NCBI GenBank assembly: GCA_903842345.1 | Contig: CAIMLR010000023.1 | Location: 1-64,000, forward strand | Length of the DNA: 64,000 nucleotides | Direction of reading: 5' to 3' | Source: an uncultured Myxococcales bacterium | GTDB lineage: Bacteria > Myxococcota_A > UBA9042 | Part shown: positions 1-64,000 of the stretch, in pieces | Layout: the number at the start of each line of letters is the position of its first letter | How positions within the stretch are numbered: the stretch's first letter is position 1 | Program-made: the position numbers and the translations under genes | The notes under the pieces: model-generated | The model's input: the letters and a program-made list of their open reading frames with translations, nothing else | Databases searched by the model: none | What the model was told of the DNA's origin: nothing

Positions 1-136
1 ATGTCCTCCAGCTCCGGCCGGACGGTGTCAGGGATGAACAGTGGCAGCGGCGATGGACCTGTTTTGCGCATGCACTGAAGATCTCACGGGATCTATCAGG
101 CGGCAAGAATGCGGTGCGGACTTCGGGCTTGGCGTA

Positions 137-1306
137 CTAGGGTTCCCACCGAGGGCTTCTTCGGAACCCAGAACGCGGCAAAGGCAACATAGGTCGGCCA
201 GCGCCGGGGTGCCACGACTTTGTGCCTCCCGGCGAGATTCCATTGGGGGTTATTGGCTTTCCAAGGCGCCCCGTCGCCATGGCTGAGTGCCCTCCTTCCG
301 AGGCATTAGGTGCGCGACCGCGCTTGGCGACGTCCAACCTCAACGTCGCCACGTTGCTCGAATTAGCGGCTGCCGAGCGGCCCGGGCAGGCCTCGATACA
401 TCTGCTTCGGTAGGGCGAAAGGTACGGTGCTTGAGGTTCGCGTTGCGGCAGAAGTCTTTGGTCGACAGCAAGCCGATGAAGCATCTCGCCCGACCGACCA
501 CCGAGCCTGTACAAGGTCCAGAGCACGTCGTGCAGTTCCTGCGGCGAGAACGTGAGACGTTGACCCACGGGGACGGCTTTTTCGACTGGATCTTCGAGCC
601 GAACGTCCAAGGTGTCGACCGCCCGCATCTCCTCTGCCGTGTTGTCATCGAATTCGCCGGAAGTGCCGTCCGAGTACTTCGCGAAGATGACCATCCGGGC
701 CCATCGACATGCCATCACTTCGCCGCCTGGCCCGGCGTCCTGTCGGCCAACGACGCCGCCGCGATGGACGTAGCAGTTTCGCATTGCGTTGATGGATTGT
801 GCGCACAGTTCGAGGTCGGCCAGCACCTCCTCGTTCGGAAGTCCGAGCGTATGCAGTTCAGCAAACTTTTCGGGCAAGCCGAGCTTGTGAAAGTGCTTCA
901 CTGCGGAAGGGGACAACAAGCCCGTGCGCCAAACTTCTGGATCTGGCGTGGTCGTTCCGCCAGCGAGCAGCACCACGATAGGGCGAATAGACTCCAAGTG
1001 CTGATTGACCCAAGTGATCGCGTCGGTCAGCGAATGGCGCACAAGCCAGATGCGGCTGAGAGTCTTGACGGCCGGAGTCGGCAACGGCGCGCTGAGCGCC
1101 ATGTTCTTCGCGGTCCCGGGCATCAGCGTTTGGCCAAATGTGCCGATCGAAAAGAGCGTGTCGCGCCCCAGCGATACCGACTGAGAATCCGGGAACCCGT
1201 CGACCGCGGTCAGCGTCAGGGTGACGAATTCGAGAATGCGCTGGAGCCCGGCGTGGAACCCAGCCATCGGCCGAGAAATGTCAAGGTAGTAGTGACCTGG
1301 TTCCAT
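137..1306 (-). CDS. HEPN-like protein, putative RNase component of a defence locus
   Basis: This 389-residue protein has no close family that I recognise. A helical segment contains an Arg-x4-His motif (R176 NCYV H181, followed by RGG), the arrangement typical of HEPN ribonucleases of toxin-antitoxin and antiphage systems, so RNA cleavage is a reasonable but unproven role. I chose the ATG at 1306 because AGAGGA lies just upstream; the open frame runs further up to 1588 but that stretch is Arg-rich and looks non-coding. The last ~100 residues (from about 285) are Pro/Arg/Ser-rich and do not look like a folded domain, so the true C-terminus may be earlier or disturbed by a frameshift. It is divergent from the nuclease-STAND gene and lies in the same putative island. 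Confidence 0.5.
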   Translation of the reverse strand: MEPGHYYLDISRPMAGFHAGLQRILEFVTLTLTAVDGFPDSQSVSLGRDTLFSIGTFGQTLMPGTAKNMALSAPLPTPAVKTLSRIWLVRHSLTDAITWVNQHLESIRPIVVLLAGGTTTPDPEVWRTGLLSPSAVKHFHKLGLPEKFAELHTLGLPNEEVLADLELCAQSINAMRNCYVHRGGVVGRQDAGPGGEVMACRWARMVIFAKYSDGTSGEFDDNTAEEMRAVDTLDVRLEDPVEKAVPVGQRLTFSPQELHDVLWTLYRLGGRSGEMLHRLAVDQRLLPQREPQAPYLSPYRSRCIEACPGRSAAANSSNVATLRLDVAKRGRAPNASEGGHSAMATGRLGKPITPNGISPGGTKSWHPGAGRPMLPLPRSGFRRSPRWEP

Positions 1307-1599
1307 GTGCAATCCTCTGCGTCTTAAACGCTTCAGGTCTCGACGCGATTCACACGACTGGCTGCGATGGCAGAAGCGCGAAAGCCACGACGGTATTGAC
1401 CGCACATCCACAGGCTGGATACTTCGTCGGTCGCAGTGGCGGCATCGCCAGCGCCCCCGACTTCGGTTGCGCTGCGACCCTCTCGCGTGCAATTGGCTTC
1501 TGAGGATCCTATGGCGAGTCTCCTGTTGAGCGCAGCGTTTACGTCTTCTCGTCTGCCTCAGGTCCGGCTCGGTGATCGGCCGATGCATTGGCCGGCAGT
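1307..1599. other. Divergent intergenic region between HEPN-like and STAND genes
   Basis: About 290 bases lie between the two divergent start codons. Both promoters should be here, but I see no convincing -35/-10 pair or palindromic operator. The open frames that cross it on both strands are arginine-rich and look non-coding. Confidence 0.4.
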
Positions 1600-4512
1600 A
1601 TGAATCCAGTCAGCGCATCCCAGTTGGCGCGCATCGAGGCCGTGCACAGCGGATTCCTCTTCCAGCATCTCGTCGCGGTCGCGTGCATCCTGGAGACCCC
1701 GAATTCTGGCGCATCGGGGGTGGCCGTTGAGGTCGACGAGGATGTTGAGTGGTTGTTCCCTGACGAAACGATTTACATTCAAGTGAAATTCCGGACCACG
1801 AAACTGAAACCGTCGGATATTGAAAGCACTCTTCGGAGATTTGCGCGGATTAAGGCCGAGCATGAATCCGGGACTCGGAGCGGAGTCGCACGGTTTTTCA
1901 TTTTTACCAACTCTTCGCCTGGACCTGGCCTGAGCGACCTGCTGCAACGTCAGGAATGGTCAGGGTTGGCGACGCTTTGGTGGCCAACCAATGAAAACAA
2001 TTCCCATCGACTTCCACCGGCATGGCCGGACATCGAAGCCGCGTTTTCCTGGTGTTCGGCACGAGCCGAAGCAATACCATTTCGATTGGTCCCGGCGGAT
2101 TCATTGGTGCTGATTCTTGCTGGTGAGGTGCTCCGAGCAAGCTCGGGTTCGTCAGGCAGAAATCGACATCTGTTCACTGCGGCATCTCTTCCGAATCTGC
2201 TCCGACAGATTCAAGACCGTTTGTCGCGAGTCCCAATTCCGCCGGACTGTTATTACCCACATAGCGAGGAACCGCTTTTTGCTAGCTCGCGAATCCAGCT
2301 GATTTCGGCTATTTCCGGAGCAGGCAAGAGTTCTTGGGCGGCGTACGGGAGTCTTCACGCGTCCACGCCGGTTGTTTGGATCGACATCTCAGAGGTGCCC
2401 GCCGAGATCCTGGCATCGGTTGTGGCGCGCGAGGTCGCGGCGACGGTCCTTACCGATGAAGCGGCGACAGCGGCGGCCGTCGCCAAGGCATACGCGCCTG
2501 GTTTGACAGGGATTCAGTCGATTCGTTCGGTTGATGATGTTCTCTTCGATCGAGGAATTGAAGTACGCGTCGTTCTCGACAACGCGCATCTGGCCGACGT
2601 TGAGACCCTGCGCTACTGTGTGGAAATGTCTCGCGCGATCACATGGACGTTACTTGTCCAGCCTTGGGCTGGACAAGTAGAGTTCACGGCTAGAGCTGGT
2701 GGACGGGTTGAAACTCTATCTGGCTGGTCATTGGAGACGACCGCGCGATTTCTAGCGGATCAGGAGCTTACCCAGAATCCGGTCACAATCCAGTCCGTGC
2801 TCGGGATTACTGGGGGGCTTCCTCTCTTCGTTCGCAGCATCGCGGCATTGGCGAAAGATCTTTATGCCGGCGACATCGCAAACTTGTGCCGGGCGCTCGA
2901 TGACGGCATGCACTCAGTGGAAATCGCACAAGAGCGAGTACTTGCCCGCACAGCCAATTCGCTTTCGACTGACGCCCGGACAGCTGCCGCAGTCTTGAGT
3001 CTGTGCAAAATTCCCACGCCCCCCGATGTTGCCCAAGACGCAATCTCGAGGTGCCTAGCTGATACGCACGGACGCAGAGCGTTCATCGCCGTCCGCGAAC
3101 TTCATGGGCGCGGACTGCTTACGGCGCGGCACAGTGAATTGATTAGTCTTCATGACTCCTTCCGCCTAACTGCCGTAGATGAACTCGCGAAATTGCCCGA
3201 GGAGTGTGTCGCTGCATCTCGAATCGTCTTGGTCGACTGGCTTCGTAGGACGGCCAGCAGTCCCGCATCATTTCTGGCGTTCTTGGAACTGCTCATCCCG
3301 AGCGGACGCGCCGATGAACTCATCGGATATGCTGCCGGCGGTGATGAAGTCGCCCGCGAGCTAGGCCTTGGGGACAGTCTGCGCCGGCTGCTCGAAAAGG
3401 CAGTCCAGTTGACCAGCATTTCTCCCCGCGTCCGATTCGCCGGACTTGATGTACTGGCGACGCTCAACTGTGCGGACGGCTCGCAAGCCCGCGTTTCGGA
3501 GATCGCGGAGCAGATGTCCAAATTGATGAATGAGTGTGATAACGATGAAGATCCAAATGTGAGCGATCAAGATTTCAGAGCAAGATTGTTGAATGTTCGC
3601 ATGTTGGCGTGCCTTCCAAACGACTGGCAGAAGGCGCAAGAACTAATCGTTGAGGCACGCAGTACGCTCGCCGATCTCCCCAAGCAGCTTCAGGATGAGT
3701 GGTTTCGGGTTTTGAAGTACAACTTGTCTCTCGCGCTCAATTCCGGTGGGCGCTTCCGGGAAGCCGAAATCGTTGCCAATGGTGTCGCGCAGGAGTATTA
3801 TGTTGCTTTGAAAATAGACCCGGACGAAGCGATATTCTGGAACATTCCAGATGTGGAAGAGCGAGTCTTACCGATACCCGACTGGCGCAGGCTGCTCACG
3901 GCACTCGCGAGCGCGCTCGAAGTTGTCGGCGAAGCGCGGCAAGCGCTAGGAATTTCCCCAACAATGTCGTTCCTGGAAGCGACGAGGTTCTTCACGGCGG
4001 CGAACTCCATCGTCTCTGCTGTACGTGTTGGATTGCTTGCGGTCGCGGAGATGGTTGATGCCGGGCTGCCAAGAGTCTCGATGGAGCTCTTCGATGAACT
4101 TCTGCTTCCTGCGATTGAGGACCCGCAACTTGCCGACCAAATTGTGCCGGTGAGATCCATGTACGCAATCGCTCTCGCTCATTCAGGGGCGCTAAGTTCG
4201 GCACGCGAACAATTGGCACGGCTAGCGACACTAACGCCGGTCTCTGAACATGAGAGCTCCGGTCTGCGGCAAGCAATTAATATTGTCGATGGAATCACGC
4301 GAGGTGACATGCAAGAAGCGACTATGCAAGATATGGACTTCAGGCACGGTTGGTCGTACGCCGACTTTGACGAACCGCTCACCAGTCGAAATGAATTGTG
4401 CGAATGCGGCAGTGGCATCACGTTCAAGAAGTGTCATGGTCGCCCAAATGCTCGGTGTCTCTGCAACAGCGGCAAGAAATACAAGCGGTGCTGCATGGGA
4501 GCGACAGACTGA
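1600..4512 (+). CDS. Cap4-like nuclease / STAND-like NTPase with C-terminal tandem SEC-C motifs
   Basis: This 970-residue protein reads as a sensor-effector of the Avs/STAND type. The N-terminus (about 15-105) looks like a Cap4/DUF4297-type nuclease: H16-SGFLFQ, then E44, D46, D48 and Q61-V-K63. The NTPase has a P-loop (SAISGAGKSS, 236-245), a Walker-B-like strand ending in D327 (VRVVLDNAH) and a GGLP motif at 405-408. Residues ~430-900 are helical and TPR-like, suitable for ligand sensing. The tail carries two adjacent SEC-C zinc motifs (C934, C936, C945/H946; then C953, C955, C964/C965). Start: ATG 1600; an in-frame TTG at 1588 is possible. Base composition looks lower in GC than the backbone genes. 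Neighbours are HEPN-like and CHAT-like genes. Antiphage function is inferred from domains only. Confidence 0.75.
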   Translation: MNPVSASQLARIEAVHSGFLFQHLVAVACILETPNSGASGVAVEVDEDVEWLFPDETIYIQVKFRTTKLKPSDIESTLRRFARIKAEHESGTRSGVARFFIFTNSSPGPGLSDLLQRQEWSGLATLWWPTNENNSHRLPPAWPDIEAAFSWCSARAEAIPFRLVPADSLVLILAGEVLRASSGSSGRNRHLFTAASLPNLLRQIQDRLSRVPIPPDCYYPHSEEPLFASSRIQLISAISGAGKSSWAAYGSLHASTPVVWIDISEVPAEILASVVAREVAATVLTDEAATAAAVAKAYAPGLTGIQSIRSVDDVLFDRGIEVRVVLDNAHLADVETLRYCVEMSRAITWTLLVQPWAGQVEFTARAGGRVETLSGWSLETTARFLADQELTQNPVTIQSVLGITGGLPLFVRSIAALAKDLYAGDIANLCRALDDGMHSVEIAQERVLARTANSLSTDARTAAAVLSLCKIPTPPDVAQDAISRCLADTHGRRAFIAVRELHGRGLLTARHSELISLHDSFRLTAVDELAKLPEECVAASRIVLVDWLRRTASSPASFLAFLELLIPSGRADELIGYAAGGDEVARELGLGDSLRRLLEKAVQLTSISPRVRFAGLDVLATLNCADGSQARVSEIAEQMSKLMNECDNDEDPNVSDQDFRARLLNVRMLACLPNDWQKAQELIVEARSTLADLPKQLQDEWFRVLKYNLSLALNSGGRFREAEIVANGVAQEYYVALKIDPDEAIFWNIPDVEERVLPIPDWRRLLTALASALEVVGEARQALGISPTMSFLEATRFFTAANSIVSAVRVGLLAVAEMVDAGLPRVSMELFDELLLPAIEDPQLADQIVPVRSMYAIALAHSGALSSAREQLARLATLTPVSEHESSGLRQAINIVDGITRGDMQEATMQDMDFRHGWSYADFDEPLTSRNELCECGSGITFKKCHGRPNARCLCNSGKKYKRCCMGATD

Positions 4513-4622
4513 AACGAAGACATCGCTTCCTCCTTGGCGGATCTGGCCCATGTGGGGAATTGCCATCGGCCGCTTGCCGTGGGCATTCATGCGACCGCCT
4601 CGGGGCAACTGTGACCTGACAC

Positions 4623-5339
4623 TTACACGTCTTTCTGTGTGGCCGGTTTGAAGTGCCAGTACTTCTTGCCATCCCACCGGTGGTACCGCAGGTCGCCCAG
4701 TGCGAGCGCGTGGATGGCGGTGACCAACGCCCTCATGGTGGCCCCGTCTTCGACCCTCAATTCGGGAATCTTGTTGTAAAGAATCGCCCAGGTGAGCGCG
4801 GCGTCGGACCAGGCAACTGTTGCGGCGAACGAGAAGATGTACACGGGATGGATCTTGCCCGCGAACATCGAGGTAAGGTTGTTCGCGGTTGGTCCGCCAC
4901 AGGCAGAGACCGTTAGCACAAAAGGAATGTCCTTCTTGCCGACAGAATCGGTGATCGTTGCCGCAAGGTGGGTCCAAGACAACCGTTTGCCGCCGATATT
5001 CACACCGGCGTCGTTTCCATGGCAACTGAGGTGCAACACGAATTGCGGTTTCAGCTTGGCGTCTTCGGCTGGCAGCCACGTGCCAAAAATGTACCGAAGA
5101 TTCTCTTGGAACTGCTCTGGATTCGTTGGCCGAAACGGAACAAACCGGTGACCTGAGAGCCGACAGGCCGCTTCGACCAGCGGAGCCTCCTCGACACCCT
5201 GGCCAAGCTCGGACGATCGCGGCGATTCGAAGTGGAAGACTGTCAGCTGCCCAAACGACGTTTTGGCAGTCAGGAAGTGGCGCAACAGCGCAAGTGTCTC
5301 GGGGCTGATTTGGGGCGCGGTGGACGTGTTGCTTGGCAT
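4623..5339 (-). CDS. CHAT/caspase-like cysteine protease
   Basis: The 238-residue protein consists almost entirely of a caspase-fold (CHAT-like) domain. The catalytic dyad is visible: H107 in the hydrophobic context VLHLSCHGN and C147 in VLTVSACGG, each at the end of a predicted beta strand as in caspases and CHAT proteases. No other domain, signal peptide or membrane segment is seen. The start ATG (5339) is preceded by GGGAG. It converges on the nuclease-STAND gene with about 110 bases between them. CHAT proteases in bacterial immunity cleave partner proteins on activation (for example with Gasdermin or type III-E CRISPR); a similar role here, perhaps downstream of the STAND protein, is an inference from position. 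Confidence 0.7.
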   Translation of the reverse strand: MPSNTSTAPQISPETLALLRHFLTAKTSFGQLTVFHFESPRSSELGQGVEEAPLVEAACRLSGHRFVPFRPTNPEQFQENLRYIFGTWLPAEDAKLKPQFVLHLSCHGNDAGVNIGGKRLSWTHLAATITDSVGKKDIPFVLTVSACGGPTANNLTSMFAGKIHPVYIFSFAATVAWSDAALTWAILYNKIPELRVEDGATMRALVTAIHALALGDLRYHRWDGKKYWHFKPATQKDV

Positions 5340-5638
5340 GTTCTCTCCCGTTCCCAGAGTGGGGCTGTGCAGTAGATTCCGATGGGCGACGGTCAGTCAA
5401 GGGCTCGCTGCGGGAATACCCGACGCGTCGTCGCTTCGGCGGCCTTCGCCAAAGTCGAGGTGCCCGAGTCAAAAAGCGATCCCAATTTCGCGCAGTCGCG
5501 GTAGACTGCGCGTGTTCTAGGGCAGGTTCTAGGGCAGCCCTAGAACGGAGAGGAAAAACGTTACGGGAGCGAGACGCGACGATGCATAACATCCAGAAAT
5601 CATTGGAAAGAGTGGTCGCCGCGAGGCCGGCTCGCTGT
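5340..5638. other. Non-coding region upstream of the CHAT gene, left of the tRNA-Gly fragment
   Basis: About 300 bases hold no gene I can support. They contain the 10-bp palindrome and direct copy described separately, and presumably the CHAT promoter. A 22-codon ATG frame at 5582 runs into the tRNA fragment and is probably not translated. Confidence 0.4.
5514..5546. repeat. Ten-base palindrome with an extra direct copy (GTTCTAGGGC)
   Basis: GTTCTAGGGC occurs at 5514-5523 and again at 5526-5535, and its perfect inverse GCCCTAGAAC follows at 5537-5546 after one base. The layout resembles an operator or recombinase/excisionase arm site. It is about 90 bases left of the tRNA-Gly fragment and 175 bases upstream of the CHAT start. 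Its role is unknown. Confidence 0.7.
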
Positions 5639-5683
5639 TTCCCAAGCTGAATGTTGCGGGTTCGAGTCCCGTTTCCCGCTCCA
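5639..5683 (+). tRNA. tRNA-Gly(CCC) 3' fragment, putative attachment site
   Basis: The segment matches the 3' part of a bacterial tRNA-Gly with anticodon CCC. It has an anticodon loop TTCCCAA (5639-5645), the 3' anticodon-stem side, the T-arm GCGGG-TTCGAGT-CCCGT (5656-5672), the acceptor 3' strand TTCCCGC (5673-5679), a discriminator T and an encoded CCA (5681-5683). The bases upstream do not supply a matching acceptor 5' strand, D-arm or well-paired anticodon stem, so the gene is incomplete. A lone 3' tRNA end is the usual scar of a tyrosine-recombinase element that inserted into the tRNA gene. By that logic the intact tRNA should lie left of the window and the element should lie left of this site. 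Confidence 0.75.
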
Positions 5684-5717
5684 TGTAATCCTTCAAGAAT
5701 GTGTTTTTCAGAGGGCT

Positions 5718-5763
5718 CTGGGGGTCACAAAACCGCCCTGGGGGTCACACTGGGGGGCACAAA
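5718..5763 (+). repeat. Three short direct repeats CTGGGGGTCACA, integrase-arm-like
   Basis: CTGGGGGTCACA occurs at 5718-5729 and 5738-5749, and a close variant CTGGGGGGCACA at 5750-5761. The start-to-start spacings are 20 and 12 bases. They begin 35 bases right of the tRNA-Gly fragment. Short directly repeated boxes next to a tRNA core often bind the arm-binding domain of an integrase, which would place a second element on this side. Confidence 0.6.
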
Positions 5764-5860
5764 CCTCCAAAGCCCTCGCGCCCGCTCGTAGATTCCACGC
5801 GTCTTGCGCCGTTTCGGTCGGGTCTGCGTGTGGGGCGGCGCCGCATCAGAAGGTACCTGC

Positions 5861-5950
5861 ATGGCAACCGTCGCGATCGTTCTGGCGATTCTCGCGTTCG
5901 CAACTGGCGTGGCATTTGGGGCGCGCTACCGGTTCGCCTTCATGCCGTAG
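5861..5950 (+). CDS. Small single-span membrane peptide
   Basis: This 29-codon frame has an ATG 7 bases after AGAAGG. It encodes a short hydrophobic helix (Ala/Val/Ile/Leu/Phe, residues ~3-20) followed by GARYRF and a short tail, so the basic residues flank the membrane segment. It sits between the integrase-arm-like repeats and the AlpA-like gene in presumed mobile DNA. I recognise no family. Similar tiny membrane peptides include type I toxins, phage superinfection-exclusion peptides and small regulators. It may also be a chance open frame. Confidence 0.4.
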   Translation: MATVAIVLAILAFATGVAFGARYRFAFMP

Positions 5951-6046
5951 AAGCACTGGTGCTGGGCGCCCCACCAGAAGACGAGGGCACCGCTGCGGTC
6001 GGGCGCCCGAGCCGTCCTTGTCGCCGTCACGCTTGAATCTCACCCG

Positions 6047-6253
6047 TCAGGCGTCGGCCAGCACCGGCACCCGACAAGGCGGCCGCGACGCGATCCACTC
6101 CTCGACTTCGCCGCGGACCCAGCCGACGGCGCGCGTGCTGAGTTGCCGGTGGACCGGAAAGCGTCGGGCGTTCTCCAGCTGGAAGAGGGTCGACCTGGAC
6201 AGACCGGTGAGCGCGCAGACAGCGGGCAAACGAATGATCGTGATGGCTTGCAT
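6047..6253 (-). CDS. AlpA-like excisionase/transcriptional regulator
   Basis: The 68-residue protein is an AlpA/MerR-like winged helix-turn-helix. It starts IIRLPAVCALTGLSRSTLF, which is the recognition helix-turn-helix pattern of the family, then RRFP, then AVGWVRGEVEEWIASR, the usual closing motif. AlpA-like proteins control integrase or excision functions in P4-type islands and prophages. I chose ATG 6253 because GGAGGA lies 5 bases before it; the longer frame to 6418 looks non-coding. It is divergent from the STAND-like gene at 6417 with 163 bases between. No integrase gene is found nearby, so it is orphaned or its partner lies outside the window. Confidence 0.8.
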   Translation of the reverse strand: MQAITIIRLPAVCALTGLSRSTLFQLENARRFPVHRQLSTRAVGWVRGEVEEWIASRPPCRVPVLADA

Positions 6254-6416
6254 GGGTCCTCCAAGCCCTCGACTCCCGAAGCGCAGCTTGCGGATTGTGG
6301 CGCGCGCTGCAGGCACTGAAGACGAAGTCGTGACAGACCGGCGCGGCCGGGCCGAGGGATTGAGCCCGCGCGGCAAAAGTTGCATCCTCCGCCGTGGTCT
6401 TCCTGGAGGCGCAGCC

Positions 6417-8294
6417 ATGACCGACGAGTTGCTGGAGAATTACTGGACCTCATCCGATTTCCTGTTCATCGACGATCCGTTCCTCGGCCGAAGCGCCGAA
6501 ACGGCCATCGTTAAATCCGCCATGCGCACGCCAGGTACGTTGACCGTGCTGTCTGGTCCGCACGGCATCGGCAAGGCCGCGATCATCGGTGACGTCCAAC
6601 TGGGCGACAGCTGGGGGCGAGGCAACGGCGAACGACTGCGGCACACGGTCGTGCACCTGGAAGGCGGCATGGGCGGTGTCGGCGACAGCGTGCGGCGCTA
6701 CTTCCAGAAGCACGAACTGCCCGTGCCAGCGATCCCGACCTCGGAGAGTTTTGCCCGCGCTTTCGAGGAGCACCTGCAGGAACAGAACGTGGTCATCGTC
6801 GTGACGGACGTCACCATGGCGGAGATGCTCGCGGGGCGGGTGCCGATCGTCCGCGGCAAGGCGTGCACGTTCCTGACGACCCGCGATTGTGGGATGGCGG
6901 CCTGGCTGGCCGCGCAAGGGCATCGCGATGTGCAGCATCTTGAGATAGGACCGCTCGCGGACGCGGACTTGGCCGATCTGGATGAGCGCAGCCGGGACGC
7001 GCGCGACGAGCCTGTGCCTCGGGCGACAGCGAACCTCATTCACTGCGCGTTGCTGGCCGGCGGCTATCCGTGGAGCATTCGCGTGCTGATGCGGATCATG
7101 GAGCCCGATGAGGAAGGCGGCGTGGTGGATATCGCCGGCTTGAGCAGGCGTCTGGCCGCCGTGACCGACAAGTGCGACGCCGACGGTGTGCCGCTGTCCG
7201 CGCGCGTGGTTGCGGAGTTCGCCGCAGCGCAACTAACGCCGCTGGCCCGCCGCGTGTTGGCCTGGTGGGTGGCTTCCGGCTTGCCGCTGACGTCCTGGCG
7301 TTGGACCGATGACGACGAGGAGGAGGCGTACGACCTCATCCATGCCTGGGGATTGGCGGAAGACTCGGACGTGGGCCTGCATCCGGCCGTCACGGCTGTC
7401 GTGCGCGGCTGGCCCGAGTATCGCCTCGCCATCGCCGCGGCCACGGCCGTCGACTTGATCCGGCACGTCCGCGAGGCGGAGATTCCCGACTACGGGTTTT
7501 CGTACTTCGACTGGCCCCACTTCCACCATGCTTTGTCCATGCTGCTGGAGCGCGGCCAGCTCGACGTCGCGGCGCGGGTGCTGCGGGTGTTCTGGCTCCA
7601 CTATGCCAAAGCCGGCTTGCAAGAATGGCTGGTCGACTGGAGCACGCGTCTTTTGCCGCGACTCTCGCCCGGTCGCGACACAGCCGGCTTGCGCGCGTGG
7701 CTCGGCAAGACGCACCTGACGCTGCAGCGGCCGGATCTCGCGCTAGGTCACCTGCGCCGCGCGATTGCCGAACTGCAGGCGCTGCCGCCGGAGGAGCTGG
7801 GTTCGTCCTGCTATCACGACGCCAGGCGGGTCGCGCAGGACGGTCGTGTGCGCAGGGTCGTGCCACCGGTCGAGCTGGACGACATCGATTACCTGGAGCG
7901 CATCGACTTTGGCCAGTTTGCCGAGCTGGAGTGGTCCGCCCAGCAGGCCGATGCGGCGCTGGACTATGCCTACGACTACGCCGACCGCTTCTTGCCCAAC
8001 GACGACATGCTGACGATCGCCCGCGTCGACCACGCTTTGGCGCAAGCAGAACTGGGCGAGACAGCGCGCAGCTGCCGGGAAATCTCGTTGATTCTGGCGG
8101 ATATTCGCCGCATCACGCTGCACGAATGGCGGGTGCGGACGCTGAAGAGCGCGGCGCAGATCGCGGCGGCAGCGGGCGAGGACGTGTTGGCGCAGCAGTT
8201 GTCCGCGGAAGCCGCTGCCGTGCGATTGCTCCAGCGACCCTTGGTAGAGGCTTCAGAAGCAGCGGCCGTTGTCGAACCGGCATCGGGCGTCTGA
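6417..8294 (+). CDS. STAND-like ATPase with helical C-terminal region
   Basis: The 625-residue protein resembles signal-transducing ATPases of the LuxR/AfsR/NB-ARC kind but has no DNA-binding domain. The P-loop GPHGIGKA (47-54) lacks the usual Ser/Thr after the lysine, which may weaken nucleotide binding. A Walker-B-like strand VVIVVTD ends at D131, and a GGYPWSIR motif (~215) corresponds to the GxP motif. Residues ~330-610 are helical and TPR-like. The ATG at 6417 follows GGAGG by 7 bases; the frame upstream is Arg/Pro-rich and unlikely to be coding. The neighbours are an AlpA-like regulator (divergent) and a nucleotidyltransferase 100 bases downstream. Accessory or defence function is an inference. 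Confidence 0.65.
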   Translation: MTDELLENYWTSSDFLFIDDPFLGRSAETAIVKSAMRTPGTLTVLSGPHGIGKAAIIGDVQLGDSWGRGNGERLRHTVVHLEGGMGGVGDSVRRYFQKHELPVPAIPTSESFARAFEEHLQEQNVVIVVTDVTMAEMLAGRVPIVRGKACTFLTTRDCGMAAWLAAQGHRDVQHLEIGPLADADLADLDERSRDARDEPVPRATANLIHCALLAGGYPWSIRVLMRIMEPDEEGGVVDIAGLSRRLAAVTDKCDADGVPLSARVVAEFAAAQLTPLARRVLAWWVASGLPLTSWRWTDDDEEEAYDLIHAWGLAEDSDVGLHPAVTAVVRGWPEYRLAIAAATAVDLIRHVREAEIPDYGFSYFDWPHFHHALSMLLERGQLDVAARVLRVFWLHYAKAGLQEWLVDWSTRLLPRLSPGRDTAGLRAWLGKTHLTLQRPDLALGHLRRAIAELQALPPEELGSSCYHDARRVAQDGRVRRVVPPVELDDIDYLERIDFGQFAELEWSAQQADAALDYAYDYADRFLPNDDMLTIARVDHALAQAELGETARSCREISLILADIRRITLHEWRVRTLKSAAQIAAAAGEDVLAQQLSAEAAAVRLLQRPLVEASEAAAVVEPASGV

Positions 8295-8355
8295 CACTTC
8301 GGGACAGGCTCGCACCCGTCCGGATTGCATCGCACTTGACGCCTTTTACCAAGCG

Positions 8356-8389
8356 CTTACCCTCTATGTTCGTTCTCATAGAGGGTAAG
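8356..8389 (+). promoter_or_regulatory. Perfect 13-bp inverted repeat overlapping the ribosome binding site
   Basis: CTTACCCTCTATG (8356-8368) is mirrored exactly by CATAGAGGGTAAG (8377-8389) across an 8-base spacer. The right arm contains GAGGG, the only plausible Shine-Dalgarno for the ATG at 8394. It could be an operator for autoregulation or, if transcribed, a hairpin that hides the ribosome binding site. No T-run follows, so it is not a terminator. Confidence 0.8.
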
Positions 8390-8393
8390 ATTC

Positions 8394-9440
8394 ATGCCAC
8401 CCCTGTTTCTTCGTCACGAACCCGCCTTGGTCACGCTGCTGGCCGACGTCGAACAAACCGCGGAATCGCTGCGGCCTCTGCCGGTTGGCTCGCCAGGCGC
8501 GGTCACCGAACGCTCCAAAAGCGGCAACGCCTACTGGTACCGCCAGTTCTACGACGCCGCTGGCCACAAACGCGACGAATACCTCGGTCCCGTCGGCGAT
8601 GCGGCAGGCGATGCGCGCCAAAATGAGGCACTCGCGTGGATCGCCGCTGCCCGCGCCTTGGGTGGCAGCGTTCGTGTGCTCCGCCGTGCCGGATTTCCAG
8701 CCGTCGATGGGCGTACTGCCGCCACGCTGGCCAGCCTCGCCAATGCTGGCATTTTTGCGGCCGGAGCTGTTCTGGTCGGCTCGCACGCATTCGGTGCGCT
8801 GTGCGGTGCGCTGGGGCTGCGGGTCGCACAGTACCGGACCGAGGATGTGGACGTGGCGCGGCCCTACCGCCTGCAGCTGTCGGCGGATGTGTCGACGCTG
8901 GGTCTGGCCGCGCTGTTGGCACGCACGGGCATACCGTTCGTGGAAGTTCCGTCCATCGATCCCCGTCAGCCGGCGGTGTCGCTCAAGCCGCCCGGTGCCG
9001 ATCGCCTGCGCGTGGACCTGCTGATGCCTGGCAAGACATACGGCATCGCGCCAGTGGCCGAGCTGGGGTTCGCCGCGCAGACGCTGCCGCAACTGGACTT
9101 CCTCATCGCGCACCCGCAGCGCGGCGTGGTGCTGGGTCCTGACTTGGCGATTCCGCTGCTGGTGCCGTCGCCGGAGCGGTTCGCCTGGCACAAAGTCCGG
9201 ACGTCCATCCAGCCCGACCGTACGCCGGCCAAAGTGGCCAAGGACATGGCGCAGGCGCGCGTGTTACTTGCGGCGTTGGCGGAGCGCGATCCGTCGTCGC
9301 TGGAGGCTGCGCTGGGCGAGCTGCCGCGTCGCGAGCAGAAGCGGATCCTGGGGCGGATCCGGGTGGATCTGCCGGCCTTCGCTGCACATCGCGAGGCACG
9401 CGCGTGGCTGGGAGACCTGTGCAAACCGTCAACAGAGTAG
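8394..9440 (+). CDS. Nucleotidyltransferase, NTP_transf_8 (GSLTP-type) family
   Basis: The 348-residue protein has the layout of NTP_transf_8 proteins. An N-terminal module contains AYWYRQFYDAAGHKRDEYLGP-like sequence (about 46-66), followed by a nucleotidyltransferase fold with GSHAF (129-133, the GS motif) and TEDVDVA with D151 and D153 as metal ligands. A further Asp lies in RLRVDLL. The C-terminal ~100 residues are helical. The substrate is unknown for the family; related minimal nucleotidyltransferases act as tRNA- or protein-modifying enzymes or antitoxins. The start is fixed by the SD inside the inverted repeat. It follows the STAND-like gene by 100 bases, and no obvious toxin or antitoxin partner adjoins it. 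Confidence 0.75.
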   Translation: MPPLFLRHEPALVTLLADVEQTAESLRPLPVGSPGAVTERSKSGNAYWYRQFYDAAGHKRDEYLGPVGDAAGDARQNEALAWIAAARALGGSVRVLRRAGFPAVDGRTAATLASLANAGIFAAGAVLVGSHAFGALCGALGLRVAQYRTEDVDVARPYRLQLSADVSTLGLAALLARTGIPFVEVPSIDPRQPAVSLKPPGADRLRVDLLMPGKTYGIAPVAELGFAAQTLPQLDFLIAHPQRGVVLGPDLAIPLLVPSPERFAWHKVRTSIQPDRTPAKVAKDMAQARVLLAALAERDPSSLEAALGELPRREQKRILGRIRVDLPAFAAHREARAWLGDLCKPSTE

Positions 9441-9642
9441 CCTTCCTGCCGACGAATCAGCGCGAACAGCTAAGATCTTGCCTCTTGAGCTGAGGAAGAA
9501 AGAGCAGACTGGCGTCGCTGCAAAGCCGGCCAACGTGCATGGCCCACGTGCTCGCGACGCCCGCAGCGTGGCCGAACATCGCCAGTTCGCCACAGCCACT
9601 GGGGTGTCGGCGGCGGCGAGCGCGCGGCCAACCAGCGAGGCA

Positions 9643-10236
9643 TCACAGGCGCACCACGACGAAATCGCGAATCTGGAAGTGGCTGTCTGTCGTGCGCAAG
9701 GCGAACCAACCAGCTGCGTACGGTGCCGGGTCCGCGTAGCTGAAGACGAGCGCATCGTTGGCGTACCATTTGAGCGTCACCGGGTCGTCCGCGGTCGCTT
9801 GGCGCGACACAATCCGGACCTTCGTCCCAACGTTGGCGGTCAGGCTCGTCGCCGCAGTCATCGGTCCCGACGTGTCCTCGGCCGTCGCGGAGCCTGGTGT
9901 TGCGTAACCGGCAAGCTGCGGCCGGGCATCCGTGCCGTCGTAGCGGCGCAGGCGCGTCGTGGTGTTGTTGTTGGCGCCAAAGCCGACGTAGTAAAGCCTG
10001 AGCGACGTGTATGACCCGAGTGCGCCGTCCGAGGCCTTCCGTGTCGGATCCGCGGTGGCATCGTCCGGCACGGTCGCGTTCCAGAACACATTGAGATCGG
10101 AGATCCGGTCGGTGTAGGCGCCGGTCGCGCGTGGAATGGGCGTTGCAGTGAAGCGAATCTCGTAGTCGCCGAGCAGTCCCACCGCCAGCAGACAACTCCA
10201 GGATCGGCGAAGGGCAAGGCCATGCACGCAACCCAT
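9643..10236 (-). CDS. DUF6250-like secreted domain protein, short form
   Basis: The 197-residue protein is almost wholly a DUF6250-type beta-sandwich. Family-like features are DLNVFWNA, YYVGFGANNNTTTRLRRYDG, and a closing PYAAGWFALRTTDSH...FVVVRL. DUF6250 is found in polysaccharide-degrading contexts as a likely carbohydrate-binding or lyase-associated module. ATG 10236 follows GGAGGA by 6 bases. The first ~22 residues (MGCVHGLALRRSWSCLLAVG) could serve as a poor signal peptide, but the first strands of the domain appear to be missing, so the gene may be 5'-truncated or rearranged. It is 59 bases downstream of the GxGYxYP gene on the same strand, probably one operon. Confidence 0.6.
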   Translation of the reverse strand: MGCVHGLALRRSWSCLLAVGLLGDYEIRFTATPIPRATGAYTDRISDLNVFWNATVPDDATADPTRKASDGALGSYTSLRLYYVGFGANNNTTTRLRRYDGTDARPQLAGYATPGSATAEDTSGPMTAATSLTANVGTKVRIVSRQATADDPVTLKWYANDALVFSYADPAPYAAGWFALRTTDSHFQIRDFVVVRL

Positions 10237-10295
10237 CACTCTTCCTCCATTCCTGCCAGAAGTGAAGGTGGCGCGTGCCACGCCAGCGTCCGCGT

Positions 10296-12014
10296 TCAGG
10301 GCTGCCCAGCAACCAGCGCCAGTTTCACCGCGGTGTCCGCACTCACGAGTTTGACATGCTCGGGCAGGAGCTTGGCCATGGCCAGGAACGAGTTGTCCAG
10401 GTTCAGCCCGCCATCGCTCGTCATGTACACCCACGTGACGGTGCCTTTTGGGTAACCGCCCAATTCCTCGGCCATTTTGTCCGGGCCCAGAAAGAATGCA
10501 TCGGCGTTGTTGTTGACGCCCCGCCATTCGCGCGGCCGGAATACCACGACCTTGCCGCCATCCTTGCCGACAAGGACCTCAAAGAAACGATCGACCGGCC
10601 ACCAGTCAAACGCTGGGAACATGTACGGCACGTTTACGGGAAACACGCCGCGGATCGCACTGTTGGCTGTGGCGTATTTCGGCAGGAAATGATCTTCGGC
10701 GTCGTGCCAGCTATCCGTCCAATCCCAATGCACAGTGCCAGTGACGCCGAGGATGCGGGCGTCCTCTTCCGTTGCCGCGACAAACCGGTCCTGATCTCCC
10801 TCCGCCAACGACGACGGGTAGGCGTAGAGGTGGCCGCTGGGCGGCAGCGTGAAATAGTCCTTGCCGGTCTGGTGACTCTGCCGGTAATACCAGTCCAGGA
10901 GATCGGGCGCGAGGCGCGTGAGGTGTGGCGAGATGGTCCAGGTCAGCGGCGGACACGCGTTGTTCTCCGCCTGGCATTCGGTCAGCCGCTGGCGAAACCA
11001 GTCGTGCCGCGTGGTCATCATGTACTGCACGTTGTCGCCATCACCCACCACAAACGCGACATAGGTCTTGCTCGGGTCGTATTGGATCGGTTCCAGTTCG
11101 TTCTGCTTCACTTCGTTTGCGTCAACAATCGGCGCCCTGCGGGTGGAGAAGAAGGCCAAGTTTTCCGTCTCGCTGGCAATCGCTCCCATGTTGCGGGAAT
11201 CCAGGCACTTCGTCTGCGCCTCGTATAGGTCGCCGCCCGCGACGTTCCACGAGCTGTTGTAGCCGTAGACGCCCAGCGGCGTCGGCCAGCGCCCGGCGTT
11301 GACGATGGCGCTGAGCAGCTCTTTTTCGGGGTTGCCGTCGACACAGCCGTTGACAAGAAAAACGACGAACAGCTTCTGCGAGAACACGAAATCGACAAGG
11401 ACAGGCCGCATGTCCCGCGTCAGCTTGGGATGGGCCGGATCGCTGGCCGGGTCTTCATAGCCCGGGTTGAGCATCGCCAACCCGGTCGTCTGCTGGGCAT
11501 AGTTCTCAAAGACGTATTTCGTCGCGAGATAGGGCGTATTCTTGTCCTTCAGCCCCTCAATGGCGTCGAACGCGACAGTGCCGCACGTGGCCGTCAATCC
11601 GGAGTCCAGCGGAACCGCTTCCAGCGCCGCCGCGACGGTCAGGATACTCGGCATCAATTCATGCTGGGTCTTGTAGTCATAGCGGACACAAGCCGGAAAT
11701 GCCGCGACGCAGGTGTTCAGGAAATCGGCCGCGCTGACGGTGGCATTTGGCTTGAGACTCAGTTCGTCCAGCCACACCGCATCATGCGGATCCATTTGGA
11801 TGAAGACGGACCCGGCAGTTCTGCGGTTGTGCAGCCCTGCGCACGCCTGAATGGCCAGCTGGAACGGCGCAGGCGCCTGCGGATCGACCTGAACGACCGT
11901 GAATTGGCCATTTTGAGTTGGAGTGTCCTGCTTGGTACAGGCAGGGAGCGCGAGCGCGCCGAGCGACAGTGCAATCCAGACACGCAGCATCCTGGGATTC
12001 AGAACTTTAGCCAC
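10296..12014 (-). CDS. GxGYxYP family putative glycoside hydrolase, lipoprotein
   Basis: The 572-residue protein belongs to the GxGYxYP family, putative glycoside hydrolases often encoded in polysaccharide-utilisation regions. The signature appears as PSGHLYAYP, together with YVAFVVGDGDNVQYMM typical of the family core. It starts at GTG 12014, which has GGAGG six bases upstream, giving VAKVLNPRMLRV, a hydrophobic stretch and a lipobox-like LPAC; ATG 11990 is the alternative. The product is therefore likely anchored in the outer or inner membrane as a lipoprotein. It is first in a two-gene unit with the DUF6250 protein, suggesting joint action on an extracellular glycan. The substrate cannot be read from the sequence. 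Confidence 0.8.
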   Translation of the reverse strand: MAKVLNPRMLRVWIALSLGALALPACTKQDTPTQNGQFTVVQVDPQAPAPFQLAIQACAGLHNRRTAGSVFIQMDPHDAVWLDELSLKPNATVSAADFLNTCVAAFPACVRYDYKTQHELMPSILTVAAALEAVPLDSGLTATCGTVAFDAIEGLKDKNTPYLATKYVFENYAQQTTGLAMLNPGYEDPASDPAHPKLTRDMRPVLVDFVFSQKLFVVFLVNGCVDGNPEKELLSAIVNAGRWPTPLGVYGYNSSWNVAGGDLYEAQTKCLDSRNMGAIASETENLAFFSTRRAPIVDANEVKQNELEPIQYDPSKTYVAFVVGDGDNVQYMMTTRHDWFRQRLTECQAENNACPPLTWTISPHLTRLAPDLLDWYYRQSHQTGKDYFTLPPSGHLYAYPSSLAEGDQDRFVAATEEDARILGVTGTVHWDWTDSWHDAEDHFLPKYATANSAIRGVFPVNVPYMFPAFDWWPVDRFFEVLVGKDGGKVVVFRPREWRGVNNNADAFFLGPDKMAEELGGYPKGTVTWVYMTSDGGLNLDNSFLAMAKLLPEHVKLVSADTAVKLALVAGQP

Positions 12015-12226
12015 CCGCACCTCCGTCGTCACCACCCGATTCGCACGCCCGCGGATGTGCGCTGGGGCCACGTGCCGAACTTCATGCACGTATCCAAGCG
12101 CCACGGCGTTCCCGACTGTTCCGACCTGCGCCGTAAGCCGAGCATGCCGCGTCCAACCCGGCCGTCAAGGTCCGGGATCGCGCGCGTCGCGTGATTCTCA
12201 AGTGTTCAGGCGCCCGAGTCCACGCG

Positions 12227-13098
12227 TCAGTTCGCGCTGCTCCAGCAAATTCCCTGACTGGCGCTGCAGTACTTGTTGTACTGCGTCTGGTCGCAATCCG
12301 CCTGCACCGTGCACTTCTGGCCGGGAGCGCACTTCTTGGTGCACGACCCGCCGCAGTCCACGTCGGTCTCGTCGCCGCTGACGATCTTGTCGTGGCAGGT
12401 GCTGAAGGCGCAGGTCCCGTTGACGCACTTCTCCGTCAGGCAGCCGGAATCGAACTTGCACGTGTCGCCGACATCGCACACGGACATGACGAGCTTGGGC
12501 GTGCACACCGCGGCTTGGCATGTGGCCGTGAGCGTGCAGGCGATGCCGTCGTCGCATTGGACGTTGTCCGCCATCGGCGTCGGGGCGCAGGCGCCAGCCG
12601 TGCAGAAGTCCTGGGTGCACGAGTTGCCGTCGTCGCAATTGGTGCTGTCGTAGGCGCACGTCCCCTTGCCGCCCGCGCGCCAGCAGTAGTCGACCGTGCA
12701 GAAGTCGCCGTCGTCACCTGACCGGACTGGATCGTCAACTTGCGCGACGCCGGCGCGTGCCCGGGCGCATGCACGACGGCCAGCACGTCGCCGACGGCCA
12801 GATCGGCCCATTCAACAAGCCCCGTCGCGTCGGTTGCGAGTTCCGCCGCGCCAATTGTCACCGTGGCGCCGGGCAGCATCGCGCCGTTCGTATCCAAGAC
12901 CTGCAGTTTGGCCGAACCGGGTGCTGGCGGCGCCACATCGGCCGCGACGTCGGGCACGGAACCCGCATCCCCCGCGTCCGCCGTGACATCCGCTGGGAGG
13001 ATCGCATCGGCGGCGTCAGGGGCCGTGGCGTCGTCCTTGCCGGCGGAATCGGCATCCTGCGCCTGGGCGTCACTGCCCGCGCCGCCAGATGATTTCAA
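12227..13098 (-). pseudogene. Frameshifted, 5'-truncated Cys-rich lipoprotein gene
   Basis: Two overlapping frames make up one broken gene. The upstream frame (to about 12720) encodes an Asp/Ala-rich linker, then a carboxypeptidase-regulatory-like beta domain (KLQVLDTNGAMLPGATVTIG...). The downstream frame, starting around 12720, encodes Cys-rich repeats (CDDGNSCTQDFC and similar) to the stop at 12227. The two meet in the stretch CAGGTGACGACGGCGAC, implying an indel. No signal peptide or good start codon exists between the permease stop (13169) and the linker; TTG 13098 is only a placeholder. The architecture matches the large lipoprotein at 28.6 kb, so this is a decayed paralogue. A sequencing error could explain the frameshift but not the missing N-terminus. 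Confidence 0.7.
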
Positions 13099-13168
13099 TT
13101 TGCCGCATTCGCACGGAATCGGCGCAATACGGCGAGGTGCTGCGGGCGGATGTGCGGCTGCCCTGCGA

Positions 13169-13939
13169 TTAGCGCGCCAACCCCGGGTACAGGCGCGACG
13201 CCAGCGCCAGCAGCACCGCGAAGGCCAGCAACAACACGCCAAAGCTCGTCGCATACGGATACACGGATTGCCCCTCAACAATCATCGCGCCCCGCAGCGC
13301 ATCAACCAGGTACGTCAGCGGGTTGAAAGTGGCAGCGGTTTTCAACCACGGCGGCATCAACTCCAGCGGGTAGATCGCGTTGGAGGCGAAAAAGAGCGGC
13401 ATCGTCAGCACCTGGCCAATGCCCATGAACCGCTCCCGCGTCTTGACGATGCACGCAATCACCAGCGAAAACGTTGCGAACACGCACGAGCCCAGAAACA
13501 CCGCGGCGGCGACCGTCAGCATCGGGAGCGGCGCCCAGCGGATGTGTACGTCGAGTGCAATCGCGACAAGATACACGACAATGGCCTGGACCAGACCGCG
13601 CAGGCCAGCCGCGGTCGCCTTGCCCAGCACCAGCGCGCTCCGATGGGCGGGCGTGACCAGCAGCTTGTGAACAATCCCCAGGTCGCGCTCCCAGATAATC
13701 GCGATGCCATAGAAAATCGCGCTGAAAAGAATGCTCTGCGCGAGAATGCCGGGCGCCATGTAGTCGAGGTAGCGCAAGCTGCCCGTCGGAATGCCGCGGA
13801 CTTTGCTGAATACTTGGCCAAATACCGCCAGCCACAGGACCGGCTGAACCGCGCGCGAAAAGACTTCGGTCGGGTCGCGCATGAGCTTGCGGATCTCGGC
13901 ATCGGCGACGGCCGCCGTTTCATACAGGATTGCCAACAT
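13169..13939 (-). CDS. ABC-2 type transporter permease
   Basis: The 256-residue integral membrane protein has the usual six-helix ABC-2 permease pattern: an N-terminal cytoplasmic helix (AEIRKLMRDPTEVFSRAVQPVLWLAVF), paired helices, and the conserved region LTMPLFFASNAIYPLELMPPWLKTAATFNPLTYLVDALR near residue 200. It resembles DrrB/NodJ exporters of drugs or lipids. Its ATG lies four bases after the stop of the ATPase gene, so the two are translationally linked and form one exporter. The substrate is unknown. Confidence 0.9.
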   Translation of the reverse strand: MLAILYETAAVADAEIRKLMRDPTEVFSRAVQPVLWLAVFGQVFSKVRGIPTGSLRYLDYMAPGILAQSILFSAIFYGIAIIWERDLGIVHKLLVTPAHRSALVLGKATAAGLRGLVQAIVVYLVAIALDVHIRWAPLPMLTVAAAVFLGSCVFATFSLVIACIVKTRERFMGIGQVLTMPLFFASNAIYPLELMPPWLKTAATFNPLTYLVDALRGAMIVEGQSVYPYATSFGVLLLAFAVLLALASRLYPGLAR

Positions 13940-13943
13940 GCCC

Positions 13944-14753
13944 TCATCCCAAGCGGTTGATCGCACCGCGCGTTTCCCGGATGGCGCGGTAGCTGCCGCC
14001 GCGCTCGATGACCGTGCCGCTGAAGTGAAAAAAGACGTCGTCCAGCGTCGCTTCCGGTCCGACCTGCGCCTTCAGCGCGTCCGGTTTGCCCAGCGCCGCC
14101 AAGCGGCCGCGGTGCAGGATCGCCAACTCGCCGCAGAGGAAGTCGGCTTCCTCCATGTCGTGCGTTGTCAGCAGGATGGTCATCCCTTTGGTCTGTTGCA
14201 GTTGCTGGAGGCGCTCCCAGACTGTGCGCCGCGCGGACGGGTCGAGCCCAATCGTGGGCTCGTCGAGGAAGAGCACTTCAGGGCCGTGCAGCGTCGCCTG
14301 CGCAATCTCCAACCGCCGAATCATCCCGCCGGAGTACGTGCGCACCAGCTTGCCAGCGACGTCCTCCAAGCCGGCGAATGCCAGCGCGTCCGCGATCCGG
14401 TCCGACCGCTCCGTCCCGCGCAGGCCATACAGCCGGGCCGACAGGTTCAGGTTCTCCCGCGCCGTGAGCGCGCCGTCCGCCGACAACAGTTGTGGCACAT
14501 AGCCGATGCGGCGGCGCACCTCGACGGGCTGGGTGGCGACATCAAAGCCAGCCACGCGCGCGCTGCCGTCGGTCGCATCCAGCAGCGTCGTCAGGATCTT
14601 GATGGCGGTGCTTTTGCCCGCGCCGTTGGGGCCCAACAGTCCGAAGATCTGCCCGCGTCCGACGTCGAGCGTCAGCCGATCCAACGCGGTGAATCGGCCA
14701 AACTGCTTGGTCAGGTTCTGCGCGCCAATGGCCATCTCGGGTGCACACGTCAT
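13944..14753 (-). CDS. ABC-2 exporter ATP-binding protein (DrrA-like)
   Basis: The 269-residue ATPase has Walker A GPNGAGKST (41-49), the Q-loop near YVPQ, the signature YSGGM (140-144), Walker B LFLDEP (161-166) and the switch histidine in TTHDMEEAD. The C-terminal region (LDDVFFHFSGTVIE) matches the DrrA subfamily of drug and lipid exporters. It energises the permease encoded immediately downstream. ATG 14753 is preferred over the in-frame TTG at 14762; 14735 is also possible. The dispersed repeat lies directly upstream. Confidence 0.9.
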   Translation of the reverse strand: MTCAPEMAIGAQNLTKQFGRFTALDRLTLDVGRGQIFGLLGPNGAGKSTAIKILTTLLDATDGSARVAGFDVATQPVEVRRRIGYVPQLLSADGALTARENLNLSARLYGLRGTERSDRIADALAFAGLEDVAGKLVRTYSGGMIRRLEIAQATLHGPEVLFLDEPTIGLDPSARRTVWERLQQLQQTKGMTILLTTHDMEEADFLCGELAILHRGRLAALGKPDALKAQVGPEATLDDVFFHFSGTVIERGGSYRAIRETRGAINRLG

Positions 14754-14815
14754 GTCGGCCAAGCTAGCACGCGGCGGTCGGTTGAACAGGCAGGGCCGCC
14801 GTTTCGCTCAACAGG

Positions 14816-14944
14816 CTGACCTGGGTCCGGTACCCAAGTTCGTCGGTCCGAGCTGCGCATTTCGCATTGGCACCGCGAGTGTGCACCTCTGGTGGCACGC
14901 CGCGGATTGGGGACGGCGGATCTCGCACTTCGGTCCGCGTGTCT
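14816..14944 (+). repeat. Dispersed intergenic repeat, copy A
   Basis: This ~129-base segment aligns over its length with 28380-28510 in the same orientation. The best-kept core is 14881-14907 against 28447-28473, 27 bases with two differences. It fills the gap between the ABC ATPase start and the YncE-like stop. It has no coding capacity that I would support. Confidence 0.7.
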
Positions 14945-15995
14945 ATTTCCCCACCACAAGCACAAAGAAGCTCCCCGGCGTCACGCTCGGCCGCGGTGCC
15001 TGACCGCTGGGCGGCGTTGGCGGCGTCTCAAACTGCGCGGCGGGCAGGAACACATGCCCGGTCGTGGGATCCGCCGCGAGCGTCCTCGAACCCTTCGCGG
15101 TCGCCACGTCCTCAACCCGCCTGAAAACGCCGTGCTCCGCCTTGAGCACCGTCAGCAGTCCCTCGCGCGCGGAGATGTAGCCAAACCCGCGCGTCGCGTC
15201 GTAGGCCGCCGCGTCCACGCCATCGCCGGTCTTGAAATCCTGCAGCACTTTGCCGGTCTGTGCGTCGACGACCACCGCCGTGCGGTTGCTGCAACCGACG
15301 AGCAGCTTCTTCGCCGCGGGAACCAGCGCCAGGCCCGTTGGCTCCTCGCACGGCGCCAACCGATGCCGCGCGGCGATCTCCGCCGGCTTGTCCTTGGCGA
15401 CGCGCAGGACCACCAGTTCGCTCGTGTCCTCGATGTTGACGTAGATGTGTCCGGCTCCGTCGCTCACCGCAAATTCCGGCTTGCCGCCCAACGCCAGCGT
15501 CTGTCCGACCGTCAGCGTCGCCGGGTCGACGACCGTCGCACTCTTGTCCTTGCCGTTGAACGCGAAGAGCTTCTGCGTGAAGGGATCGAGCAGCAGCGCG
15601 TCCGGATTCTCACCGACCTTGACGCGTCCCGTGACTTTGAGCGACGCCAGATCGAACGCGACCACTTCACCGGTTCGGCCAGAAGTCGCGAATCCGCGCT
15701 TGAGCTCAGGCGCCGTCACGACGCCGTGGGCGCCTTCCAGGCTGGGCACTTCGCCAATCAGCGCGCCGGAGTCTGCGTCGATGACCATGACGCGGTTCGA
15801 GCGGGCGATGTACAACCGGCGGGCCGCGGCGTCGACCGTCAAGTAGTCCCAGCCGCCATCGCCGCCGAGCTTGTAGCGGGCGATTTCGTGTCGGCCAGTG
15901 GGCGGCGCGGCAAACGCGGAAGGGGTCGCGACAAGCCCGGCGCAGCACGCCCATGCACGCGCGCGTTTCAGGCTGCGGTTGATGAACTGACCCAT
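14943..15995 (-). CDS. Exported YncE-like beta-propeller protein
   Basis: The 350-residue protein has a cleavable signal peptide (basic MGQFINRSLKRAR, hydrophobic core, predicted cut after SAFA). It then has repeated blades of the YVTN/YncE seven-bladed propeller type, for example RRLYIARSNRVMVIDADSG, QKLFAFNGKDKSATVVDPATL and KKLLVGCSNRTAVVVDAQTGKV. Such periplasmic propellers usually bind partners or DNA and are not enzymes. ATG 15995 has GGAG upstream. It is transcribed alone and divergent from the efflux operon; no specific function can be assigned. Confidence 0.8.
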   Translation of the reverse strand: MGQFINRSLKRARAWACCAGLVATPSAFAAPPTGRHEIARYKLGGDGGWDYLTVDAAARRLYIARSNRVMVIDADSGALIGEVPSLEGAHGVVTAPELKRGFATSGRTGEVVAFDLASLKVTGRVKVGENPDALLLDPFTQKLFAFNGKDKSATVVDPATLTVGQTLALGGKPEFAVSDGAGHIYVNIEDTSELVVLRVAKDKPAEIAARHRLAPCEEPTGLALVPAAKKLLVGCSNRTAVVVDAQTGKVLQDFKTGDGVDAAAYDATRGFGYISAREGLLTVLKAEHGVFRRVEDVATAKGSRTLAADPTTGHVFLPAAQFETPPTPPSGQAPRPSVTPGSFFVLVVGK

Positions 15996-16108
15996 GGCGT
16001 TCGCTCCTGCGATTGTGTTGAAGTGCGCGCACGGCCCCGTCCACCGCCTGCCCGTGGCAGTATGCGTGATCGCGGGCGGTCGGCAACTCCGCACCGTCAT
16101 TGCGCACC

Positions 16109-17551
16109 ATGGCGCGGCTGGATAGAGTCAGCGCGTTGCGCAGGGCATCCCGCGGCAGCGTATTGAGGGGAGCGAAACTGCACAGCCGCCCAGCCAGCAT
16201 CGCCCGACTCTGCTGTGTTCTTGGCGCATTGGCGTCGGCGTGCTCGCCGTATGTCGCCAAGCCGCTTGATGACGCCGCCATTGCTGAACGCCTGCGCGGT
16301 GAGCCGATGGCGCGGCTGACGGAACGCGCCCAGCAACTGCACCTCCCCGGCGCGCCGACCTCGGTGCAGATCGACGAACACGGCGCGATGAATGCGCTGG
16401 GCGCAGCTGCGCTGGCCGTCGTCGCGCAGCCGAATTTGCGGGCGGCGCGGACGCGTGCGGGCATCGCCCAGGCGCAGCTGACGGCTGCGGGGATCCTGCC
16501 CAATCCAACGCTTTCGGCGGGCATGGACGTGCCGATCCTCGGTGCGGCGGGGGCGTCGCTGGGGTTGGGTCTGGGGCTATCGTGGGAGATCACCGCGCTG
16601 CTGACGCGGCCGGCGAATCGTCAGGCCGCGCGGGCGCAGGTGGAAGCGGTCGATCTGGAAATTGCCTGGGAGGAGTGGCAAACCGCGATGGCCGCGCAGT
16701 TGAGCGCGACGCGGCTGGCATGGTTGCAGGTGCGCGTGGTGGCGGCCGAAACCGATGCGCAATTGGCGCGCGACTTTGCCGAGCGGTTGGCGCGCGCCGT
16801 GGCGCAACACGCGGCGACGTCCCTGGACGCGGATGCCGCGGCGGTGGCGGCGGAGAACGCGACGCAGCGGGCGGTGGCGCTCCACGGGCAGGTGGCGGCC
16901 GAGCGGCTGGTGCTCAAGCGGGCGATTGGCCTGCCGAGCGGCGCAGAAATTGCCGTGACGGAGCTGACTCCGATGACGCCGGGTCCGGTCGCTGATCCCG
17001 CGGCGCTGCGCGATCAGATGTCCGCGCGTCGGCTGGATTTGCTCGGGCTCCAGCGCGCGTACGCGAGCCAGGACGCGCGGCTGCATGCGGCGGTGCTGAG
17101 CCAGTTTCCACGCCTGGCTTTGGGTCTGAACGCGGCGCGCGATACGGCGGGCGTTGGCATTGCGGGGCTGGGTGTGGCGATCGACGTGCCGATTTTTGAC
17201 CGTGGCCAGGGGCGGATCGCCCTGGAGACGGCGACGCGCGACCAGCTTTTTGAGGTCTACCTCGCGCGCCGCGCCGAAGCACAAGCCGATCTGGCCAAGG
17301 TGTCGCAGGAGCTGGCAGCAACCGAGCAGCAGCTCGCGCAGGCCGCCAAGGTGCTGGAGCGCTTGCAAAAGTTGGCGGCCGCGTTGACGCTGGCGCTCGA
17401 GCATCGTCAGGCCGATGCAGTGACGGTATTTGCGGTGCGTCAACAGCTCATGGATGCGAGGCAAAATCACATGGCGCTCGCGCAGTTGCACGCGGAGTTG
17501 CGCGTGGCGCTGCAGGCTGTGGTCGGGCAATGCCTGCCGGAGGATCGCTAG
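16109..17551 (+). CDS. TolC-like outer-membrane efflux lipoprotein
   Basis: The ~480-residue protein is an outer membrane factor of tripartite efflux pumps. It has two long coiled-coil repeats rich in Ala/Leu/Gln (about 130-290 and 310-475) with a GLGVAIDVPIFDRGQGR strand-helix transition typical of the OEP family. A lipoprotein signal ends LGALASAC. The start is uncertain: ATG 16109 gives a long n-region, while the TTG around 16166 gives an ideal 27-residue lipoprotein signal. It is the first gene of a four-gene operon; the next ATG follows its stop without a gap. Confidence 0.85.
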   Translation: MARLDRVSALRRASRGSVLRGAKLHSRPASIARLCCVLGALASACSPYVAKPLDDAAIAERLRGEPMARLTERAQQLHLPGAPTSVQIDEHGAMNALGAAALAVVAQPNLRAARTRAGIAQAQLTAAGILPNPTLSAGMDVPILGAAGASLGLGLGLSWEITALLTRPANRQAARAQVEAVDLEIAWEEWQTAMAAQLSATRLAWLQVRVVAAETDAQLARDFAERLARAVAQHAATSLDADAAAVAAENATQRAVALHGQVAAERLVLKRAIGLPSGAEIAVTELTPMTPGPVADPAALRDQMSARRLDLLGLQRAYASQDARLHAAVLSQFPRLALGLNAARDTAGVGIAGLGVAIDVPIFDRGQGRIALETATRDQLFEVYLARRAEAQADLAKVSQELAATEQQLAQAAKVLERLQKLAAALTLALEHRQADAVTVFAVRQQLMDARQNHMALAQLHAELRVALQAVVGQCLPEDR

Positions 17552-18649
17552 ATGCGCAACTGGACGCTGGCGATTGTGCTCCTGGTCGCGATCGCGGCCG
17601 GCGGTGCGTGGCTGCTGCTGCGGTCGCAAGCTGCGGCGCCGTCCTCGCCGTCTGAAACGACGGAGGTGCCGCCCGCAGCGTTTCACGTGACTTCGGCGCA
17701 GGCCGTGTCTGCGACCTTCGCGCCGCACATTGAAGCGTTCGGCACGGTGGAGGCCAATCCGCGCGCGCTGGCCGCGGTGGCGTGGCCGGCGGAGCTGGTG
17801 GTCAAGCGCGTGCTGGTTGTGCCCGGCCAGACGGTGGCCGCAGACGAGCCGCTGCTGGAGGTCGCGCTGTCGCCGGACGCGCAGCTGCAGGTCGGACTGG
17901 CCAAGCAGGACGTCCACGCGGCGGAGAAGGCGCTGGCAGCGGTGCAATCGCGCTTTGCCCTGAACCTCGCGACGCAGCAGGAGAAGCTGATGGCGGATGC
18001 GGCATTGGCGACGGCGGAGGCCAAGTTGGCGCGGGCAATGCAGGCGACGGTGCCGCCCAACGGACTTGTGCGTGCGACGGCGGGCGGCGTGGTGCGGCTG
18101 ATTGCGGCGGTGGCCGGCGGGATCGCCCCGGCTGGCGCGCCGCTCGTGACGCTCAGCCGCGGTGACGGGCTGGCCAGCGACGTGCTCCGGGCGGACGTCG
18201 GCATCGAGCCGCGCGAGGCCAGTGCATTGCGCGGTGGTGAATCCGTGGAACTTCGCGCCATGGACGGCGATACGAGCGCCTGGAGCGGCGCGGTCGACCT
18301 CATCCAGCCGACGCTCGACCCGATTTCCCGCTTGCGGCGCGCCAGCGTCCGCTTCACCGCCAGCAGCGCGCCCGCCATCGGCACGCCGGTCCGCGCGGTT
18401 ATCGCGCTGCCCGGGGAAGCCGCCCGCATCGTCATCCCGCGCACCGCGATTTTACCCACCGCCAGCGGCGACATTGCGTACGTCGTGGCCGGCGGCCTCG
18501 CGCGGCGGCGCTCGATCGTCACCTGTGGCCGCGAGGACGCGCGCGTCTGCGTCCGCACCGGCGTCCAAGTCGGCGAGTTCGTCGCCACCTCCGGCGTCGC
18601 CGACTTGACCGATGGCGCGCGCGTCCTCGTCCTGGACGCCAAACCGTGA
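17552..18649 (+). CDS. RND efflux periplasmic adaptor (membrane fusion protein)
   Basis: The 365-residue protein has an N-terminal membrane anchor (residues ~5-23), a low-complexity linker, then the HlyD-like lipoyl half (VLVVPGQTVAADEPLLEV), an alpha-hairpin with Ala-rich coiled coil (~115-165), a second lipoyl half (VRATAGGVVRLIAAVAGGIAPAGAPLV) and the beta-barrel and membrane-proximal domains. It bridges the RND pump and the outer-membrane factor. Its stop overlaps the pump GTG start by four bases (GTGA), showing translational coupling. Confidence 0.9.
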   Translation: MRNWTLAIVLLVAIAAGGAWLLLRSQAAAPSSPSETTEVPPAAFHVTSAQAVSATFAPHIEAFGTVEANPRALAAVAWPAELVVKRVLVVPGQTVAADEPLLEVALSPDAQLQVGLAKQDVHAAEKALAAVQSRFALNLATQQEKLMADAALATAEAKLARAMQATVPPNGLVRATAGGVVRLIAAVAGGIAPAGAPLVTLSRGDGLASDVLRADVGIEPREASALRGGESVELRAMDGDTSAWSGAVDLIQPTLDPISRLRRASVRFTASSAPAIGTPVRAVIALPGEAARIVIPRTAILPTASGDIAYVVAGGLARRRSIVTCGREDARVCVRTGVQVGEFVATSGVADLTDGARVLVLDAKP

Positions 18650-21600
18650 GCCCGCAAGGCTGGCTGGCCGGGCACCGTCGCCTCGTGGTCATCGGGGCGC
18701 TGATGGCCGCCGTGGCTGGCCTCGTCGCGGCGTTGCATTTGCCGGTCTCGCTGTTTCCCCACGTCGATTTCCCGCGCATTGCGATCAGCGCAGATTCCGG
18801 CGACCGCGACGTCGATCTGACCGTGACGCAGGTGACCGTCCCGTTGGAAGAGGCGGTGCGCGCCGTGCCAGGCGTGCGCTCCGTGCGGTCGCGCAGCAGC
18901 CGTGGCAGCAGTGAGTTGTCCATCGATTTTGCCTGGGGCCAGGACATGGTCACCGCACTCCTGCAGGTGCAAGCCGCGCTGGCGGAGGCGACCCCGCGGC
19001 TGCCCAAGGGCACGCAGCTGCTGTCCCGGCGCTTGGACCCGAACGTGTTTCCCGTGCTCGGCTATTCGCTGACGTCCGACAAGCGGACGCTCGGCGAGCT
19101 GGGCGACATCGCGACGTTTCAGGTCCGCCCGCAGTTGCTGCGCGTGGGCGGCGTGGCCAAGGTCGGCACGCAAGGCGCGCCAGCGGAAGAACTCCGTGTA
19201 ACGGTGGATCCGGACCGGCTGGCGGCGCTGGGTCTGACGACGGGTGACGTTGGCAACACGATCGCGCAGGCCAATGCCCTGCAGAGCCTCGGCCGGTTGG
19301 AGGACCACGGAAAGTTGTACATCGTGCTGGCGACGAACACGACGCGCACGCTGGCGGCCATCAGCGATCTGGTGGTGCGCGCCGGGCCAAACGGCGTGAC
19401 GCGGCTGCGGGATGTGGCGCACGTGGGCCGGGCTTCGGCGCCGCAGAAGATCCGCGTGACGGCGGATGGCCACGACGCTGTGCTGCTGCAGGTCTACCAG
19501 CAGCCTTTCAGCAACGTGGTGCAGATTTCCGCGGATGCTGCCGAGCAAATCGCCCAGCTGCGCAAGATCCTGCCGCCGGACGTCAAGGTGGCGACGTGGT
19601 ACGACCAGAGCCAGTTGGTGGCGCATTCGGCGGCGAGCTTGCGCGACGCGGTGCTGATCGGCACGGCGCTGGCGGCGCTGGTGCTGCTGGTCTTTCTCCG
19701 CAACCTGACCGTCACGCTGCTGGCCGCTCTTGTCGTGCCCGCGGTGCTGGCCGCGACGTGTCTGCTGTTGCAGGTGCTGGGCCAGTCGTTCAACATCATG
19801 ACGCTGGGCGGCATGGCTGCCGCCGTGGGGCTCATCATCGACGACGTCATCGTGATGGTGGAACACATCGAGCGGCGCCTGCGCGACGATCCGGACCTCC
19901 GAACCACGCAGCGTTTTCCGGCGCTGCACGTGGCCCGCGAGTTCACGCGGCCGCTGCTGGGCGCGTCGCTGGCGACCGTTGTCATCCACGTGCCGCCGGC
20001 GTTCATGACGGGCGTGACGGGCGAATTTTTCAAGGCGCTGTCCCTGACGATGGCGGTGAGCCTGATCGCGTCCTTCTTCGTCGCCTGGCTCGTCGTGCCG
20101 GTGCTGGCGAACGCGATGGGACTTGGCCTTGTGCGCGAGCCTGAACCGCGGCAGCCCGACGCGCTCACCCGCGCGTACGTGTGGCTCTTGGCGCGGGCGC
20201 TGCGCTGGCGGTGGTCGGCGCTGCTGACGGTCGCGCTGCTCGTGGCGACGGGTGCGCTGCTGTATCCCAAGCTGGCCACCGGCTTCATGCCGCCGATGGA
20301 CGAGGGGGGCTTTGTGCTGGACTACCGCAGTCCACCGGGCACGGGGCTGGCGCAGACGGACGCGCACCTGCGGGCGCTGGAGGAGATCCTGCGCAAGACC
20401 CCGGAAGTGGCGAGCTATTCGCGGCGAACGGGCCTGCAGTTGGGCGGCGGGCTGACGGAGGCCAACGAAGGCGATTTCTTCATCCGCCTGAAGTCCCTGC
20501 CGCGGCGCGACGTCGAGAACGTGATGGCGGAACTGCGCGTCAAGATCGAGCGCGAACTGCCGACGCTGAAGATTGAGATGCTGCAGTTGATGGAAGATCT
20601 GATCGGCGATCTGACGGGCGTGCCGCAGCCGATTGAGGTCAAGCTCGCGAGTGAGGACCCCGAGGCGCTGCGGGACGTGGCCCCGCGGGTGGCGGCGGCG
20701 CTGCGGCAGATTCCGGGGATTGTCGAGGTCAACGACGGCCTGTTGATCTCCGGCGATGCGTTGAACGTCCATGTGGACACGGACCTCGCGGCGCTGCACG
20801 GCCTGAATGCGGCGGGCGTGGACGCGGCGTTGAACCAGGCGTTTGCCGGGACCCTGGAAGCGGAAGTGAAGCGCGAGGATCTGCCGAAGATGCTGGGGAT
20901 TCGCCTGTGGACGCCCGGCGAGATGCGCGACCGCGTGGAGGACTTGAGCCAACTGCGCGTCGCGGCGCCGGACGGTCACGTGGTGGCAGTGGCCCGGCTC
21001 GCGCAGGTCACGGCGATCACCGGCCAACCGCAGATTGGCCGCGAGAATCTCCGGCGGATGACCGCGGTGACGGGGCGGACGGAGGGGATCGACCTCGGAC
21101 TGGCGGTGCAACGTGTGAAGGCGGTGCTCGCCGACGCGGCGCTGCGGACGCCGAAATCCGGCGGCATGCCGCTGACGTTTGAGCTGGGCGGGCTGCATGC
21201 CCAGCAGCAGCAGGCGTTCAAAGGGCTGTCGCAGGTGTTCCTCGCGGCGATCGTGCTGCTGTTTCTCCTGCTGCTCTGGTGGTTTGACCGCGTGCGGATC
21301 GCAGTGCTCGTCGTGTTGGCGGCGCTGCTGGCGTTGCCGGGCGTGGTCATCGGGCTGTGGCTGACCGGCACGGAGCTGGATATTTCGTCCCTGATGGGCC
21401 TGACGATGATCGTGGGATCCGTGACGGAGGTCAGCCTCTTTCTGGTGTCGGCGGTGCGGGAACTGCCGGCGGATCAGCCGCTTGAGACGCGTGTTATGAA
21501 CGCCGCGGCGAGCCGGCTGCGGCCGATCGCGATGACGACGATCGCCGCGATCCTGGCGATGCTGCCGTTGGCGCTGGGCGTGGGCGAAGGCGCTGCGATG

Positions 21601-21702
21601 CTGACGCCGCTGGCGATTGCGATTATCGCGGGCCTTGTGGTGCAATTGCCGCTGGTGCTTGTGCTGCTCCCGCAAGGGCTTGTGTTGCTGCGCGCCGAGT
21701 GA
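18646..21702 (+). CDS. RND family efflux transporter
   Basis: The 1018-residue pump has the AcrB/CusA-type layout: one N-terminal membrane helix, a large periplasmic porter and docking loop, helices 2-6 (about 335-500), a second periplasmic loop, and helices 8-12 near the end. The proton-relay helix 4 reads GLIIDDVIVMVEHIER (~395-410) with paired Asp residues, more like drug/NFE-type pumps than the heavy-metal class. It starts with GTG overlapping the adaptor stop. With the neighbouring TolC-like and adaptor proteins it forms a complete proton-driven efflux system; the substrate is not evident. Confidence 0.92.
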   Translation: MSPQGWLAGHRRLVVIGALMAAVAGLVAALHLPVSLFPHVDFPRIAISADSGDRDVDLTVTQVTVPLEEAVRAVPGVRSVRSRSSRGSSELSIDFAWGQDMVTALLQVQAALAEATPRLPKGTQLLSRRLDPNVFPVLGYSLTSDKRTLGELGDIATFQVRPQLLRVGGVAKVGTQGAPAEELRVTVDPDRLAALGLTTGDVGNTIAQANALQSLGRLEDHGKLYIVLATNTTRTLAAISDLVVRAGPNGVTRLRDVAHVGRASAPQKIRVTADGHDAVLLQVYQQPFSNVVQISADAAEQIAQLRKILPPDVKVATWYDQSQLVAHSAASLRDAVLIGTALAALVLLVFLRNLTVTLLAALVVPAVLAATCLLLQVLGQSFNIMTLGGMAAAVGLIIDDVIVMVEHIERRLRDDPDLRTTQRFPALHVAREFTRPLLGASLATVVIHVPPAFMTGVTGEFFKALSLTMAVSLIASFFVAWLVVPVLANAMGLGLVREPEPRQPDALTRAYVWLLARALRWRWSALLTVALLVATGALLYPKLATGFMPPMDEGGFVLDYRSPPGTGLAQTDAHLRALEEILRKTPEVASYSRRTGLQLGGGLTEANEGDFFIRLKSLPRRDVENVMAELRVKIERELPTLKIEMLQLMEDLIGDLTGVPQPIEVKLASEDPEALRDVAPRVAAALRQIPGIVEVNDGLLISGDALNVHVDTDLAALHGLNAAGVDAALNQAFAGTLEAEVKREDLPKMLGIRLWTPGEMRDRVEDLSQLRVAAPDGHVVAVARLAQVTAITGQPQIGRENLRRMTAVTGRTEGIDLGLAVQRVKAVLADAALRTPKSGGMPLTFELGGLHAQQQQAFKGLSQVFLAAIVLLFLLLLWWFDRVRIAVLVVLAALLALPGVVIGLWLTGTELDISSLMGLTMIVGSVTEVSLFLVSAVRELPADQPLETRVMNAAASRLRPIAMTTIAAILAMLPLALGVGEGAAMLTPLAIAIIAGLVVQLPLVLVLLPQGLVLLRAE

Positions 21703-21739
21703 CCGCTGGACCGCGACGACCGCAACGTGAAGGCTCCCG

Positions 21740-22426
21740 ATGTACGACTTGATCCTCTCCAGCGGCTTTCTCGCCTTTGCCCGCCACGTTGGCGTGCTGC
21801 GCGCCGTCGAAGAGCGCGGACTCGCGCTGGATGGCATCACCGGCACGTCGTCCGGCGCACTCGTTGGCGCGCTCTGGTCGGCGGGGCTCTCCTCTCACGA
21901 TCTGGAGAAGCTGCTGACCGGCCTGCCCCCCTGGCGCCTCCTGCGCCTCAACCCGCAGCCGTGGCGCGGTCTGCTGCACACGGCGGCGTTCGCCGATTTC
22001 CTCCGGCCGCACTTGCCCGCGACTTTCGCCGACCTGCCGCGTCCGCTGGCGGTGGGCGTGGTGGATGCCCGTGGCCAACATCGGCTGCTGACGACGGGGC
22101 CGCTCGTGGCGGCGGTCGTGGCCTCCTGCGCGATGCCGCACGTGTTCGCGGCCGTGCCGGTTGCCGGCGTGCACCTTGCCGACGGTGGCGCGGCGGACCG
22201 ACTGGCGCTTGGTCCATGGCGCCAAGCGCGGCCAGGCCGGCGGGCAATCGCCCATCAGGTGCAACGCTCCGCCGGCGTCGACCTGCCGCTCGACCTCACC
22301 GACGTGACGTTGATCCAGACGCCGCGATCCGGCGCGTCCTTCCTGTCCTTGGGCGATTTTGCCGGTCAAGTTGCCGAGGCGCACGGGATCGCCGCGCGCG
22401 CGTTGGCGGCCCTCACGGTGCCATGA
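21740..22426 (+). CDS. Patatin-like phospholipase domain protein with altered oxyanion loop
   Basis: The 228-residue protein has the patatin nucleophile elbow G-T-S-S-G (GITGTSSGALVGALWSAG, ~34-51) and a second catalytic motif DGG in VHLADGGAADRLAL. The glycine-rich oxyanion motif normally seen at the N-terminus (GGGxRG) is replaced by SSGFLAFARHVGVLRAVEE, so activity may differ or be reduced. It follows the RND gene by 37 bases and appears to be in the operon; a link between efflux and lipid turnover is only inferred from this. Its 3' end overlaps the convergent glycosylase gene by 14 bases. Confidence 0.8.
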   Translation: MYDLILSSGFLAFARHVGVLRAVEERGLALDGITGTSSGALVGALWSAGLSSHDLEKLLTGLPPWRLLRLNPQPWRGLLHTAAFADFLRPHLPATFADLPRPLAVGVVDARGQHRLLTTGPLVAAVVASCAMPHVFAAVPVAGVHLADGGAADRLALGPWRQARPGRRAIAHQVQRSAGVDLPLDLTDVTLIQTPRSGASFLSLGDFAGQVAEAHGIAARALAALTVP

Positions 22427-23135
22427 CGCCGGAATCGCGCAGCGCAGCGTCCATCAACTTTGCCCAGCCAGCGTTGGCCTGCGGGCTCGCCGGACTCGGA
22501 TGGGGCACCCGCGCGATGCGCACGCCCGGCACGCCCGCCAGCGCGATCTTCAGCCGCTGTTCAGCAAATTGGCCCACGCCGATGGCGAACTCGGGTTGCA
22601 TCAGCGCCACGGTCCGCCGGAGCGCGCGGTCGCACACGGCAAACAGCGCCGCGCGTTCAGCGGCGGGCAGCTTGTCCGGCGTCAAATTGGCGCCGCTCGC
22701 GACCATGAAGCAGAGGGGACAGTAGTTGGTCACGAAGAATTCGGCGAAAAACCGCTCCGGCGTGCCGAACGTGTCGCGCGCCCAGCTCCAGAAGCGCTGG
22801 CCGCTCACTTCGCTGCGCGGACAGGCAAAACCCTGTACGGGTCGCTTGGGATGAACGACGTCGGGCTGGCCAATCGGCGTTTCAATCCTGAGCCAATCGC
22901 GCACCATCGCGACCTCGCCAAAGGGAACGCCGACTTGCGCCATGCCAAAAGGTCCAGGATTCATACCCAAGAACAACACCCGCCGACGCCCTTGGCCGTA
23001 GCGCTGGCAGTACTGGTCCCACGCCGGCCGCGCGTACGTCAGCGGGTTGTACACGTGCGTCACCGGCGAGGCGAAGCGCAACGCGTTCAGATCGCGGGTC
23101 AAATCGTCCGTGATGCCTTGTAGTTCGTCCGCCAC
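22413..23135 (-). CDS. SMUG1-type uracil-DNA glycosylase
   Basis: The 240-residue enzyme belongs to the SMUG1 group of the uracil-DNA glycosylase superfamily and excises uracil (and oxidised pyrimidines in studied members) to start base-excision repair. The catalytic-pocket motif GMNPGPFGMAQVGVPFG begins at residue 57, with N59 as the catalytic Asn, and the second motif HPSPASP lies near residue 212. Length and motif order fit bacterial SMUG1. It is transcribed alone, convergent with the patatin-like gene. Confidence 0.9.
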   Translation of the reverse strand: MADELQGITDDLTRDLNALRFASPVTHVYNPLTYARPAWDQYCQRYGQGRRRVLFLGMNPGPFGMAQVGVPFGEVAMVRDWLRIETPIGQPDVVHPKRPVQGFACPRSEVSGQRFWSWARDTFGTPERFFAEFFVTNYCPLCFMVASGANLTPDKLPAAERAALFAVCDRALRRTVALMQPEFAIGVGQFAEQRLKIALAGVPGVRIARVPHPSPASPQANAGWAKLMDAALRDSGVMAP

Positions 23136-23186
23136 CCGCTATCCTCCCTGCTCATCGCGGCGCTGAGTGTGCCAGAGGAGTTCGTC

Positions 23187-24035
23187 GTGGCGCAAAAGGT
23201 TGTGTTGATTACGGGGTGTTCGTCCGGTTTTGGTCTGCTTGCCGCAGTGGAAGCTGCGCGGCGCGGTCACAAGGTCGTCGCGACGATGCGCAACGTCGCC
23301 AAGCGCGCCGCGCTGGATGCCGCGGCGCAAAAGGCCAATGTGGTGGTCGATGTGCAGGCTTGTGACGTCGACAACGAGGCGTCCATGCACGCGTGCGTCG
23401 CCGATGTGCAGGCGCGCTACGGCCACATCGACGTCCTCGTGAACAACGCCGGCTTTGGCATGGGCGGCGCGGTGTACGACCTGACGATGGCGGAGCTGCG
23501 TGCGCAGATGGAGACCAACTTCTTTGGCGCCGTCGCGCTGACCAAGGAAGTCCTGCCGGCGATGCTCCAGCGTCGCTCCGGATTGATAATCAACGTGACG
23601 TCGGTCGCCGCGCTGCATTCCGCCCCGGGCACTGGCGCCTACAACGCATCCAAGCGCGCGCTGGAAGGCCTGAGCGAAGCGCTGCGTTTTGAGACCGAGC
23701 CGTTTGGCGTCTACGTCACGACGGTGCTTCCCGGCGTGTTCAAGACGGAGGTCTTTGAGAAGCGGCTTTCCGCGCAGGCGGCGCTGGCGGAGTCGAGTCC
23801 GTACTTCAAGATGTCCCAGCAGATCAGCGCGTTTGTCGACGACCGCGCGGTCAATCACGGCGAGGATCCGCGCAAAGTGGCTGACGTTATCTGCAACGCA
23901 ATCGACGCCCACAAGCCGCCTTTGCAGGTGCTTGTGGGCGTCGACGCACGCATCCAGACGTGGGGGCGCAAGGTGTTGCCCGAACGCCTGTGGTTTGCCA
24001 TCGTGGCGCGCGTGATGGGGGTCACGCGGTCTTGA
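23187..24035 (+). CDS. Short-chain dehydrogenase/reductase
   Basis: The 282-residue enzyme is a classical SDR. It has the NAD(P)-binding motif TGCSSGFG (9-16), the NNAG motif, an active-site Ser in NVTSVAALHS and the YxxxK pair Y152/K156. GTG 23187 is preferred because GAGGAG lies 7 bases upstream; an in-frame GTG at 23169 lies before that site. The substrate cannot be told from sequence; PGVFKTEVFEKR resembles SDRs acting on lipid or steroid-like substrates. It overlaps the convergent hsp20 gene by 14 bases. Confidence 0.85.
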   Translation: MAQKVVLITGCSSGFGLLAAVEAARRGHKVVATMRNVAKRAALDAAAQKANVVVDVQACDVDNEASMHACVADVQARYGHIDVLVNNAGFGMGGAVYDLTMAELRAQMETNFFGAVALTKEVLPAMLQRRSGLIINVTSVAALHSAPGTGAYNASKRALEGLSEALRFETEPFGVYVTTVLPGVFKTEVFEKRLSAQAALAESSPYFKMSQQISAFVDDRAVNHGEDPRKVADVICNAIDAHKPPLQVLVGVDARIQTWGRKVLPERLWFAIVARVMGVTRS

Positions 24036-24426
24036 CGGCAATCACGCGCGGCTTGTAGCTCGCCGCCTTCGGGAGGTGCACTTCCAGCAAGCCATTGACA
24101 AGCTTGGCGGAAATCTTCGTGGCATCAATGCCCTGCGGCAGCACGAAACTGCGGCTGTATTCCATCACCACCAACTGACCCAGGACCGGCTTGCCGGTGA
24201 TGTCCGGCTGGCGCGTGCCGCGCAGCGTCAAGGTGTCGTTGGCGAACTTGATCTCCAGCGAGTCGGCGCTCACCCCGGGCAGTTCGGCGATCAACAGCAG
24301 CTGATCGGCGTCCTCCAGGATGTCCACCCGCGGGACTGAGCGCACGATGCGCGCGGGCACCAGCGGGTTCTCGGTCTTGGCGATGACTTCCTGCTTCTTC
24401 TGCTTGGCCATGACTTGCGTGTTCAT
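24022..24426 (-). CDS. Hsp20/alpha-crystallin small heat-shock protein (second of pair)
   Basis: The 134-residue protein contains an alpha-crystallin domain (about 30-130) with VDILEDADQLLLIAELPGV, the family's A/GxL motif in NGLLEVHLPKA and a short basic N-terminus. Small heat-shock proteins hold unfolding proteins in a refoldable state. It lies 36 bases downstream of another hsp20 gene and is presumably co-transcribed; the two differ in sequence and could form mixed oligomers. Confidence 0.9.
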   Translation of the reverse strand: MNTQVMAKQKKQEVIAKTENPLVPARIVRSVPRVDILEDADQLLLIAELPGVSADSLEIKFANDTLTLRGTRQPDITGKPVLGQLVVMEYSRSFVLPQGIDATKISAKLVNGLLEVHLPKAASYKPRVIAVKTA

Positions 24427-24462
24427 TCGATGCTCCTGTGAAGCGTGAGTTTGAGTGGACGT

Positions 24463-24897
24463 TTAGTGGGTAGCGACCGCGATCTGCCGAGGCCGCGCTT
24501 CCGCCGCCTTGGGCAGCGTGATGTTCAACACGCCGTTCTGCACGGACGCCGTCGCGCCATCCCCATCCAACAGGGTCGGCCACGTAAACGTGCGCGTGAA
24601 GCTGACGTTGTTGCGCTCCAGACGATGCGCCGTCCAGTCGGTCGGGATCTCGTTGCGCCGCTCGCCGCTCACGGTCAACTTGTCGCCCAGGATGCTGACA
24701 TGGATGTCTTTTTCGGCGTAGCCGGGAACGTCCAAGGTCAACGCGTAGCCGGATTCCGCTTCCACCGCGATGGCGCGCGGCTGCCAAGCTTCCTGCGTGG
24801 TGTCGTTGCTCACCTCATCAAAGACGCGGTCCATCCGCCGCCGCAACGTGTCAAGCGATTGCAGTTGGCTGTCGAATTCGGGCCAATAATTCCACAT
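24463..24897 (-). CDS. Hsp20/alpha-crystallin small heat-shock protein (first of pair)
   Basis: The 144-residue protein starts with a short amphipathic N-terminal arm (MWNYWPEFDSQLQSLDTLRRRMDRVFDEV). It continues with an alpha-crystallin domain with LTLDVPGYAEKDIHVSILGDKLTVSGER and the conserved NGVLNITLPKAAEA. It is the first gene of the two-gene heat-shock unit. A 17-base palindrome lies 19-35 bases before its ATG and may regulate both genes. Confidence 0.92.
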   Translation of the reverse strand: MWNYWPEFDSQLQSLDTLRRRMDRVFDEVSNDTTQEAWQPRAIAVEAESGYALTLDVPGYAEKDIHVSILGDKLTVSGERRNEIPTDWTAHRLERNNVSFTRTFTWPTLLDGDGATASVQNGVLNITLPKAAEARPRQIAVATH

Positions 24898-24915
24898 TTT
24901 CGTTCTCCTTCATCC

Positions 24916-24932
24916 TGTCGAAAAAATCGACA
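24916..24932 (-). promoter_or_regulatory. 17-base inverted repeat upstream of the hsp20 pair
   Basis: TGTCGA and TCGACA flank five A residues (T residues on the coding strand), giving a perfect 6-bp inverted repeat. Its position just before the SD of the first hsp20 gene fits an operator or a temperature-sensitive leader hairpin. It does not match the CIRCE consensus. Confidence 0.5.
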
Positions 24933-25104
24933 AAACAATTCCGCCGCGCACGCCTGCCTCCGTGCAAAATACACGTTGGCCAGCGCCGCAAAGCACTCGC
25001 AGTTTCACGACGTTGACGGCCCGCGCGGACATGCGTCGGACCAACACCGGCAAGAAAAGCGGCGCGCGCGGGTTGTCAAGACAGGAGAGGAGACTTCAGG
25101 GCGG

Positions 25105-26139
25105 CTACCAGCGACCTCCGGTCAAACGACCCAGAAATTCATAGGGATAGCCCACTTCAAAGGCGCTCGCTGTGTCGAGTCGCGCCATCTGCGCCGGGGA
25201 GAGCGTCAGCTCCGCCGCCTTCAAGTTGTCGTCGAGCTGGGCCACCGTGCGGGCGCCAAAGATCACGCTCGTGACCGCGGGTTTTTGGCTCAGCCACGCC
25301 AGCGCAACGGCGGCCACGCTCTGGGAAGTCTCCGCGGCCGTCTCATCCAACGCGGCGAGGATCTGCCAGTTGCGGGCGTTGTCGAAGCGATCGAGGCTCT
25401 TCTTCCAGCGTTCCGTGTCGTACCGCGATCCCGCCGGCGGCGCCTGATCCTTGCGGTATTTGCCTGACAGGAACCCGCCCGCCAACGGCGACCAGGGCAG
25501 GATACCCAGGCCATGGCGCAGGCAAGCCGGCACGTGCTCGCGCTCCAGATCGCGCACCGTCAGGCTGTACTGCGCCTGCAAGGACACAAACCGCTCCAGC
25601 CGCTGGTGCTCGGACGTGGAGAGCGATTCCACAAGCCGGTACGCCGTGTAGTTGCTGCAGCCGATGTAGAGCACCTTGCCGGCGCGCACCAGATCGTCCA
25701 GCGCGCGGAGCAGCTCGTCTTCTGGCACCTCGAGGTCCTGCGCGTGGATCTGGTACAGGTCGATCCGGTCGGTCTGCATCCGCCGCAGGCTATCCTCCAC
25801 GGTGCGCATGATGCGGTAGCGCGCCGCGCCCGTCTGGTTGGGCCCAGGGCCCATGCGGAAGCGGAATTTCGTGGCAAGCACCAGATCGTCGCGCTTTTGC
25901 GACTTGACCAGCCAGTCGCCCAGCACGCGTTCTGCCAAGCCGTCCTGGCCGTAGACGTCGGCGACGTCGATGAAGTTGATGCCGCCTGCGACCGCGTGGT
26001 CGAGCACCGCGAAGGCTTCTTCCTGCGAGCTGGAGGCGCCGTGCATCATGCTGGAGGCGTCGGCTTCGCCAAAGGTCATGCCGCCAAGGCACAACGTGGA
26101 GACTTTGACGCCGGAACGGCCGAGATTGCGGTACTGCAT
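25105..26139 (-). CDS. Aldo/keto reductase
   Basis: The 344-residue protein is an NADPH-dependent aldo/keto reductase with a TIM-barrel fold. Catalytic residues are visible: D58 and Y63 in FIDVADVYG, K91 in LVLATKF and the His region QIHAQD. The C-terminal cofactor region reads SVIFGARTVAQLDDNLKAAE. It resembles the YajO/Tas-like subgroup; the substrate is not predictable. ATG 26139 with GGAG upstream fixes the start, discarding a 24-residue extension. It is divergent from the exonuclease III gene. Confidence 0.92.
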   Translation of the reverse strand: MQYRNLGRSGVKVSTLCLGGMTFGEADASSMMHGASSSQEEAFAVLDHAVAGGINFIDVADVYGQDGLAERVLGDWLVKSQKRDDLVLATKFRFRMGPGPNQTGAARYRIMRTVEDSLRRMQTDRIDLYQIHAQDLEVPEDELLRALDDLVRAGKVLYIGCSNYTAYRLVESLSTSEHQRLERFVSLQAQYSLTVRDLEREHVPACLRHGLGILPWSPLAGGFLSGKYRKDQAPPAGSRYDTERWKKSLDRFDNARNWQILAALDETAAETSQSVAAVALAWLSQKPAVTSVIFGARTVAQLDDNLKAAELTLSPAQMARLDTASAFEVGYPYEFLGRLTGGRW

Positions 26140-26292
26140 GGGGAACTCCTGTCGCCAATGGGGCGTGGCGATCTGGGTAGCGCGATCGTGCCGCGGATGC
26201 AAGCTTGCCAAGCAGATCGCGTGCGGCTACACGGGGATGTGGAGCCGCGGCAGCAAGCGGTTCACGCCCCCATCAACCAGCGAGCGAGACGG

Positions 26293-27090
26293 ATGTCCAT
26301 CACGGTAATTTCTTGGAATGTCAATGGTTTGCGCGCGGCGGCGGGCAAGGGCTTTGGCGATTGGTTGGCGCAGAAGCCCGGCGACATCATCGCGCTGCAG
26401 GAGACGCGCGCGCTGCCTGAGCAACTGCCCGCGCACGTACGCGCGCCCGCGGGGTGGCATTTCCACATGCAACCGGCGGAGCGGCTGGGCTACAGCGGCG
26501 TGGGGCTGTACGCGCAGACGCGCTGGGACGCGCTGGAAACGACGACGGGCCGGCCGGAGTTTGACGTGGAGGGGCGGCTGGTCGTCGCGCGGTTTGGCAA
26601 ACTTTGGGTCGTCAACGGCTATTTTCCCAACGGCAACGGCAAGGAGCGCGACAATTCGCGGATTCCGTACAAGCTGGATTTCTACCGCCACGTCTTTGAC
26701 ATGTTCGCGCCGCAGTTCGCCGCTGGCGAGCCAGTGCTCGTGATGGGCGATTTCAACACGGCGCATCGGGACATCGATTTGGCGCGGCCCAAGGACAACC
26801 GCGAGACATCGGGCTTCCGGCCTGAAGAACGCGAGGAGCTCGATCGCTGGCTACGCGCAGGCTGGGTGGACACGTTTCGCCACTTTCATCCTGATCAAGT
26901 CGGCGCGTACAGTTGGTGGAGCCAGCGCTTTGGCGTCCGCGCCAAGAACGTCGGGTGGCGGATCGACTACGTGCTGGCGTCGCCGGGTGCGGTCGGCTAC
27001 CTCAAGGACGCGTTCATCTGGCCGGACGTGACCGGCTCGGACCACTGCCCGATCGGGGTTGTGCTGGACCGCGCGGTGCTCTCGCCATGA
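26293..27090 (+). CDS. xth: Exodeoxyribonuclease III / AP endonuclease
   Basis: The 265-residue protein is a member of the exonuclease III family, which cleaves abasic sites and removes 3' blocking groups. Key motifs are WNVNGLRA near the N-terminus, LQETR (metal-binding Glu), NGYFPNG, VMGDFNTAH (catalytic Asp/Asn), WRIDYVLAS and the closing SDHCPI with catalytic His. Length and motif order are standard. ATG 26293 was chosen because the much longer upstream frame overlaps the divergent aldo/keto reductase gene. Confidence 0.93.
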   Translation: MSITVISWNVNGLRAAAGKGFGDWLAQKPGDIIALQETRALPEQLPAHVRAPAGWHFHMQPAERLGYSGVGLYAQTRWDALETTTGRPEFDVEGRLVVARFGKLWVVNGYFPNGNGKERDNSRIPYKLDFYRHVFDMFAPQFAAGEPVLVMGDFNTAHRDIDLARPKDNRETSGFRPEEREELDRWLRAGWVDTFRHFHPDQVGAYSWWSQRFGVRAKNVGWRIDYVLASPGAVGYLKDAFIWPDVTGSDHCPIGVVLDRAVLSP

Positions 27091-27139
27091 CCGCGTCGGC
27101 ATCGTAGACTGACCGCCCACTTGGGCACGAGGAGACATC

Positions 27140-28375
27140 ATGAGTTTCGGCTACATTTTGGACGCAGTGCGCACGCCGCGCGGTCGGGGTCGCGCAGGCA
27201 AGGGCGCTCTTTCCGGTATCCACCCGCAGGAGCTGTTCGCCCAGGCGCTGCAGCAGCTCATTTTGCGCAACGGGATCGACGCGGCTGACGTGGACGACGT
27301 CGTCGCCGGCTGCGTCTCGCACGCAGGCGAGCAGGGTGCCAACCTCGCGCGCAATGCGGTGCTTGCCGCGGGTTGGCCGCTGAGCGTCGGCGCGACGACG
27401 CTGAACCGGTTCTGCGGCTCGGGTTCGCAGGCCGTCAATTTCGCCGCGATGGGCGTGGGTTCGGGTGCGCAGCAGCTCGTGGTCGGCGGCGGCGTGGAGA
27501 GCATGTCGCGCGTGGCGATGGGTTCGGACGGCGGCGGGATCGACGGCGATAACCTGCACCTGCGCGAGCAGTTCTTTCAGGTGCCGCAGGGCATCAGCGC
27601 GGATCTGCTGGCGACGCTGGAAGGCTTCGATCGCGCCGAGCTCGACGCGTGGGCGCTGCGTTCCCAACAGCGCGCGGCGGTAGCGGCGGCGGAAGGCCGG
27701 TTCGCGCGCAGCCTGTTCCCCGTCCTGGACCCGTTCACCGGGCAACTGGCGCTCGATCGCGATGAGCACCCGCGCGCGGATACGACGGCGGAGTCGCTGG
27801 CTAAGCTGCCGGCGGCGTTTGTCGCCATGGGCGCAGCGAGTGTTGGGCCGAATGGTGAGACGCTGGATGAGCTCGCCCTGCGCGCCTACCCGCAGGCGGG
27901 CGCGATTCGCCACGTGCATACGGCCGGCAATTCGTCGGGGATCGTCGATGGCGCCGCCGCGGTGCTCGTGGCCTCTGAAGCGTTCGTCCAGAGCCGCGGT
28001 CTCAAGCCCCGCGCGCGCATTCGGGCGCTGGCGACCATCGGTTCTGAGCCGGTGTTGATGCTGACGGCGCCCGCGCCCGCGTCGGAAAAGGCGTTGAAGC
28101 TTGCGGGTATGCGCGCGAGCGACATCGACCTGTGGGAGATCAACGAGGCCTTCGCCGCGGTGGTGCTCCAGACGGTGCGCAAGCTGGGCATCGACCCGGC
28201 GCGCGTCAACGTCAATGGCGGTGCGATCGCGCTTGGCCACCCGCTCGGCGCGACCGGCGCGATGTTGATCGGCACGGCGCTGGATGAACTGGAGCGGACG
28301 GGCAAGTCCACCGCGCTGGTGACGCTGTGCATCGGCGGCGGTCAAGGCATCGCGACGATTATCGAACGCATCTAA
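27140..28375 (+). CDS. Thiolase (acetyl-CoA C-acyltransferase)
   Basis: The 411-residue enzyme has all thiolase landmarks: nucleophilic C92 in NRFCGSGSQ, the GGVESMS motif, NEAFA, the catalytic His in [15 protein letters not shown] and the second Cys in LCIGGGQG. It cleaves or forms beta-ketoacyl-CoA in fatty-acid oxidation or short-chain condensation. GAGGAG precedes the ATG. No other beta-oxidation gene adjoins, so the pathway is not fixed by context. It is 49 bases downstream of xth. Confidence 0.93.
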
Positions 28376-28379
28376 ACAC

Positions 28380-28510
28380 GCTGACTCAGGTCCAACACCC
28401 ACTGCTTCCGGTCAGACCTGTTGCATTTCGGGCTGGATCCACGAGCGTGCACTTCCGGTGGCACGCCGCGGATGGAAGCGGTTTGATTTCGAACTTCGCT
28501 CGGAGTGTCT
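28380..28510 (+). repeat. Dispersed intergenic repeat, copy B
   Basis: This is the ~131-base partner of 14816-14944. It starts five bases after the thiolase stop and fills much of the gap before the Cys-rich lipoprotein gene. The shared core GTGCAC-(T/C)TCY-GGTGGCACGCCGCGGAT is the best conserved part, and an inverted CAGGTC/GACCTG pair lies near its left end. Confidence 0.7.
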
Positions 28511-28599
28511 AGACCTGTGGACGTGCGGCGATCGGGATTCTCAACGCCGCCGCCGTGTCAGGACGCGGAGTCCGCTCTCGCCCCTTGTATAACCGTCAC

Positions 28600-31500
28600 A
28601 TGCGGGGCACGATTCGGACGTCGCACAACGCGGCTTCGCGGCAAATTGTGGTGGGTCCTTTCTTCCCGTCCCGTGTGGCCTCTTTGCGCCCGCGCCCGGT
28701 TTTCTGGGTCGCGTTCGCGCTGGTGTCGCTGTTTTTGACGCAGGGCTGCGGCGATGAAATCCCCGTCGGTGCGCCCGTTGCAGCCGATGCCAGCGACGAC
28801 GCCGACGCGTGGGTTCTTGACAGCGCGCAGCCCGATGCGTTCCCCGACGTGGCCGCGGATGCCCCGGACACGCCAGATGCCCCGGAACTGCCGTTTGTGG
28901 ACAGCGCCGATGTGCCCGACGCGTTCCTGTGCCCAGACGGCATGATGCCGGCCGATGCGCAGGGCGATGTGACGGAGGCGGATGCCGCCGCCTGCGTGCC
29001 GGTCCTGCCGCCCTGTGCGCCGACGGCGGAGGTCTGCAACGGCAAGGACGACGATTGCAACGGCGTCACCGACGACGGCACCTGCTCGGACGGCAATCCG
29101 TGCACGCTTGGCGACGTCTGCTCGGGCGCCGCGTGCCTGCCCGGACCCGCCACGGATTGCACTGACGGCAACCCGTGCACAGTCGACAGCTGCGAGCTGG
29201 CGAGCGGCTGCACGCACACGGACGCGATCGGCGCGTGCGACGACGGCAACGCCTGCACCGAAGGCGACACCTGCGGCTTGCTCGGCGGATGGATCGCCTG
29301 CATCGGCGCGGCAAAGTCGTGCCACGACGAAAACACCTGCACGATTGACAGCTGCGACACCAAGCTGGGCTGCGTCCACTTGATCGCGCCGGTCAACGCG
29401 TCGTGCGACGACCAGAACGCCTGTACGACAAACGACCTGTGCGATCACGACGGCAATTGCGTCGGCGTCGCGGTCCCGTGCGACGACGGCAATCCCTGCA
29501 CCGTGGACCTCTGCGACGTCCAGGGTGCATGCCAGTTCGTCTCCGGCGACGGCGGACCGTGCTTTGACGGCGATTTGTGCACGGTGGGCGACGCCTGCGT
29601 GCTCGGCGTCTGCGCGCCCGGCGTGCTCGCGGTCTGCGCCGACGACAACCCGTGCACGACCGACTCCTGCGGCAGCGCGACCGGCCAGTGCGCATTCATC
29701 CCCAACACGGCCGCGTGCAGCGATGGCAACGCCTGCACGGTGGGCGACGCCTGCCAAGCCGGGCAATGCGCCCCGGGCAAAATAACGCTCTGCGACGACA
29801 AGAACACGTGCACGGACGACGCGTGCGACACGGCCAGCGGCGCGTGCGCGTTTGTCGCAGTCCATGACGGCGTCGGCTGCCAGGACGATCAGGCGTGCAC
29901 CAAAGGCGACACGTGCTTGAACGGCCTCTGCCAGTCGGGCGAGCCGCCTCTCTGCGACGACGGCAACATCTGCACGCTCGACGCCTGCGACGGGACGACC
30001 GGCGCGTGCGGCTTTGCGCCCCTGGACGGGACCGCGTGCACGGACGGCGACGACTGCACGCAAAACGACGCATGCAAGGGCGGGCAGTGCGCCTCGGGCG
30101 TGGACACGTGCGCGTGCAAGAAACTGGCGGATTGCGCCGGCACGGAAGATGGCGACGTTTGCAACGGCACACTGTGGTGCGACCTGATCGACCATACCTG
30201 CAAACTCGACGTGGCGACGATCGTCGTGTGCGACACCAGCAAGAACAGCGCGTGCCTGCAGTACACCTGCAACAAGCTCACCGGCCAGTGCGATGCCCAG
30301 AACCTCAACGACGGCGGGCCCTGCAACGCCGACAGCTCCGCGTGTTCAAGCGGCGACTACTGCCAAGCCGGCGTCTGCATCGCCGGTGTGACACCCGGCT
30401 GCGATGACAAGAACCCCTGCACAAATGACAGCTGCGATCCGGCAAGCGGCTGCCAATTCCTCGCCAACAGCCTCACGTGCAACGACGGCGACGCTTGCAC
30501 GTTGGACGACCACTGCGCCGCCGGCGCGTGCGCTCCCGGCCAAGCCAAGAACTGCAGCGACGGCAGCGCGTGCACCGCGGACACGTGCAAGGGCGGCGCG
30601 TGCAGTTCCAAGCTCTTGAGCGGCACGGCGTGCAGCGACGGCAACCTGTGCACCGTGGACGACCTCTGCCAAGCCGGCGTTTGCCTGCCCGGGACGCCGT
30701 TTGCCTGCCCCGACGGCGCGGCATGTACGGTGCCGACGTGCGATGGCACGACCGGCAAGTGCGGCGCCAAGAGCGCGTTTGACGGCTCGCCCTGCCAGGA
30801 CGGCAGCGGGTGCACTGTGGGCGACTACTGCCTGTCCGGCGTCTGCCAGTCCGGCTATCTGTCCTGCGCGTCCGCCGACCCGTGCCTCAGCGGTTCATGC
30901 GACACGGCGAGCAAGCAGTGCGTCTTTCAGGCGGGCCTCGCCGGCGTGGCGTGCAGCGACGGCAATCCCTGCACAGTTTCAGACGCCTGCCTCGCCGGCA
31001 AGTGCCAACCCGGCGCGCTGAAGCTCTGCGAATCCGGGCAAATCTGCGCCCAGCCCAAGTGCGATGTGGCGACCGGCGCCTGCGTGCCCAACGCCAATGG
31101 CCTGACGTGCGACGACAACAACGCGTGTACGTCGGGCGATCACTGCCAGGACGGCGCCTGCCTCTTTGCGACCGTCCAGACCTGCGATGACGGCAAGCCG
31201 TGCACGATCGATGCCTGCGACCCGACGACCGCCGCGTGCAGCCACGCCAACAACACCGGTCCCTGCGATGACGGCAGCGTTTGCACGCAGAACGACACGT
31301 GCCAGGCCGGCAACTGCGTGGGCGGGCCCAAGCTGGACTGCAAGGACACGTACGACTGCACCGTGGACGTCTGCGATCCCAAGCTCGCCTGCCTGCACAC
31401 GATCAAGCCCGCTGGAACGGCCTGCGACGATCAATCGCCGTGCACCTTGAATGACCAGTGCGTCGGCCAGCTCTGCAAGGGTACGGGGCCGTCGTGCGAT

Positions 31501-34125
31501 GACAAGAACCTTTGCACGGACGACAAATGCAGCCTCGCCACGGGCTGTTACTACGTGCCGACGACGTCCTGCGACGATGGCAATCCGTGCACGATGAACG
31601 ACCATTGCGTCAGCAACAAGTGCGTCAGCAGCCAGGTCGTCGTGTGCAATGACGGCAATCCCTGCACCGCGGACACGTGCGGGGCCAATGGCGGCTGCTC
31701 CTTTGGCGCCAGCTCCGGCGCCGCGTGCACGGACAACAACGCGTGCACGACCGGGGACCTGTGCGCGTTTGGCGCGTGCGTGGGCGTCGCCAGCGTCTGC
31801 GACGACAACAACGCCTGCACCGTGGACCAGTGCGACCCGACGACCGGCTGCGAACACGTGCCGACCACCGCCATCTCCTGCACCGACGGCAACGCGTGCA
31901 CGCTTCTGGACGTTTGCCTGAACGGCCAATGCGTGTCCGGCGACGCGCTCAATTGCTCCGACGGCAACATCTGCACGGACGACGCGTGCGTACCCGCGAC
32001 CGGCTGCGTCAACACGCCCGCGCCGGGTGCCTGCGACGACGGCAACTTCTGCACCGGCCCGGATGTCTGTGGCAATGGCGTCTGCAAAGGCCAGGGCCCC
32101 GTCTCCTGCGATGACGGGCAGTCGTGCACAACGGACATCTGCGTGGCGACGGACGGCTGCCTCAACTACCCCGCGCCGGGCAACGCCGCGTGCGACGACG
32201 GCAATCCCTGCACGCAGGGCGACACGTGCAAGAGCGGACTGTGCAGCGGCGTCTCCGTCATCAACTGCAACGACGGCAACTACTGCACGTTGGACGCATG
32301 CTCCCTGGCGACCGGCTGCAGCCACACCATCCAGACCGGCAGCGCGTGCGACGACGGCAACCTCTGCACGCTGGGCGACGTGTGCACCGCGGCCGGGAGC
32401 TGCCAGGCCGGGGCGGCGGGCGCATGTGATGACGGCAACCCGTGCACAACCGACACCTGCGCGGGCGCAAGCGGCTGCAGCCACACGCCGAGTTCGACCG
32501 GCCAGAGCACGACGCTCGCGGTGCCGGGCGACACGCAGGTGACCGTCACGCTCGGCGATGGCACGACGCAGCCTGCGGTCGCGACGTGGGATCAATTCGC
32601 CGGCTGGACGCACGCGGTCAATCAGGCCGCGTGGCTGTGGTCGAGCTACCTGGTGCAGGCACCGGACGTGCAGACGCAGGTGGCCTTCAGCCGCACCTTC
32701 ACGATTCCGGCGGGCGCGGCGACGGTCATCGGCCAGCTGGCGATCGCCGCCGATGGCGCGTTCGTGTGCCTGTTGAACGGCCAGTTGGTCGGCGTCAACA
32801 CCGCGGAACAGAACTGGCTGGCGCCGATTTCCCAGCCGCTCGCCGGCAAGCTCAAAGTCGGCAGCAACACGTTGGTGTGTACCCTCGTCAATCCAGGCAA
32901 GCCTGGCGCCACGGCGTACACCAATCCGGCGGGCCTGCTGTTTCGCGTCGACGCGACCATGTACGACGCCAGCGGCGCGCTGCCGTGCAGCGATGGCAAC
33001 GCGTGCACGCTGTCTGACTGGTGCAACGGCGGCGCATGCCAACCCGGCGGCGTCCTCTCCTGTGACGACCAGAACGGCTGCACTGCGGACGCGTGCGACG
33101 CCAAGCTGGGCTGCACGCACACGCCCAACGGCGTGCTCACGTGCAGCGACGGCAATCCCTGCACGGCGGTCGACACGTGCGTCGGCACTGTCTGCACGGG
33201 CGGCACGCCGACCAACTGCGAGGATTTCAACGCCTGCACCACCGACACCTGCGCGCCCGCCAGCGGCTGCGTCCACAGCGCGACAAACGGGGCGGCGTGT
33301 GAGGACGGCAACCCGTGCACCATCCAGGACACCTGCGCGGGCAACACGTGCAAGGCGGGCGTCGCCAATCCGTGCGACGACGGCAACGTCTGCAGCGTGG
33401 ACGGTTGCACCGCCTTGGCCGGCTGCTTCCACACGCAGGCCATCGCGGCCACGGCTTGCAACGACAACGACGCGTGCACGACGGGCGACGCGTGCACGGG
33501 CATCACCTGCATCGGCGCGACCGCCACCAACTGCGACGACAACAAGGTGTGCACAACGGATTCCTGCGTGAGCGCGACCGGCTGCGTGCACACGGCCAAC
33601 AGCTTGGCGTGCAACGACAACAACATTTGCACGCTTGTCGACACGTGCGTGGGCGGCGCCTGCACCGGGACGCTCAAGGCGTGCACCGACAGCAACAACT
33701 GCACGGCCGACACCTGCGACGTGACGAGCGGCTTCTGCATCTTTGTGCCGCTGCCTTCCGGGCCCTGCGAGGACGGCAACGCGTGCACCATCAGCGACCA
33801 ATGCCTGACCGGCGTCTGCAAGCCCGGCGCGCTGCGCAACTGCGACGACGGCGACCCGTGCACAATCGACGGCTGCGTGCCGGGCAGCGGCGACTGCATG
33901 CACACGCCGGCGCAGGCGGGTTACACGTGCGACGACGGCAACCCGTGCACGGTCAGCGACACCTGCAGCGGCACCGGCTGCCACGGCGCGGCCAAGACCT
34001 GCGACGACGGCAATCCGTGCACAGTCGACACGTGCGGCGCTGTCAGCGGCTTGTGCTTGGCCGCTGTGGTCAGCGACGGCACCGCCTGCCCCGCGGGCGC
34101 TTGCCAGGCTGGCATCTGCAAGTAG
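28600..34125 (+). CDS. Giant Cys-rich repeat lipoprotein
   Basis: The ~1841-residue surface protein has a lipobox LTQGC with C50 (from ATG 28600; GTG 28675 would give a more usual signal length). An Asp/Ala/Pro-rich linker (~55-130) follows, then several dozen repeats of about 20-25 residues with cores such as CDDGNPCTVDTC and GxCxxG (about 145-1295 and 1465-1840). A non-repetitive beta-rich module interrupts them at about 1300-1460 and resembles a jelly-roll or galactose-binding-like fold. The repeats are probably disulphide-bonded and Asn/Asp loops may bind calcium. Related proteins are common in Myxococcota-like genomes, with unknown role; adhesion or predatory contact is speculative. A pseudogene paralogue lies at 12.2-13.1 kb. 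Confidence 0.8.
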   Translation: MRGTIRTSHNAASRQIVVGPFFPSRVASLRPRPVFWVAFALVSLFLTQGCGDEIPVGAPVAADASDDADAWVLDSAQPDAFPDVAADAPDTPDAPELPFVDSADVPDAFLCPDGMMPADAQGDVTEADAAACVPVLPPCAPTAEVCNGKDDDCNGVTDDGTCSDGNPCTLGDVCSGAACLPGPATDCTDGNPCTVDSCELASGCTHTDAIGACDDGNACTEGDTCGLLGGWIACIGAAKSCHDENTCTIDSCDTKLGCVHLIAPVNASCDDQNACTTNDLCDHDGNCVGVAVPCDDGNPCTVDLCDVQGACQFVSGDGGPCFDGDLCTVGDACVLGVCAPGVLAVCADDNPCTTDSCGSATGQCAFIPNTAACSDGNACTVGDACQAGQCAPGKITLCDDKNTCTDDACDTASGACAFVAVHDGVGCQDDQACTKGDTCLNGLCQSGEPPLCDDGNICTLDACDGTTGACGFAPLDGTACTDGDDCTQNDACKGGQCASGVDTCACKKLADCAGTEDGDVCNGTLWCDLIDHTCKLDVATIVVCDTSKNSACLQYTCNKLTGQCDAQNLNDGGPCNADSSACSSGDYCQAGVCIAGVTPGCDDKNPCTNDSCDPASGCQFLANSLTCNDGDACTLDDHCAAGACAPGQAKNCSDGSACTADTCKGGACSSKLLSGTACSDGNLCTVDDLCQAGVCLPGTPFACPDGAACTVPTCDGTTGKCGAKSAFDGSPCQDGSGCTVGDYCLSGVCQSGYLSCASADPCLSGSCDTASKQCVFQAGLAGVACSDGNPCTVSDACLAGKCQPGALKLCESGQICAQPKCDVATGACVPNANGLTCDDNNACTSGDHCQDGACLFATVQTCDDGKPCTIDACDPTTAACSHANNTGPCDDGSVCTQNDTCQAGNCVGGPKLDCKDTYDCTVDVCDPKLACLHTIKPAGTACDDQSPCTLNDQCVGQLCKGTGPSCDDKNLCTDDKCSLATGCYYVPTTSCDDGNPCTMNDHCVSNKCVSSQVVVCNDGNPCTADTCGANGGCSFGASSGAACTDNNACTTGDLCAFGACVGVASVCDDNNACTVDQCDPTTGCEHVPTTAISCTDGNACTLLDVCLNGQCVSGDALNCSDGNICTDDACVPATGCVNTPAPGACDDGNFCTGPDVCGNGVCKGQGPVSCDDGQSCTTDICVATDGCLNYPAPGNAACDDGNPCTQGDTCKSGLCSGVSVINCNDGNYCTLDACSLATGCSHTIQTGSACDDGNLCTLGDVCTAAGSCQAGAAGACDDGNPCTTDTCAGASGCSHTPSSTGQSTTLAVPGDTQVTVTLGDGTTQPAVATWDQFAGWTHAVNQAAWLWSSYLVQAPDVQTQVAFSRTFTIPAGAATVIGQLAIAADGAFVCLLNGQLVGVNTAEQNWLAPISQPLAGKLKVGSNTLVCTLVNPGKPGATAYTNPAGLLFRVDATMYDASGALPCSDGNACTLSDWCNGGACQPGGVLSCDDQNGCTADACDAKLGCTHTPNGVLTCSDGNPCTAVDTCVGTVCTGGTPTNCEDFNACTTDTCAPASGCVHSATNGAACEDGNPCTIQDTCAGNTCKAGVANPCDDGNVCSVDGCTALAGCFHTQAIAATACNDNDACTTGDACTGITCIGATATNCDDNKVCTTDSCVSATGCVHTANSLACNDNNICTLVDTCVGGACTGTLKACTDSNNCTADTCDVTSGFCIFVPLPSGPCEDGNACTISDQCLTGVCKPGALRNCDDGDPCTIDGCVPGSGDCMHTPAQAGYTCDDGNPCTVSDTCSGTGCHGAAKTCDDGNPCTVDTCGAVSGLCLAAVVSDGTACPAGACQAGICK

Positions 34126-34215
34126 GCGCGCATCCGCCCGACGCATTGCACGCTTGCCAACCTCGCGGCTTGTCACTACCGTGTCTTGGCCTGTTGGGGG
34201 CGCTGGGGAATCAAA

Positions 34216-36660
34216 ATGACTTTTCGAATCGCGACTTTGCTGATGACCGTGACGATCGTCTCCGCCTGTGGCACGACGCCCGCGGCCACGATCGACGATG
34301 CCGCCGCTCAGGATGTCAGCACCACGGATACCGCCATTGGCACGGATGCCACGGCCACCACTGACGCCGAAGCGACGTGGCAGCCGGGTCGCAAGTGGCC
34401 AAACACACAAGAGACTGCCGCCAAGGGCGCGCTCTCCGCCGGCATCGCGCAGGGCTACCTGGATAGCCCGATCGGCGTCTCCATGGCCGGTTATGGCAAC
34501 CGCAATACCGGCTTGCACAGCACGTGGTGTGAGGCTTCCAAGGCCTCCCGCGGCTTCTGGGGCAAGATGACGATCAAGGCGATGGCGCTGCAAGTCGGCG
34601 CTGAACGGTTGGTTTTTGTAAAGTCGCCGCTGCTGACTTCCGAGTCCTTCCTGCTCGACGCGATCGTTGCGCAGCTGCAGACCAAGTACGGCTTGGACCT
34701 GCGCGGCCGCCTCGTGATGTCCGCGACGCACAGCCACCACGCGCCGGCGCGTTTCTGGCCGATTCCGCCGACGTTCGGCGGCGTGGGCTTGGACACTTTT
34801 GACGCCGAGCTGACCGCGCGCATGGCGGCCTCGTTCGCCGCCGTCATCAAGGCGTCGATTGACGACCTTGGGCCGGCCGAGTGGACCTGGGCGGCGTTTG
34901 AGGACTGGGACAAGCAGGACAAGGTCTATCGCGACCGCCGCCATGAAAACGATCCGCTGTGGGGCAAGGATCCGCGCCTGACGCTCCTCGCCGTGCGGCG
35001 GCCGGGCGGGCAAATGATGGCGTCGATTCTGAACTTTCCAGTGCACGGCACGGCCTTTGGCGACGACAATGACCTGCTGACGGAAGATGCGCCGGGCGCC
35101 GTGGAGAACAAGCTGGAGGAGGCGTGGTTTGCCCAGACGGGGCTGCCGCTGCAGGCGATGTTCATGCAGTGCGCGGGCGGTGACGCGTCGCCGTCGGGCG
35201 ATTCCCTGGGCCATCCGACGCCGGCGCGGCTGGAGAAGCTCGGCGAGGATGCGGCGCAGCTGATGATGCCGAAATTCAGCACGCTGAAATGGAAGTCTGA
35301 CATGGAGCTCGCGGTCCGCACGGTGCGCCTCGATTTTGCCCACGACGCGATGTACGCCTACCCGGACCTCGCGCACGAGTTCGACCAGGATGACGGCAAG
35401 CCGTACGCGGAAGGCGGATGGCAGTGCAAAGCGCAGGGCGTGGACGATGGCCAGAGCATGGCGGGTCATCCCAAATTGTGCATTGATCTCGAATTGTTCC
35501 TTGGCGCGCTGGACGTGCACTTCCCGTTTGGCGAGCTGAATCAGGTGCTGCTCTCGGCGGCGCGGCTGGACGATTTGGCGGTCATCACGCTGCCCGGCGA
35601 GCCGACCTACTCGCTGGTGCAGTACGCCCGCCAGAAGATTGAGGGCAAGACCGCGGGGATCGCGTCGCTGATGGTGGTTGGCTACAGCCAGGACTACTAC
35701 TTGTATCTGACGGCGCCGACCGACTGGATGCTCGGCGGCTACGAGTCGCAGATGAGCCTCTGGGGACCGGCGGCGGGGCAATACTTCGCCGACAACAGCT
35801 TGGCGCTGCTGGGCGACGTGCTCGCGGGCAACACGCAGCCGGCGTTCTGGGAGTCGTCGCCGACGCTGTCCAAGCCGGTCGACTTTGTGCCGCGCGCGGT
35901 GGAGAAGAGCGAAGACACCAACAAGGTGCTGATCGATTTTCCGGCTGAAGCGACGCGGACGATGAACCTGGAGTTTGCGTTTGGCGGCGGCGATTCCAAC
36001 CTCGGGCCGCCGACCGTTACGCTGCAGCGGCAGACGGGCGGCGTGTGGAGCGACGTGTCGTCCAAGAACGGCCACAAGGGTCTGGCGTACGACAACAGCC
36101 GCTACGAGATGCTGACGCTGTACGAGCCGATTCCCGAGGTGAAGTCGGACGTGCTGCCCAGCCGCAAGCACCACTGGCGCGTGCGGTGGCAGGTGCCGAT
36201 GGATTTGCCGCTGGGTACGTACCGGCTGTCGGCGACCGGGCTCGCGCAGGGAATGGATGGCAAGCAGGTCGCGGTCGCGGTGCAGTCCAAGCCGGTGAAG
36301 GTGTCGGCGGGGCTGACGACGTTCGCCGTCACGCGCACGGGCGGCAAGCTGCTGATTGTGATGCAGGGGCCGCCGACGGTTTACGCCGACGAGCCGGGCC
36401 AAACGTGGCCGCTCGCCGGCTGGCGCTTGCTGGATCGCAACGCGGCGCCGGACAAGTTCGGTACGGTCCGCGCCGTGCTGCATGCAGCCATCGTGGCCGG
36501 CGGGAAGACCACGGAAATCGACCTGCCGTTTGTGGAGGGCGACGATTCCAATCAGGTCGATTTGACGCCGCTTGGCCTCGCGACAGCGCCGCTGGACGTG
36601 TCGGTCGAACGCGTCGGCTCTGACGCGCCGTGGCCGACCTTCCATCTGGCCGCGCCGTAG
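34216..36660 (+). CDS. Neutral/alkaline ceramidase-family lipoprotein
   Basis: The 814-residue protein matches neutral ceramidases, which hydrolyse the amide bond of ceramide. The zinc and active-site region is visible as SATHSHHAPARFW (HSHH at 172-175), with the family landmarks GVSMAGYG near the N-terminus, FPVHGTAFG, QCAGGDASPSGD and a C-terminal beta-sandwich (~600-814). A lipoprotein signal (hydrophobic LLMTVTIVSAC) is followed by an Asp/Ala/Thr linker of the same style as the Cys-rich protein upstream. It is 90 bases downstream of that gene and likely displayed on the same surface. The true substrate may be another N-acyl lipid. Confidence 0.88.
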   Translation: MTFRIATLLMTVTIVSACGTTPAATIDDAAAQDVSTTDTAIGTDATATTDAEATWQPGRKWPNTQETAAKGALSAGIAQGYLDSPIGVSMAGYGNRNTGLHSTWCEASKASRGFWGKMTIKAMALQVGAERLVFVKSPLLTSESFLLDAIVAQLQTKYGLDLRGRLVMSATHSHHAPARFWPIPPTFGGVGLDTFDAELTARMAASFAAVIKASIDDLGPAEWTWAAFEDWDKQDKVYRDRRHENDPLWGKDPRLTLLAVRRPGGQMMASILNFPVHGTAFGDDNDLLTEDAPGAVENKLEEAWFAQTGLPLQAMFMQCAGGDASPSGDSLGHPTPARLEKLGEDAAQLMMPKFSTLKWKSDMELAVRTVRLDFAHDAMYAYPDLAHEFDQDDGKPYAEGGWQCKAQGVDDGQSMAGHPKLCIDLELFLGALDVHFPFGELNQVLLSAARLDDLAVITLPGEPTYSLVQYARQKIEGKTAGIASLMVVGYSQDYYLYLTAPTDWMLGGYESQMSLWGPAAGQYFADNSLALLGDVLAGNTQPAFWESSPTLSKPVDFVPRAVEKSEDTNKVLIDFPAEATRTMNLEFAFGGGDSNLGPPTVTLQRQTGGVWSDVSSKNGHKGLAYDNSRYEMLTLYEPIPEVKSDVLPSRKHHWRVRWQVPMDLPLGTYRLSATGLAQGMDGKQVAVAVQSKPVKVSAGLTTFAVTRTGGKLLIVMQGPPTVYADEPGQTWPLAGWRLLDRNAAPDKFGTVRAVLHAAIVAGGKTTEIDLPFVEGDDSNQVDLTPLGLATAPLDVSVERVGSDAPWPTFHLAAP

Positions 36661-36669
36661 GAGAAGCCC

Positions 36670-37212
36670 ATGCGTTTGCACGTCGGTGACAAAATCCCCG
36701 CGTTTCAGGTCACGGACACGGACGGGCAACTGCATTCACCGGATCGCTACAAGGGCGAGCTGCTGCTGCTGAGCTTCTTTCGCTACGCCGCCTGCCCGCT
36801 TTGCAACCTGCGCGTGCACGAGCTCGCCCGCTTGGCGCCGGTGCTCAAGCAGAAGGGCCTCCACATCCTCGCGTTCTTCGAGTCGGAGCCGGCGCGGGTC
36901 AAGGAGATTGTCGGCAAGCAGAAGCCGCCGTTCCCGCTCATCGGCGACCCGCAGCGCGTTGTGTACAAGAAGTACGGCGTGGAGTCGTCCTGGAAGGGCT
37001 TCACCCTGGGCGGCTTTTCGCCGCGGATCGTGCGCGCGCTGGCCAATGGCTTCCTGCCGGGGAAAATGGAAAACGACATCGCGCTCCTGCCCGCGGACTT
37101 CCTCGTGGGTCCCGACGGCCGGATCCTCGCCACGTACTACGCGACCGACATCGCCCACCACATGCCGCTTGAGACCATTGAAGGCCTGCTCCGCACGACT
37201 CCAGTGGCTTGA
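36670..37212 (+). CDS. AhpC/TSA-family peroxiredoxin-like protein
   Basis: The 180-residue thioredoxin-fold protein carries C42 and C45 in FFRYAACPLCNLRV, in place of the classical peroxiredoxin PxxxTxxC. This places it in the peroxiredoxin-like group with a CxxC that reduces peroxides or works as a thiol oxidoreductase. No signal peptide is seen. It starts nine bases after the ceramidase stop with AGGAG overlapping the junction, so it is probably in that operon. Confidence 0.85.
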   Translation: MRLHVGDKIPAFQVTDTDGQLHSPDRYKGELLLLSFFRYAACPLCNLRVHELARLAPVLKQKGLHILAFFESEPARVKEIVGKQKPPFPLIGDPQRVVYKKYGVESSWKGFTLGGFSPRIVRALANGFLPGKMENDIALLPADFLVGPDGRILATYYATDIAHHMPLETIEGLLRTTPVA

Positions 37213-37280
37213 CCGCGCTGCCGGTGGCGCGCAATCTGACGCTGCACGGCACGCCGCCGTGATTGCCCGTGCCTGGCGCC

Positions 37281-38060
37281 ATGCTCAAGACTCTTCGCTT
37301 CCTTTCTCGCCCGTCGGCGCTGCTGCGCTTGCTGCTGATTGGCCAGTGCTTTTTTGCCGTTGTCGCGCTGGCCGCGCCGCCTTTTGAGTGGCTGGACATC
37401 CGCCGCAAGGGTGCGGACGCCATCGCCGAACTGGCGCGTCAGCGCACGGCGGTCAAGCCGTGGCAGCGGGTGTACAAGGCGCAAGTGCCAACCGGCCATC
37501 CGCTGGCCGGGCTGCAGATCGCCGTTGCGCGCGGCTTTGCCGGTCGCCCGCAGCTCCTCGTGCGCGTCGCAGCAGGGCCGGCGCAGCTGGTGGGAACGGG
37601 CGTGGTCATCGACGGCGCCAAGGCGTGGGTGCGCGTCGTGGGCGAGAAGGCCAAGCCGCTGCCGCAAGAGACGCTGTTCCGCGCGCAGCCGCTGCTGGAC
37701 GTGCCGTGGATCCTGTTCTGCGCGCTGGAGTGGGGGCCGCAGTATACGCCGACCATCGAGGGCGAGTTCGATCAGGTGGCCGTGCTCCGCCTGACGCCGC
37801 GGTATGAACTTGGCGTGACGGCGCGGGCGGCAAAGGTCTCCGTGTCCAAGATCTTTGGCTATCTGATCGCGTCCGCCATCAACGACGGCAAGGGCAACAA
37901 GCTCGGCGAAGTCGATTGGCAGGCGTTTGACGCGGCGGGCCTGCCCGGCGAGTTCCTGCTCCGCGGCCCGGGCGACAACGCGCCGATGCTGCGGTTCGTG
38001 GCGGAAGGCCCAACGACGCCGCCGGCCAAGAACGCCTTCACGGCGGGCGCGCTCAAGTAG
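37281..38060 (+). CDS. Exported LolA-like hypothetical protein
   Basis: The 259-residue protein has a clear cleavable signal peptide (basic start, hydrophobic FFAVVALAA, cut near ALAAP). The mature part is beta-rich and includes LLVRVAAGPAQLVGTGVVIDGAKAWVRV, which recalls the LolA-like outer-membrane lipoprotein-sorting fold (PF17131 group), but the match is weak and I would not assign lipid transport. It follows the peroxiredoxin by 68 bases and may be the last gene of that operon. Confidence 0.6.
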   Translation: MLKTLRFLSRPSALLRLLLIGQCFFAVVALAAPPFEWLDIRRKGADAIAELARQRTAVKPWQRVYKAQVPTGHPLAGLQIAVARGFAGRPQLLVRVAAGPAQLVGTGVVIDGAKAWVRVVGEKAKPLPQETLFRAQPLLDVPWILFCALEWGPQYTPTIEGEFDQVAVLRLTPRYELGVTARAAKVSVSKIFGYLIASAINDGKGNKLGEVDWQAFDAAGLPGEFLLRGPGDNAPMLRFVAEGPTTPPAKNAFTAGALK

Positions 38061-38069
38061 CCGCGGAAT

Positions 38070-39881
38070 TCAGGGCCGACCGAACCAGCGGCCCACTTCT
38101 GACCAATTGGCGCGAAACACCACTGGCCGTCCGTGTGGGCAATACGCAGACAGATCAACGCCTTCCATCTCGCGCAGCAGCCGCTGCACGTCGTCCGGCA
38201 TCATCGTGTCGCCCGCGCGCCAGGCCGCGTGACACGCCAGCGTCGCCGCCGCCCGCTCCAGCGTCTCCAGCGTCCCGGCGCCACGCCCGCCTTGCGTGAG
38301 CGACACCGCCAGCGCGCGCACTTCCGCGGCCACGTCGCGGTCGCGCAGGATCGCCGGTTGCGCGCGCACCCGCACCGCGCGTTGCCCCGCCGCCTCGATC
38401 ACAAAGCCCAGCGGCGCCAGCAGTTCCGCCGCCTCATCGAGCGCCGCCACTTCCACCGGAATCAGCGGAATTGTCTGCGGAATCAGCAGCTGCTGCATGG
38501 CGTAGCCGCTCGTCCGCGCCCGCTGGACAAACTGTTCAAACAGCACGCGTTCGTGCGCCGCGTGCTGGTCAATCAGCACAAACGCATCGGCCGTCTCGCA
38601 GACCAGAAAACACTTGCCGATTTGGCCCACGTAGCGCAGCCCGGAGTACGTCGTCGCCTCCGGCTGGGCCTCGGGGAGCGGCGGCTGGCCGCTGTCGGCC
38701 ACGCCGCTGAAAGACGGCTGCGTCGGTCGGTAGGGCTGGACCGCTGACGGGCGCCACGCCGAGGGCAGTTGTTCGCGCATCGGCTGCCACGTCGCCACGT
38801 CGCGCGGCGTCGTCGGCGTTCCCGGCGGGACCGGCAACCGCTCCGCCAACGGCTCCTTCACCCACGGCGTCCCCGCGAGCATCCCGCGAATCGCCCGCAC
38901 CACCGAGGCAAAAACCGCCTGGCTCTGCACGAACCGCACTTCCGTCTTGGCTGGGTGCACGTTGACGTCGACCGTCCCCTCGGGGCAGTCCACCGCGAGC
39001 ACGCCAATCGGGTACCGGCCGCGCTCCAGCAGCGTTCCGTACGCTGAAATCACCGCATGTTGCAGCGTGCGATCCGCGACGTGGCGGCCATTGACCAGCA
39101 GCGTCAATTGTCCCGGTCCGCCGTGGTGCAGCCCCGGCTCGCTCAGCAGCCCGCGGACCTGGTATTCGTAGTCGTCCGCCAGCGGATACAGCCGCGCCGC
39201 GACGTTGGCGCCCAGGACCGCGTGCGTGCGCCGCATCAGGTCCGGATCGGCAGGGTAGTCGGCGACCTTGCGATCGTTGTGGTGCACGGTCAGGTGCAGG
39301 TCCGGCCGCGCCAGCGCCAGCGCGTCGACAAACCGCAAGATCTGGCCCAGTTCCGTCGCCGCGGTGCGCAGGAATTTCTGCCGCGCCGGCACGTTGAAAA
39401 ACAGGTCCGCGACTTGAATGTCGGTTCCCACCGGGCAGCCCGCCGGCTCCTCACGCAGCGCGACCGCGCCGCCGCCCGTCAGCCGCACGCCCACGTCCAT
39501 GTCCGCGCGCCGCGACGTCAGCGTCACGTTCGCCACCGCGAGGATCGATGCCAGCGCCTCACCGCGAAAGCCGAACGTCGCGATGCCCATCAGCTCTTCC
39601 GCCGTGCGCAGCTTGGACGTCGCATGGCGGAGAAACGCCAGCTTGGCCGACGCGCCATCCAGGCCGTAGCCGTTGTCGATGACCTGCACCAGCGTGCGGC
39701 CACCTTCCTTCAGGCGAATCTGGATGTAGTTCGCGCCGGCATCGAGGCTGTTTTCAACAAGCTCCTTGATGACCGACGCCGGGCGCTCCACCACCTCGCC
39801 CGCGGCGATCTGGTTGGCGACAAGCGGGTCCAATAGCTCGATTTTGCGCTGCGGCGGCAGCTCGTCAGGGTGGCGCGTCAT
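38070..39881 (-). CDS. mutL: DNA mismatch repair protein MutL (endonuclease type)
   Basis: The ~603-residue protein has the GHKL ATPase motifs IAAGEVVERPASVIKELVENSLDAGA, DNGYGL, RHATSK and GFRGEAL. A Pro-rich linker follows at about 345-415, then a C-terminal domain with the nicking-endonuclease motif DQHAAHERVLFEQF plus ACHAAWRAGD and CPHGRPV. MutL of this type nicks the daughter strand itself, as expected in organisms without MutH. The start may be ATG 39881 or six codons earlier at 39899. It is divergent from psuG with about 50 bases between; no mutS is in the window. Confidence 0.95.
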   Translation of the reverse strand: MTRHPDELPPQRKIELLDPLVANQIAAGEVVERPASVIKELVENSLDAGANYIQIRLKEGGRTLVQVIDNGYGLDGASAKLAFLRHATSKLRTAEELMGIATFGFRGEALASILAVANVTLTSRRADMDVGVRLTGGGAVALREEPAGCPVGTDIQVADLFFNVPARQKFLRTAATELGQILRFVDALALARPDLHLTVHHNDRKVADYPADPDLMRRTHAVLGANVAARLYPLADDYEYQVRGLLSEPGLHHGGPGQLTLLVNGRHVADRTLQHAVISAYGTLLERGRYPIGVLAVDCPEGTVDVNVHPAKTEVRFVQSQAVFASVVRAIRGMLAGTPWVKEPLAERLPVPPGTPTTPRDVATWQPMREQLPSAWRPSAVQPYRPTQPSFSGVADSGQPPLPEAQPEATTYSGLRYVGQIGKCFLVCETADAFVLIDQHAAHERVLFEQFVQRARTSGYAMQQLLIPQTIPLIPVEVAALDEAAELLAPLGFVIEAAGQRAVRVRAQPAILRDRDVAAEVRALAVSLTQGGRGAGTLETLERAAATLACHAAWRAGDTMMPDDVQRLLREMEGVDLSAYCPHGRPVVFRANWSEVGRWFGRP

Positions 39882-39932
39882 GGGTGACGAGGGTAGCATG
39901 GTTGGCCTTCAATCCGCGAGCCACGACACGCC

Positions 39933-40850
39933 ATGCCGCATCCGTACCTCGACATTCAGCCTGAAGTGGCCCAAGCCCTGGCGCGCAACAAGCCCGTCGT
40001 GGCGCTGGAATCGACCATCATCGCCCACGGGATGCCGTACCCCCAGAACGTGCAGACGGCGCTGCGGGTGGAGGCCGAAGTGCGGGCGCACGGCGCGGTG
40101 CCGGCGACGATTGCGGTGCTCAACGGCCGGCTCAAGGCCGGGCTGACGGCGGCGGAGATCGCGGAGTTGGGGCAGGCGGGGCCCAAGGTCGTCAAAGCCA
40201 GCCGCCGCGATCTGCCGATGCTGGTGGCGACGCGCGCGACGGGCGCGACGACGGTGGCGGGGACGATGATCATCGCCGCGCTGGCGGGGATTCGCGTGTT
40301 CGCAACGGGTGGGCTGGGCGGCGTGCACCGCGGTGCTGAGCAAACCATGGACATCTCCGCTGACTTGCCGGAGCTGGCGCAGACGCCCGTGGCGGTGGTG
40401 TGCGCGGGCGCCAAGTCGATCCTCGACCTCCCGCTGACGCTGGAGTATTTGGAGACGCACGGCGTGCCGGTGTTGGGTTTCCAGACGGACGTCTTTCCCG
40501 CGTTCTTCACCCGGGACAGCGGGCTGCCGGTGGATTGCCGCTGCGATACGCCCGCGCAACTGGCGGCGATCCTGCGGGCGCGCTGGGGGCTGGGTCATGG
40601 CGGCGTCGTCGTGGCCAATCCGATTCCGCAGGCGCTGGCGATGCCGCGCGCGGTCATCGATGCCGCGACGGATCAGGCGCTGGCGGAAGCGCGCGCGCAG
40701 GGAATTGTCGGCAAGGCGGTGACGCCGTTCCTGTTGGCGCGGGTGAACGCGTTGACGGGCGGCGACAGTCTGGCGGCGAATATCGGTCTGGTGCTGAACA
40801 ACGCCGCACTGGCGGCGGCGATCGCGACCGCGCTCAGTCCCGCGGCTTGA
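39933..40850 (+). CDS. psuG: Pseudouridine-5'-phosphate glycosidase
   Basis: The 305-residue enzyme reversibly splits pseudouridine 5'-phosphate to uracil and ribose 5-phosphate. Family motifs are VALESTIIAHGMPYP at the start, PATIAVLNGRLKAGL, KASRRDLP with catalytic Lys, TGGLGGVHRGAE, and VCAGAKSILD. Full length matches PsuG/IndA. No pseudouridine kinase gene (psuK) adjoins it, which is unusual but not unique. Its 3' end overlaps the convergent TPR/HEAT gene by 17 bases. Confidence 0.95.
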   Translation: MPHPYLDIQPEVAQALARNKPVVALESTIIAHGMPYPQNVQTALRVEAEVRAHGAVPATIAVLNGRLKAGLTAAEIAELGQAGPKVVKASRRDLPMLVATRATGATTVAGTMIIAALAGIRVFATGGLGGVHRGAEQTMDISADLPELAQTPVAVVCAGAKSILDLPLTLEYLETHGVPVLGFQTDVFPAFFTRDSGLPVDCRCDTPAQLAAILRARWGLGHGGVVVANPIPQALAMPRAVIDAATDQALAEARAQGIVGKAVTPFLLARVNALTGGDSLAANIGLVLNNAALAAAIATALSPAA

Positions 40851-43800
40851 CGGCGCAGACCTGCCGGACCAGCGGCCCCGCGAGGTTCTTGCCGGCTGGC
40901 GTCGTCCACGTGGCACACCAGCCCTGCTGCCACGCCGCGCCCACGCCTTCCGCCAGTCGGTCCTGCGCGGCGCGCGCCAGCTCGCCGTCCACTTGCAGCA
41001 GCGCCTTGGTCAGCGCGGCATCGTCGTCGCTCAACCACGGCAGCAGCGTCGCCCGCAGCACGCGGTTCTTCATGTCGCGCCCGGTATCGCCATCGGCAGG
41101 CCGCAGCTCCGGCACGACGAGCGCGGGTCGGTTCGCCGCCGCCAACAGCCGCACCGCCATTTGCCGCAGCGGCCGATCCGGCGACTCCAGGGCGACCTGC
41201 CAAATCTCCAGCGTCGCGCGCATCTGCCCGGCCGCCGCCAGCGCCCACAGCGCCGCGACCTGCCGCGGAAAATCGCCGGTGCCCGTGCGCAGCGGGCTGA
41301 ACAGCAGCAGCTTGTCCACGGCGTCACGCGCGCTCGGCTCCTCGCCGGAACGACCCGCCAGTGTGCCCAGGGCCAACAGCGCGTACGGCGTCGCTTCCCG
41401 GCGGCTCGCCACCAGCACGTCGCTCAGCCGCGCCAGCGCCGGATTGGGCCCCGCCAGCCGGCCCAGTGCGAGGACCGCCAGCATCTCGCCGCGGTGAATC
41501 ATCTCATCCAGCGGCCGCTCAACACCGGGCGCCGCGGGCAACTGCAGGAGCGCCGCGAGCTGGGCGTTGCGCACCTCCTCGTCGGGATCCATGCCGCCAT
41601 CCACCCGCACGTCGTGGCCATCCATCACCGCGACGATCAGCTTGGTCGCCTCGTCCGAGCCCGACGCGCCCAGCAGCAACGTCACGTCCCGCCGCAGCGC
41701 CGGATTCGTCGCGGCCAGCAACTGCTTGGCGATCGCCAGCGGAATGCTCCGGTGCAGCTCCGCGAGCTGCCGCAGCGCCTTGACCTGCAGCGCCAGATCA
41801 CCGCTCGACAGCGCGTCACCCACGCCTGACGCCACCGGCTCCGGCCCCGTGTGCCCCAACGCATGCTCCAGCGGCAGCGTGCGCAGCCACAGGTCGTAGC
41901 CGGTCATCCGCAGCCGCTCCACGAGCTCACGCCGCGCGTGCTGCGGCACAATCGTGTCCAGCCACCGCACCAGCTCGCCCAGCCGACCCGCGCCCAGCGC
42001 CACCGCCAGCAGCCGCTGACCCGCCGCGTCGATTTCATCGCCGTCCGTAGCCCGCGCCACGATTTCGCGCAGCGCCTTGTCCTCGTCGTCGATCGCGCCT
42101 GCCAGCCGGAACAGCGTCGCCAGCCGACCCACCGCCCGTGTATCGCGCGTGTTCTGCTGCGCGGCCCACCGGAAGAGCGCCGTCGCGCCCGCGTTGTCGC
42201 CCAGCCGCAGGTGCAAATCGCCCAGCCGCATCAGCACGGACGTCTGCGGCGCTTCGTCGCTCGCCAGCAGCAGCCCTTCCAGGCGCTTGGCCAGCGCGGA
42301 ATCGCTCCGCGCCAGCGCCATCTCGACCGCTTGCGCCACCAGCGGCGTCGCCGCGTCGCGGTCCCGCTTGGCCAGCAGTTCAACCGCCGGCAGCGCCTCG
42401 TTCAGCTTGCCGCGGGTCAGCAGCCCCGTCGCGACCGCCAGCGCAATCTCGTCGTCGTCGGGATACGCCTGCCGTCCGCGCTCTGCCGTCTTCTGCCAGT
42501 CCGCGTCGGAGAGCACATCGCGGCCGTCATCGAGCTGCAACTGCAGATCCAGCCACAGCAGCACTTCCGCGCGCGTCGCCTTCCCCGCCTCGATCTTCGT
42601 CCGCGCGTGCGCCGCAGTCTCCGCCAGCTGCGACGTGCGCCGCAAAAGCGCGGACAGCGCCAGCCGCGCCTCCATCGCCCGCTGCCGGTCGGCCATCTCC
42701 GGCACCGCGGGCAGCTGCGTCAGCTCGGTCCAGTGGCCGATGGCGTCCTGCGCGTGGCCCTCGCGCTCGTCCAGCATCGCCAGCAGGCGGGTCGCGCGCG
42801 GATCGCCCGGCTTCCTGGCGCTCAGCGTCTGCACAAGCTTGCGCGCGGCGACAAAGCGGTTGTGGTTCATCAGGATCGCGGCCGACTTCGCCAGCCCCGC
42901 CCACTCGTCCGCTGGCGGTTTCTGCAGCCGCGCCAGGAGCGCCAGCACCGGCTCATCGGAGCGATTGGCCTGATTGTCCAGGCGGGACAACAGCCACTCC
43001 GCGTAGGCCTCCACGTACTGCGATTCGCGCGGCGCCGCCGCCAGCAGCTGCTCGTACAGCGCCTGAACCCGGCTGGGCGCCTCGCCGCTCCGCTGCTCGC
43101 GGTCGATCAGCGCTTCCAGCAGGACGTCGTTTTGCGGATGCTTGCGCGCCAGCTCGTCGATGAGCGTGCGCGCCGCTTCGATGTCCCGCGCGGCGATGTG
43201 CGCGTCCAGCACGCCGAGCCACGGCATCGGATCCGCGGGCGCCAATCGCACGACTTCCGCCACGATTTTAGCCAGTTCCTCGCGCCGACCGAGCCGCACC
43301 AGCAGCGCCTGATACGCCGCCTGCAGCGCCCGATGACCGGGAAAGCTCCGCCAGGCGCGCGCCAGCTCATCGGCCCCACCGTCCGCATCGCCTTGTTCTT
43401 CCAGCAGCTGCGCCGCAAGCACCGCCGCGTCCGGGTCATGCATCGCGCGCAGCCGGTCAATCGTCTCACCCGTCGAGCCATCCAGCCGCGACAGGACCAC
43501 CAGCCGTTCCAGCGCCGCGCGCCGCTTGCCGACCGCCAGCCTCGCGATCGCCGCGTCCAGCACCTCGCGCGCCTTTGTCACGTCGCCCGCCGCCAGCAGG
43601 GCGTCGAGATAGCCTTCCTGCAGACCGCCGCGGCCCTGTGCGCCCTTGGCCAGCCGCTGCCAAATCCGCAACTGCACGGGATAGTCGTTGCCGCTGCCCA
43701 GCGCCGTCGCCGCGTCCGTCAGGACGTCCCGGCTCACTTTGGGCGAATCGGCCATCGCCTCGGCGATCCGCACCGCTTCCGCCATTTCCCGCGCGGCGAC

Positions 43801-44031
43801 GAGGCGCTTGAGCGCCATGAGCGCCATCTTCGGCTTGACGACGAGCTTGCCGTCGACGACCGCCGTGATGGCCGCCACATCGGGCGTCCTGCCCGCGGCT
43901 TTGTGTGACTTGCCGGCGCGATGGCCGCCCGGATGCGCCGCGGGCTTGGTCGTTTTGCGCGCGCTCCACGCCTGCGCGGGCACGGGCGCCGCGAGCACAA
44001 CCAACAGCCAGAGAATCCAGAAACGCCGCAT
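40834..44031 (-). CDS. Exported TPR/HEAT-repeat protein
   Basis: The 1065-residue protein has a signal peptide (MRRFWILWLLVVLAAPVPAQA) and a basic linker. Most of the rest is helical: TPR-like repeats through about residue 700 and HEAT-like repeats near the C-terminus (LAIAKQLLAATNPALRRDVTLLLGASGSDEATKLIVAVMD and similar). Proteins like this usually scaffold envelope complexes. No enzyme motif is seen and no specific function can be given. Its ATG is preceded by GGGGGAAGAAG. It is divergent from the radical SAM gene at 44227. Confidence 0.7.
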   Translation of the reverse strand: MRRFWILWLLVVLAAPVPAQAWSARKTTKPAAHPGGHRAGKSHKAAGRTPDVAAITAVVDGKLVVKPKMALMALKRLVAAREMAEAVRIAEAMADSPKVSRDVLTDAATALGSGNDYPVQLRIWQRLAKGAQGRGGLQEGYLDALLAAGDVTKAREVLDAAIARLAVGKRRAALERLVVLSRLDGSTGETIDRLRAMHDPDAAVLAAQLLEEQGDADGGADELARAWRSFPGHRALQAAYQALLVRLGRREELAKIVAEVVRLAPADPMPWLGVLDAHIAARDIEAARTLIDELARKHPQNDVLLEALIDREQRSGEAPSRVQALYEQLLAAAPRESQYVEAYAEWLLSRLDNQANRSDEPVLALLARLQKPPADEWAGLAKSAAILMNHNRFVAARKLVQTLSARKPGDPRATRLLAMLDEREGHAQDAIGHWTELTQLPAVPEMADRQRAMEARLALSALLRRTSQLAETAAHARTKIEAGKATRAEVLLWLDLQLQLDDGRDVLSDADWQKTAERGRQAYPDDDEIALAVATGLLTRGKLNEALPAVELLAKRDRDAATPLVAQAVEMALARSDSALAKRLEGLLLASDEAPQTSVLMRLGDLHLRLGDNAGATALFRWAAQQNTRDTRAVGRLATLFRLAGAIDDEDKALREIVARATDGDEIDAAGQRLLAVALGAGRLGELVRWLDTIVPQHARRELVERLRMTGYDLWLRTLPLEHALGHTGPEPVASGVGDALSSGDLALQVKALRQLAELHRSIPLAIAKQLLAATNPALRRDVTLLLGASGSDEATKLIVAVMDGHDVRVDGGMDPDEEVRNAQLAALLQLPAAPGVERPLDEMIHRGEMLAVLALGRLAGPNPALARLSDVLVASRREATPYALLALGTLAGRSGEEPSARDAVDKLLLFSPLRTGTGDFPRQVAALWALAAAGQMRATLEIWQVALESPDRPLRQMAVRLLAAANRPALVVPELRPADGDTGRDMKNRVLRATLLPWLSDDDAALTKALLQVDGELARAAQDRLAEGVGAAWQQGWCATWTTPAGKNLAGPLVRQVCAVKPRD

Positions 44032-44226
44032 CGTGGTCTTCTTCCCCCGCAGACAGCGTAGGGGGCGCAGCTACAGCACACAAGTCTGGGCAAAAAATCC
44101 CCGCAGCCACAGGAACTTGCCCGGTGTGGCTTGCCGCCGCGGTTGCCGCGCACGATACTGACTCAGCCACGCCGACCTGACTTGCAGGTCCGCCCCCGCG
44201 TGCAGACTCAGGCTCCCGAGGCTAAC

Positions 44227-46518
44227 TTGGCAAGCGTCCTGTTGATTCAACCGCCCCTGCTGCTGCATGCGGCCTACATCGACTATCCGACCTTCGCCAG
44301 CCTTGGGCTGTGGCAGGCGGCGGCGCAGCTCCGGCAGGATGGCCACGACGTGGCGATCCTGGACGCGTTTTGCCTGCCGACGTCGAACCTGATCCATGAA
44401 AACAAGGAGTTCCTGCGGCTCGGCGTGCCGGTCTCGACCTTGATCGGCCGGCTGCCCAAGGACGCGCCGCAGGTCGTGGTGCTGGGCAATTCGCCGTGGC
44501 TGCGGGCGCGCGCGGCGAGCGCGGAGCTCAAGCGGCTCGTGGCGCATCTGGCCGAGCGCTGGCCGCAGACGCCGGTTGTGCTGGCGGATTGCGACGTCGG
44601 CGGCATGCACTTCATCGAATGGAACGAGAGCGATCTCGACGAGATCGGCCTGCAATGGGGCCAGCAGTACGAGGCAGAAGGGCAGTTGACGCAGCTCGTG
44701 ACAACGCTCGCGGCGGGCGAGCAACCGCCGGAGCGCATCACGCGCGGTGCGCCGCAGGTCGAGGATCTGGACGCGCTGCCGCTGCCGGCGTACGACCTGA
44801 TCGACATGGCCGCGTTCCAGAAGTTCATGGGCCGCGTTGCGGCGAGCCGCCACAAGAACGAGATTTTTTCGTCCGCGCCGCCGATCATCGCCGTCAAAAC
44901 GTCCCGCGGCTGCGTCTATCGCTGCAATTTCTGCACGTCCAATCCGTGGCAGCGCGCCGGTTTGGAGGGCAAGCCGTACCGCCGGCACGGCAAGGCGTGG
45001 TTGCGCGCGCACGCCGATCTGCTGAAAAACAGCTACGGCATCAACCGCTGGGTCGTGCTGGACGAGCTTGTCAACGTGACGACGAGCCACTTTGACGCGC
45101 TGCTCGACGTGGCGGAAGAGTTTGACCTCGGGCTGGATTTTCCCAACGGCATGCGCGCCGACCGCGTGACGGAGAGCCAGATCATCCGGATGGCGCAGCG
45201 CGTGCCGGTGCTGTCGATCTCAGCGGAGAGCGCCAACGAGCGGATCGCCAATGACGTGATCGGCAAGAAATTCGACCTGGCCGCGACCCAGCGCGTCGCC
45301 GAGTGGTGCCAGAAGCACGGGTTGCACCTCGTTGTGCACTGGATGATTGGCCAGCCGACGGAAACGCGGGTGGAGATCCTGAACACGCTCAAGACCGCGT
45401 GGCAGCTGTGCGAGGACTATGACGCGCAGCCGCTTGTGCAGTTTGCCACGCCGATCAAGGGTACGGAACTGCACAAGACCGCGACGAAGGACAAGCTGTG
45501 GACGACGCGCGAGGATCGCGACATTGGCCCGCTGTTCCAGGGCAAGCCGGTGCTGACGGGACCGGATTGGACCCCGGGTGAATTGTGGGCGGCCAAGCGT
45601 GTACTGGAGACCAAGGCGTCGGCGTGGAAGCCGCGCAAGGTCATCATGAACACGACCTACGTCTGCAACAACCAGTGCGTGTTCTGCGCGACCGGCAATC
45701 GCAGCGATTGGCACGGGGAGACGGACCAGCAGATCGAGTTCCTGCGCAACCGCCGCGCCAAGGGCTACGATCTCGTCGATTTTGACGGCGGCGAGCCGAC
45801 GACCAATCCGAACCTGCACAAACTCATCACGGCGGCCAAGGAATTGGGCTTTCAGGCCATCAATCTGACGAGCAACGGCCGGATGATGAGCCTGCCGCGC
45901 AACGCGGAGAAGATCGTCAAATCGGGCATCACAAGCCTGCTGATTTCCCTGCACGGGCCCAACGAGGAAGTGCACGAGGAAAACGTCCAGGCCAAGGGCG
46001 CATTCCGCCAGACGATCGACGGCATCCGCAATTGCCGGCCGATGTGCGAAAAATTGGGCCTCGATTTTGGCGTGAATGTGACGCTGACCAAGGTCAATTC
46101 GCCCGTGCTGCTGGAATACGGCGAGTTGCTTGTGAAGCTGGGCGTGAAATTGTGCAACGTGCAGTTCCTGACGCCGTTTGGCAAAGCCAGCGCGGAATGT
46201 CAGCCCGATCCGGCGGAAGTGGCGCCGCTGGTCATGAAGCTCATCGACGATTACGGCGATCGCATCAAGTTTCAGGTCATCAATTTGCCGCTCTGCTACA
46301 TGCCCGGTTACGAGGAATATTGCCTCAGCGACATCGGCAAGATGGAACGCGACATGGTCTTCGTCTCCATGGCGGACGTAAACCTGTTTGACTACCTGCA
46401 GTCGCGGCGGCGGCATGAGAAGGCGTGCGAAACGTGCTTCTTCTCGATTGCCTGCGAGGGCTTCTACTACTGGCCAGATGAGTGGAAGGACGAGGCGCGG
46501 GCCAAGTACGGCGACTGA
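44227..46518 (+). CDS. Tandem double radical SAM protein with B12-binding-like N-terminus
   Basis: The ~763-residue protein contains two radical SAM modules in one chain. After a Rossmann-like B12-binding-type domain (ASVLLIQPPLLLHAAYIDYP..., about 1-165) the first [4Fe-4S] motif is C229-x3-C233-x2-C236 (CVYRCNFC). The second is C480-x3-C484-x2-C487 (CNNQCVFC), followed by GGEPTTNP. Cysteines near the C-terminus (CETCFFSIACEG) suggest an auxiliary cluster as in SPASM/Twitch enzymes. TTG 44227 has GAGG five bases upstream; an earlier GTG at 44200 is possible. No peptide substrate gene is evident nearby. The reaction is unknown: methylation plus peptide or lipid modification is conceivable. Confidence 0.8.
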   Translation: MASVLLIQPPLLLHAAYIDYPTFASLGLWQAAAQLRQDGHDVAILDAFCLPTSNLIHENKEFLRLGVPVSTLIGRLPKDAPQVVVLGNSPWLRARAASAELKRLVAHLAERWPQTPVVLADCDVGGMHFIEWNESDLDEIGLQWGQQYEAEGQLTQLVTTLAAGEQPPERITRGAPQVEDLDALPLPAYDLIDMAAFQKFMGRVAASRHKNEIFSSAPPIIAVKTSRGCVYRCNFCTSNPWQRAGLEGKPYRRHGKAWLRAHADLLKNSYGINRWVVLDELVNVTTSHFDALLDVAEEFDLGLDFPNGMRADRVTESQIIRMAQRVPVLSISAESANERIANDVIGKKFDLAATQRVAEWCQKHGLHLVVHWMIGQPTETRVEILNTLKTAWQLCEDYDAQPLVQFATPIKGTELHKTATKDKLWTTREDRDIGPLFQGKPVLTGPDWTPGELWAAKRVLETKASAWKPRKVIMNTTYVCNNQCVFCATGNRSDWHGETDQQIEFLRNRRAKGYDLVDFDGGEPTTNPNLHKLITAAKELGFQAINLTSNGRMMSLPRNAEKIVKSGITSLLISLHGPNEEVHEENVQAKGAFRQTIDGIRNCRPMCEKLGLDFGVNVTLTKVNSPVLLEYGELLVKLGVKLCNVQFLTPFGKASAECQPDPAEVAPLVMKLIDDYGDRIKFQVINLPLCYMPGYEEYCLSDIGKMERDMVFVSMADVNLFDYLQSRRRHEKACETCFFSIACEGFYYWPDEWKDEARAKYGD

Positions 46519-46521
46519 CGC

Positions 46522-47214
46522 TCATTTTCCGCTCGTGACCCGCCAATCTGCGCCGCCCACCAGCTTGTGCAGCACCGTCCACGCCATCGCCTCAGTCGGC
46601 GCGGTCGCCAAATCGATCCCATCCAGCAGGCCGCCGAGGTGCCGCGTCACTGCGATCGTCGTCGCGCCGTCGGCTGCGTCCAGCCCCGGCACCGGCTGCA
46701 TCTTGGCGTCTGGCATCCACGTCTCCAGCGCGATCGCGCCGTGCTTGTCGGCCTTCTGCCAGGTCGCGTGCAGTTGCAGGCTGATGCGCGGGCCGTCCCC
46801 CGCCAGCGCGGGCGGCGGCGCGGACGCGAGCCAGAAGCCCTGACAGTAGCGTGCCACCGGCACATTCCGAGTCAGCTTGGCTTCCTCCGGACGCGCGAGG
46901 TTCTCGGCCAGATGCGGCAGGAGGCTCGTCGGATCCGGCGGGTCCACGTGGTTGGCGTACGCCGCGGGAATCAGGCTCCAGGTCACCGGCGGCGGGCAGG
47001 GCGTCATGCTCAGGCGCCAGGTCGTCAGCACGCCTTGCGTCACGTGGACGTCGTAGCCTGTGTCGGTCGTCACCCGCCAGCCGGTCGCTTCAGGCGTCGT
47101 GCGCGCCGCGTCAAAGCCGAGCTTCCACGTCACCGCGGATACGCCGACCGGCTTGGGCGGCGCCTTGTGACAGCCGCTCAGGATCAGCACCAGCGCCAAA
47201 AGTCGTCGCGTCAC
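46522..47214 (-). CDS. Small exported lipoprotein of unknown function
   Basis: The 230-residue protein begins MTRRLLALVLILSGC, a compact lipoprotein signal with Cys as the first mature residue. The rest has no family I recognise: beta-rich with a few short motifs (GYDVHVTQG, TLLHKLVGG-like region near the end). It starts at GTG 47214, which overlaps the uvrC stop in GTGA, so it is translated with uvrC although the functions seem unrelated. Confidence 0.65.
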   Translation of the reverse strand: MTRRLLALVLILSGCHKAPPKPVGVSAVTWKLGFDAARTTPEATGWRVTTDTGYDVHVTQGVLTTWRLSMTPCPPPVTWSLIPAAYANHVDPPDPTSLLPHLAENLARPEEAKLTRNVPVARYCQGFWLASAPPPALAGDGPRISLQLHATWQKADKHGAIALETWMPDAKMQPVPGLDAADGATTIAVTRHLGGLLDGIDLATAPTEAMAWTVLHKLVGGADWRVTSGK

Positions 47215-49244
47215 GCATTCCCCCGCACCACGGCAATCTTCCGCGCCAACGCCGGTCCAACCACGTTGGCCAGCGCCGCCTCATCGGCTTCCTTCACCGC
47301 CGTCAGCGAGCCAAACGCGATCAGCAGTTCCTTCTTGCGCGTTGGCCCCAGCCCCACGACCTTGTCCAGCCAGCTCGTCAGCACGCGCTTGTCGCGCCGC
47401 TCGCGGTGGAAGGTGATGGCGAACCGGTGCGCCTCGTCGCGCAGCCGCGTCAGAAGATACACTTCATTGGAGTTCTGCGGCATCACAAGCGCATTCTTCA
47501 CGCCCGGCCGGAACACGCGCTCGGGGCTGGACGCGCTTGGCCCCGCATCGTCGCTGTCCTGCGTTCGCGCTTTGGCGAGACCGCACAGCTCCACGCCCTC
47601 CACGCCCAGATCCTGCAGCGCCGCTTGCGCCATGCCCAGCTGCCCCTTGCCGCCGTCAATAACGATCAAATCCGGCCACGGGCTCCGCCCATCCTGGGCG
47701 CGCGCGATTCGCCGCGACAGCACTTCGTACATCATCGCAAAATCGTTGGGCGTCTCCTGCAGGCGGATCTTGTAGCGCCGGTACTCCTGATTGGCCGGCT
47801 CGCCGTCGATGAACACGACCATCGAGCCGACGGGATCCGTGCCGGAGATGTTGGAGATGTCGTAGCACTCGATGCGTCGCGGCAACCGGGCCAGATGCAG
47901 CTTCTTCTGCAGCCCCAGCAGCGTGTTCTCCGCCTTGGCCGACGCCCGCACGCGATCCTCAAACGTCTGCCGCGCGTTGTCCGTCGCCATTTCAATCAGC
48001 TTGGACAGCAGGCCGCGCTGCGGATCCTTGACCTCCACCTGCGCGCGCGGCGCCGGCTCGCCGGTCAACGCCGCCTGCAATTTCCGCTGGTCGGTCAGCC
48101 ACTCCGCCAGCGCGTCCTCGCCGTCGATGGGCATCGGCAGCAGCAATTCGTCGGGCACCGCCTGACCGCGCTCGTAGAGTTGCAGGAGGAAGCCTTCCAG
48201 CACCTCCGCGTCCGGAAATTCCTGATCGCGCAGCACGTAGCCCTGGCTACCCAGCAGCACGCCCTCGCGGAACGTCAGCACCGTCACGGCGATGCGGGCG
48301 CCTTCGCGGTACAGCCCCACGGCGTCAATCGACTTGCGCCGCCCGAGGAGCGACACGTGCTGCTGCTCCAGGCTCGTCTCAATGGCCTCGATCTGGTCGC
48401 GATACCGCGCCGCGCGTTCAAATTCCTCGGTCTCCGCCGCCTCGGCCATGCGCTTCTTCAGCCGTCCCATGAGCTCGCCGCGCCGACCGGACAGGAACAG
48501 CGCCACATCGCGCACGTGCTGGTGGTACACGTCAACGTCCACCGGCAGCACGCATGGCCCGAGGCATCGGTGAATCTGGTACTCCAGGCACGGCCGCGTG
48601 CGGTTCTTGAACACGCTGTCCGGGCACGTCCGCAGCTGAAAATGCCGGTTGATCTGCGCCAACGCCGACCGCGCCGAGCTCGCCGACGCGTACGGGCCAA
48701 AATACTGCGCCTTGTCGTCGGCCGGGCGCCGCACGACCTGGAGCCGCGGGTAGTTCTGGTTGGCGTCCAGCCGCAAGTGCAAGAACCGCTTGTCGTCCTT
48801 CAGCCGGACGTTGAAGCGCGGCAAGTGCTTCTTGATCAGCTCGTTTTCGAGGATCAGCGCGTCTTTCTCAGTCGGCGTGATGACAAATTCGATGTCGCCG
48901 AGCACGCGGTGCAGCAAGTGCACAAAGAAGCGCTCGTCCTGTCCGCTGGCGTATTGCCGCAAGCGATTCCGCAGGCTTGTCGCCTTGCCGACGTAGCAGA
49001 TGACGCCAAAGCGGTCGATCATCAGGTAGCAGCCCGGGCGATCCGGCGCGGCTTTGACGCGTTCGTCAAAGTCAAAGGCGCGGCTCACCGGGTCGGCAAC
49101 GGCCCCAGGCGATACGGCGTCTTCAGCAATTTCGTAAGGTTCTGGCGCCTCTTGCAGCGCATCAAACTCGGCGTCCAGCCACGTTTCGGCGGACTCCGGG
49201 CTCGGCGCTTGCGGCGGCTTACTTGGCGGGCGCGGTCTCGACAT
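47211..49244 (-). CDS. uvrC: UvrABC excinuclease subunit C
   Basis: The 677-residue protein cuts DNA on both sides of UvrB-bound lesions. It shows the GIY-YIG nuclease (RPGCYLMIDRFGVICYVGKA, about 69-88, for the 3' incision), the Cys-rich linker with CLEYQIHRCLGPC, a UVR motif for UvrB contact (EEFERAARYRDQIEAIE, ~260), the RNase H-like nuclease (ECYDISNISG and VIDGGKGQL) and a C-terminal helix-hairpin-helix. An extra ~60 acidic residues precede the GIY-YIG domain. It overlaps the ppiD-like gene by 26 bases and the lipoprotein gene by four, indicating an operon. Confidence 0.95.
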   Translation of the reverse strand: MSRPRPPSKPPQAPSPESAETWLDAEFDALQEAPEPYEIAEDAVSPGAVADPVSRAFDFDERVKAAPDRPGCYLMIDRFGVICYVGKATSLRNRLRQYASGQDERFFVHLLHRVLGDIEFVITPTEKDALILENELIKKHLPRFNVRLKDDKRFLHLRLDANQNYPRLQVVRRPADDKAQYFGPYASASSARSALAQINRHFQLRTCPDSVFKNRTRPCLEYQIHRCLGPCVLPVDVDVYHQHVRDVALFLSGRRGELMGRLKKRMAEAAETEEFERAARYRDQIEAIETSLEQQHVSLLGRRKSIDAVGLYREGARIAVTVLTFREGVLLGSQGYVLRDQEFPDAEVLEGFLLQLYERGQAVPDELLLPMPIDGEDALAEWLTDQRKLQAALTGEPAPRAQVEVKDPQRGLLSKLIEMATDNARQTFEDRVRASAKAENTLLGLQKKLHLARLPRRIECYDISNISGTDPVGSMVVFIDGEPANQEYRRYKIRLQETPNDFAMMYEVLSRRIARAQDGRSPWPDLIVIDGGKGQLGMAQAALQDLGVEGVELCGLAKARTQDSDDAGPSASSPERVFRPGVKNALVMPQNSNEVYLLTRLRDEAHRFAITFHRERRDKRVLTSWLDKVVGLGPTRKKELLIAFGSLTAVKEADEAALANVVGPALARKIAVVRGNA

Positions 49245-51246
49245 GCACCGGCTGGCCGCCCACTTCCACTTTCATTCCACCGGGCGCGGCGTCATCGCCC
49301 TTCTCGACCGCGCGCTTGGCGGCGGTGTCAAAGCGCGCCTTTTCTGCGTCCACGGCGGCCTTGAATTCGGCCGTGTACTTGATCTGCTTGCCCGCTTCCG
49401 CCGCCAACAGCAGCTTCTTCACGTAGCCGTGCCACGCTTCCACGCGGCGCGTCTGGGTCAACATGCGGCCCAGCGATTCCTTGACCTTCGCGTCCGCTTC
49501 CGGCGTCTGCTTGGTCGCGTCATTGCCGCGGCGCACCACGTAGCGCGTCTTGCCGTCTTCAGACTTGAAGATCTGCTTGGCGATCGGTGCCTCGGCCTTC
49601 AGCTTGGCCGCTGCCGCCGCGATCTCCGCGTTCTTGCCAATGCCCGGGATGTCGTTGGGGTCATCGGACTTAGGCGGCAGGCCCAGCATCGCTTCCATGC
49701 CGCCATTGAGCGCTTCAAGCGGGGACTTGCCGAGCGCCGGCGTCTCACCCGCGTGCAACGGGCCATCTTCCTTGCCGCCGTGCGCCAGGTTCCACTTCTT
49801 GATGACGTCCGCCAGCGCCGTCGTCGGCGTCGCTTCCGCCGCTGCCAGCACGCTCTGGGCGATCTTGTCGAGTTCCGCCGTCGCGTGTTCCGCGCGCACC
49901 AGATCGGCCGCCAGCGTGCGCTTCACCGCCGCGTCGAGCGGCGTCGTCTTGCCGGCGATCTTCTTGTCGACCGACAGCAGCCACCAGCCATTGGGCGCTT
50001 CAACCGGACCGACCAGCTTGCCCGGCTCCGTCGCCGCAACAGCCTTGGCCACTTCCGCGCCAAACGGCGAACGCGTCAGCGCTTCCGGGCTCAGATCGTC
50101 CACGAACAAACCGCCGCTGTCCTTGGTCATGCTGTGTTCGGACTTCTCCGTCGCGACCTTGGCGAAGAAAGCCGCCAGCCGCTTGGCCTTGTCTTCCCCT
50201 TGCAATTCCGTGGCCTTCTTGGCCTCGCCCTTGGGCGCATCCTCGCCTTCCGCCACGGCATCCAGCGGCGTCTCGCCGTTCCACGCCTTGTCCAGATCGG
50301 CCTTGATGGCTTCTGCGGCTTTCTTCTTCTCGGCCCACTGGCCGTCGATTTCCGCCTTCTTGTCGTCCGGCACGCCCGCCTTGTCCGGCGCGGCGACCAG
50401 GAGGCCGTGCACGTTCCAGCGATCCGGCACCTTGTACACGTCCGCCTTGGCCTCATACGCCGCGGCGATTTCCTTCTCGTGCGCCGCCACGTAGGCGTCC
50501 GCGTCGGCATCCGTGACCGTGAGCGCGCCCGCGATCGTTTCCGCGTCCAACGCGACAAATTCCAGATGCGTCCGCTTGGCGTCGCTGGCGACCAGCGCGT
50601 CCAATTCAGCCGGCGTCAGCTGAATGCCGCCCGTCACGATCTGCGCCACTTTGTCGCGCAGGATTTCGCGGCGCAGCAGGCTTTCCAGCAGCGACTTGGT
50701 CGAACCCAGGGAGAAACGCACGAAGGTGTCGTATTTTTTCGGATCGTACTGGCCGTTCTCGTCGCGAAAGCTGATGCCGAACACGCGCTCGAGCTGCATC
50801 ACGCGGCGGCTCAGTTCCGTATCGCTCACCGCGAGGCCGAGCTTCTTCGCTTCGTCCGCCACGAGCACGGATTCCACGAGCTCCGCCGCCACTTTCTGCC
50901 GCTGGATTGCCGGAATCGGGTCCTGCGGCGTCGTCAGCTGGGCCATTTCCGTGCCACCGCCGGAGTACGGCAGGCGGAGCTTCTCGTAGCGCTGCTGCAA
51001 CTGCAGTTTCTCAAAGCCATTGGCACCGGGCGGCGGCGCGTCGGGCGAGAGGTGCATGGCCAAATCGAGCTCCGCGCTGTCGATCGTGGTCCCCGCGACT
51101 TCAAGCATCGGCTCTGGCGCCTGTCCCGCCAAGCTCGCCGCGAGCCGGGAGCCTGAGTAGAACGTCAGGATGAAGGCTGCGATCAGCGTGGCGAAAATGA
51201 CTTGGATCCACGGCGATCGGCTGTGGCGGCGCATCGTTTCGAGCAT
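49219..51246 (-). CDS. SurA/PpiD-like membrane-anchored peptidyl-prolyl isomerase
   Basis: The ~675-residue protein has one N-terminal membrane helix (residues ~13-32), a SurA_N-type chaperone domain and a parvulin-like isomerase core (SKDSGGLFVDDLSPEAL...SPFGAEV...PGKLVGPVEAPNGWWLLSVDKK). This is the PpiD layout of a periplasmic folding helper at the Sec translocon, with longer Lys/Ala-rich insertions than in E. coli. ATG 51246 has GGAG eight bases upstream; ATG 51234 is possible. Its end overlaps the uvrC start. Confidence 0.8.
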   Translation of the reverse strand: MLETMRRHSRSPWIQVIFATLIAAFILTFYSGSRLAASLAGQAPEPMLEVAGTTIDSAELDLAMHLSPDAPPPGANGFEKLQLQQRYEKLRLPYSGGGTEMAQLTTPQDPIPAIQRQKVAAELVESVLVADEAKKLGLAVSDTELSRRVMQLERVFGISFRDENGQYDPKKYDTFVRFSLGSTKSLLESLLRREILRDKVAQIVTGGIQLTPAELDALVASDAKRTHLEFVALDAETIAGALTVTDADADAYVAAHEKEIAAAYEAKADVYKVPDRWNVHGLLVAAPDKAGVPDDKKAEIDGQWAEKKKAAEAIKADLDKAWNGETPLDAVAEGEDAPKGEAKKATELQGEDKAKRLAAFFAKVATEKSEHSMTKDSGGLFVDDLSPEALTRSPFGAEVAKAVAATEPGKLVGPVEAPNGWWLLSVDKKIAGKTTPLDAAVKRTLAADLVRAEHATAELDKIAQSVLAAAEATPTTALADVIKKWNLAHGGKEDGPLHAGETPALGKSPLEALNGGMEAMLGLPPKSDDPNDIPGIGKNAEIAAAAAKLKAEAPIAKQIFKSEDGKTRYVVRRGNDATKQTPEADAKVKESLGRMLTQTRRVEAWHGYVKKLLLAAEAGKQIKYTAEFKAAVDAEKARFDTAAKRAVEKGDDAAPGGMKVEVGGQPVHVETAPAK

Positions 51247-51393
51247 TTCAGTCGCTCCGGCCGAATAACGGCGGCAGGCAGACGGACTCTCAGCGGGTCC
51301 GTCGCAAGGGGCGGCATTGCAGCAGGAAACCACTGCGAGGTCAATGCTGCCCGCTGTTGTTGCCACCGCCACCGTCGCGGGACGCGCTCAGGC

Positions 51394-52752
51394 TCAGGAA
51401 AAGCCCAACGTCTCACCGTGCTGGGCAATGTGCGTCTGCCAGCCGAGACCACCGCCGATGTGCCCGGCGAGCGCCAACGCGGCCTCTGGCTCGCCGTGAA
51501 CGATGGCGACCTGCTGCGGCGGGCTGCGGAAACCGCGCAGCCACTGCAGGATTTCGCTCCAGTCAGCGTGCGCGGACAAGCTTTCCAGCTGCGCGACTTC
51601 GGCGCGAATCGGCACGTCCTGGCCGTGGATGCGAACCGACGTCTTGCCCGCCACCATGTCCGCGCCGCGCGTGCCGACGGCCTGATAGCCGGCGAACAGG
51701 ATCGTGTTGCGGTGGTCCGGCGCAAAAGCCTTGATGTGGTGCAGCACGCGCCCGCCGGTCGCCATGCCGCTACCGGCGATGACGATCATCGGACCCTGCC
51801 ATGCCGTGACCTGCTTGGACTCCTCGACCGTGCCGACGACATGCGCGGTATCGCACATCGCCGCGCATTCGGTCGGACTCAAGCGCAGCAGTTCCGAGTG
51901 CTTCTGGTACAGGCGCGTCGCCGTCGCCGCCATCGGGCTGTCCAGGTAGATCGGCAAATCCGGGATCGCGCCGCGATCGCGCAGCTTGCGGAAATGCCAC
52001 AGCAGCTGCTGCGCGCGCCCGACCGTGAACGACGGGATGATCACCGCGCCACCGCGCCGCGCCGTCCGATGGACGATCTCCACGAGCTCTGGCTCGGGAT
52101 CGCCGGGGCCATGGCGGCGATTGCCGTAGGTTGATTCGCACACGATGAGGTCGGCGTGCTCGATCGTCTCAGGCCCTGGCAACAGCAGGTCGTCGGGCCG
52201 ACCGAGATCGCCCGTGAAGACGACGCTGGTCTTGCCGTCGCTGATCCGCACGATGGACGCGCCGAGCATGTGACCGGCGCGGTGCAGCGTCGCGCTCATT
52301 CCGCCGCCGATGTCAAAAGGCTCATGCCACGAAACGACGCGGAACTGCGCCATCACCGCGCGCGCTTCCTCCTCAGTAAAAAGCGCCAACGCCGGCTGAT
52401 GCTTGGAGAACCCGTGGCGGTTGGCGAAGCGCGCGTCTTCTTCCTGCAGGTGGCCAGAATCGATGAGCAGGACCTCAGCCAGATCGCGCGTCGCCGCCGT
52501 CGTGTAGATCGGACCCTTGAAGCCGGTCTTTGCCAGCAGCGGCAACCAACCGGAGTGATCGAGGTGCGCGTGGGTCAGGATCACCGCGTCGACTTCACCC
52601 GGGCTGAAGCCGGGCGCGGCCCAGTTGCGCAGTCGCAGCGCCTTCAGGCCTTGAAACATCCCGCAATCGATGAGGATCTTGCGGCCGTGCGCTTCCAACA
52701 AATGCCGCGAACCGGTGACTGTACCCGCGGCACCAAAAAAGCTGACCTGCAT
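51394..52752 (-). CDS. Beta-CASP metallo-beta-lactamase-fold nuclease
   Basis: The 452-residue protein has the zinc-binding THAHLDHSG motif (about 60-68), GHMLGASIV, FTGDLGR and the beta-CASP insert with PSFTVGRAQQLL and SAHADW. It resembles YSH1/CPSF73-like and RNase J-like exonucleases that process RNA in bacteria and archaea. Length is close to the family norm. It starts with ATG 52752; the frame extended to 52905 runs into the RNase H region. It is 28 bases downstream of the RNase H gene and may be co-transcribed, giving an RNA-processing pair. Confidence 0.88.
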   Translation of the reverse strand: MQVSFFGAAGTVTGSRHLLEAHGRKILIDCGMFQGLKALRLRNWAAPGFSPGEVDAVILTHAHLDHSGWLPLLAKTGFKGPIYTTAATRDLAEVLLIDSGHLQEEDARFANRHGFSKHQPALALFTEEEARAVMAQFRVVSWHEPFDIGGGMSATLHRAGHMLGASIVRISDGKTSVVFTGDLGRPDDLLLPGPETIEHADLIVCESTYGNRRHGPGDPEPELVEIVHRTARRGGAVIIPSFTVGRAQQLLWHFRKLRDRGAIPDLPIYLDSPMAATATRLYQKHSELLRLSPTECAAMCDTAHVVGTVEESKQVTAWQGPMIVIAGSGMATGGRVLHHIKAFAPDHRNTILFAGYQAVGTRGADMVAGKTSVRIHGQDVPIRAEVAQLESLSAHADWSEILQWLRGFRSPPQQVAIVHGEPEAALALAGHIGGGLGWQTHIAQHGETLGFS

Positions 52753-52780
52753 GTGACCCCCAGTGCCAGGCGCCTTCCAC

Positions 52781-53539
52781 TCAGCGTCTGGTAACACGAC
52801 GTAAGGCCGCAGTGCACAGCGCGTCAACGTATTCATTCCAACGCGTGCCGTCGTGCGCGCGGATCCACTGCATTTTGACGTGCGGGTGGGCGTGGAGCAG
52901 GTCATACGCTTCCATCACCAAATCCAGGTTCTTGACTTCGCCCGTTTTCTTGCGCCAGCCGTTGGCTTTCCAGCTCTTGGCCCAGATCGTCAGCGTTTTG
53001 ACGCAGAGGTCGCTGTCGCTGAAAATCGTGATCTGCGCCTGTTTCGGCAATGATTTCAATGCCTCAATGATCGCCGTCATTTCCATGCGGTTGTTTGTCG
53101 TGAGGCGTTCGCAATCCGAGCCTTGGCCAACAATCTCGCCTTTTTCAACGTGGACGAACGCCCAGCCGCCTGCGCCCGGATTGGGTTCGCAGCCGCCGTC
53201 TGTGAAGATGCCGTCCTGCGGGCCGCCGGTGTACCGCTCCAGCGCTTCCTCCGGCGTCAAGCGCATCTCCGACGGGCTGCCCACTGAACTGCCGCGAAAG
53301 GTCTTGGAGCCATACGCGGCGGCCGGCGGAAGGCGCGTGATCGTCGGTTCAGCGTTGGGATCGCGTGGTGGCTTGGGCGGCGGCGGTGCGGGCTTGGCAA
53401 AGCGCGAACTTCCGGTGCTTGCGCCGCGCTGCTGCCGATGGGCGGCGCAGAAACGCGGTGTCCAGCCCGGGTACTTGGCCAACGTGGCGTCGGGGACATC
53501 AAAGGCGGCGTTGCAGGTCGAACAAGTGAAACTGGGCAT
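52781..53539 (-). CDS. Ribonuclease HI with N-terminal zinc-ribbon-like motif
   Basis: The 252-residue protein carries an RNase HI domain at about 105-245 with catalytic D114 (FTDGGCEPNPG), E153 (NRMEMTA), D175 (FSDSDLC) and D239 (NEYVDAL). It removes RNA from RNA/DNA hybrids. Before it are ~100 residues: a short C6-x2-C9 ... C31-x2-H34 putative zinc site and a Pro-rich linker. This extension is not part of the typical 150-residue enzyme and may bind nucleic acid. It starts 21 bases after the ALDH stop. Confidence 0.9.
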   Translation of the reverse strand: MPSFTCSTCNAAFDVPDATLAKYPGWTPRFCAAHRQQRGASTGSSRFAKPAPPPPKPPRDPNAEPTITRLPPAAAYGSKTFRGSSVGSPSEMRLTPEEALERYTGGPQDGIFTDGGCEPNPGAGGWAFVHVEKGEIVGQGSDCERLTTNNRMEMTAIIEALKSLPKQAQITIFSDSDLCVKTLTIWAKSWKANGWRKKTGEVKNLDLVMEAYDLLHAHPHVKMQWIRAHDGTRWNEYVDALCTAALRRVTRR

Positions 53540-53560
53540 GGATTTCCGTGAAAAGGCGGG

Positions 53561-55018
53561 TCAGCTCTTGATTTCTTTCATGCGCGCCTTGAGCGCGGAC
53601 AGGGTCCGGAGCGTTGCGCCCAAACCGCCGGTCTGCTGGCGGCTCACGAGAACGCGCATCAAATCCAGCAGCTTCGGCCCGTACGGATACCACCACGGCT
53701 CCAGATCCTTGTTGCTGTCGACAACGTACAGCCGCGGCCGCGTCAGCAGGTGCAGGACGTCCGGGCTGTTGGTCATGCCCGTGCCGGAATCACCGGTGCC
53801 CACCCACGGCAGGTCCGCGAGCGCGGCGCTGAAGCTGTGGTTGTTGATCCACACCATGCCGGAAACGACGCGGCGCGCGACTTCCGTTGCGTGGTCCGTG
53901 TTGTGGCCCCATACGGAGTTGCCGAGGCCGTAGCGCGTGGCGTTGGCCGCCGTGATCAGCTCTTCTTCCGACGTGTGCACTTCCAGCACGGCGATGGGGC
54001 CAAACGACTCGTCCTTCCAGGCCATCGCGTCGCGCGGCACCTTGGTCAGCAGCGTCGGCGGAATCGGCGCGTCGCCGATCGGCAGCCCGCCCGTCAGCAC
54101 TTCCGCGCCGCGGGCAATCGCCTCCTCCATCTGCTCGATGACGATGCGCCGCTGCATCGGCGTCACAAGCTCCGGCACGTCCTTGGCGGTCTCTTGCAGC
54201 TTCTTGACCAGCAGCGGGATGAACTGCGGGGCGATCTGCGCCGCAACTGCGACCCGCTCGATGCCCGAGCAATTCTGGCCCGCGTTGCTGACGATGCCCC
54301 ACGCCACGCCCGTCGCCGTGCGATCCAGATCGGCGTCGGCCAGCACAACTGCGCAATCCTTGCCGCCCAGCTCCTGCTCGCACGGAATGCCGCGTTCCGC
54401 GCACATCACGCCGACCTTGCGGCCCGTGCGCGTGGAACCGGTAAAGACCACCGCGTCCGGCATCGCCTCGATCAGCGCCGCGCCCGCCGCGCCGTCGCCT
54501 TCCATCACGTCGATCACGGGGCCGATGACTTCGCGAATCCGCGCGACCAACCACGCGCCGCTCCTGGGCGTCACTTCCGACGGCTTCAGGATCAGGCCGT
54601 TGCCCGCCAGCAGCGTCGGCGCCACGGTCCGCATCGGCAACTGCACGGGGAAATTCCACGGGGAAATGCAGACGACCACGCCGCGCGGCACGCGCTCAAT
54701 CCACGCCTTCTTGCCGGGCATTTCCAGGCTCGGCACGTCGCCCTTGCGCGGCTTCAGCAGGTCCGGCCCTTTGCGCAGCCAGTAGCTGAAGATGTCGCCG
54801 ATCGCCAGCACTTCAGCGGAATACGCCTCGGCCAGTGGCTTGCGCGTCTCGTCGGAGATCAGCTGCGCCAGTTCCTCGCCGCGCGCCAGGATGGCGAGCT
54901 TCGCTGCGTTGAGCTTATCGATGCGCGTCTGGATCGGCAGCGCCGCCCACTCGACTTGCGCCGCACGCACTGCCGCAATCTTCTGTTCCGCCAACTTTGA
55001 CCAATCGGAATGGGACAT
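53561..55018 (-). CDS. Aldehyde dehydrogenase family protein
   Basis: The 485-residue NAD(P)-dependent enzyme has the catalytic Cys C250 in NAGQNCSGIERV, the glutamate in QELGGKD and the NFP motif SPWNFPVQLP. It oxidises aldehydes to acids; sequence alone does not name the substrate. ATG 55018 follows AGAGG; the frame extended to 55129 has no coding character. It is the first gene of the minus-strand group leading into RNase HI, and divergent from the membrane protein gene. Confidence 0.92.
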   Translation of the reverse strand: MSHSDWSKLAEQKIAAVRAAQVEWAALPIQTRIDKLNAAKLAILARGEELAQLISDETRKPLAEAYSAEVLAIGDIFSYWLRKGPDLLKPRKGDVPSLEMPGKKAWIERVPRGVVVCISPWNFPVQLPMRTVAPTLLAGNGLILKPSEVTPRSGAWLVARIREVIGPVIDVMEGDGAAGAALIEAMPDAVVFTGSTRTGRKVGVMCAERGIPCEQELGGKDCAVVLADADLDRTATGVAWGIVSNAGQNCSGIERVAVAAQIAPQFIPLLVKKLQETAKDVPELVTPMQRRIVIEQMEEAIARGAEVLTGGLPIGDAPIPPTLLTKVPRDAMAWKDESFGPIAVLEVHTSEEELITAANATRYGLGNSVWGHNTDHATEVARRVVSGMVWINNHSFSAALADLPWVGTGDSGTGMTNSPDVLHLLTRPRLYVVDSNKDLEPWWYPYGPKLLDLMRVLVSRQQTGGLGATLRTLSALKARMKEIKS

Positions 55019-55187
55019 GGTGTGCCTCTGCTCGGGATCAGCGCCCGCTGCGTGGCGCTTGTTGTAAGCCAAACTGCCGATGCGCGCCAGCCTGCCGCGT
55101 CGCTTCCCAACCCGTCGGCCGAACGGCATACTTCGGGCGCGTGCGGGCCGTCAGCGCCGCGCATGCGCCACCCCTTGAGGATGCCTT

Positions 55188-56870
55188 GTGACCGACGCGA
55201 CTGCGCAGCCATCCGCATTCCTGCAGCACCAGCCGGTGGCGCGTCGCCTGTCGGTGCGGGCGTTTGTCGCGATCGCGGCGTCCGGCTTGCTGGGGCTCTT
55301 CTGGTTCCACCGCGCTGATCTCACCAGCGGCTTGCGGCTCATGTCCGGCGACGCGGGGGACACGCGGCTCATCGCGTTCCTGCTGGAACATCAGTGGCAG
55401 GCGCTGCTGGGCCACGCGGCGTGGCCGAGTCCGCCGATGTTCTACCCGCAGCCCGGTACGCTTGGCTACGCCGACGCCTTCGTCCTGCAAGGCCTCCTCT
55501 ACTGGCCGCTGCGGGCGTTGGGGAGCGACGTTTTTACCGCGCTGCAGGTCTCCACGCTGCTGCTCAACGCCCTGAACTACGCCGTCATGGCCTGGCTGCT
55601 GCACCGCGTGTTGCGCCTCGGCGTGCTGCCGACCATCGCCGGCGCGCTGTTGTTTGCCTTCAACAGCGCAAAATTCAACCAGTTCGTGCATCTGCAACTG
55701 CAGCCGCTCCTGCTGCTGCCGCTCATGGTCGCGCTGTGCGTGGATCTGGCCCGGCGCATGGAGACGCTGCCGCCCCGCGGCGTGTTCCTGCGTCTCGCGG
55801 GCGTCGCGCTGCTGCTGGACCTGCAGTTGCTGAGCGGCGTTTACGTCGCCTGGTTCTTCGGTTTCTACGGCCTGCTCTACCTCGGGCTGCTGCTGCTCCT
55901 GGCGCCCACGCGCGTGTGGCTCGCGCGCCACGTCGTCCGGCACGTCGCGGCGATTGCGGCCGCCGCTGGCGTGTTCCTCGTCGGCGCGATTCCGTTCGCG
56001 GTTCTGTATGTGCCGGTCCTGCGGGATGCCGGTTGGCGCTCCTACGGCGACGCGCAGGGCATGATTCCGAGCTGGTATTCCGTGCTCCTTCTGGGCGACC
56101 GCAACTGGCTCTGGGCGTGGCTGGAGAAGCGCGTGCCGCATTTCTACGAGCTGCCGTTCTTCTGGGAACACCGCATTGGCCTGGGCGCCGTTGTCACCCT
56201 CGCGTGGCTCGCCCTGACGTTTGCGGTGCTGCGGGCTGTCCGTCCTTGGCCGGTGCGGGCAGCGCGCGCGGCGCCAACGTCCGCGCACTTCCTGGCCGTG
56301 CTGGTCCTCGCGGTCACGGCTTTCTACCTGCTGGGCATGAAGTACGCCGGCCATTCGCCGTGGTGGTTCGCGTTCCACACGGTGCCGGGCATCAAGAGCA
56401 TCCGCGCGGTCAGCCGCTACGTGATTGTCCTCGCGCTGCCGATGGCCATCGCGCTGGCGTGGGCGCTGGACGCGCTGCTGACGCGGGTGCGGATGCCGGG
56501 GCGCGTGGCGCTGGCTGCGCTGGTGACGCTGGCGGCGCTGGAGCAGGTGGGCACGCGTGACGGGTACGACAAGGCGCAGGCGGCCGCGCGCATCCAAACG
56601 CTCGCCGCGCGGCTGCCCCAAGGTTGCGCGGCGTTCTATGTCACCGCGCCGCAGGTCGATCCGGTGCTCAACGTCAGCAGGCACATCGACGCGATGTTGG
56701 TGGCGCAAAGGACGGGCGTGCCGACGCTGAACGGCTATTCCGGTCAGGCACCCAAGGACTGGTCCGGCGTATTCCAGATCGGCGATCCCGCCTACGAGCA
56801 GCACGTCGCCGCGTGGGTGCAGGCGCGCGGCGTCCGCGGGCGGATCTGCGCGCTGCCTGACGGGAATTGA
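55188..56870 (+). CDS. Multi-pass membrane protein, GT-C-like fold
   Basis: The 560-residue protein has about 10-12 hydrophobic helices and a long loop after the first (SGDAGDTRLIAFLLEHQWQALLG...). This resembles GT-C-type membrane glycosyltransferases and YfhO-like proteins, which act on lipid-linked sugars. The GDAGD acidic motif near residue 55 may be the catalytic one, but I cannot assign a donor or acceptor. GTG 55188 follows GAGGATGCC. It is convergent with mscL. Confidence 0.65.
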   Translation: MTDATAQPSAFLQHQPVARRLSVRAFVAIAASGLLGLFWFHRADLTSGLRLMSGDAGDTRLIAFLLEHQWQALLGHAAWPSPPMFYPQPGTLGYADAFVLQGLLYWPLRALGSDVFTALQVSTLLLNALNYAVMAWLLHRVLRLGVLPTIAGALLFAFNSAKFNQFVHLQLQPLLLLPLMVALCVDLARRMETLPPRGVFLRLAGVALLLDLQLLSGVYVAWFFGFYGLLYLGLLLLLAPTRVWLARHVVRHVAAIAAAAGVFLVGAIPFAVLYVPVLRDAGWRSYGDAQGMIPSWYSVLLLGDRNWLWAWLEKRVPHFYELPFFWEHRIGLGAVVTLAWLALTFAVLRAVRPWPVRAARAAPTSAHFLAVLVLAVTAFYLLGMKYAGHSPWWFAFHTVPGIKSIRAVSRYVIVLALPMAIALAWALDALLTRVRMPGRVALAALVTLAALEQVGTRDGYDKAQAAARIQTLAARLPQGCAAFYVTAPQVDPVLNVSRHIDAMLVAQRTGVPTLNGYSGQAPKDWSGVFQIGDPAYEQHVAAWVQARGVRGRICALPDGN

Positions 56871-56879
56871 GTAGCAGCA

Positions 56880-56915
56880 ACCGCGACGGGTCTGACCGCC
56901 GAACTTTGGGGTCGG
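56880..56915 (-). repeat. Partial copy of the dispersed intergenic repeat
   Basis: On the minus strand this segment resembles the left third of the 28380 repeat (GGTCAGACC-type box and TCCRACMCCCA). GTCTGACC and GGTCGGAC also form an imperfect 8-bp hairpin, so it may act as a terminator between the two convergent genes. The similarity is weak. Confidence 0.35.
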
Positions 56916-56931
56916 ACTCAGGGCAGCCTGT

Positions 56932-57372
56932 CTAGCTCTTCTTCAGCAAGTCGCGGATCTCGGTCAGCAGCTGCACGTCGGCCGGCGTCGGCGCCACGGG
57001 CGCGGCGGCGACTTCTTCTGCGGCCATTTTCGCCTTCAGCGAGTTCACCGCGCGCACGACCATGAACACCGCAAACGCGAGGATCAGCGTGTTGATCGCC
57101 ACGGTGATGAACTGGCCGTAGCCCAGCGCCACGACGCCGGCCGCCTTGCGGGCCTCAGCGAGCGGCGTGCCTTCAGGCACGGTGCCTTTGAGAACAAAGT
57201 AAGTGTTGGAGAAATCGACCTTGCTGACCAAGCCGGTGAGCGGGATGATCAACTCGTCGACAAACGACTTGAGGATCGCACCGATCGCGCTGCCGACGAT
57301 CAAGCCGACGGCCAGATCAACGGCGTTGCCCTTGCCAACGAAGTCGCGAAAATCTTTGAGAACGGACGCCAT
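56932..57372 (-). CDS. mscL: Large-conductance mechanosensitive channel MscL
   Basis: The 146-residue protein matches MscL: an N-terminal amphipathic helix (SVLKDFRDFVGKGNAVDLAVGLIVG), TM1 with the glycine/alanine pore face, a periplasmic loop, TM2 (FITVAINTLILAFAVFMVVRAVN) and a C-terminal helical bundle with LLTEIRDLLKK. It opens under hypo-osmotic shock. GGAGG lies 6 bases before the ATG, which discards a long upstream frame. Confidence 0.96.
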   Translation of the reverse strand: MASVLKDFRDFVGKGNAVDLAVGLIVGSAIGAILKSFVDELIIPLTGLVSKVDFSNTYFVLKGTVPEGTPLAEARKAAGVVALGYGQFITVAINTLILAFAVFMVVRAVNSLKAKMAAEEVAAAPVAPTPADVQLLTEIRDLLKKS

Positions 57373-57621
57373 GATCAACCTCCAACCAGTTACCGAACGA
57401 CAACGCGCTCGAACGCGCTGCGGCTGCAAAGTTAGCCGGTCGCGCCCGCAATGCAAGTGCGCGCGCTGGAGAACGCCGCGCTTGGAGCCCACGGGCGCCA
57501 AACGGTGACGATTCAGTGATTGACATCGCTTTGCCATGCCCGGACGATGCCGCGGCGCGGGCGCTTGGTTTGCCACCAGGACCAGCGCTGCGGCAGTGTT
57601 TTCTGCCAGCAAGGATTCGAC

Positions 57622-58014
57622 ATGCTGCAATTGACCTCCTGGACGTTCGCGCGGATTTTTCCGTCGACTGCGGCGCTGCCCGGCTTGGATACGTTCGACA
57701 GCAAGCCGTTCATTCGCCAACTGCATCGGGAAGCGCCGTTCACCATTCGGGCGACGCTCATCGTTTCCGTGCTGCTCTTTCACCTGACGCCGCTGCTGAC
57801 GCTGGGGATTCCGCTGCCGGCGTTCCTGCTGTCCGCCAAGCGGGTTGACGAGCACGCGCAGCGCCTGTCGATGAGCAACATCTACCTGCTGCGGCAGATC
57901 ATGATGATGCTGAAGACCATCGGCGGGCTCTGTTGGGGCGCGATGCCGGAGGTGCGGCAGAAGCTGACGATGCCGGCCTATCCGGAAGATTCTGGCCGTT
58001 GGAGGCAGTCATGA
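57622..58014 (+). CDS. Small membrane-associated partner of the GMC oxidase
   Basis: The 130-residue protein has one hydrophobic segment (TLIVSVLLFHLTPLLTL, about 57-75) and otherwise helical, basic sequence. It overlaps the GMC oxidoreductase gene by ATGA, so the pair is tightly coupled. The sequence (PFTIRATLIV...TPLLTLGIPLPAF) resembles the N-terminal region that precedes the FAD domain in long-chain fatty alcohol oxidases, suggesting a split enzyme with this protein as membrane anchor. I do not recognise a named family. Confidence 0.6.
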   Translation: MLQLTSWTFARIFPSTAALPGLDTFDSKPFIRQLHREAPFTIRATLIVSVLLFHLTPLLTLGIPLPAFLLSAKRVDEHAQRLSMSNIYLLRQIMMMLKTIGGLCWGAMPEVRQKLTMPAYPEDSGRWRQS

Positions 58015-59543
58015 GCGGTCGGCACGTTGCTTTTCAGGAAGGCGCAGCCCAGACGTTTGAGGCCGACTACGTCGTCGCCGGTTCAGGTGCGGGCGGTGCG
58101 GCTGCGGCCGTGACGCTGGCGCGCGCCGGTTTCAAAGTCGCCTTGATTGAAGCCGGGCCATGGCGCGATCCGGAGGACTACCCGTCGTCGATGTACGGGA
58201 CCATGCGCGACATGTTCGCCGACTGGGGGCAACTTGTCGCGATGGGCAATCCGCTCGCCGGCGACGCCATCATCCCCATCGTTCAGGCCAAGCTGGTTGG
58301 CGGGACGCCCGTCATCAACAGCGCGATTGTGGTGCGGACACCGGGCGACGTGCTGGCCGATTGGGCGGAGCGCTTTGGCTTGGGGGACGTGTTCAACGAG
58401 CAGAGCATCGGCGCCAAGCAGGACCAGATCGAGCGCGAGCTGAGCGTCACGGAGACGTCCGGCCTCGGCATGGGGCCGTCGGGCGCCATGATGTTGAAGG
58501 CGCTGATCCAGCGCGGCGCGGAGGGACACGCGATTGCCCGCAACGTCCGCCACGAGTGCGAAGGGGTGATGCAATGCCTGCAGGGGTGCAAGCGCCGCAA
58601 CAAGCGGACGGCCAACTTCCTGTGGATTCCCGAGATGATGGACGAGCGCGGCGGCTTGGTGCTCTCGTGCGCGCCGGTCGACAAGGTGCTCATGGAGAAT
58701 GGCCAGGCGGTCGGCGTGACCGGCCGCTGGCTCCACCCCCAGACGCGGCAGAAAGGCGCGACGTTCACGGTCCGTGCGAAGCGGGCGGTGCTGGTCGCGG
58801 CGTCAGCCACGGGTTCGGCGCCGTTGTTGCAGCGCTCCGGGATCAAGCTGCCGGCGCTGGGCGAAGGCTGGCGCGCGCATCCGGGCGCGGGCGTGGTCGG
58901 CGTCTATCCCGAGGCGATGGACATGCACAAGGGCGCGAGCCAGTCGGTCGCCTCGTTGCACTACCGGCAGGACGTCGGCATCAAGCTGGAGCATCTGAGC
59001 CTGCCGCTTGAGCTGTTCGCGGCGCGCGTCGGCGGCGCGGGCCAAACGCTCACGCACAAGCTGGAAGCGTATCGCCGCTGCGCCATGTGGGTCAGCGCCG
59101 TGCGGGCGGACGCCGTGGGCACCGTCAAGCAGACGTGGATGGGCGGGACGAGCGTGCAGTACCAGCCGACCAAGAAAGACATTGAGCGGCTGCGCACGGG
59201 CTCCAAGATCATCGCGGAGATGCATTTTGCCTCGGGCGCGGAGAAGGTGTGGCCGGGCATCTTTGGCATGAAGCCGGAGATTGGCCCGGATGAAGTGCAC
59301 CTGTTCGACAGCGCGCCGCTCGACAATCGCAGCTACACGTGGGTGCTCTCGCACCTGTTTGGCGGCTGCACGATGGGCAAGGATCCGCGCACCTCTGTCG
59401 TCGCGCCGGATTTGCACGTGCGCGGGGTCAAGAACCTGCACGTGGTGGACGCCGCGGCGATCCCGACGACGCTCGGCGTCAATCCGCAGCACACCATCAT
59501 GGCGATGGCGATGGTGCAGGCGGAGCGACTCGCGGGCGCGTAG
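58011..59543 (+). CDS. GMC-family FAD oxidoreductase, long-chain alcohol oxidase-like
   Basis: The 510-residue flavoenzyme has the ADP-binding motif VVAGSGAGGAAAAVTLARAG (about 20-40), the GMC loop VGGTPVINSAIVVRTP, and the C-terminal active-site region HLFGGCTMGKDP plus NPQHTIMAMA. It oxidises alcohols, with cholesterol or long-chain alcohols as likely substrate classes. GGAGG precedes the ATG inside the upstream small gene. No cytochrome or quinone partner is nearby. Confidence 0.88.
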   Translation: MSGRHVAFQEGAAQTFEADYVVAGSGAGGAAAAVTLARAGFKVALIEAGPWRDPEDYPSSMYGTMRDMFADWGQLVAMGNPLAGDAIIPIVQAKLVGGTPVINSAIVVRTPGDVLADWAERFGLGDVFNEQSIGAKQDQIERELSVTETSGLGMGPSGAMMLKALIQRGAEGHAIARNVRHECEGVMQCLQGCKRRNKRTANFLWIPEMMDERGGLVLSCAPVDKVLMENGQAVGVTGRWLHPQTRQKGATFTVRAKRAVLVAASATGSAPLLQRSGIKLPALGEGWRAHPGAGVVGVYPEAMDMHKGASQSVASLHYRQDVGIKLEHLSLPLELFAARVGGAGQTLTHKLEAYRRCAMWVSAVRADAVGTVKQTWMGGTSVQYQPTKKDIERLRTGSKIIAEMHFASGAEKVWPGIFGMKPEIGPDEVHLFDSAPLDNRSYTWVLSHLFGGCTMGKDPRTSVVAPDLHVRGVKNLHVVDAAAIPTTLGVNPQHTIMAMAMVQAERLAGA

Positions 59544-59672
59544 CCGCCGCCGTCCGCGCACATGGGTCAGCAGCCGCGGGCTCCGCGCAGAATTCCGCAT
59601 GTTTGGCAAACGCGCGCCGCTCGGCTCCGCGCCATGTCCCTTGCTGCTGCCGTTTGGCGAATCCTCCCGGTT

Positions 59673-59688
59673 TGGCATGGAGCTTGCT
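59673..59688 (+). promoter_or_regulatory. Candidate sigma-54 (RpoN) promoter
   Basis: TGGCATGGAGCTTGCT matches the consensus TGGCACG-N4-TTGCW at all but one position, with GG and GC exactly 12 bases apart. It faces the nitroreductase gene, whose ATG is 190 bases away, within a 336-base gap otherwise without a gene. Confidence 0.5.
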
Positions 59689-59700
59689 CACTGATGAGCG

Positions 59701-59724
59701 GCGACGCGGTGGAGCGTCGCTTTT
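59701..59724 (+). terminator. Short hairpin with T-run, possible terminator or attenuator
   Basis: GCGACGC (59701-59707) pairs with GCGTCGC (59714-59720) around a 6-base loop, followed by TTTT. It is downstream of the GMC oxidase and just after the predicted sigma-54 start, so it could end the oxidase transcript or attenuate the nitroreductase transcript. It is short and therefore uncertain. Confidence 0.4.
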
Positions 59725-59879
59725 CACGCGGGTGGCCCATGGGAGACGTACCACGAACCTTGGGTGTTTCGGCGGATCACCGCTCGGCATTTTGGGCTGA
59801 CGCTGGTCGGTTGCCGTCTGGCCCCGTGCCTTCGCCGCCAGCGGGCAGTACGCGGATCGAGTCCATGGAGGCCTCCCAC

Positions 59880-60446
59880 ATGAACGTCATGCAAGTCATC
59901 GCCGCGCGCCGGGCCGTTCGCGACTACCTGCATCATCCCGTTGAGCCCGACGTGATTCAGATGCTGCTGCACGCGGCCGTTCAGGCGCCAAGCGCGCGCA
60001 ATCGTCAGCCTTGGCGGTTTGCCGTCGTGCAGGATGCCGAGTGCCTCAAGCGCTATTCAGACGCCGCCAAGGCGCTCCTGCTCGCTGACGGCGATCGCCA
60101 CCCCAAGGTCCAGGCGTACCGCGACCTGTTGACCCAGCCGCAGTTCAACATTTTCTACAATGCCAGCACGCTGATCGTCATTGGCGTCGAGGAGCGCGGC
60201 CCTTATGCGGAGGCCGACGCTTGGCTGGCGGCGCAGAACTTGATGCTGGCGGCGTGCGACGCCGACTTGGGCACGTGCTGTATCGGCTTCGCGCTGGGCG
60301 TTCTCAACCTGCCAGAAGTCAAACAGGAATTGCACTTGCCGGCGGGCGGTGCAGCAATCGCGCCGATCATCGTCGGCTACCCACGGACGATGCCCGCGCC
60401 CGTGCCGCGCGAAGAGCCGCAAGTCGTGGCGTGGATCAAGCCCTGA
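59880..60446 (+). CDS. Nitroreductase-family FMN oxidoreductase
   Basis: The 188-residue protein fits the nitroreductase fold: RRAVRDYLHHPVEPDVIQMLL at the N-terminus (FMN contact), AVQAPSARNRQPWRFAVV, a central AAQNLMLAACDADLGTCCIG and the C-terminal IAPIIVGYPRTMP. These enzymes reduce nitro compounds or quinones with NAD(P)H. ATG 59880 follows GGAGG by 8 bases. A sigma-54-like promoter lies upstream. Confidence 0.9.
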   Translation: MNVMQVIAARRAVRDYLHHPVEPDVIQMLLHAAVQAPSARNRQPWRFAVVQDAECLKRYSDAAKALLLADGDRHPKVQAYRDLLTQPQFNIFYNASTLIVIGVEERGPYAEADAWLAAQNLMLAACDADLGTCCIGFALGVLNLPEVKQELHLPAGGAAIAPIIVGYPRTMPAPVPREEPQVVAWIKP

Positions 60447-60522
60447 ACGGCGATCGCGCCGCGTCTTGACGCCGCCCGCAGCGCCGCCCAAGCTGGTTTT
60501 CACCCTCGCTTGGAGCCGCGCC

Positions 60523-61977
60523 ATGTCGGTCCTCATCCTGCTCCTCATCCTTCTCCTCACGCTCTGCCTCGGCGCGGTGCTCGCTGGCCTTGGGATGCGC
60601 GCGCGGTCTGCGTCGGACATCGCCGCCCTGCAAACCCGCCTGCAACTGGCGGAACAGCGCACCGGACAGGACGCCGCGGCGCTCGAGGCGCTGAAACTGG
60701 AGCTCGCGCACGGGCAATCCGCGCTGGCGGACGAGCGCGTGCGCACGGGCAAGGCGGAGGCGGTGGCGGCGCAGGTGGCCAAGCTCGAGACGCGGCTGGC
60801 GGATCGCGAAATGGCGATCCTCGCGCTGAACCAGGAGAAGCAAAACCACGCGGTGAACGTGCAGCGACTGGAGACGACGCTCCAGCAGGAACGCCAGCAG
60901 ATGCAGGAGAAGGTCCAGCTGCTGCACGACGCCAAGGAGACGCTGAGCAACCAGTTCAAGTCGCTGGCCAATGACATCCTGGAGGAGAAATCCAAGCGGT
61001 TCACCGCGCAGAATCAGGAGAACCTGACGGGGCTGTTGAATCCGCTCAACGAGAAGATCCTGACTTTTGGCAAGCTTGTGCAGGACACGTACGACAAGGA
61101 TTCCAAGGAGCGCTTGACGCTGGAGAACGAGCTGCGGCGCCTGAGCGACATGAACACCCGGCTCGGTCAGGAGGCGCTGGCGCTGACGAACGCGCTGACG
61201 GGCGCCAACAGCAAAGCGCAGGGGACGTGGGGCGAGATGGTGCTTGAAAAAGTGCTGGAGGCGTCCGGGCTGACGAAGGACCGCGAGTACCGCGTTCAGG
61301 TCTCCGACCATGTGGAAACCGACGACGGCGTGAAGCGGTATCAGCCGGACGTTGTGATCGACCTGCCGGACCACAAGCAGCTCGTCGTCGATTCCAAGGT
61401 GTCCCTGAACGCGTACGTGCGCTTCACCCAGGCCGCGGACGAGACGGCGCGGGCGTTGGAACTGAAGAGCCACATCGCGGCGATGCGGGCGCATATCCGG
61501 ACGCTGTCAGACAAGCGGTACCAGGATTTGTACAAACTCAACACGTTGGATTTTGTCTTCCTGTTTGTGCCCGTGGAGCCGGCGTACTTGCTGGCGGTGC
61601 AGCACGACATGACGCTCTTTGACGAGGCGTTTGAGCGGCGGATCATGATCGTCGGACCGAGCACGCTGCTGGCGACGCTGCGGACCGTCGAGAGCATCTG
61701 GCGCTACGAACGGCAGAACCTGAACGCGCAGGAGATCGCGCGGCAGGGCGGCGCGCTGCACGATAAATTTGTGGCGTTCGCCGAGACGCTGGAGAAAGTT
61801 GGCAAGCAACTGGATGCGACGCGTGGAACCTACAGCGACGCGATGAAGCAGCTGACGGAAGGGCGCGGCAACCTCGCGGGGCGGGCGGATGCGCTGCGCA
61901 AGTTGGGCGTCAAGGCAACGAAGCAGTTGCCGGGGCACCTGCATGCCGACGAGCCGAACGATGCGGGCGAGTCTTGA
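60523..61977 (+). CDS. rmuC: RmuC-family DNA recombination protein
   Basis: The 484-residue protein has an N-terminal membrane helix (~3-24), a long coiled coil (about 35-160) and a C-terminal nuclease-like domain with QGTWGEMVLEKVLEASGL and YQPDVVIDLPDHKQLVVDSKVSLNAY, which contains the PD-(D/E)xK-type Asp and Lys. RmuC limits DNA inversions at repeats and, in some bacteria, phage-related recombination. It overlaps the convergent TMEM175-like gene by 68 bases at the 3' end, which is long for overlap and may mean that one C-terminus is shorter. Confidence 0.93.
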   Translation: MSVLILLLILLLTLCLGAVLAGLGMRARSASDIAALQTRLQLAEQRTGQDAAALEALKLELAHGQSALADERVRTGKAEAVAAQVAKLETRLADREMAILALNQEKQNHAVNVQRLETTLQQERQQMQEKVQLLHDAKETLSNQFKSLANDILEEKSKRFTAQNQENLTGLLNPLNEKILTFGKLVQDTYDKDSKERLTLENELRRLSDMNTRLGQEALALTNALTGANSKAQGTWGEMVLEKVLEASGLTKDREYRVQVSDHVETDDGVKRYQPDVVIDLPDHKQLVVDSKVSLNAYVRFTQAADETARALELKSHIAAMRAHIRTLSDKRYQDLYKLNTLDFVFLFVPVEPAYLLAVQHDMTLFDEAFERRIMIVGPSTLLATLRTVESIWRYERQNLNAQEIARQGGALHDKFVAFAETLEKVGKQLDATRGTYSDAMKQLTEGRGNLAGRADALRKLGVKATKQLPGHLHADEPNDAGES

Positions 61978-62602
61978 TGCCGCGCGTTCCCCCATTGCGG
62001 CTGCGCATCAGCGGGAGCGCGAAGAAGCCGACAAAGAGCAAATCGATGACGACGCTCGCGCGTGGGCTGATCGGCGCGACGCAAAACGCGATGAGGTAGA
62101 GCGTCCCGCCAAAGCCGAAGCGGATGTTGGTGAGGCGGATGACTCGCGCGTCCACGACGTCGTGCAGCAGTTGGTGGTGCCACGCGTGCCGCCACAGCAG
62201 ATTGAACGTCCCCGTGAGCGCTGCGAACACGCCGCTGTAGACCATCGCAGCGACTTCACCATCCTGGGCCTTGGCCAGATGTTGGGCGAGCACCACGGTG
62301 GCAAAAGGCACCAGTGTGACCATCATGAGCAGCAGACCGTTCCACACCAGCAGCATGTGGTCGGCGTGGCTGATGTGGCGGAACAGCCGGTGGTGGTTGA
62401 TCCAGATGATGTTGACGCTGACAAAACTGGTCACGAAGGCAAAATAGGAAGGCCAGCCCCGCGCCAGCACGTTTGCGAGGGGGCCGCCGTTGTGGACGGA
62501 AGCCGTCAAGTCCAAGCCCAGAAGCGTCATGGCGATGGAGAACACCCCGTCGCTCAGGGCCTCAAGGCGGACGTTCGGCGATTGCCTATTGACGGTGAGC
62601 AT
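61910..62602 (-). CDS. TMEM175-like (DUF1211) potassium channel subunit
   Basis: The 230-residue membrane protein has the TMEM175 signature in helix 1 (RLEALSDGVFSIAMTLLGLDL, residues 12-32), five further hydrophobic segments including FVTSFVSVNIIWINHHRLF, and a basic tail. Bacterial TMEM175 proteins form potassium-permeable tetramers. ATG 62602 is preceded by GGAGGG. The last ~25 residues (RGIKTRPHRSARRHAGA) are read from sequence overlapping rmuC and may not be real. Confidence 0.85.
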   Translation of the reverse strand: MLTVNRQSPNVRLEALSDGVFSIAMTLLGLDLTASVHNGGPLANVLARGWPSYFAFVTSFVSVNIIWINHHRLFRHISHADHMLLVWNGLLLMMVTLVPFATVVLAQHLAKAQDGEVAAMVYSGVFAALTGTFNLLWRHAWHHQLLHDVVDARVIRLTNIRFGFGGTLYLIAFCVAPISPRASVVIDLLFVGFFALPLMRSRNGGTRGIKTRPHRSARRHAGAPATASLP

Positions 62603-62769
62603 GACGCACCCTCCCCATCCGCAGCTGCGAACGGAAGGTGCAAGATGCGCGCCAACTCGGGATCGAGCGGGCAAGTGCATGGAATGAGGCGCAAGCGTCG
62701 GGAATGCGGTCAGCTTGGACCGTCGCAGACTGCGTGGAATCGCGCTCGGTCGGGCCAGGAATCCGCTGC

Positions 62770-63888
62770 CTACGCCTTGCCGGTCACCCGCGAAAACACC
62801 GCCCGCGTGCCTGCCGCGGTCTTTTCCCAGGACAGCTCTGCGGCCCGCTTGCGTCCACGCGCCCGCAGGTCCGCGCGCAGCCCCGCGTCGGTGATCAGCC
62901 GCGTCATGCCGTCGCCGATCTCATCCAGATTGAGCGGATCCACCGCCACCGCTGCGCCCGCCGCCACTTCATCCAGCGAACTGCCGCGGGACGTCAGCAC
63001 CGGCGCGCCGCACGCCATCGCTTCGACGACGGGAAGGCCAAAACCTTCGTACAGGGACGGATAGCAGAGCGCGATCGCCTCGTGGTACAGCACCTTCAGC
63101 GCATCCACGCTCACGTAGCCCACGGGATGAATGCGGTGCTTGAGCGGGCTGGCGTTGAGCGTGCGGGCGATGCCTTCGTCCTTCCAGCCGCGCCCGCCGG
63201 CCAGGACCAGATGCACGTCCGGATGGTGCGGCGCGATGTGCTCAAACGCCTCGATCAGGCGCACGAGGTTCTTGCGCGGCTCCAAGGTGCCGACCGCCAG
63301 CAGGAAGTGCTGGGGCAGCTGGAGGCTCTGGCGCTCGCGGGCGATCGTCGGTTCGTCGGGCGGCGTGTTGAAGCGGTCATCGGCGGCCAGCGGCACCGCG
63401 ATGACGTTCTCCGGCTTGACCGGCAGGATCCGCAGCACGTCCCGGCGCGTCGCCTCTGAAGGCGTCAGGATCGCGGCGGCTCCGCGCGCCAGCGTCGGCA
63501 ACAGCAAGCGCTGCAGGACGCGCTTCTTGAAGGTAAATGTCTCCGGATACAGGAAAATTGCCAGATCGTGCACCGTCACCACGTACGGGATATTCGGCAC
63601 ATGCGCGGCCAGGCTCAGCGGCGCCATGTAGTTCGGGAAAAACGCCGCGTCCGGGCGCAGTTTGACGGCCTGAACCGCCAGCGCGGTCTGCATCCACGCG
63701 GCGCGGATCGGCATGCGCGGGCCGATTTTCTGCACGTCGATGTCGGCGAATTCGCTGAAATCCTTGTTCGTCGCGAAGATCAGCTCGTCCTGGCCGTGGG
63801 CCAGCCACGACCGCAGCACGTGCTCCGTGTAGAGACCAACGCCCGTGCGACCGGGGCACCATGTCGTCACATCAACGAGGATCCTCAC
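62770..63888 (-). CDS. Family 4 glycosyltransferase (GT-B fold)
   Basis: The 372-residue enzyme has a GT-B fold: N-terminal GRTGVGLYTEHVL, a middle AVGTLEPRKNLVRLIEAFE hinge and the nucleotide-binding EX7E-type motif in PSLYEGFGLPVVEAMACGAPV. It transfers a sugar from a nucleotide donor during polysaccharide or lipid glycosylation. It starts with GTG 63888 that overlaps the stop of the upstream hydrolase (GTGA). No sugar-nucleotide genes are in the window. Confidence 0.92.
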   Translation of the reverse strand: MRILVDVTTWCPGRTGVGLYTEHVLRSWLAHGQDELIFATNKDFSEFADIDVQKIGPRMPIRAAWMQTALAVQAVKLRPDAAFFPNYMAPLSLAAHVPNIPYVVTVHDLAIFLYPETFTFKKRVLQRLLLPTLARGAAAILTPSEATRRDVLRILPVKPENVIAVPLAADDRFNTPPDEPTIARERQSLQLPQHFLLAVGTLEPRKNLVRLIEAFEHIAPHHPDVHLVLAGGRGWKDEGIARTLNASPLKHRIHPVGYVSVDALKVLYHEAIALCYPSLYEGFGLPVVEAMACGAPVLTSRGSSLDEVAAGAAVAVDPLNLDEIGDGMTRLITDAGLRADLRARGRKRAAELSWEKTAAGTRAVFSRVTGKA

Positions 63889-64000
63889 GCGGACTCCCCG
63901 GCGAAGGGCACGGTTTCCGCGAGGAAGTGGATGATGGGCGCGAAGACTTCTTCTGGAGCGCGCGGGCCGGTGACCATGTCCATGTGGCCGTAATCGGCGA
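63885..64000 (-). CDS. Alpha/beta-hydrolase-like protein, C-terminal end
   Basis: Only the last 37 residues are visible, to the stop at 63885-63887. The sequence YGHMDMVTGPRAPEEVFAP followed by IIHFLAE is the usual end of lipase/esterase-like alpha/beta hydrolases, with the catalytic His in YGHMD. It is translationally coupled to the glycosyltransferase. The N-terminus lies beyond the window edge. Confidence 0.65.
   Translation of the reverse strand, partial: ADYGHMDMVTGPRAPEEVFAPIIHFLAETVPFAGESA

Follow-up and report, generated by a model that had tools for sequence, protein, structure and literature searches.

The stretch of DNA that was analysed (64,000 nucleotides, referred to here as the window) forms the start of contig C23 in a 5.85-Mb genome. 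Three open reading frames between positions 137 and 5339 had been singled out as a candidate defence locus, and all three were present there: a HEPN-like gene, a large sensor gene from which it diverges, and a CHAT gene that is convergent with the sensor gene and separated from it by 110 bp; these orientations were as originally predicted. The GC content of the left 5.7 kb was 56-63%, compared to 67% for the remainder of the window. No match was obtained in an Rfam scan of positions 1-9500, and the output of a promoter and terminator scan was at chance level.

Genes of the locus

The sensor gene (1600..4512, + strand) most likely starts at the ATG codon at position 1600; the TTG codon at 1588 is only the start of the longest open reading frame. 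The 970-aa product comprises a predicted nuclease domain (residues 1-135), a STAND P-loop NTPase (residues ~196-455), a winged-helix-like segment, TPR-like repeats (residues ~531-905) and a SEC-C tail in two copies. Numbered from this ATG, the proposed nuclease residues E44, D46, D48, Q61 and K63 were confirmed, within the motif E44-x-D46-E47-D48 ... Q61-x-K63 (1729..1788, + strand). The P-loop reads SGAGKS (S239-S244; 2314..2331, + strand), with a Walker B-like D327-N328 pair downstream of it (2578-2583, + strand).

In contrast to the original prediction, which placed its ends at 1588 and 137, the HEPN-like gene was found to start at about 1306, with the conserved part of the protein reaching to near 425 (425..1306, - strand); the tail of the open reading frame down to 137 was unconserved in a congener. 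The R-x4-H motif of this protein (RNCYVH; RNCxVH) was kept without change in three homologues, the most divergent of them 27% identical, but the Pfam search gave no supporting HMM match and a profile search of the PDB gave no meaningful match. The R-x4-6-H motif of HEPN proteins is present, and the protein is termed HEPN-like on account of this conserved motif only.

The CHAT gene (4623..5339, - strand) encodes a stand-alone, protease-like protein of 238 aa. No family was matched in a Pfam search at E values up to 10. His107 and Cys147, the predicted dyad, were retained in three divergent homologues, and a structure model (pLDDT 74, pTM 0.76) matched caspase-7 and the SAVED-CHAT protein 8tl0. 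As judged from this model, the product has a caspase-like fold with a His-Cys dyad, in agreement with the protease call.

The sensor and its family

Full-length relatives of the sensor, approximately 30% identical to it, were found in 53 plasmid records and 129 genome-contig stretches; the latter came from an alignment-based scan, a query with the single sensor sequence, which yields lineage-specific patterns, having found nothing. Relatives were present in 64 of 5426 E. coli genomes, where nearly all were chromosomal, and were patchy in the phylum of the window (2/379 genomes). The window sensor forms the longest branch of the family tree (1.84 vs a median of 0.23).

E44, D46, D48, Q61 and K63 were invariant in 74 non-redundant relatives, and the nuclease and P-loop residues were likewise conserved in the set of 75 non-redundant family members; the genome-contig relatives were fetched with patterns containing the nuclease and P-loop motifs, so that the invariance among them arises partly by selection. 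Nine of the relatives, full-length plasmid homologues, were found by tblastn without motif bias (~30% identity), and these retained E44, D46, E47, D48, E50, Y59, Q61, K63 and R65 as well as the P-loop, SGxGK(S/T), and D327-N328. Among the relatives, conservation was 47% in the nuclease and lower, at 38%, in the TPR part; between the relatives and the window sensor the corresponding values were 40% and 23%. A lower value is expected of the sensing half of such a protein.

The spacing of D48, Q61 and K63 (D-x12-Q-x-K) is identical to that of D40, Q53 and K55 in DUF4297, the residues altered in a nuclease-defective triple mutant (PMC11291478). In PADLOC searches the N-terminus matched LmuA (E = 5.7e-9, residues 13-112) and HamA (E = 0.001), and the NCBIfam DUF4297 model NF042945 gave a sub-threshold score of 10.6 bits against a cut-off of 300. 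The comparison of sequences thereby places the likeness of the putative nuclease to DUF4297 at the domain level only. None of the PADLOC 2.0 Avs models matched the sensor at E values up to 1, nor did the Pfam NACHT or NB-ARC models. SEC-C was the only Pfam match, as had been proposed for the tail (PF02810, two copies, E = 5.2e-13; two C-x-C motifs at 4387..4512, + strand), yet it was absent from 23 of the 75 family members and appears from this distribution to be an optional accessory tail.

An AlphaFold model of the sensor, built from 63 aligned sequences (pLDDT 86, pTM 0.72), consisted in order of a mixed alpha/beta N-terminus, a P-loop core, a winged-helix-like segment and approximately 375 residues of paired TPR-like helices, which bore out the P-loop and TPR-like regions of the original prediction. 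The top PDB match in Foldseek was Avs3 bound to phage terminase (E = 1.5e-14, probability 1.0), with a low TM-score and a large rmsd over the full length; because TM-scores were low, the match is read as a likeness of domains and their order and not as a whole-chain superposition. The next matches were the STAND protein PH0952, CED-4, MalT, ORC/Cdc6 proteins and plant NLRs, and HamA of Hachiman was also matched.

The neighbours of sensor genes were compared with PADLOC models. The 120 near neighbours matched 204 PADLOC families, whereas 43 control ORFs matched three; the control set was small, and both types among its three families were housekeeping-like. Neighbours matched the mad2, AbiH, LmuB, IetS, GajA/B and methyltransferase models, and the family thus sits among Gabija, Lamassu, IetS, AbiH, MADS and restriction-modification (R-M) genes. 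At the two E. coli chromosomal loci that were read, the sensor gene lay within an integrase-bearing element beside hipA; at one it adjoined a GajA/GajB pair (Gabija), and at the other it stood alone with no adjacent defence gene. A Peptidase_C92 (YiiX/NlpC-P60-like) gene adjoined the sensor gene at eight loci, mostly alphaproteobacterial (L003, L037, L050, L053, L059, L071, L072 and L086), and was upstream in 7/8; this pair, which is not present at the window locus, is possibly a two-gene variant of the family.

The occurrence of MalT and PH0952 among the fold and profile matches would fit a STAND protein without an immune role, for example a housekeeping factor or a regulator like MalT. This reading is quite improbable given the patchy distribution in the phylum, the plasmid and island locations, the defence neighbours and the invariant nuclease motif. 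An even less probable alternative is that the sensor mainly degrades incoming plasmids or other mobile DNA and not phage. The family is often plasmid-borne and this type of nuclease is non-specific in DUF4297-HerA (PMC11291478), but the Avs-like build suggests protein-triggered activation, and carriage on plasmids itself speaks against a general anti-plasmid action.

The tRNA-Gly island and the relationship between the three genes

A 4.03-kb block (1484..5515) holds the sensor and CHAT genes and is located at the terminus of a tRNA-Gly(CCC) integration site. Positions 5638..5683 (+ strand) are an exact 3' half of tRNA-Gly(CCC), a duplicate of the att site, and the intact tRNA gene was located on contig C42 (G000:C42:39286-39360), where it neighbours a uvrA-like gene and lies 3.7 kb from a tyrosine integrase; a join between C42 and C23 is inferred. 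In genome G001 the intact tRNA-Gly continues directly into sequence 94.7% like window positions 5684-5771, which identifies the right side as the native flank and the left side as the element. Just outside the att fragment, the window encodes a second P-loop/TPR-like protein with a weak AAA_16 match (5916-8294, + strand; true start probably MTDELLENYW...), which is adjoined by a predicted nucleotidyltransferase-like ORF (8394-9440, + strand). An AlpA-like excisionase/regulator gene (6047-6418, - strand; Pfam E = 9e-18) lies beside the att fragment and points away from it, possibly left over from another element.

The end of the element (5515-5683), including its subterminal part (5516..5637), recurred in genomes G001, G003 and G004 with different cargo beside it: an IetS-like gene broken across two frames in G001, a multi-ubiquitin/E2 fusion followed by a ThiF-JAB protein in G003 (L139 3327-6256), which is a ubiquitin-like defence operon, and the HEPN-like gene in the congener G004. 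The tRNA-Gly(CCC) site is therefore a hotspot of defence cargo with a conserved element terminus (L124, L132, L135 and L138-L140). Together with the neighbours of the sensor family, this location agrees with the proposal that the region is a defence locus.

The further suggestion that the three genes form one system was not borne out by the co-occurrence check proposed along with it. They are physically adjacent in this one genome, but no CHAT or HEPN-like relative was found near any of approximately 90 sensor loci examined by tblastn with both proteins and by Pfam analysis of the neighbours. In G004, window segments 445-1483 and 5516-5683 are adjacent, so that the flanks of the 4.03-kb block are joined and the HEPN-like gene lies directly against the tRNA-Gly fragment; the sensor and CHAT genes are missing. 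The congener G006 carries a 73% CHAT homologue beside tRNA-Thr, with neither a sensor nor a HEPN-like gene, and in G135, a genome from the phylum of the window, the sensor occurs with no relative of either partner. The HEPN-like, sensor and CHAT genes also constitute three transcription units. With the partners absent from the sensor loci and each gene found apart from the others, a three-gene unit was rejected, and a single system of this kind is barely credible.

Searches of viral contigs for relatives of the CHAT and HEPN-like proteins found none, and neither did plasmid tblastn searches with these proteins. In G006, a protein of 457 aa that has a coiled coil and, at its C-terminus, transmembrane helices (L115 16787-18160, - strand) is encoded divergently from the CHAT homologue, and the two are possibly a substrate/effector pair.

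A small residual chance was left for a two-gene cassette in which the CHAT protease serves as a second effector, switched on by the STAND sensor or by the product of its nuclease. The two genes share the single block, which is missing from G004 as one piece, and they are only 110 bp apart. However, the approximately 90 other sensor loci offered no CHAT relative, G006 has the CHAT gene and no sensor, a third CHAT relative adjoins a type I R-M methyltransferase gene in G332, and the convergent orientation implies that sensor and CHAT are not co-transcribed. A bolder version, to which slightly less weight is given, is that the sensor represents an undescribed and widespread single-gene nuclease-STAND class that has here captured a stand-alone CHAT protein as second effector in a 4-kb cassette; if true, DNA-cutting and protein-cutting arms would be placed under one sensor. 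The best reading of the combination is a chance neighbourhood within the hotspot, with the HEPN-like and CHAT genes each carried independently in the one tRNA-Gly-integrated island.

Proposed function and comparison with known systems

The sensor is probably a compact, single-gene, Avs-like nuclease-STAND immune receptor that cuts double-stranded DNA on detection of phage, with the CHAT and HEPN-like genes as cargo independent of it. The analysis itself documents how the sensor is built, which of its residues are conserved, what folds it resembles, that it is mobile and that it keeps company with defence genes. Counted in favour of the model were the LmuA, HamA and DUF4297 profile matches, the invariance of D48, Q61 and K63 and the top match to Avs3, together with the stand-alone E. 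coli homologues, the Gabija neighbour, plasmid carriage, the PADLOC matches of near neighbours relative to control ORFs, the empty site in G004, the lack of CHAT and HEPN-like genes at sensor loci and the lower conservation of the TPR half. The low TM-score and large rmsd against Avs3, the lack of a PADLOC Avs match and the use of motif-selected relatives were counted against it.

In the proposed mechanism, which we infer by analogy, the resting sensor would be monomeric and inactive, with ATP or ADP bound, and its TPR-like C-terminal half would bind a phage protein; for the nuclease-bearing Avs1-4, the triggers described are terminase, portal or another phage protein (PMC12931631). Binding would lead to oligomerisation through the P-loop NTPase of the STAND module, as the likeness to Avs3 and NLRs suggests. 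Following work on DUF4297 and Avs, oligomerisation would pair the N-terminal Cap4/DUF4297-type PD-(D/E)XK domains into active dimers, and these would cut double-stranded DNA, so that phage DNA and perhaps host DNA would be destroyed and the infection ended, presumably with an abortive outcome. The SEC-C zinc knuckle, as an optional tail, probably aids protein or nucleic-acid binding.

PADLOC 2.0 has no name for the sensor family, and a literature search turned up no paper joining SEC-C with phage defence. DefensePredictor validated 13 PD-(D/E)XK systems in E. coli (PMC13092281), and that set may include this family. Members of the family, ~970 aa long and 30% identical, occur in Proteobacteria and, more sporadically, in other phyla; clinical plasmids and 64 complete E. 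coli genomes are among their carriers. The full-length single-gene E. coli homologues, such as WP_447312420.1 and WP_001543765.1, make the family easy to test, and it could serve as a minimal model of phage sensing by STAND nucleases. The locus also illustrates that effector folds, even three of them in adjacent genes of an island, do not necessarily belong to a single system.

Among known systems, the CHAT model matches both SAVED-CHAT proteases and caspases but, unlike SAVED-CHAT, the window protein has no SAVED domain and no TPR or N-terminal fusion. LmuA of Lamassu gave the best PADLOC match to the sensor nuclease, over ~100 residues only, and in contrast to Lamassu the 4-kb block carries no LmuB SMC-like gene. 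The Cap4/DUF4297 nucleases (CBASS Cap4 and HerA-DUF4297) share the spacing of the catalytic motif and a weak profile similarity; unlike these, the sensor nuclease is fused to a STAND-TPR module, and no HerA or CD-NTase partner was seen at the locus. The effector-STAND-repeat logic is that of bNACHT and NLR-like receptors, with plant NLRs and CED-4 among the structural matches, although these receptors differ in that the sensor lacks a Pfam NACHT or NB-ARC match. The closest comparison is with Avs (AVAST) proteins, especially Avs3 (PDB 8dgc), which has the same order of N-terminal nuclease, STAND NTPase and C-terminal helical-repeat sensor; Avs3 has 2028 residues compared to ~970 aa in the window sensor, which in addition carries SEC-C. 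Since this tripartite order was found but no Avs profile was matched, the sensor is not filed as Avs and is described as Avs-like.

What the first reader, a model, noticed from the sequence alone, without database searches (positions are those of the whole stretch)
5639..5683. tRNA-Gly(CCC) 3' end as an integration scar next to the defence genes
The fragment carries the anticodon loop to CCA but no 5' half. Tyrosine recombinases that target tRNA genes leave the intact copy on one side and such a fragment on the other. Here the defence genes would be the cargo, lying between an intact tRNA left of the window and this fragment.
Basis: partly seen in the sequence, partly recalled or inferred. Interest (0 to 1): 0.65.

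Follow-up and report, generated by a model that had tools for sequence, protein, structure and literature searches.

The report
Right end of a tRNA-inserted defence island
The tRNA fragment is real and marks the right-hand end of a mobile DNA element of about 45 kb or more that inserted into the tRNA-Gly(CCC) gene of a myxobacterial genome and carries putative antiviral defence genes; this is a textbook kind of insertion, with the extra that several different elements have stacked up at the same tRNA in related genomes.

Summary
Observation confirmed: window 5639-5683 is a 45-bp copy of the tRNA-Gly(CCC) 3' half, from the first anticodon-loop base to CCA, with no 5' half. The only other copy in the genome is the intact tRNA-Gly(CCC) on another contig (C42). 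The window starts at its contig's end, so the island is split over two contigs. Just inside each copy lie three GCCCTAGAA repeats; no other place in the 5.85-Mb genome has such a pair. About 3.7 kb inside the intact tRNA is a tyrosine integrase (IntA). Among 284 phylum genomes, IntA orthologues (>=92% aa) and these repeats at tRNA-Gly(CCC) occur together, in the window's genome and two congeners. G+C is 58% on the element side of the fragment, 67% on the other. So this is attR of a tRNA-Gly(CCC) island whose cargo includes a nuclease-STAND-SEC-C protein and a putative caspase-like protein. A relative lacks exactly that ~4-kb module at the same junction.

Syntenic chromosome starts only near 21.7 kb. 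Relatives show this tRNA as a multi-element hotspot. New member of a known kind; not joined physically in this assembly.

The parts
5639..5683 (+). attR core: 45-bp 3' half of tRNA-Gly(CCC), anticodon loop to CCA
   Evidence: Identical to C42:39286-39330(-), the 3' part of the only tRNA-Gly(CCC) in the genome matching within 3 mismatches
5515..5545 (.). Three putative integrase arm-type sites GCCCTAGAA (5515-5523 -, 5527-5535 -, 5537-5545 +), element side of attR
   Evidence: Mirror set at C42:39207, 39220, 39239 beside the intact tRNA; paired motif nowhere else in the genome; same set at the right end in relatives G002 and G003
1..5638 (.). Right (attR-side) end of element 1, cut by the contig end at base 1; G+C 58.4% against 66.7-67.0% right of the fragment
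137..1306 (-). Gene of unknown function conserved at the right end of element 1
   Evidence: Window 445-1483 matches G002:C235 at 89% nt, there joined directly to the attR arm sites; no Pfam or NCBIfam hit
1484..5514 (.). Variable ~4-kb cargo module (putative defence genes), absent in G002 at the same junction
   Evidence: G002:C235 runs from window ~1483 straight to window 5516
1588..4512 (+). Putative defence protein, 974 aa: N-terminal nuclease-like domain (LmuA/HamA-like), P-loop NTPase-like middle (by eye), C-terminal SEC-C motifs
   Evidence: PADLOC LmuA E=5e-9 at residues 13-112 and HamA E=0.001; Pfam SEC-C E=5e-13; GAGKSS P-loop by eye
4623..5339 (-). 238-aa protein, caspase/CHAT-like by eye (LHLSCHGN ... 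VSACGG); no database hit
   Evidence: No hit in Pfam, PADLOC, NCBIfam or PDB; assignment by eye only
5720..5761 (+). Three arm-type repeats GGGGGTCACA (5720, 5740; 5752 with one change) of a second element, immediately right of the att fragment
   Evidence: Window 5639-5771 is 95% identical to the sequence starting inside the intact tRNA-Gly(CCC) of G007:C55; motif pair found in only 4 of 53 relatives, in three of them at a tRNA-Gly(CCC) att
6047..6253 (-). AlpA-family regulator (excisionase-like), probably a relic of element 2
   Evidence: Pfam Phage_AlpA E=2e-18
6417..8294 (+). Putative STAND-type ATPase (by eye) in the element 2 remnant
   Evidence: ORF; no significant family hit
8394..9440 (+). 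NTP_transf_8 nucleotidyltransferase; homologue lies inside the GGGGGTCACA element in G003
   Evidence: Pfam E=9e-36; G003:C129:987-2084, 87% nt, 2.5 kb before that element's right-end arm sites and att
21740..28500 (.). Start of the syntenic core chromosome right of the array (patatin-like gene, by eye, 21740-22426 onwards)
   Evidence: Collinear in G002:C235, 7 kb beyond its element-1 att fragment, and in G003:C129, 12 kb beyond its att fragment

Best explanation
The fragment is the attR site of an integrated genomic island (element 1) in the tRNA-Gly(CCC) gene. A tyrosine integrase (IntA) recombined the element's attP, which carries its own copy of the tRNA 3' half, with the chromosomal tRNA at the anticodon loop. 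The element's copy rebuilt the intact tRNA on the left and the original 3' half was displaced to the right, where it is now window 5639-5683. IntA probably bridges the core site and three arm-type GCCCTAGAA sites on each side. The element spans C42:39285 down to 1, then an unsequenced gap, then window 1 to 5683 (at least about 45 kb). It carries a Replic_Relax protein and a TrwB-like coupling protein but no VirB4, so it looks like a mobilizable element with defence cargo near both ends. A second, decayed element lies directly right of the fragment in a tandem array. Shown: the two tRNA copies, the paired repeats, the integrase, cargo presence/absence, the composition step. Inferred: contig adjacency, integrase binding to the repeats, mobility, defence function.
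For: Only two copies of the 45-mer in the genome, one in an intact tRNA. Identity starts at the first base of the anticodon loop and ends after CCA, one of the crossover subsites described for tDNA islands (PMC4383910). Three GCCCTAGAA sites sit on the inner side of each copy; the motif occurs 6 times in 124 kb against 0.1 expected, and as a close pair nowhere else in the genome. IntA orthologues of >=92% aa occur only in G000, G002 and G003 of 284 phylum genomes, and those are the three with this motif at the tRNA-Gly(CCC) att. Inner att flanks are conserved between the three. IntA keeps R-K-R-H-Y catalytic residues. G002:C189 carries IntA and the C42 backbone (C42 35.6 to 8.3 kb) in the same order on one contig. 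Element-side G+C 57.5-63.6% against 66.7-67.2% outside.
Against: C42 and C23 are separate contigs with no end overlap, so a direct read across the island is missing, and no relative holds the whole island on one contig. The 3' fragment is downstream of the tRNA only if the contigs are joined as proposed. No relative with a completely empty tRNA-Gly(CCC) site next to the same core genes was found. Other integrases (C42:6815-8017 and 22860-23834) lie in the island, so it may be composite.
Confidence: 0.92

Rival explanations
1. The two ends belong to two different, closely related elements at the same tRNA (for example a longer tandem array), so C42's left part and the window's first 5.6 kb are not one element, and the defence genes belong to another array member.
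For: Tandem arrays at this tRNA are seen in relatives, and the window itself shows a second element right of the fragment. Contigs are not joined.
Against: Only two att copies exist in a 95.7%-complete assembly; both carry the same arm motif, unlike the different motifs of other array members; the same left/right motif pairing is seen in G002 and G003.
Confidence: 0.06
2. Stray duplication or pseudogene of the tRNA 3' half, unrelated to integration.
For: Intact tRNA is on another contig; fragment not next to an integrase in the window.
Against: Paired arm repeats and composition step at the fragment; the same structure in relatives.
Confidence: 0.01
3. attR of a prophage rather than of a mobilizable or conjugative island.
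For: IntA matches PHROG integrases; a DnaG-like primase in the backbone matches phage primases.
Against: Of ten backbone proteins scanned, none is a clear phage structural protein; the coupling protein has only a weak, 42-residue terminase match. Replic_Relax and TrwB-like coupling proteins point to conjugative mobilization.
Confidence: 0.06

Closest known systems
tRNA/tmRNA-targeting genomic islands of the Islander type, anticodon-loop subsite (PMC4383910)
   Same: Intact tDNA plus displaced 3' fragment, tyrosine integrase, anticodon-loop crossover, size within 2-200 kb as far as known, tandem arrays known
   Different: Ends lie on two contigs here; arm-type repeats could be defined by comparison of relatives; several distinct elements share one tRNA in this genus
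Integrative and mobilizable elements (IMEs; review PMC5704250)
   Same: Tyrosine integrase at a tRNA 3' end, a relaxase-like protein and a coupling protein but no VirB4 found; tandem structures with other elements are described for IMEs
   Different: The Replic_Relax protein has not been shown to be a relaxase here; no helper element identified; defence cargo
Tandem integration of an IME at one site (for example SGI1, PMC2297512, title and abstract only)
   Same: More than one element in line at one attachment site
   Different: Here the array members are different elements with different repeat motifs, not copies of one

Membership tests
tRNA-gene genomic island (Islander criteria, PMC4383910) | Intact tRNA gene and a matching end fragment | tested here: met
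   45/45 identity
tRNA-gene genomic island (Islander criteria, PMC4383910) | 3' fragment lies downstream of the tRNA in the same orientation, on the same replicon | tested here: inconclusive
   Different contigs; consistent with the proposed join and with the inner-side position of the arm repeats; core flanks on both sides conserved in G002
tRNA-gene genomic island (Islander criteria, PMC4383910) | Tyrosine integrase gene within the island | tested here: met
   C42:34375-35589, Pfam Phage_integrase E=6e-19, catalytic R237 K272 R347 H370 Y379
tRNA-gene genomic island (Islander criteria, PMC4383910) | Length 2-200 kb | tested here: inconclusive
   At least about 45 kb (39,285 + 5,683); the gap is of unknown size
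Integrative and mobilizable element | Relaxase-like protein and coupling protein | tested here: met
   Replic_Relax at C42:9616-10944 and 33140-33946; TrwB-like at C42:10937-12247; enzymatic role not tested
Integrative and conjugative element | Own mating-pair formation system (VirB4) | tested here: not met
   No PF03135 match anywhere in the genome; caveat: the island has a gap and the assembly is 95.7% complete
Prophage | Structural and packaging genes | tested here: inconclusive
   None clear among ten backbone proteins against PHROGs; not every ORF scanned, gap unsequenced

The most novel reading that the evidence does not exclude
A family of related integrases in uncultured Myxococcota (all 13 aligned here have Gln where HxxR is usual) has radiated over many tRNA targets (Gly CCC, Arg CCG, Arg TCT, Val, Asp, Met). 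Members have private arm-repeat motifs, so different elements stack in line at one tRNA without cross-recognition, and defence cargo is exchanged directly next to the arm sites at both ends. The stacked array would work as a platform for swapping defence modules.
Probability: 0.3. Interest if true: 0.55.

Novelty: new member of a known kind. Interest (0 to 1): 0.35.

Why it matters
It shows that a defence-gene cluster in a poorly studied lineage is very probably mobile cargo with defined ends, and it gives a testable att system (core plus two sets of three arm repeats). It also marks tRNA-Gly(CCC) as a hotspot where unlike elements accumulate in line, which helps explain how defence genes cluster and turn over.

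Tried and rejected
Rfam scan of window 1-20000 gave no hit at E<=1; the half tRNA is too short. A second, diverged att fragment in the window was sought: best other placement has 18 of 45 mismatches, so element 2's right end has been lost or lies elsewhere. An integrase relic in window 5684-22000 was sought by blastx: none. Contig-end overlap between C42 and C23: none. An intact partner for the other tRNA-like fragment at C42:6823-6845: none within 3 mismatches. A contig from a relative spanning the whole island, or a fully empty site: not found. Hits of the GCCCTAGAA pair pattern in G027 and G011 are runs of one 14-base unit, and those in G074 and G163 are single pairs; none has a tRNA gene in the fetched flanks, so they were not counted as att sites. 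Paper searches for a published description of these elements in Myxococcota gave nothing relevant.

Full report
OBSERVATION. Window 5639-5683 carries the 45 bases from the first base of the anticodon loop to CCA of tRNA-Gly(CCC). No tRNA is called in the window and nothing left of 5639 resembles a 5' half. The window is contig C23, bases 1-64000, of a 5.85-Mb, 50-contig genome, so its left edge is a contig end. In the whole genome only one other place matches within 3 mismatches: the intact tRNA-Gly(CCC) at C42:39286-39360 on the minus strand. Identity is 45/45 and stops on the left at the anticodon loop and on the right after CCA.

THE OTHER END. Upstream of the intact tRNA on C42 is a 1,875-codon ORF (uvrA-like by eye, not searched against families) that stays beside the tRNA in G002 and G003. 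Downstream, running to the left end of C42 (39.3 kb), is an island: a protein kinase, a HTH-ImmA/IrrE protein, tyrosine integrase IntA (C42:34375-35589), Replic_Relax proteins, a TrwB-like coupling protein, a DnaG-like primase, an Mrr-type nuclease and a NACHT protein. G+C is 57.5-63.6% in this stretch and 58.4% in window 1-5638, against 67.2% and 66.7-67.0% outside. The composition step falls at the tRNA and at the fragment.

WHY THE TWO COPIES BELONG TOGETHER. Just inside the intact tRNA are three copies of GCCCTAGAA (C42:39207, 39220, 39239). Just inside the fragment are three copies (window 5515, 5527, 5537). These six are all there are in 124 kb, against 0.1 expected, and a close pair occurs nowhere else in the genome. 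This is the layout of arm-type sites of a lambda-like tyrosine integrase (established knowledge of that family; binding not tested). In relatives G002 and G003 the same motif flanks the intact tRNA on one contig and a 45-bp fragment on another; the inner att flanks align between the three genomes. Of 284 genomes of the phylum, IntA orthologues at >=92% amino acid identity occur only in G000, G002 and G003, and these are the genomes with the motif at the tRNA-Gly(CCC) att. IntA keeps the catalytic residues R237, K272, R347, H370, Y379. Named relatives are metagenome-assembled genomes labelled uncultured Myxococcales.

CARGO. In G002 the right end of the element reads: the gene homologous to window 137-1306 (89% nt over window 445-1483), then at once the arm sites and the att fragment. 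The ~4 kb with the two putative defence genes (window 1588-4512 and 4623-5339) is absent there. At the other end, G003 lacks C42 36250-39201, which in G000 holds the kinase and ImmA genes, again next to the arm sites. So cargo differs between relatives directly beside both sets of repeats, while the backbone C42 8.3-35.6 kb is kept in order in G002:C189. Defence function is inferred: the 974-aa protein has a LmuA-like nuclease match and SEC-C motifs; the 238-aa protein has no database hit.

A SECOND ELEMENT TO THE RIGHT. The sequence right of the fragment, 5684-5771, is 95% identical to the sequence that follows the intact tRNA-Gly(CCC) in G007, of another genus of the family. There it carries GGGGGTCACA repeats and an integrase relic 81% identical to the integrase of G004:C107, whose own flank resembles the same stretch. 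A pair of GGGGGTCACA sites occurs in 4 of 53 relatives: at tRNA-Gly(CCC) att sites in G000, G003 and G007, and in G011 beside the 3' end of a different tRNA. In G003 this motif lies left of an att fragment on C129, with a homologue of the window's 8394-9440 gene inside, and core genes matching window 21.7-28.3 kb follow 12 kb further on. The window therefore most likely holds the left end of a decayed second element, without integrase or right att, and syntenic core starts near 21.7 kb. How far the second element reached is not settled: homologues of the 8394-9440 gene in G001 and G002 lie on contigs without that motif. Other motifs beside fragments in G003 and G004 (GGGTACAACA, GGGTGACAACA) point to further elements at the same tRNA.

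GENERALITY. IntA paralogues at 36-46% identity sit next to tRNA-Arg(CCG), Arg(TCT), Val, Asp and Met in this genus. In the window's genome the tRNA-Arg(CCG) and tRNA-Val(CAC) sites have their own repeats just inside the tRNA (GGTCACTA and GGGGCACC words); the exact-word test found none at tRNA-Arg(TCT).

WHAT KIND OF ELEMENT. It fits the Islander definition of a tRNA-gene island except that adjacency on one replicon cannot be read from this assembly. A relaxase-like protein plus a coupling protein without any VirB4 in the genome suggests a mobilizable rather than self-conjugative element; the gap leaves this open. No clear phage structural gene was found among ten backbone proteins.

VERDICT. 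The feature is an ordinary attR scar of a tRNA-targeting island with putative defence cargo; the array of unlike elements at one tRNA is the more interesting part.

Noticed in passing
C42:6815-8338 (locus L004), att-like C42:6823-6845: A second integrase with an HTH_17 excisionase-like gene whose 3' end overlaps the T-arm-to-CCA end of another tRNA (TTCGAATCCCACCCGGGTCACCA). No other copy in the genome within 3 mismatches; collinearity with G002 stops at C42:8345. Looks like a nested or replacing element.
   Followed up: partly
window ~14807-14945 and ~28372-28505: A dispersed repeat of about 140 bp with many copies per genome in the genus (G001, G002, G003, G004), roughly 72-88% identical.
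   Followed up: no
C42:183-4658 (L004): 1,491-aa NACHT protein with HEAT repeats and an N-terminal stretch resembling a calcineurin-like phosphoesterase (by eye); a further putative defence protein in the island.
   Followed up: no
C42:12362-15383 (L004); G007:C55 (L035): Backbone genes kept in another element type of G007 (up to 85-87% aa), one ORF resembling a ThiF/E1-like protein by eye; no Pfam hit for the two main ORFs.
   Followed up: partly
window 10296-12104: A 602-aa gene found at 77-82% nt in all four congeners, apparently at other places; in G002 on the tRNA contig 187 kb away. It may have moved next to the array in this genome.
   Followed up: partly
L129 (G011:C81): GGGGGTCACA repeats beside a 3' fragment of a different tRNA in another genus: the arm motif may follow the integrase lineage, not the tRNA target.
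   Followed up: partly
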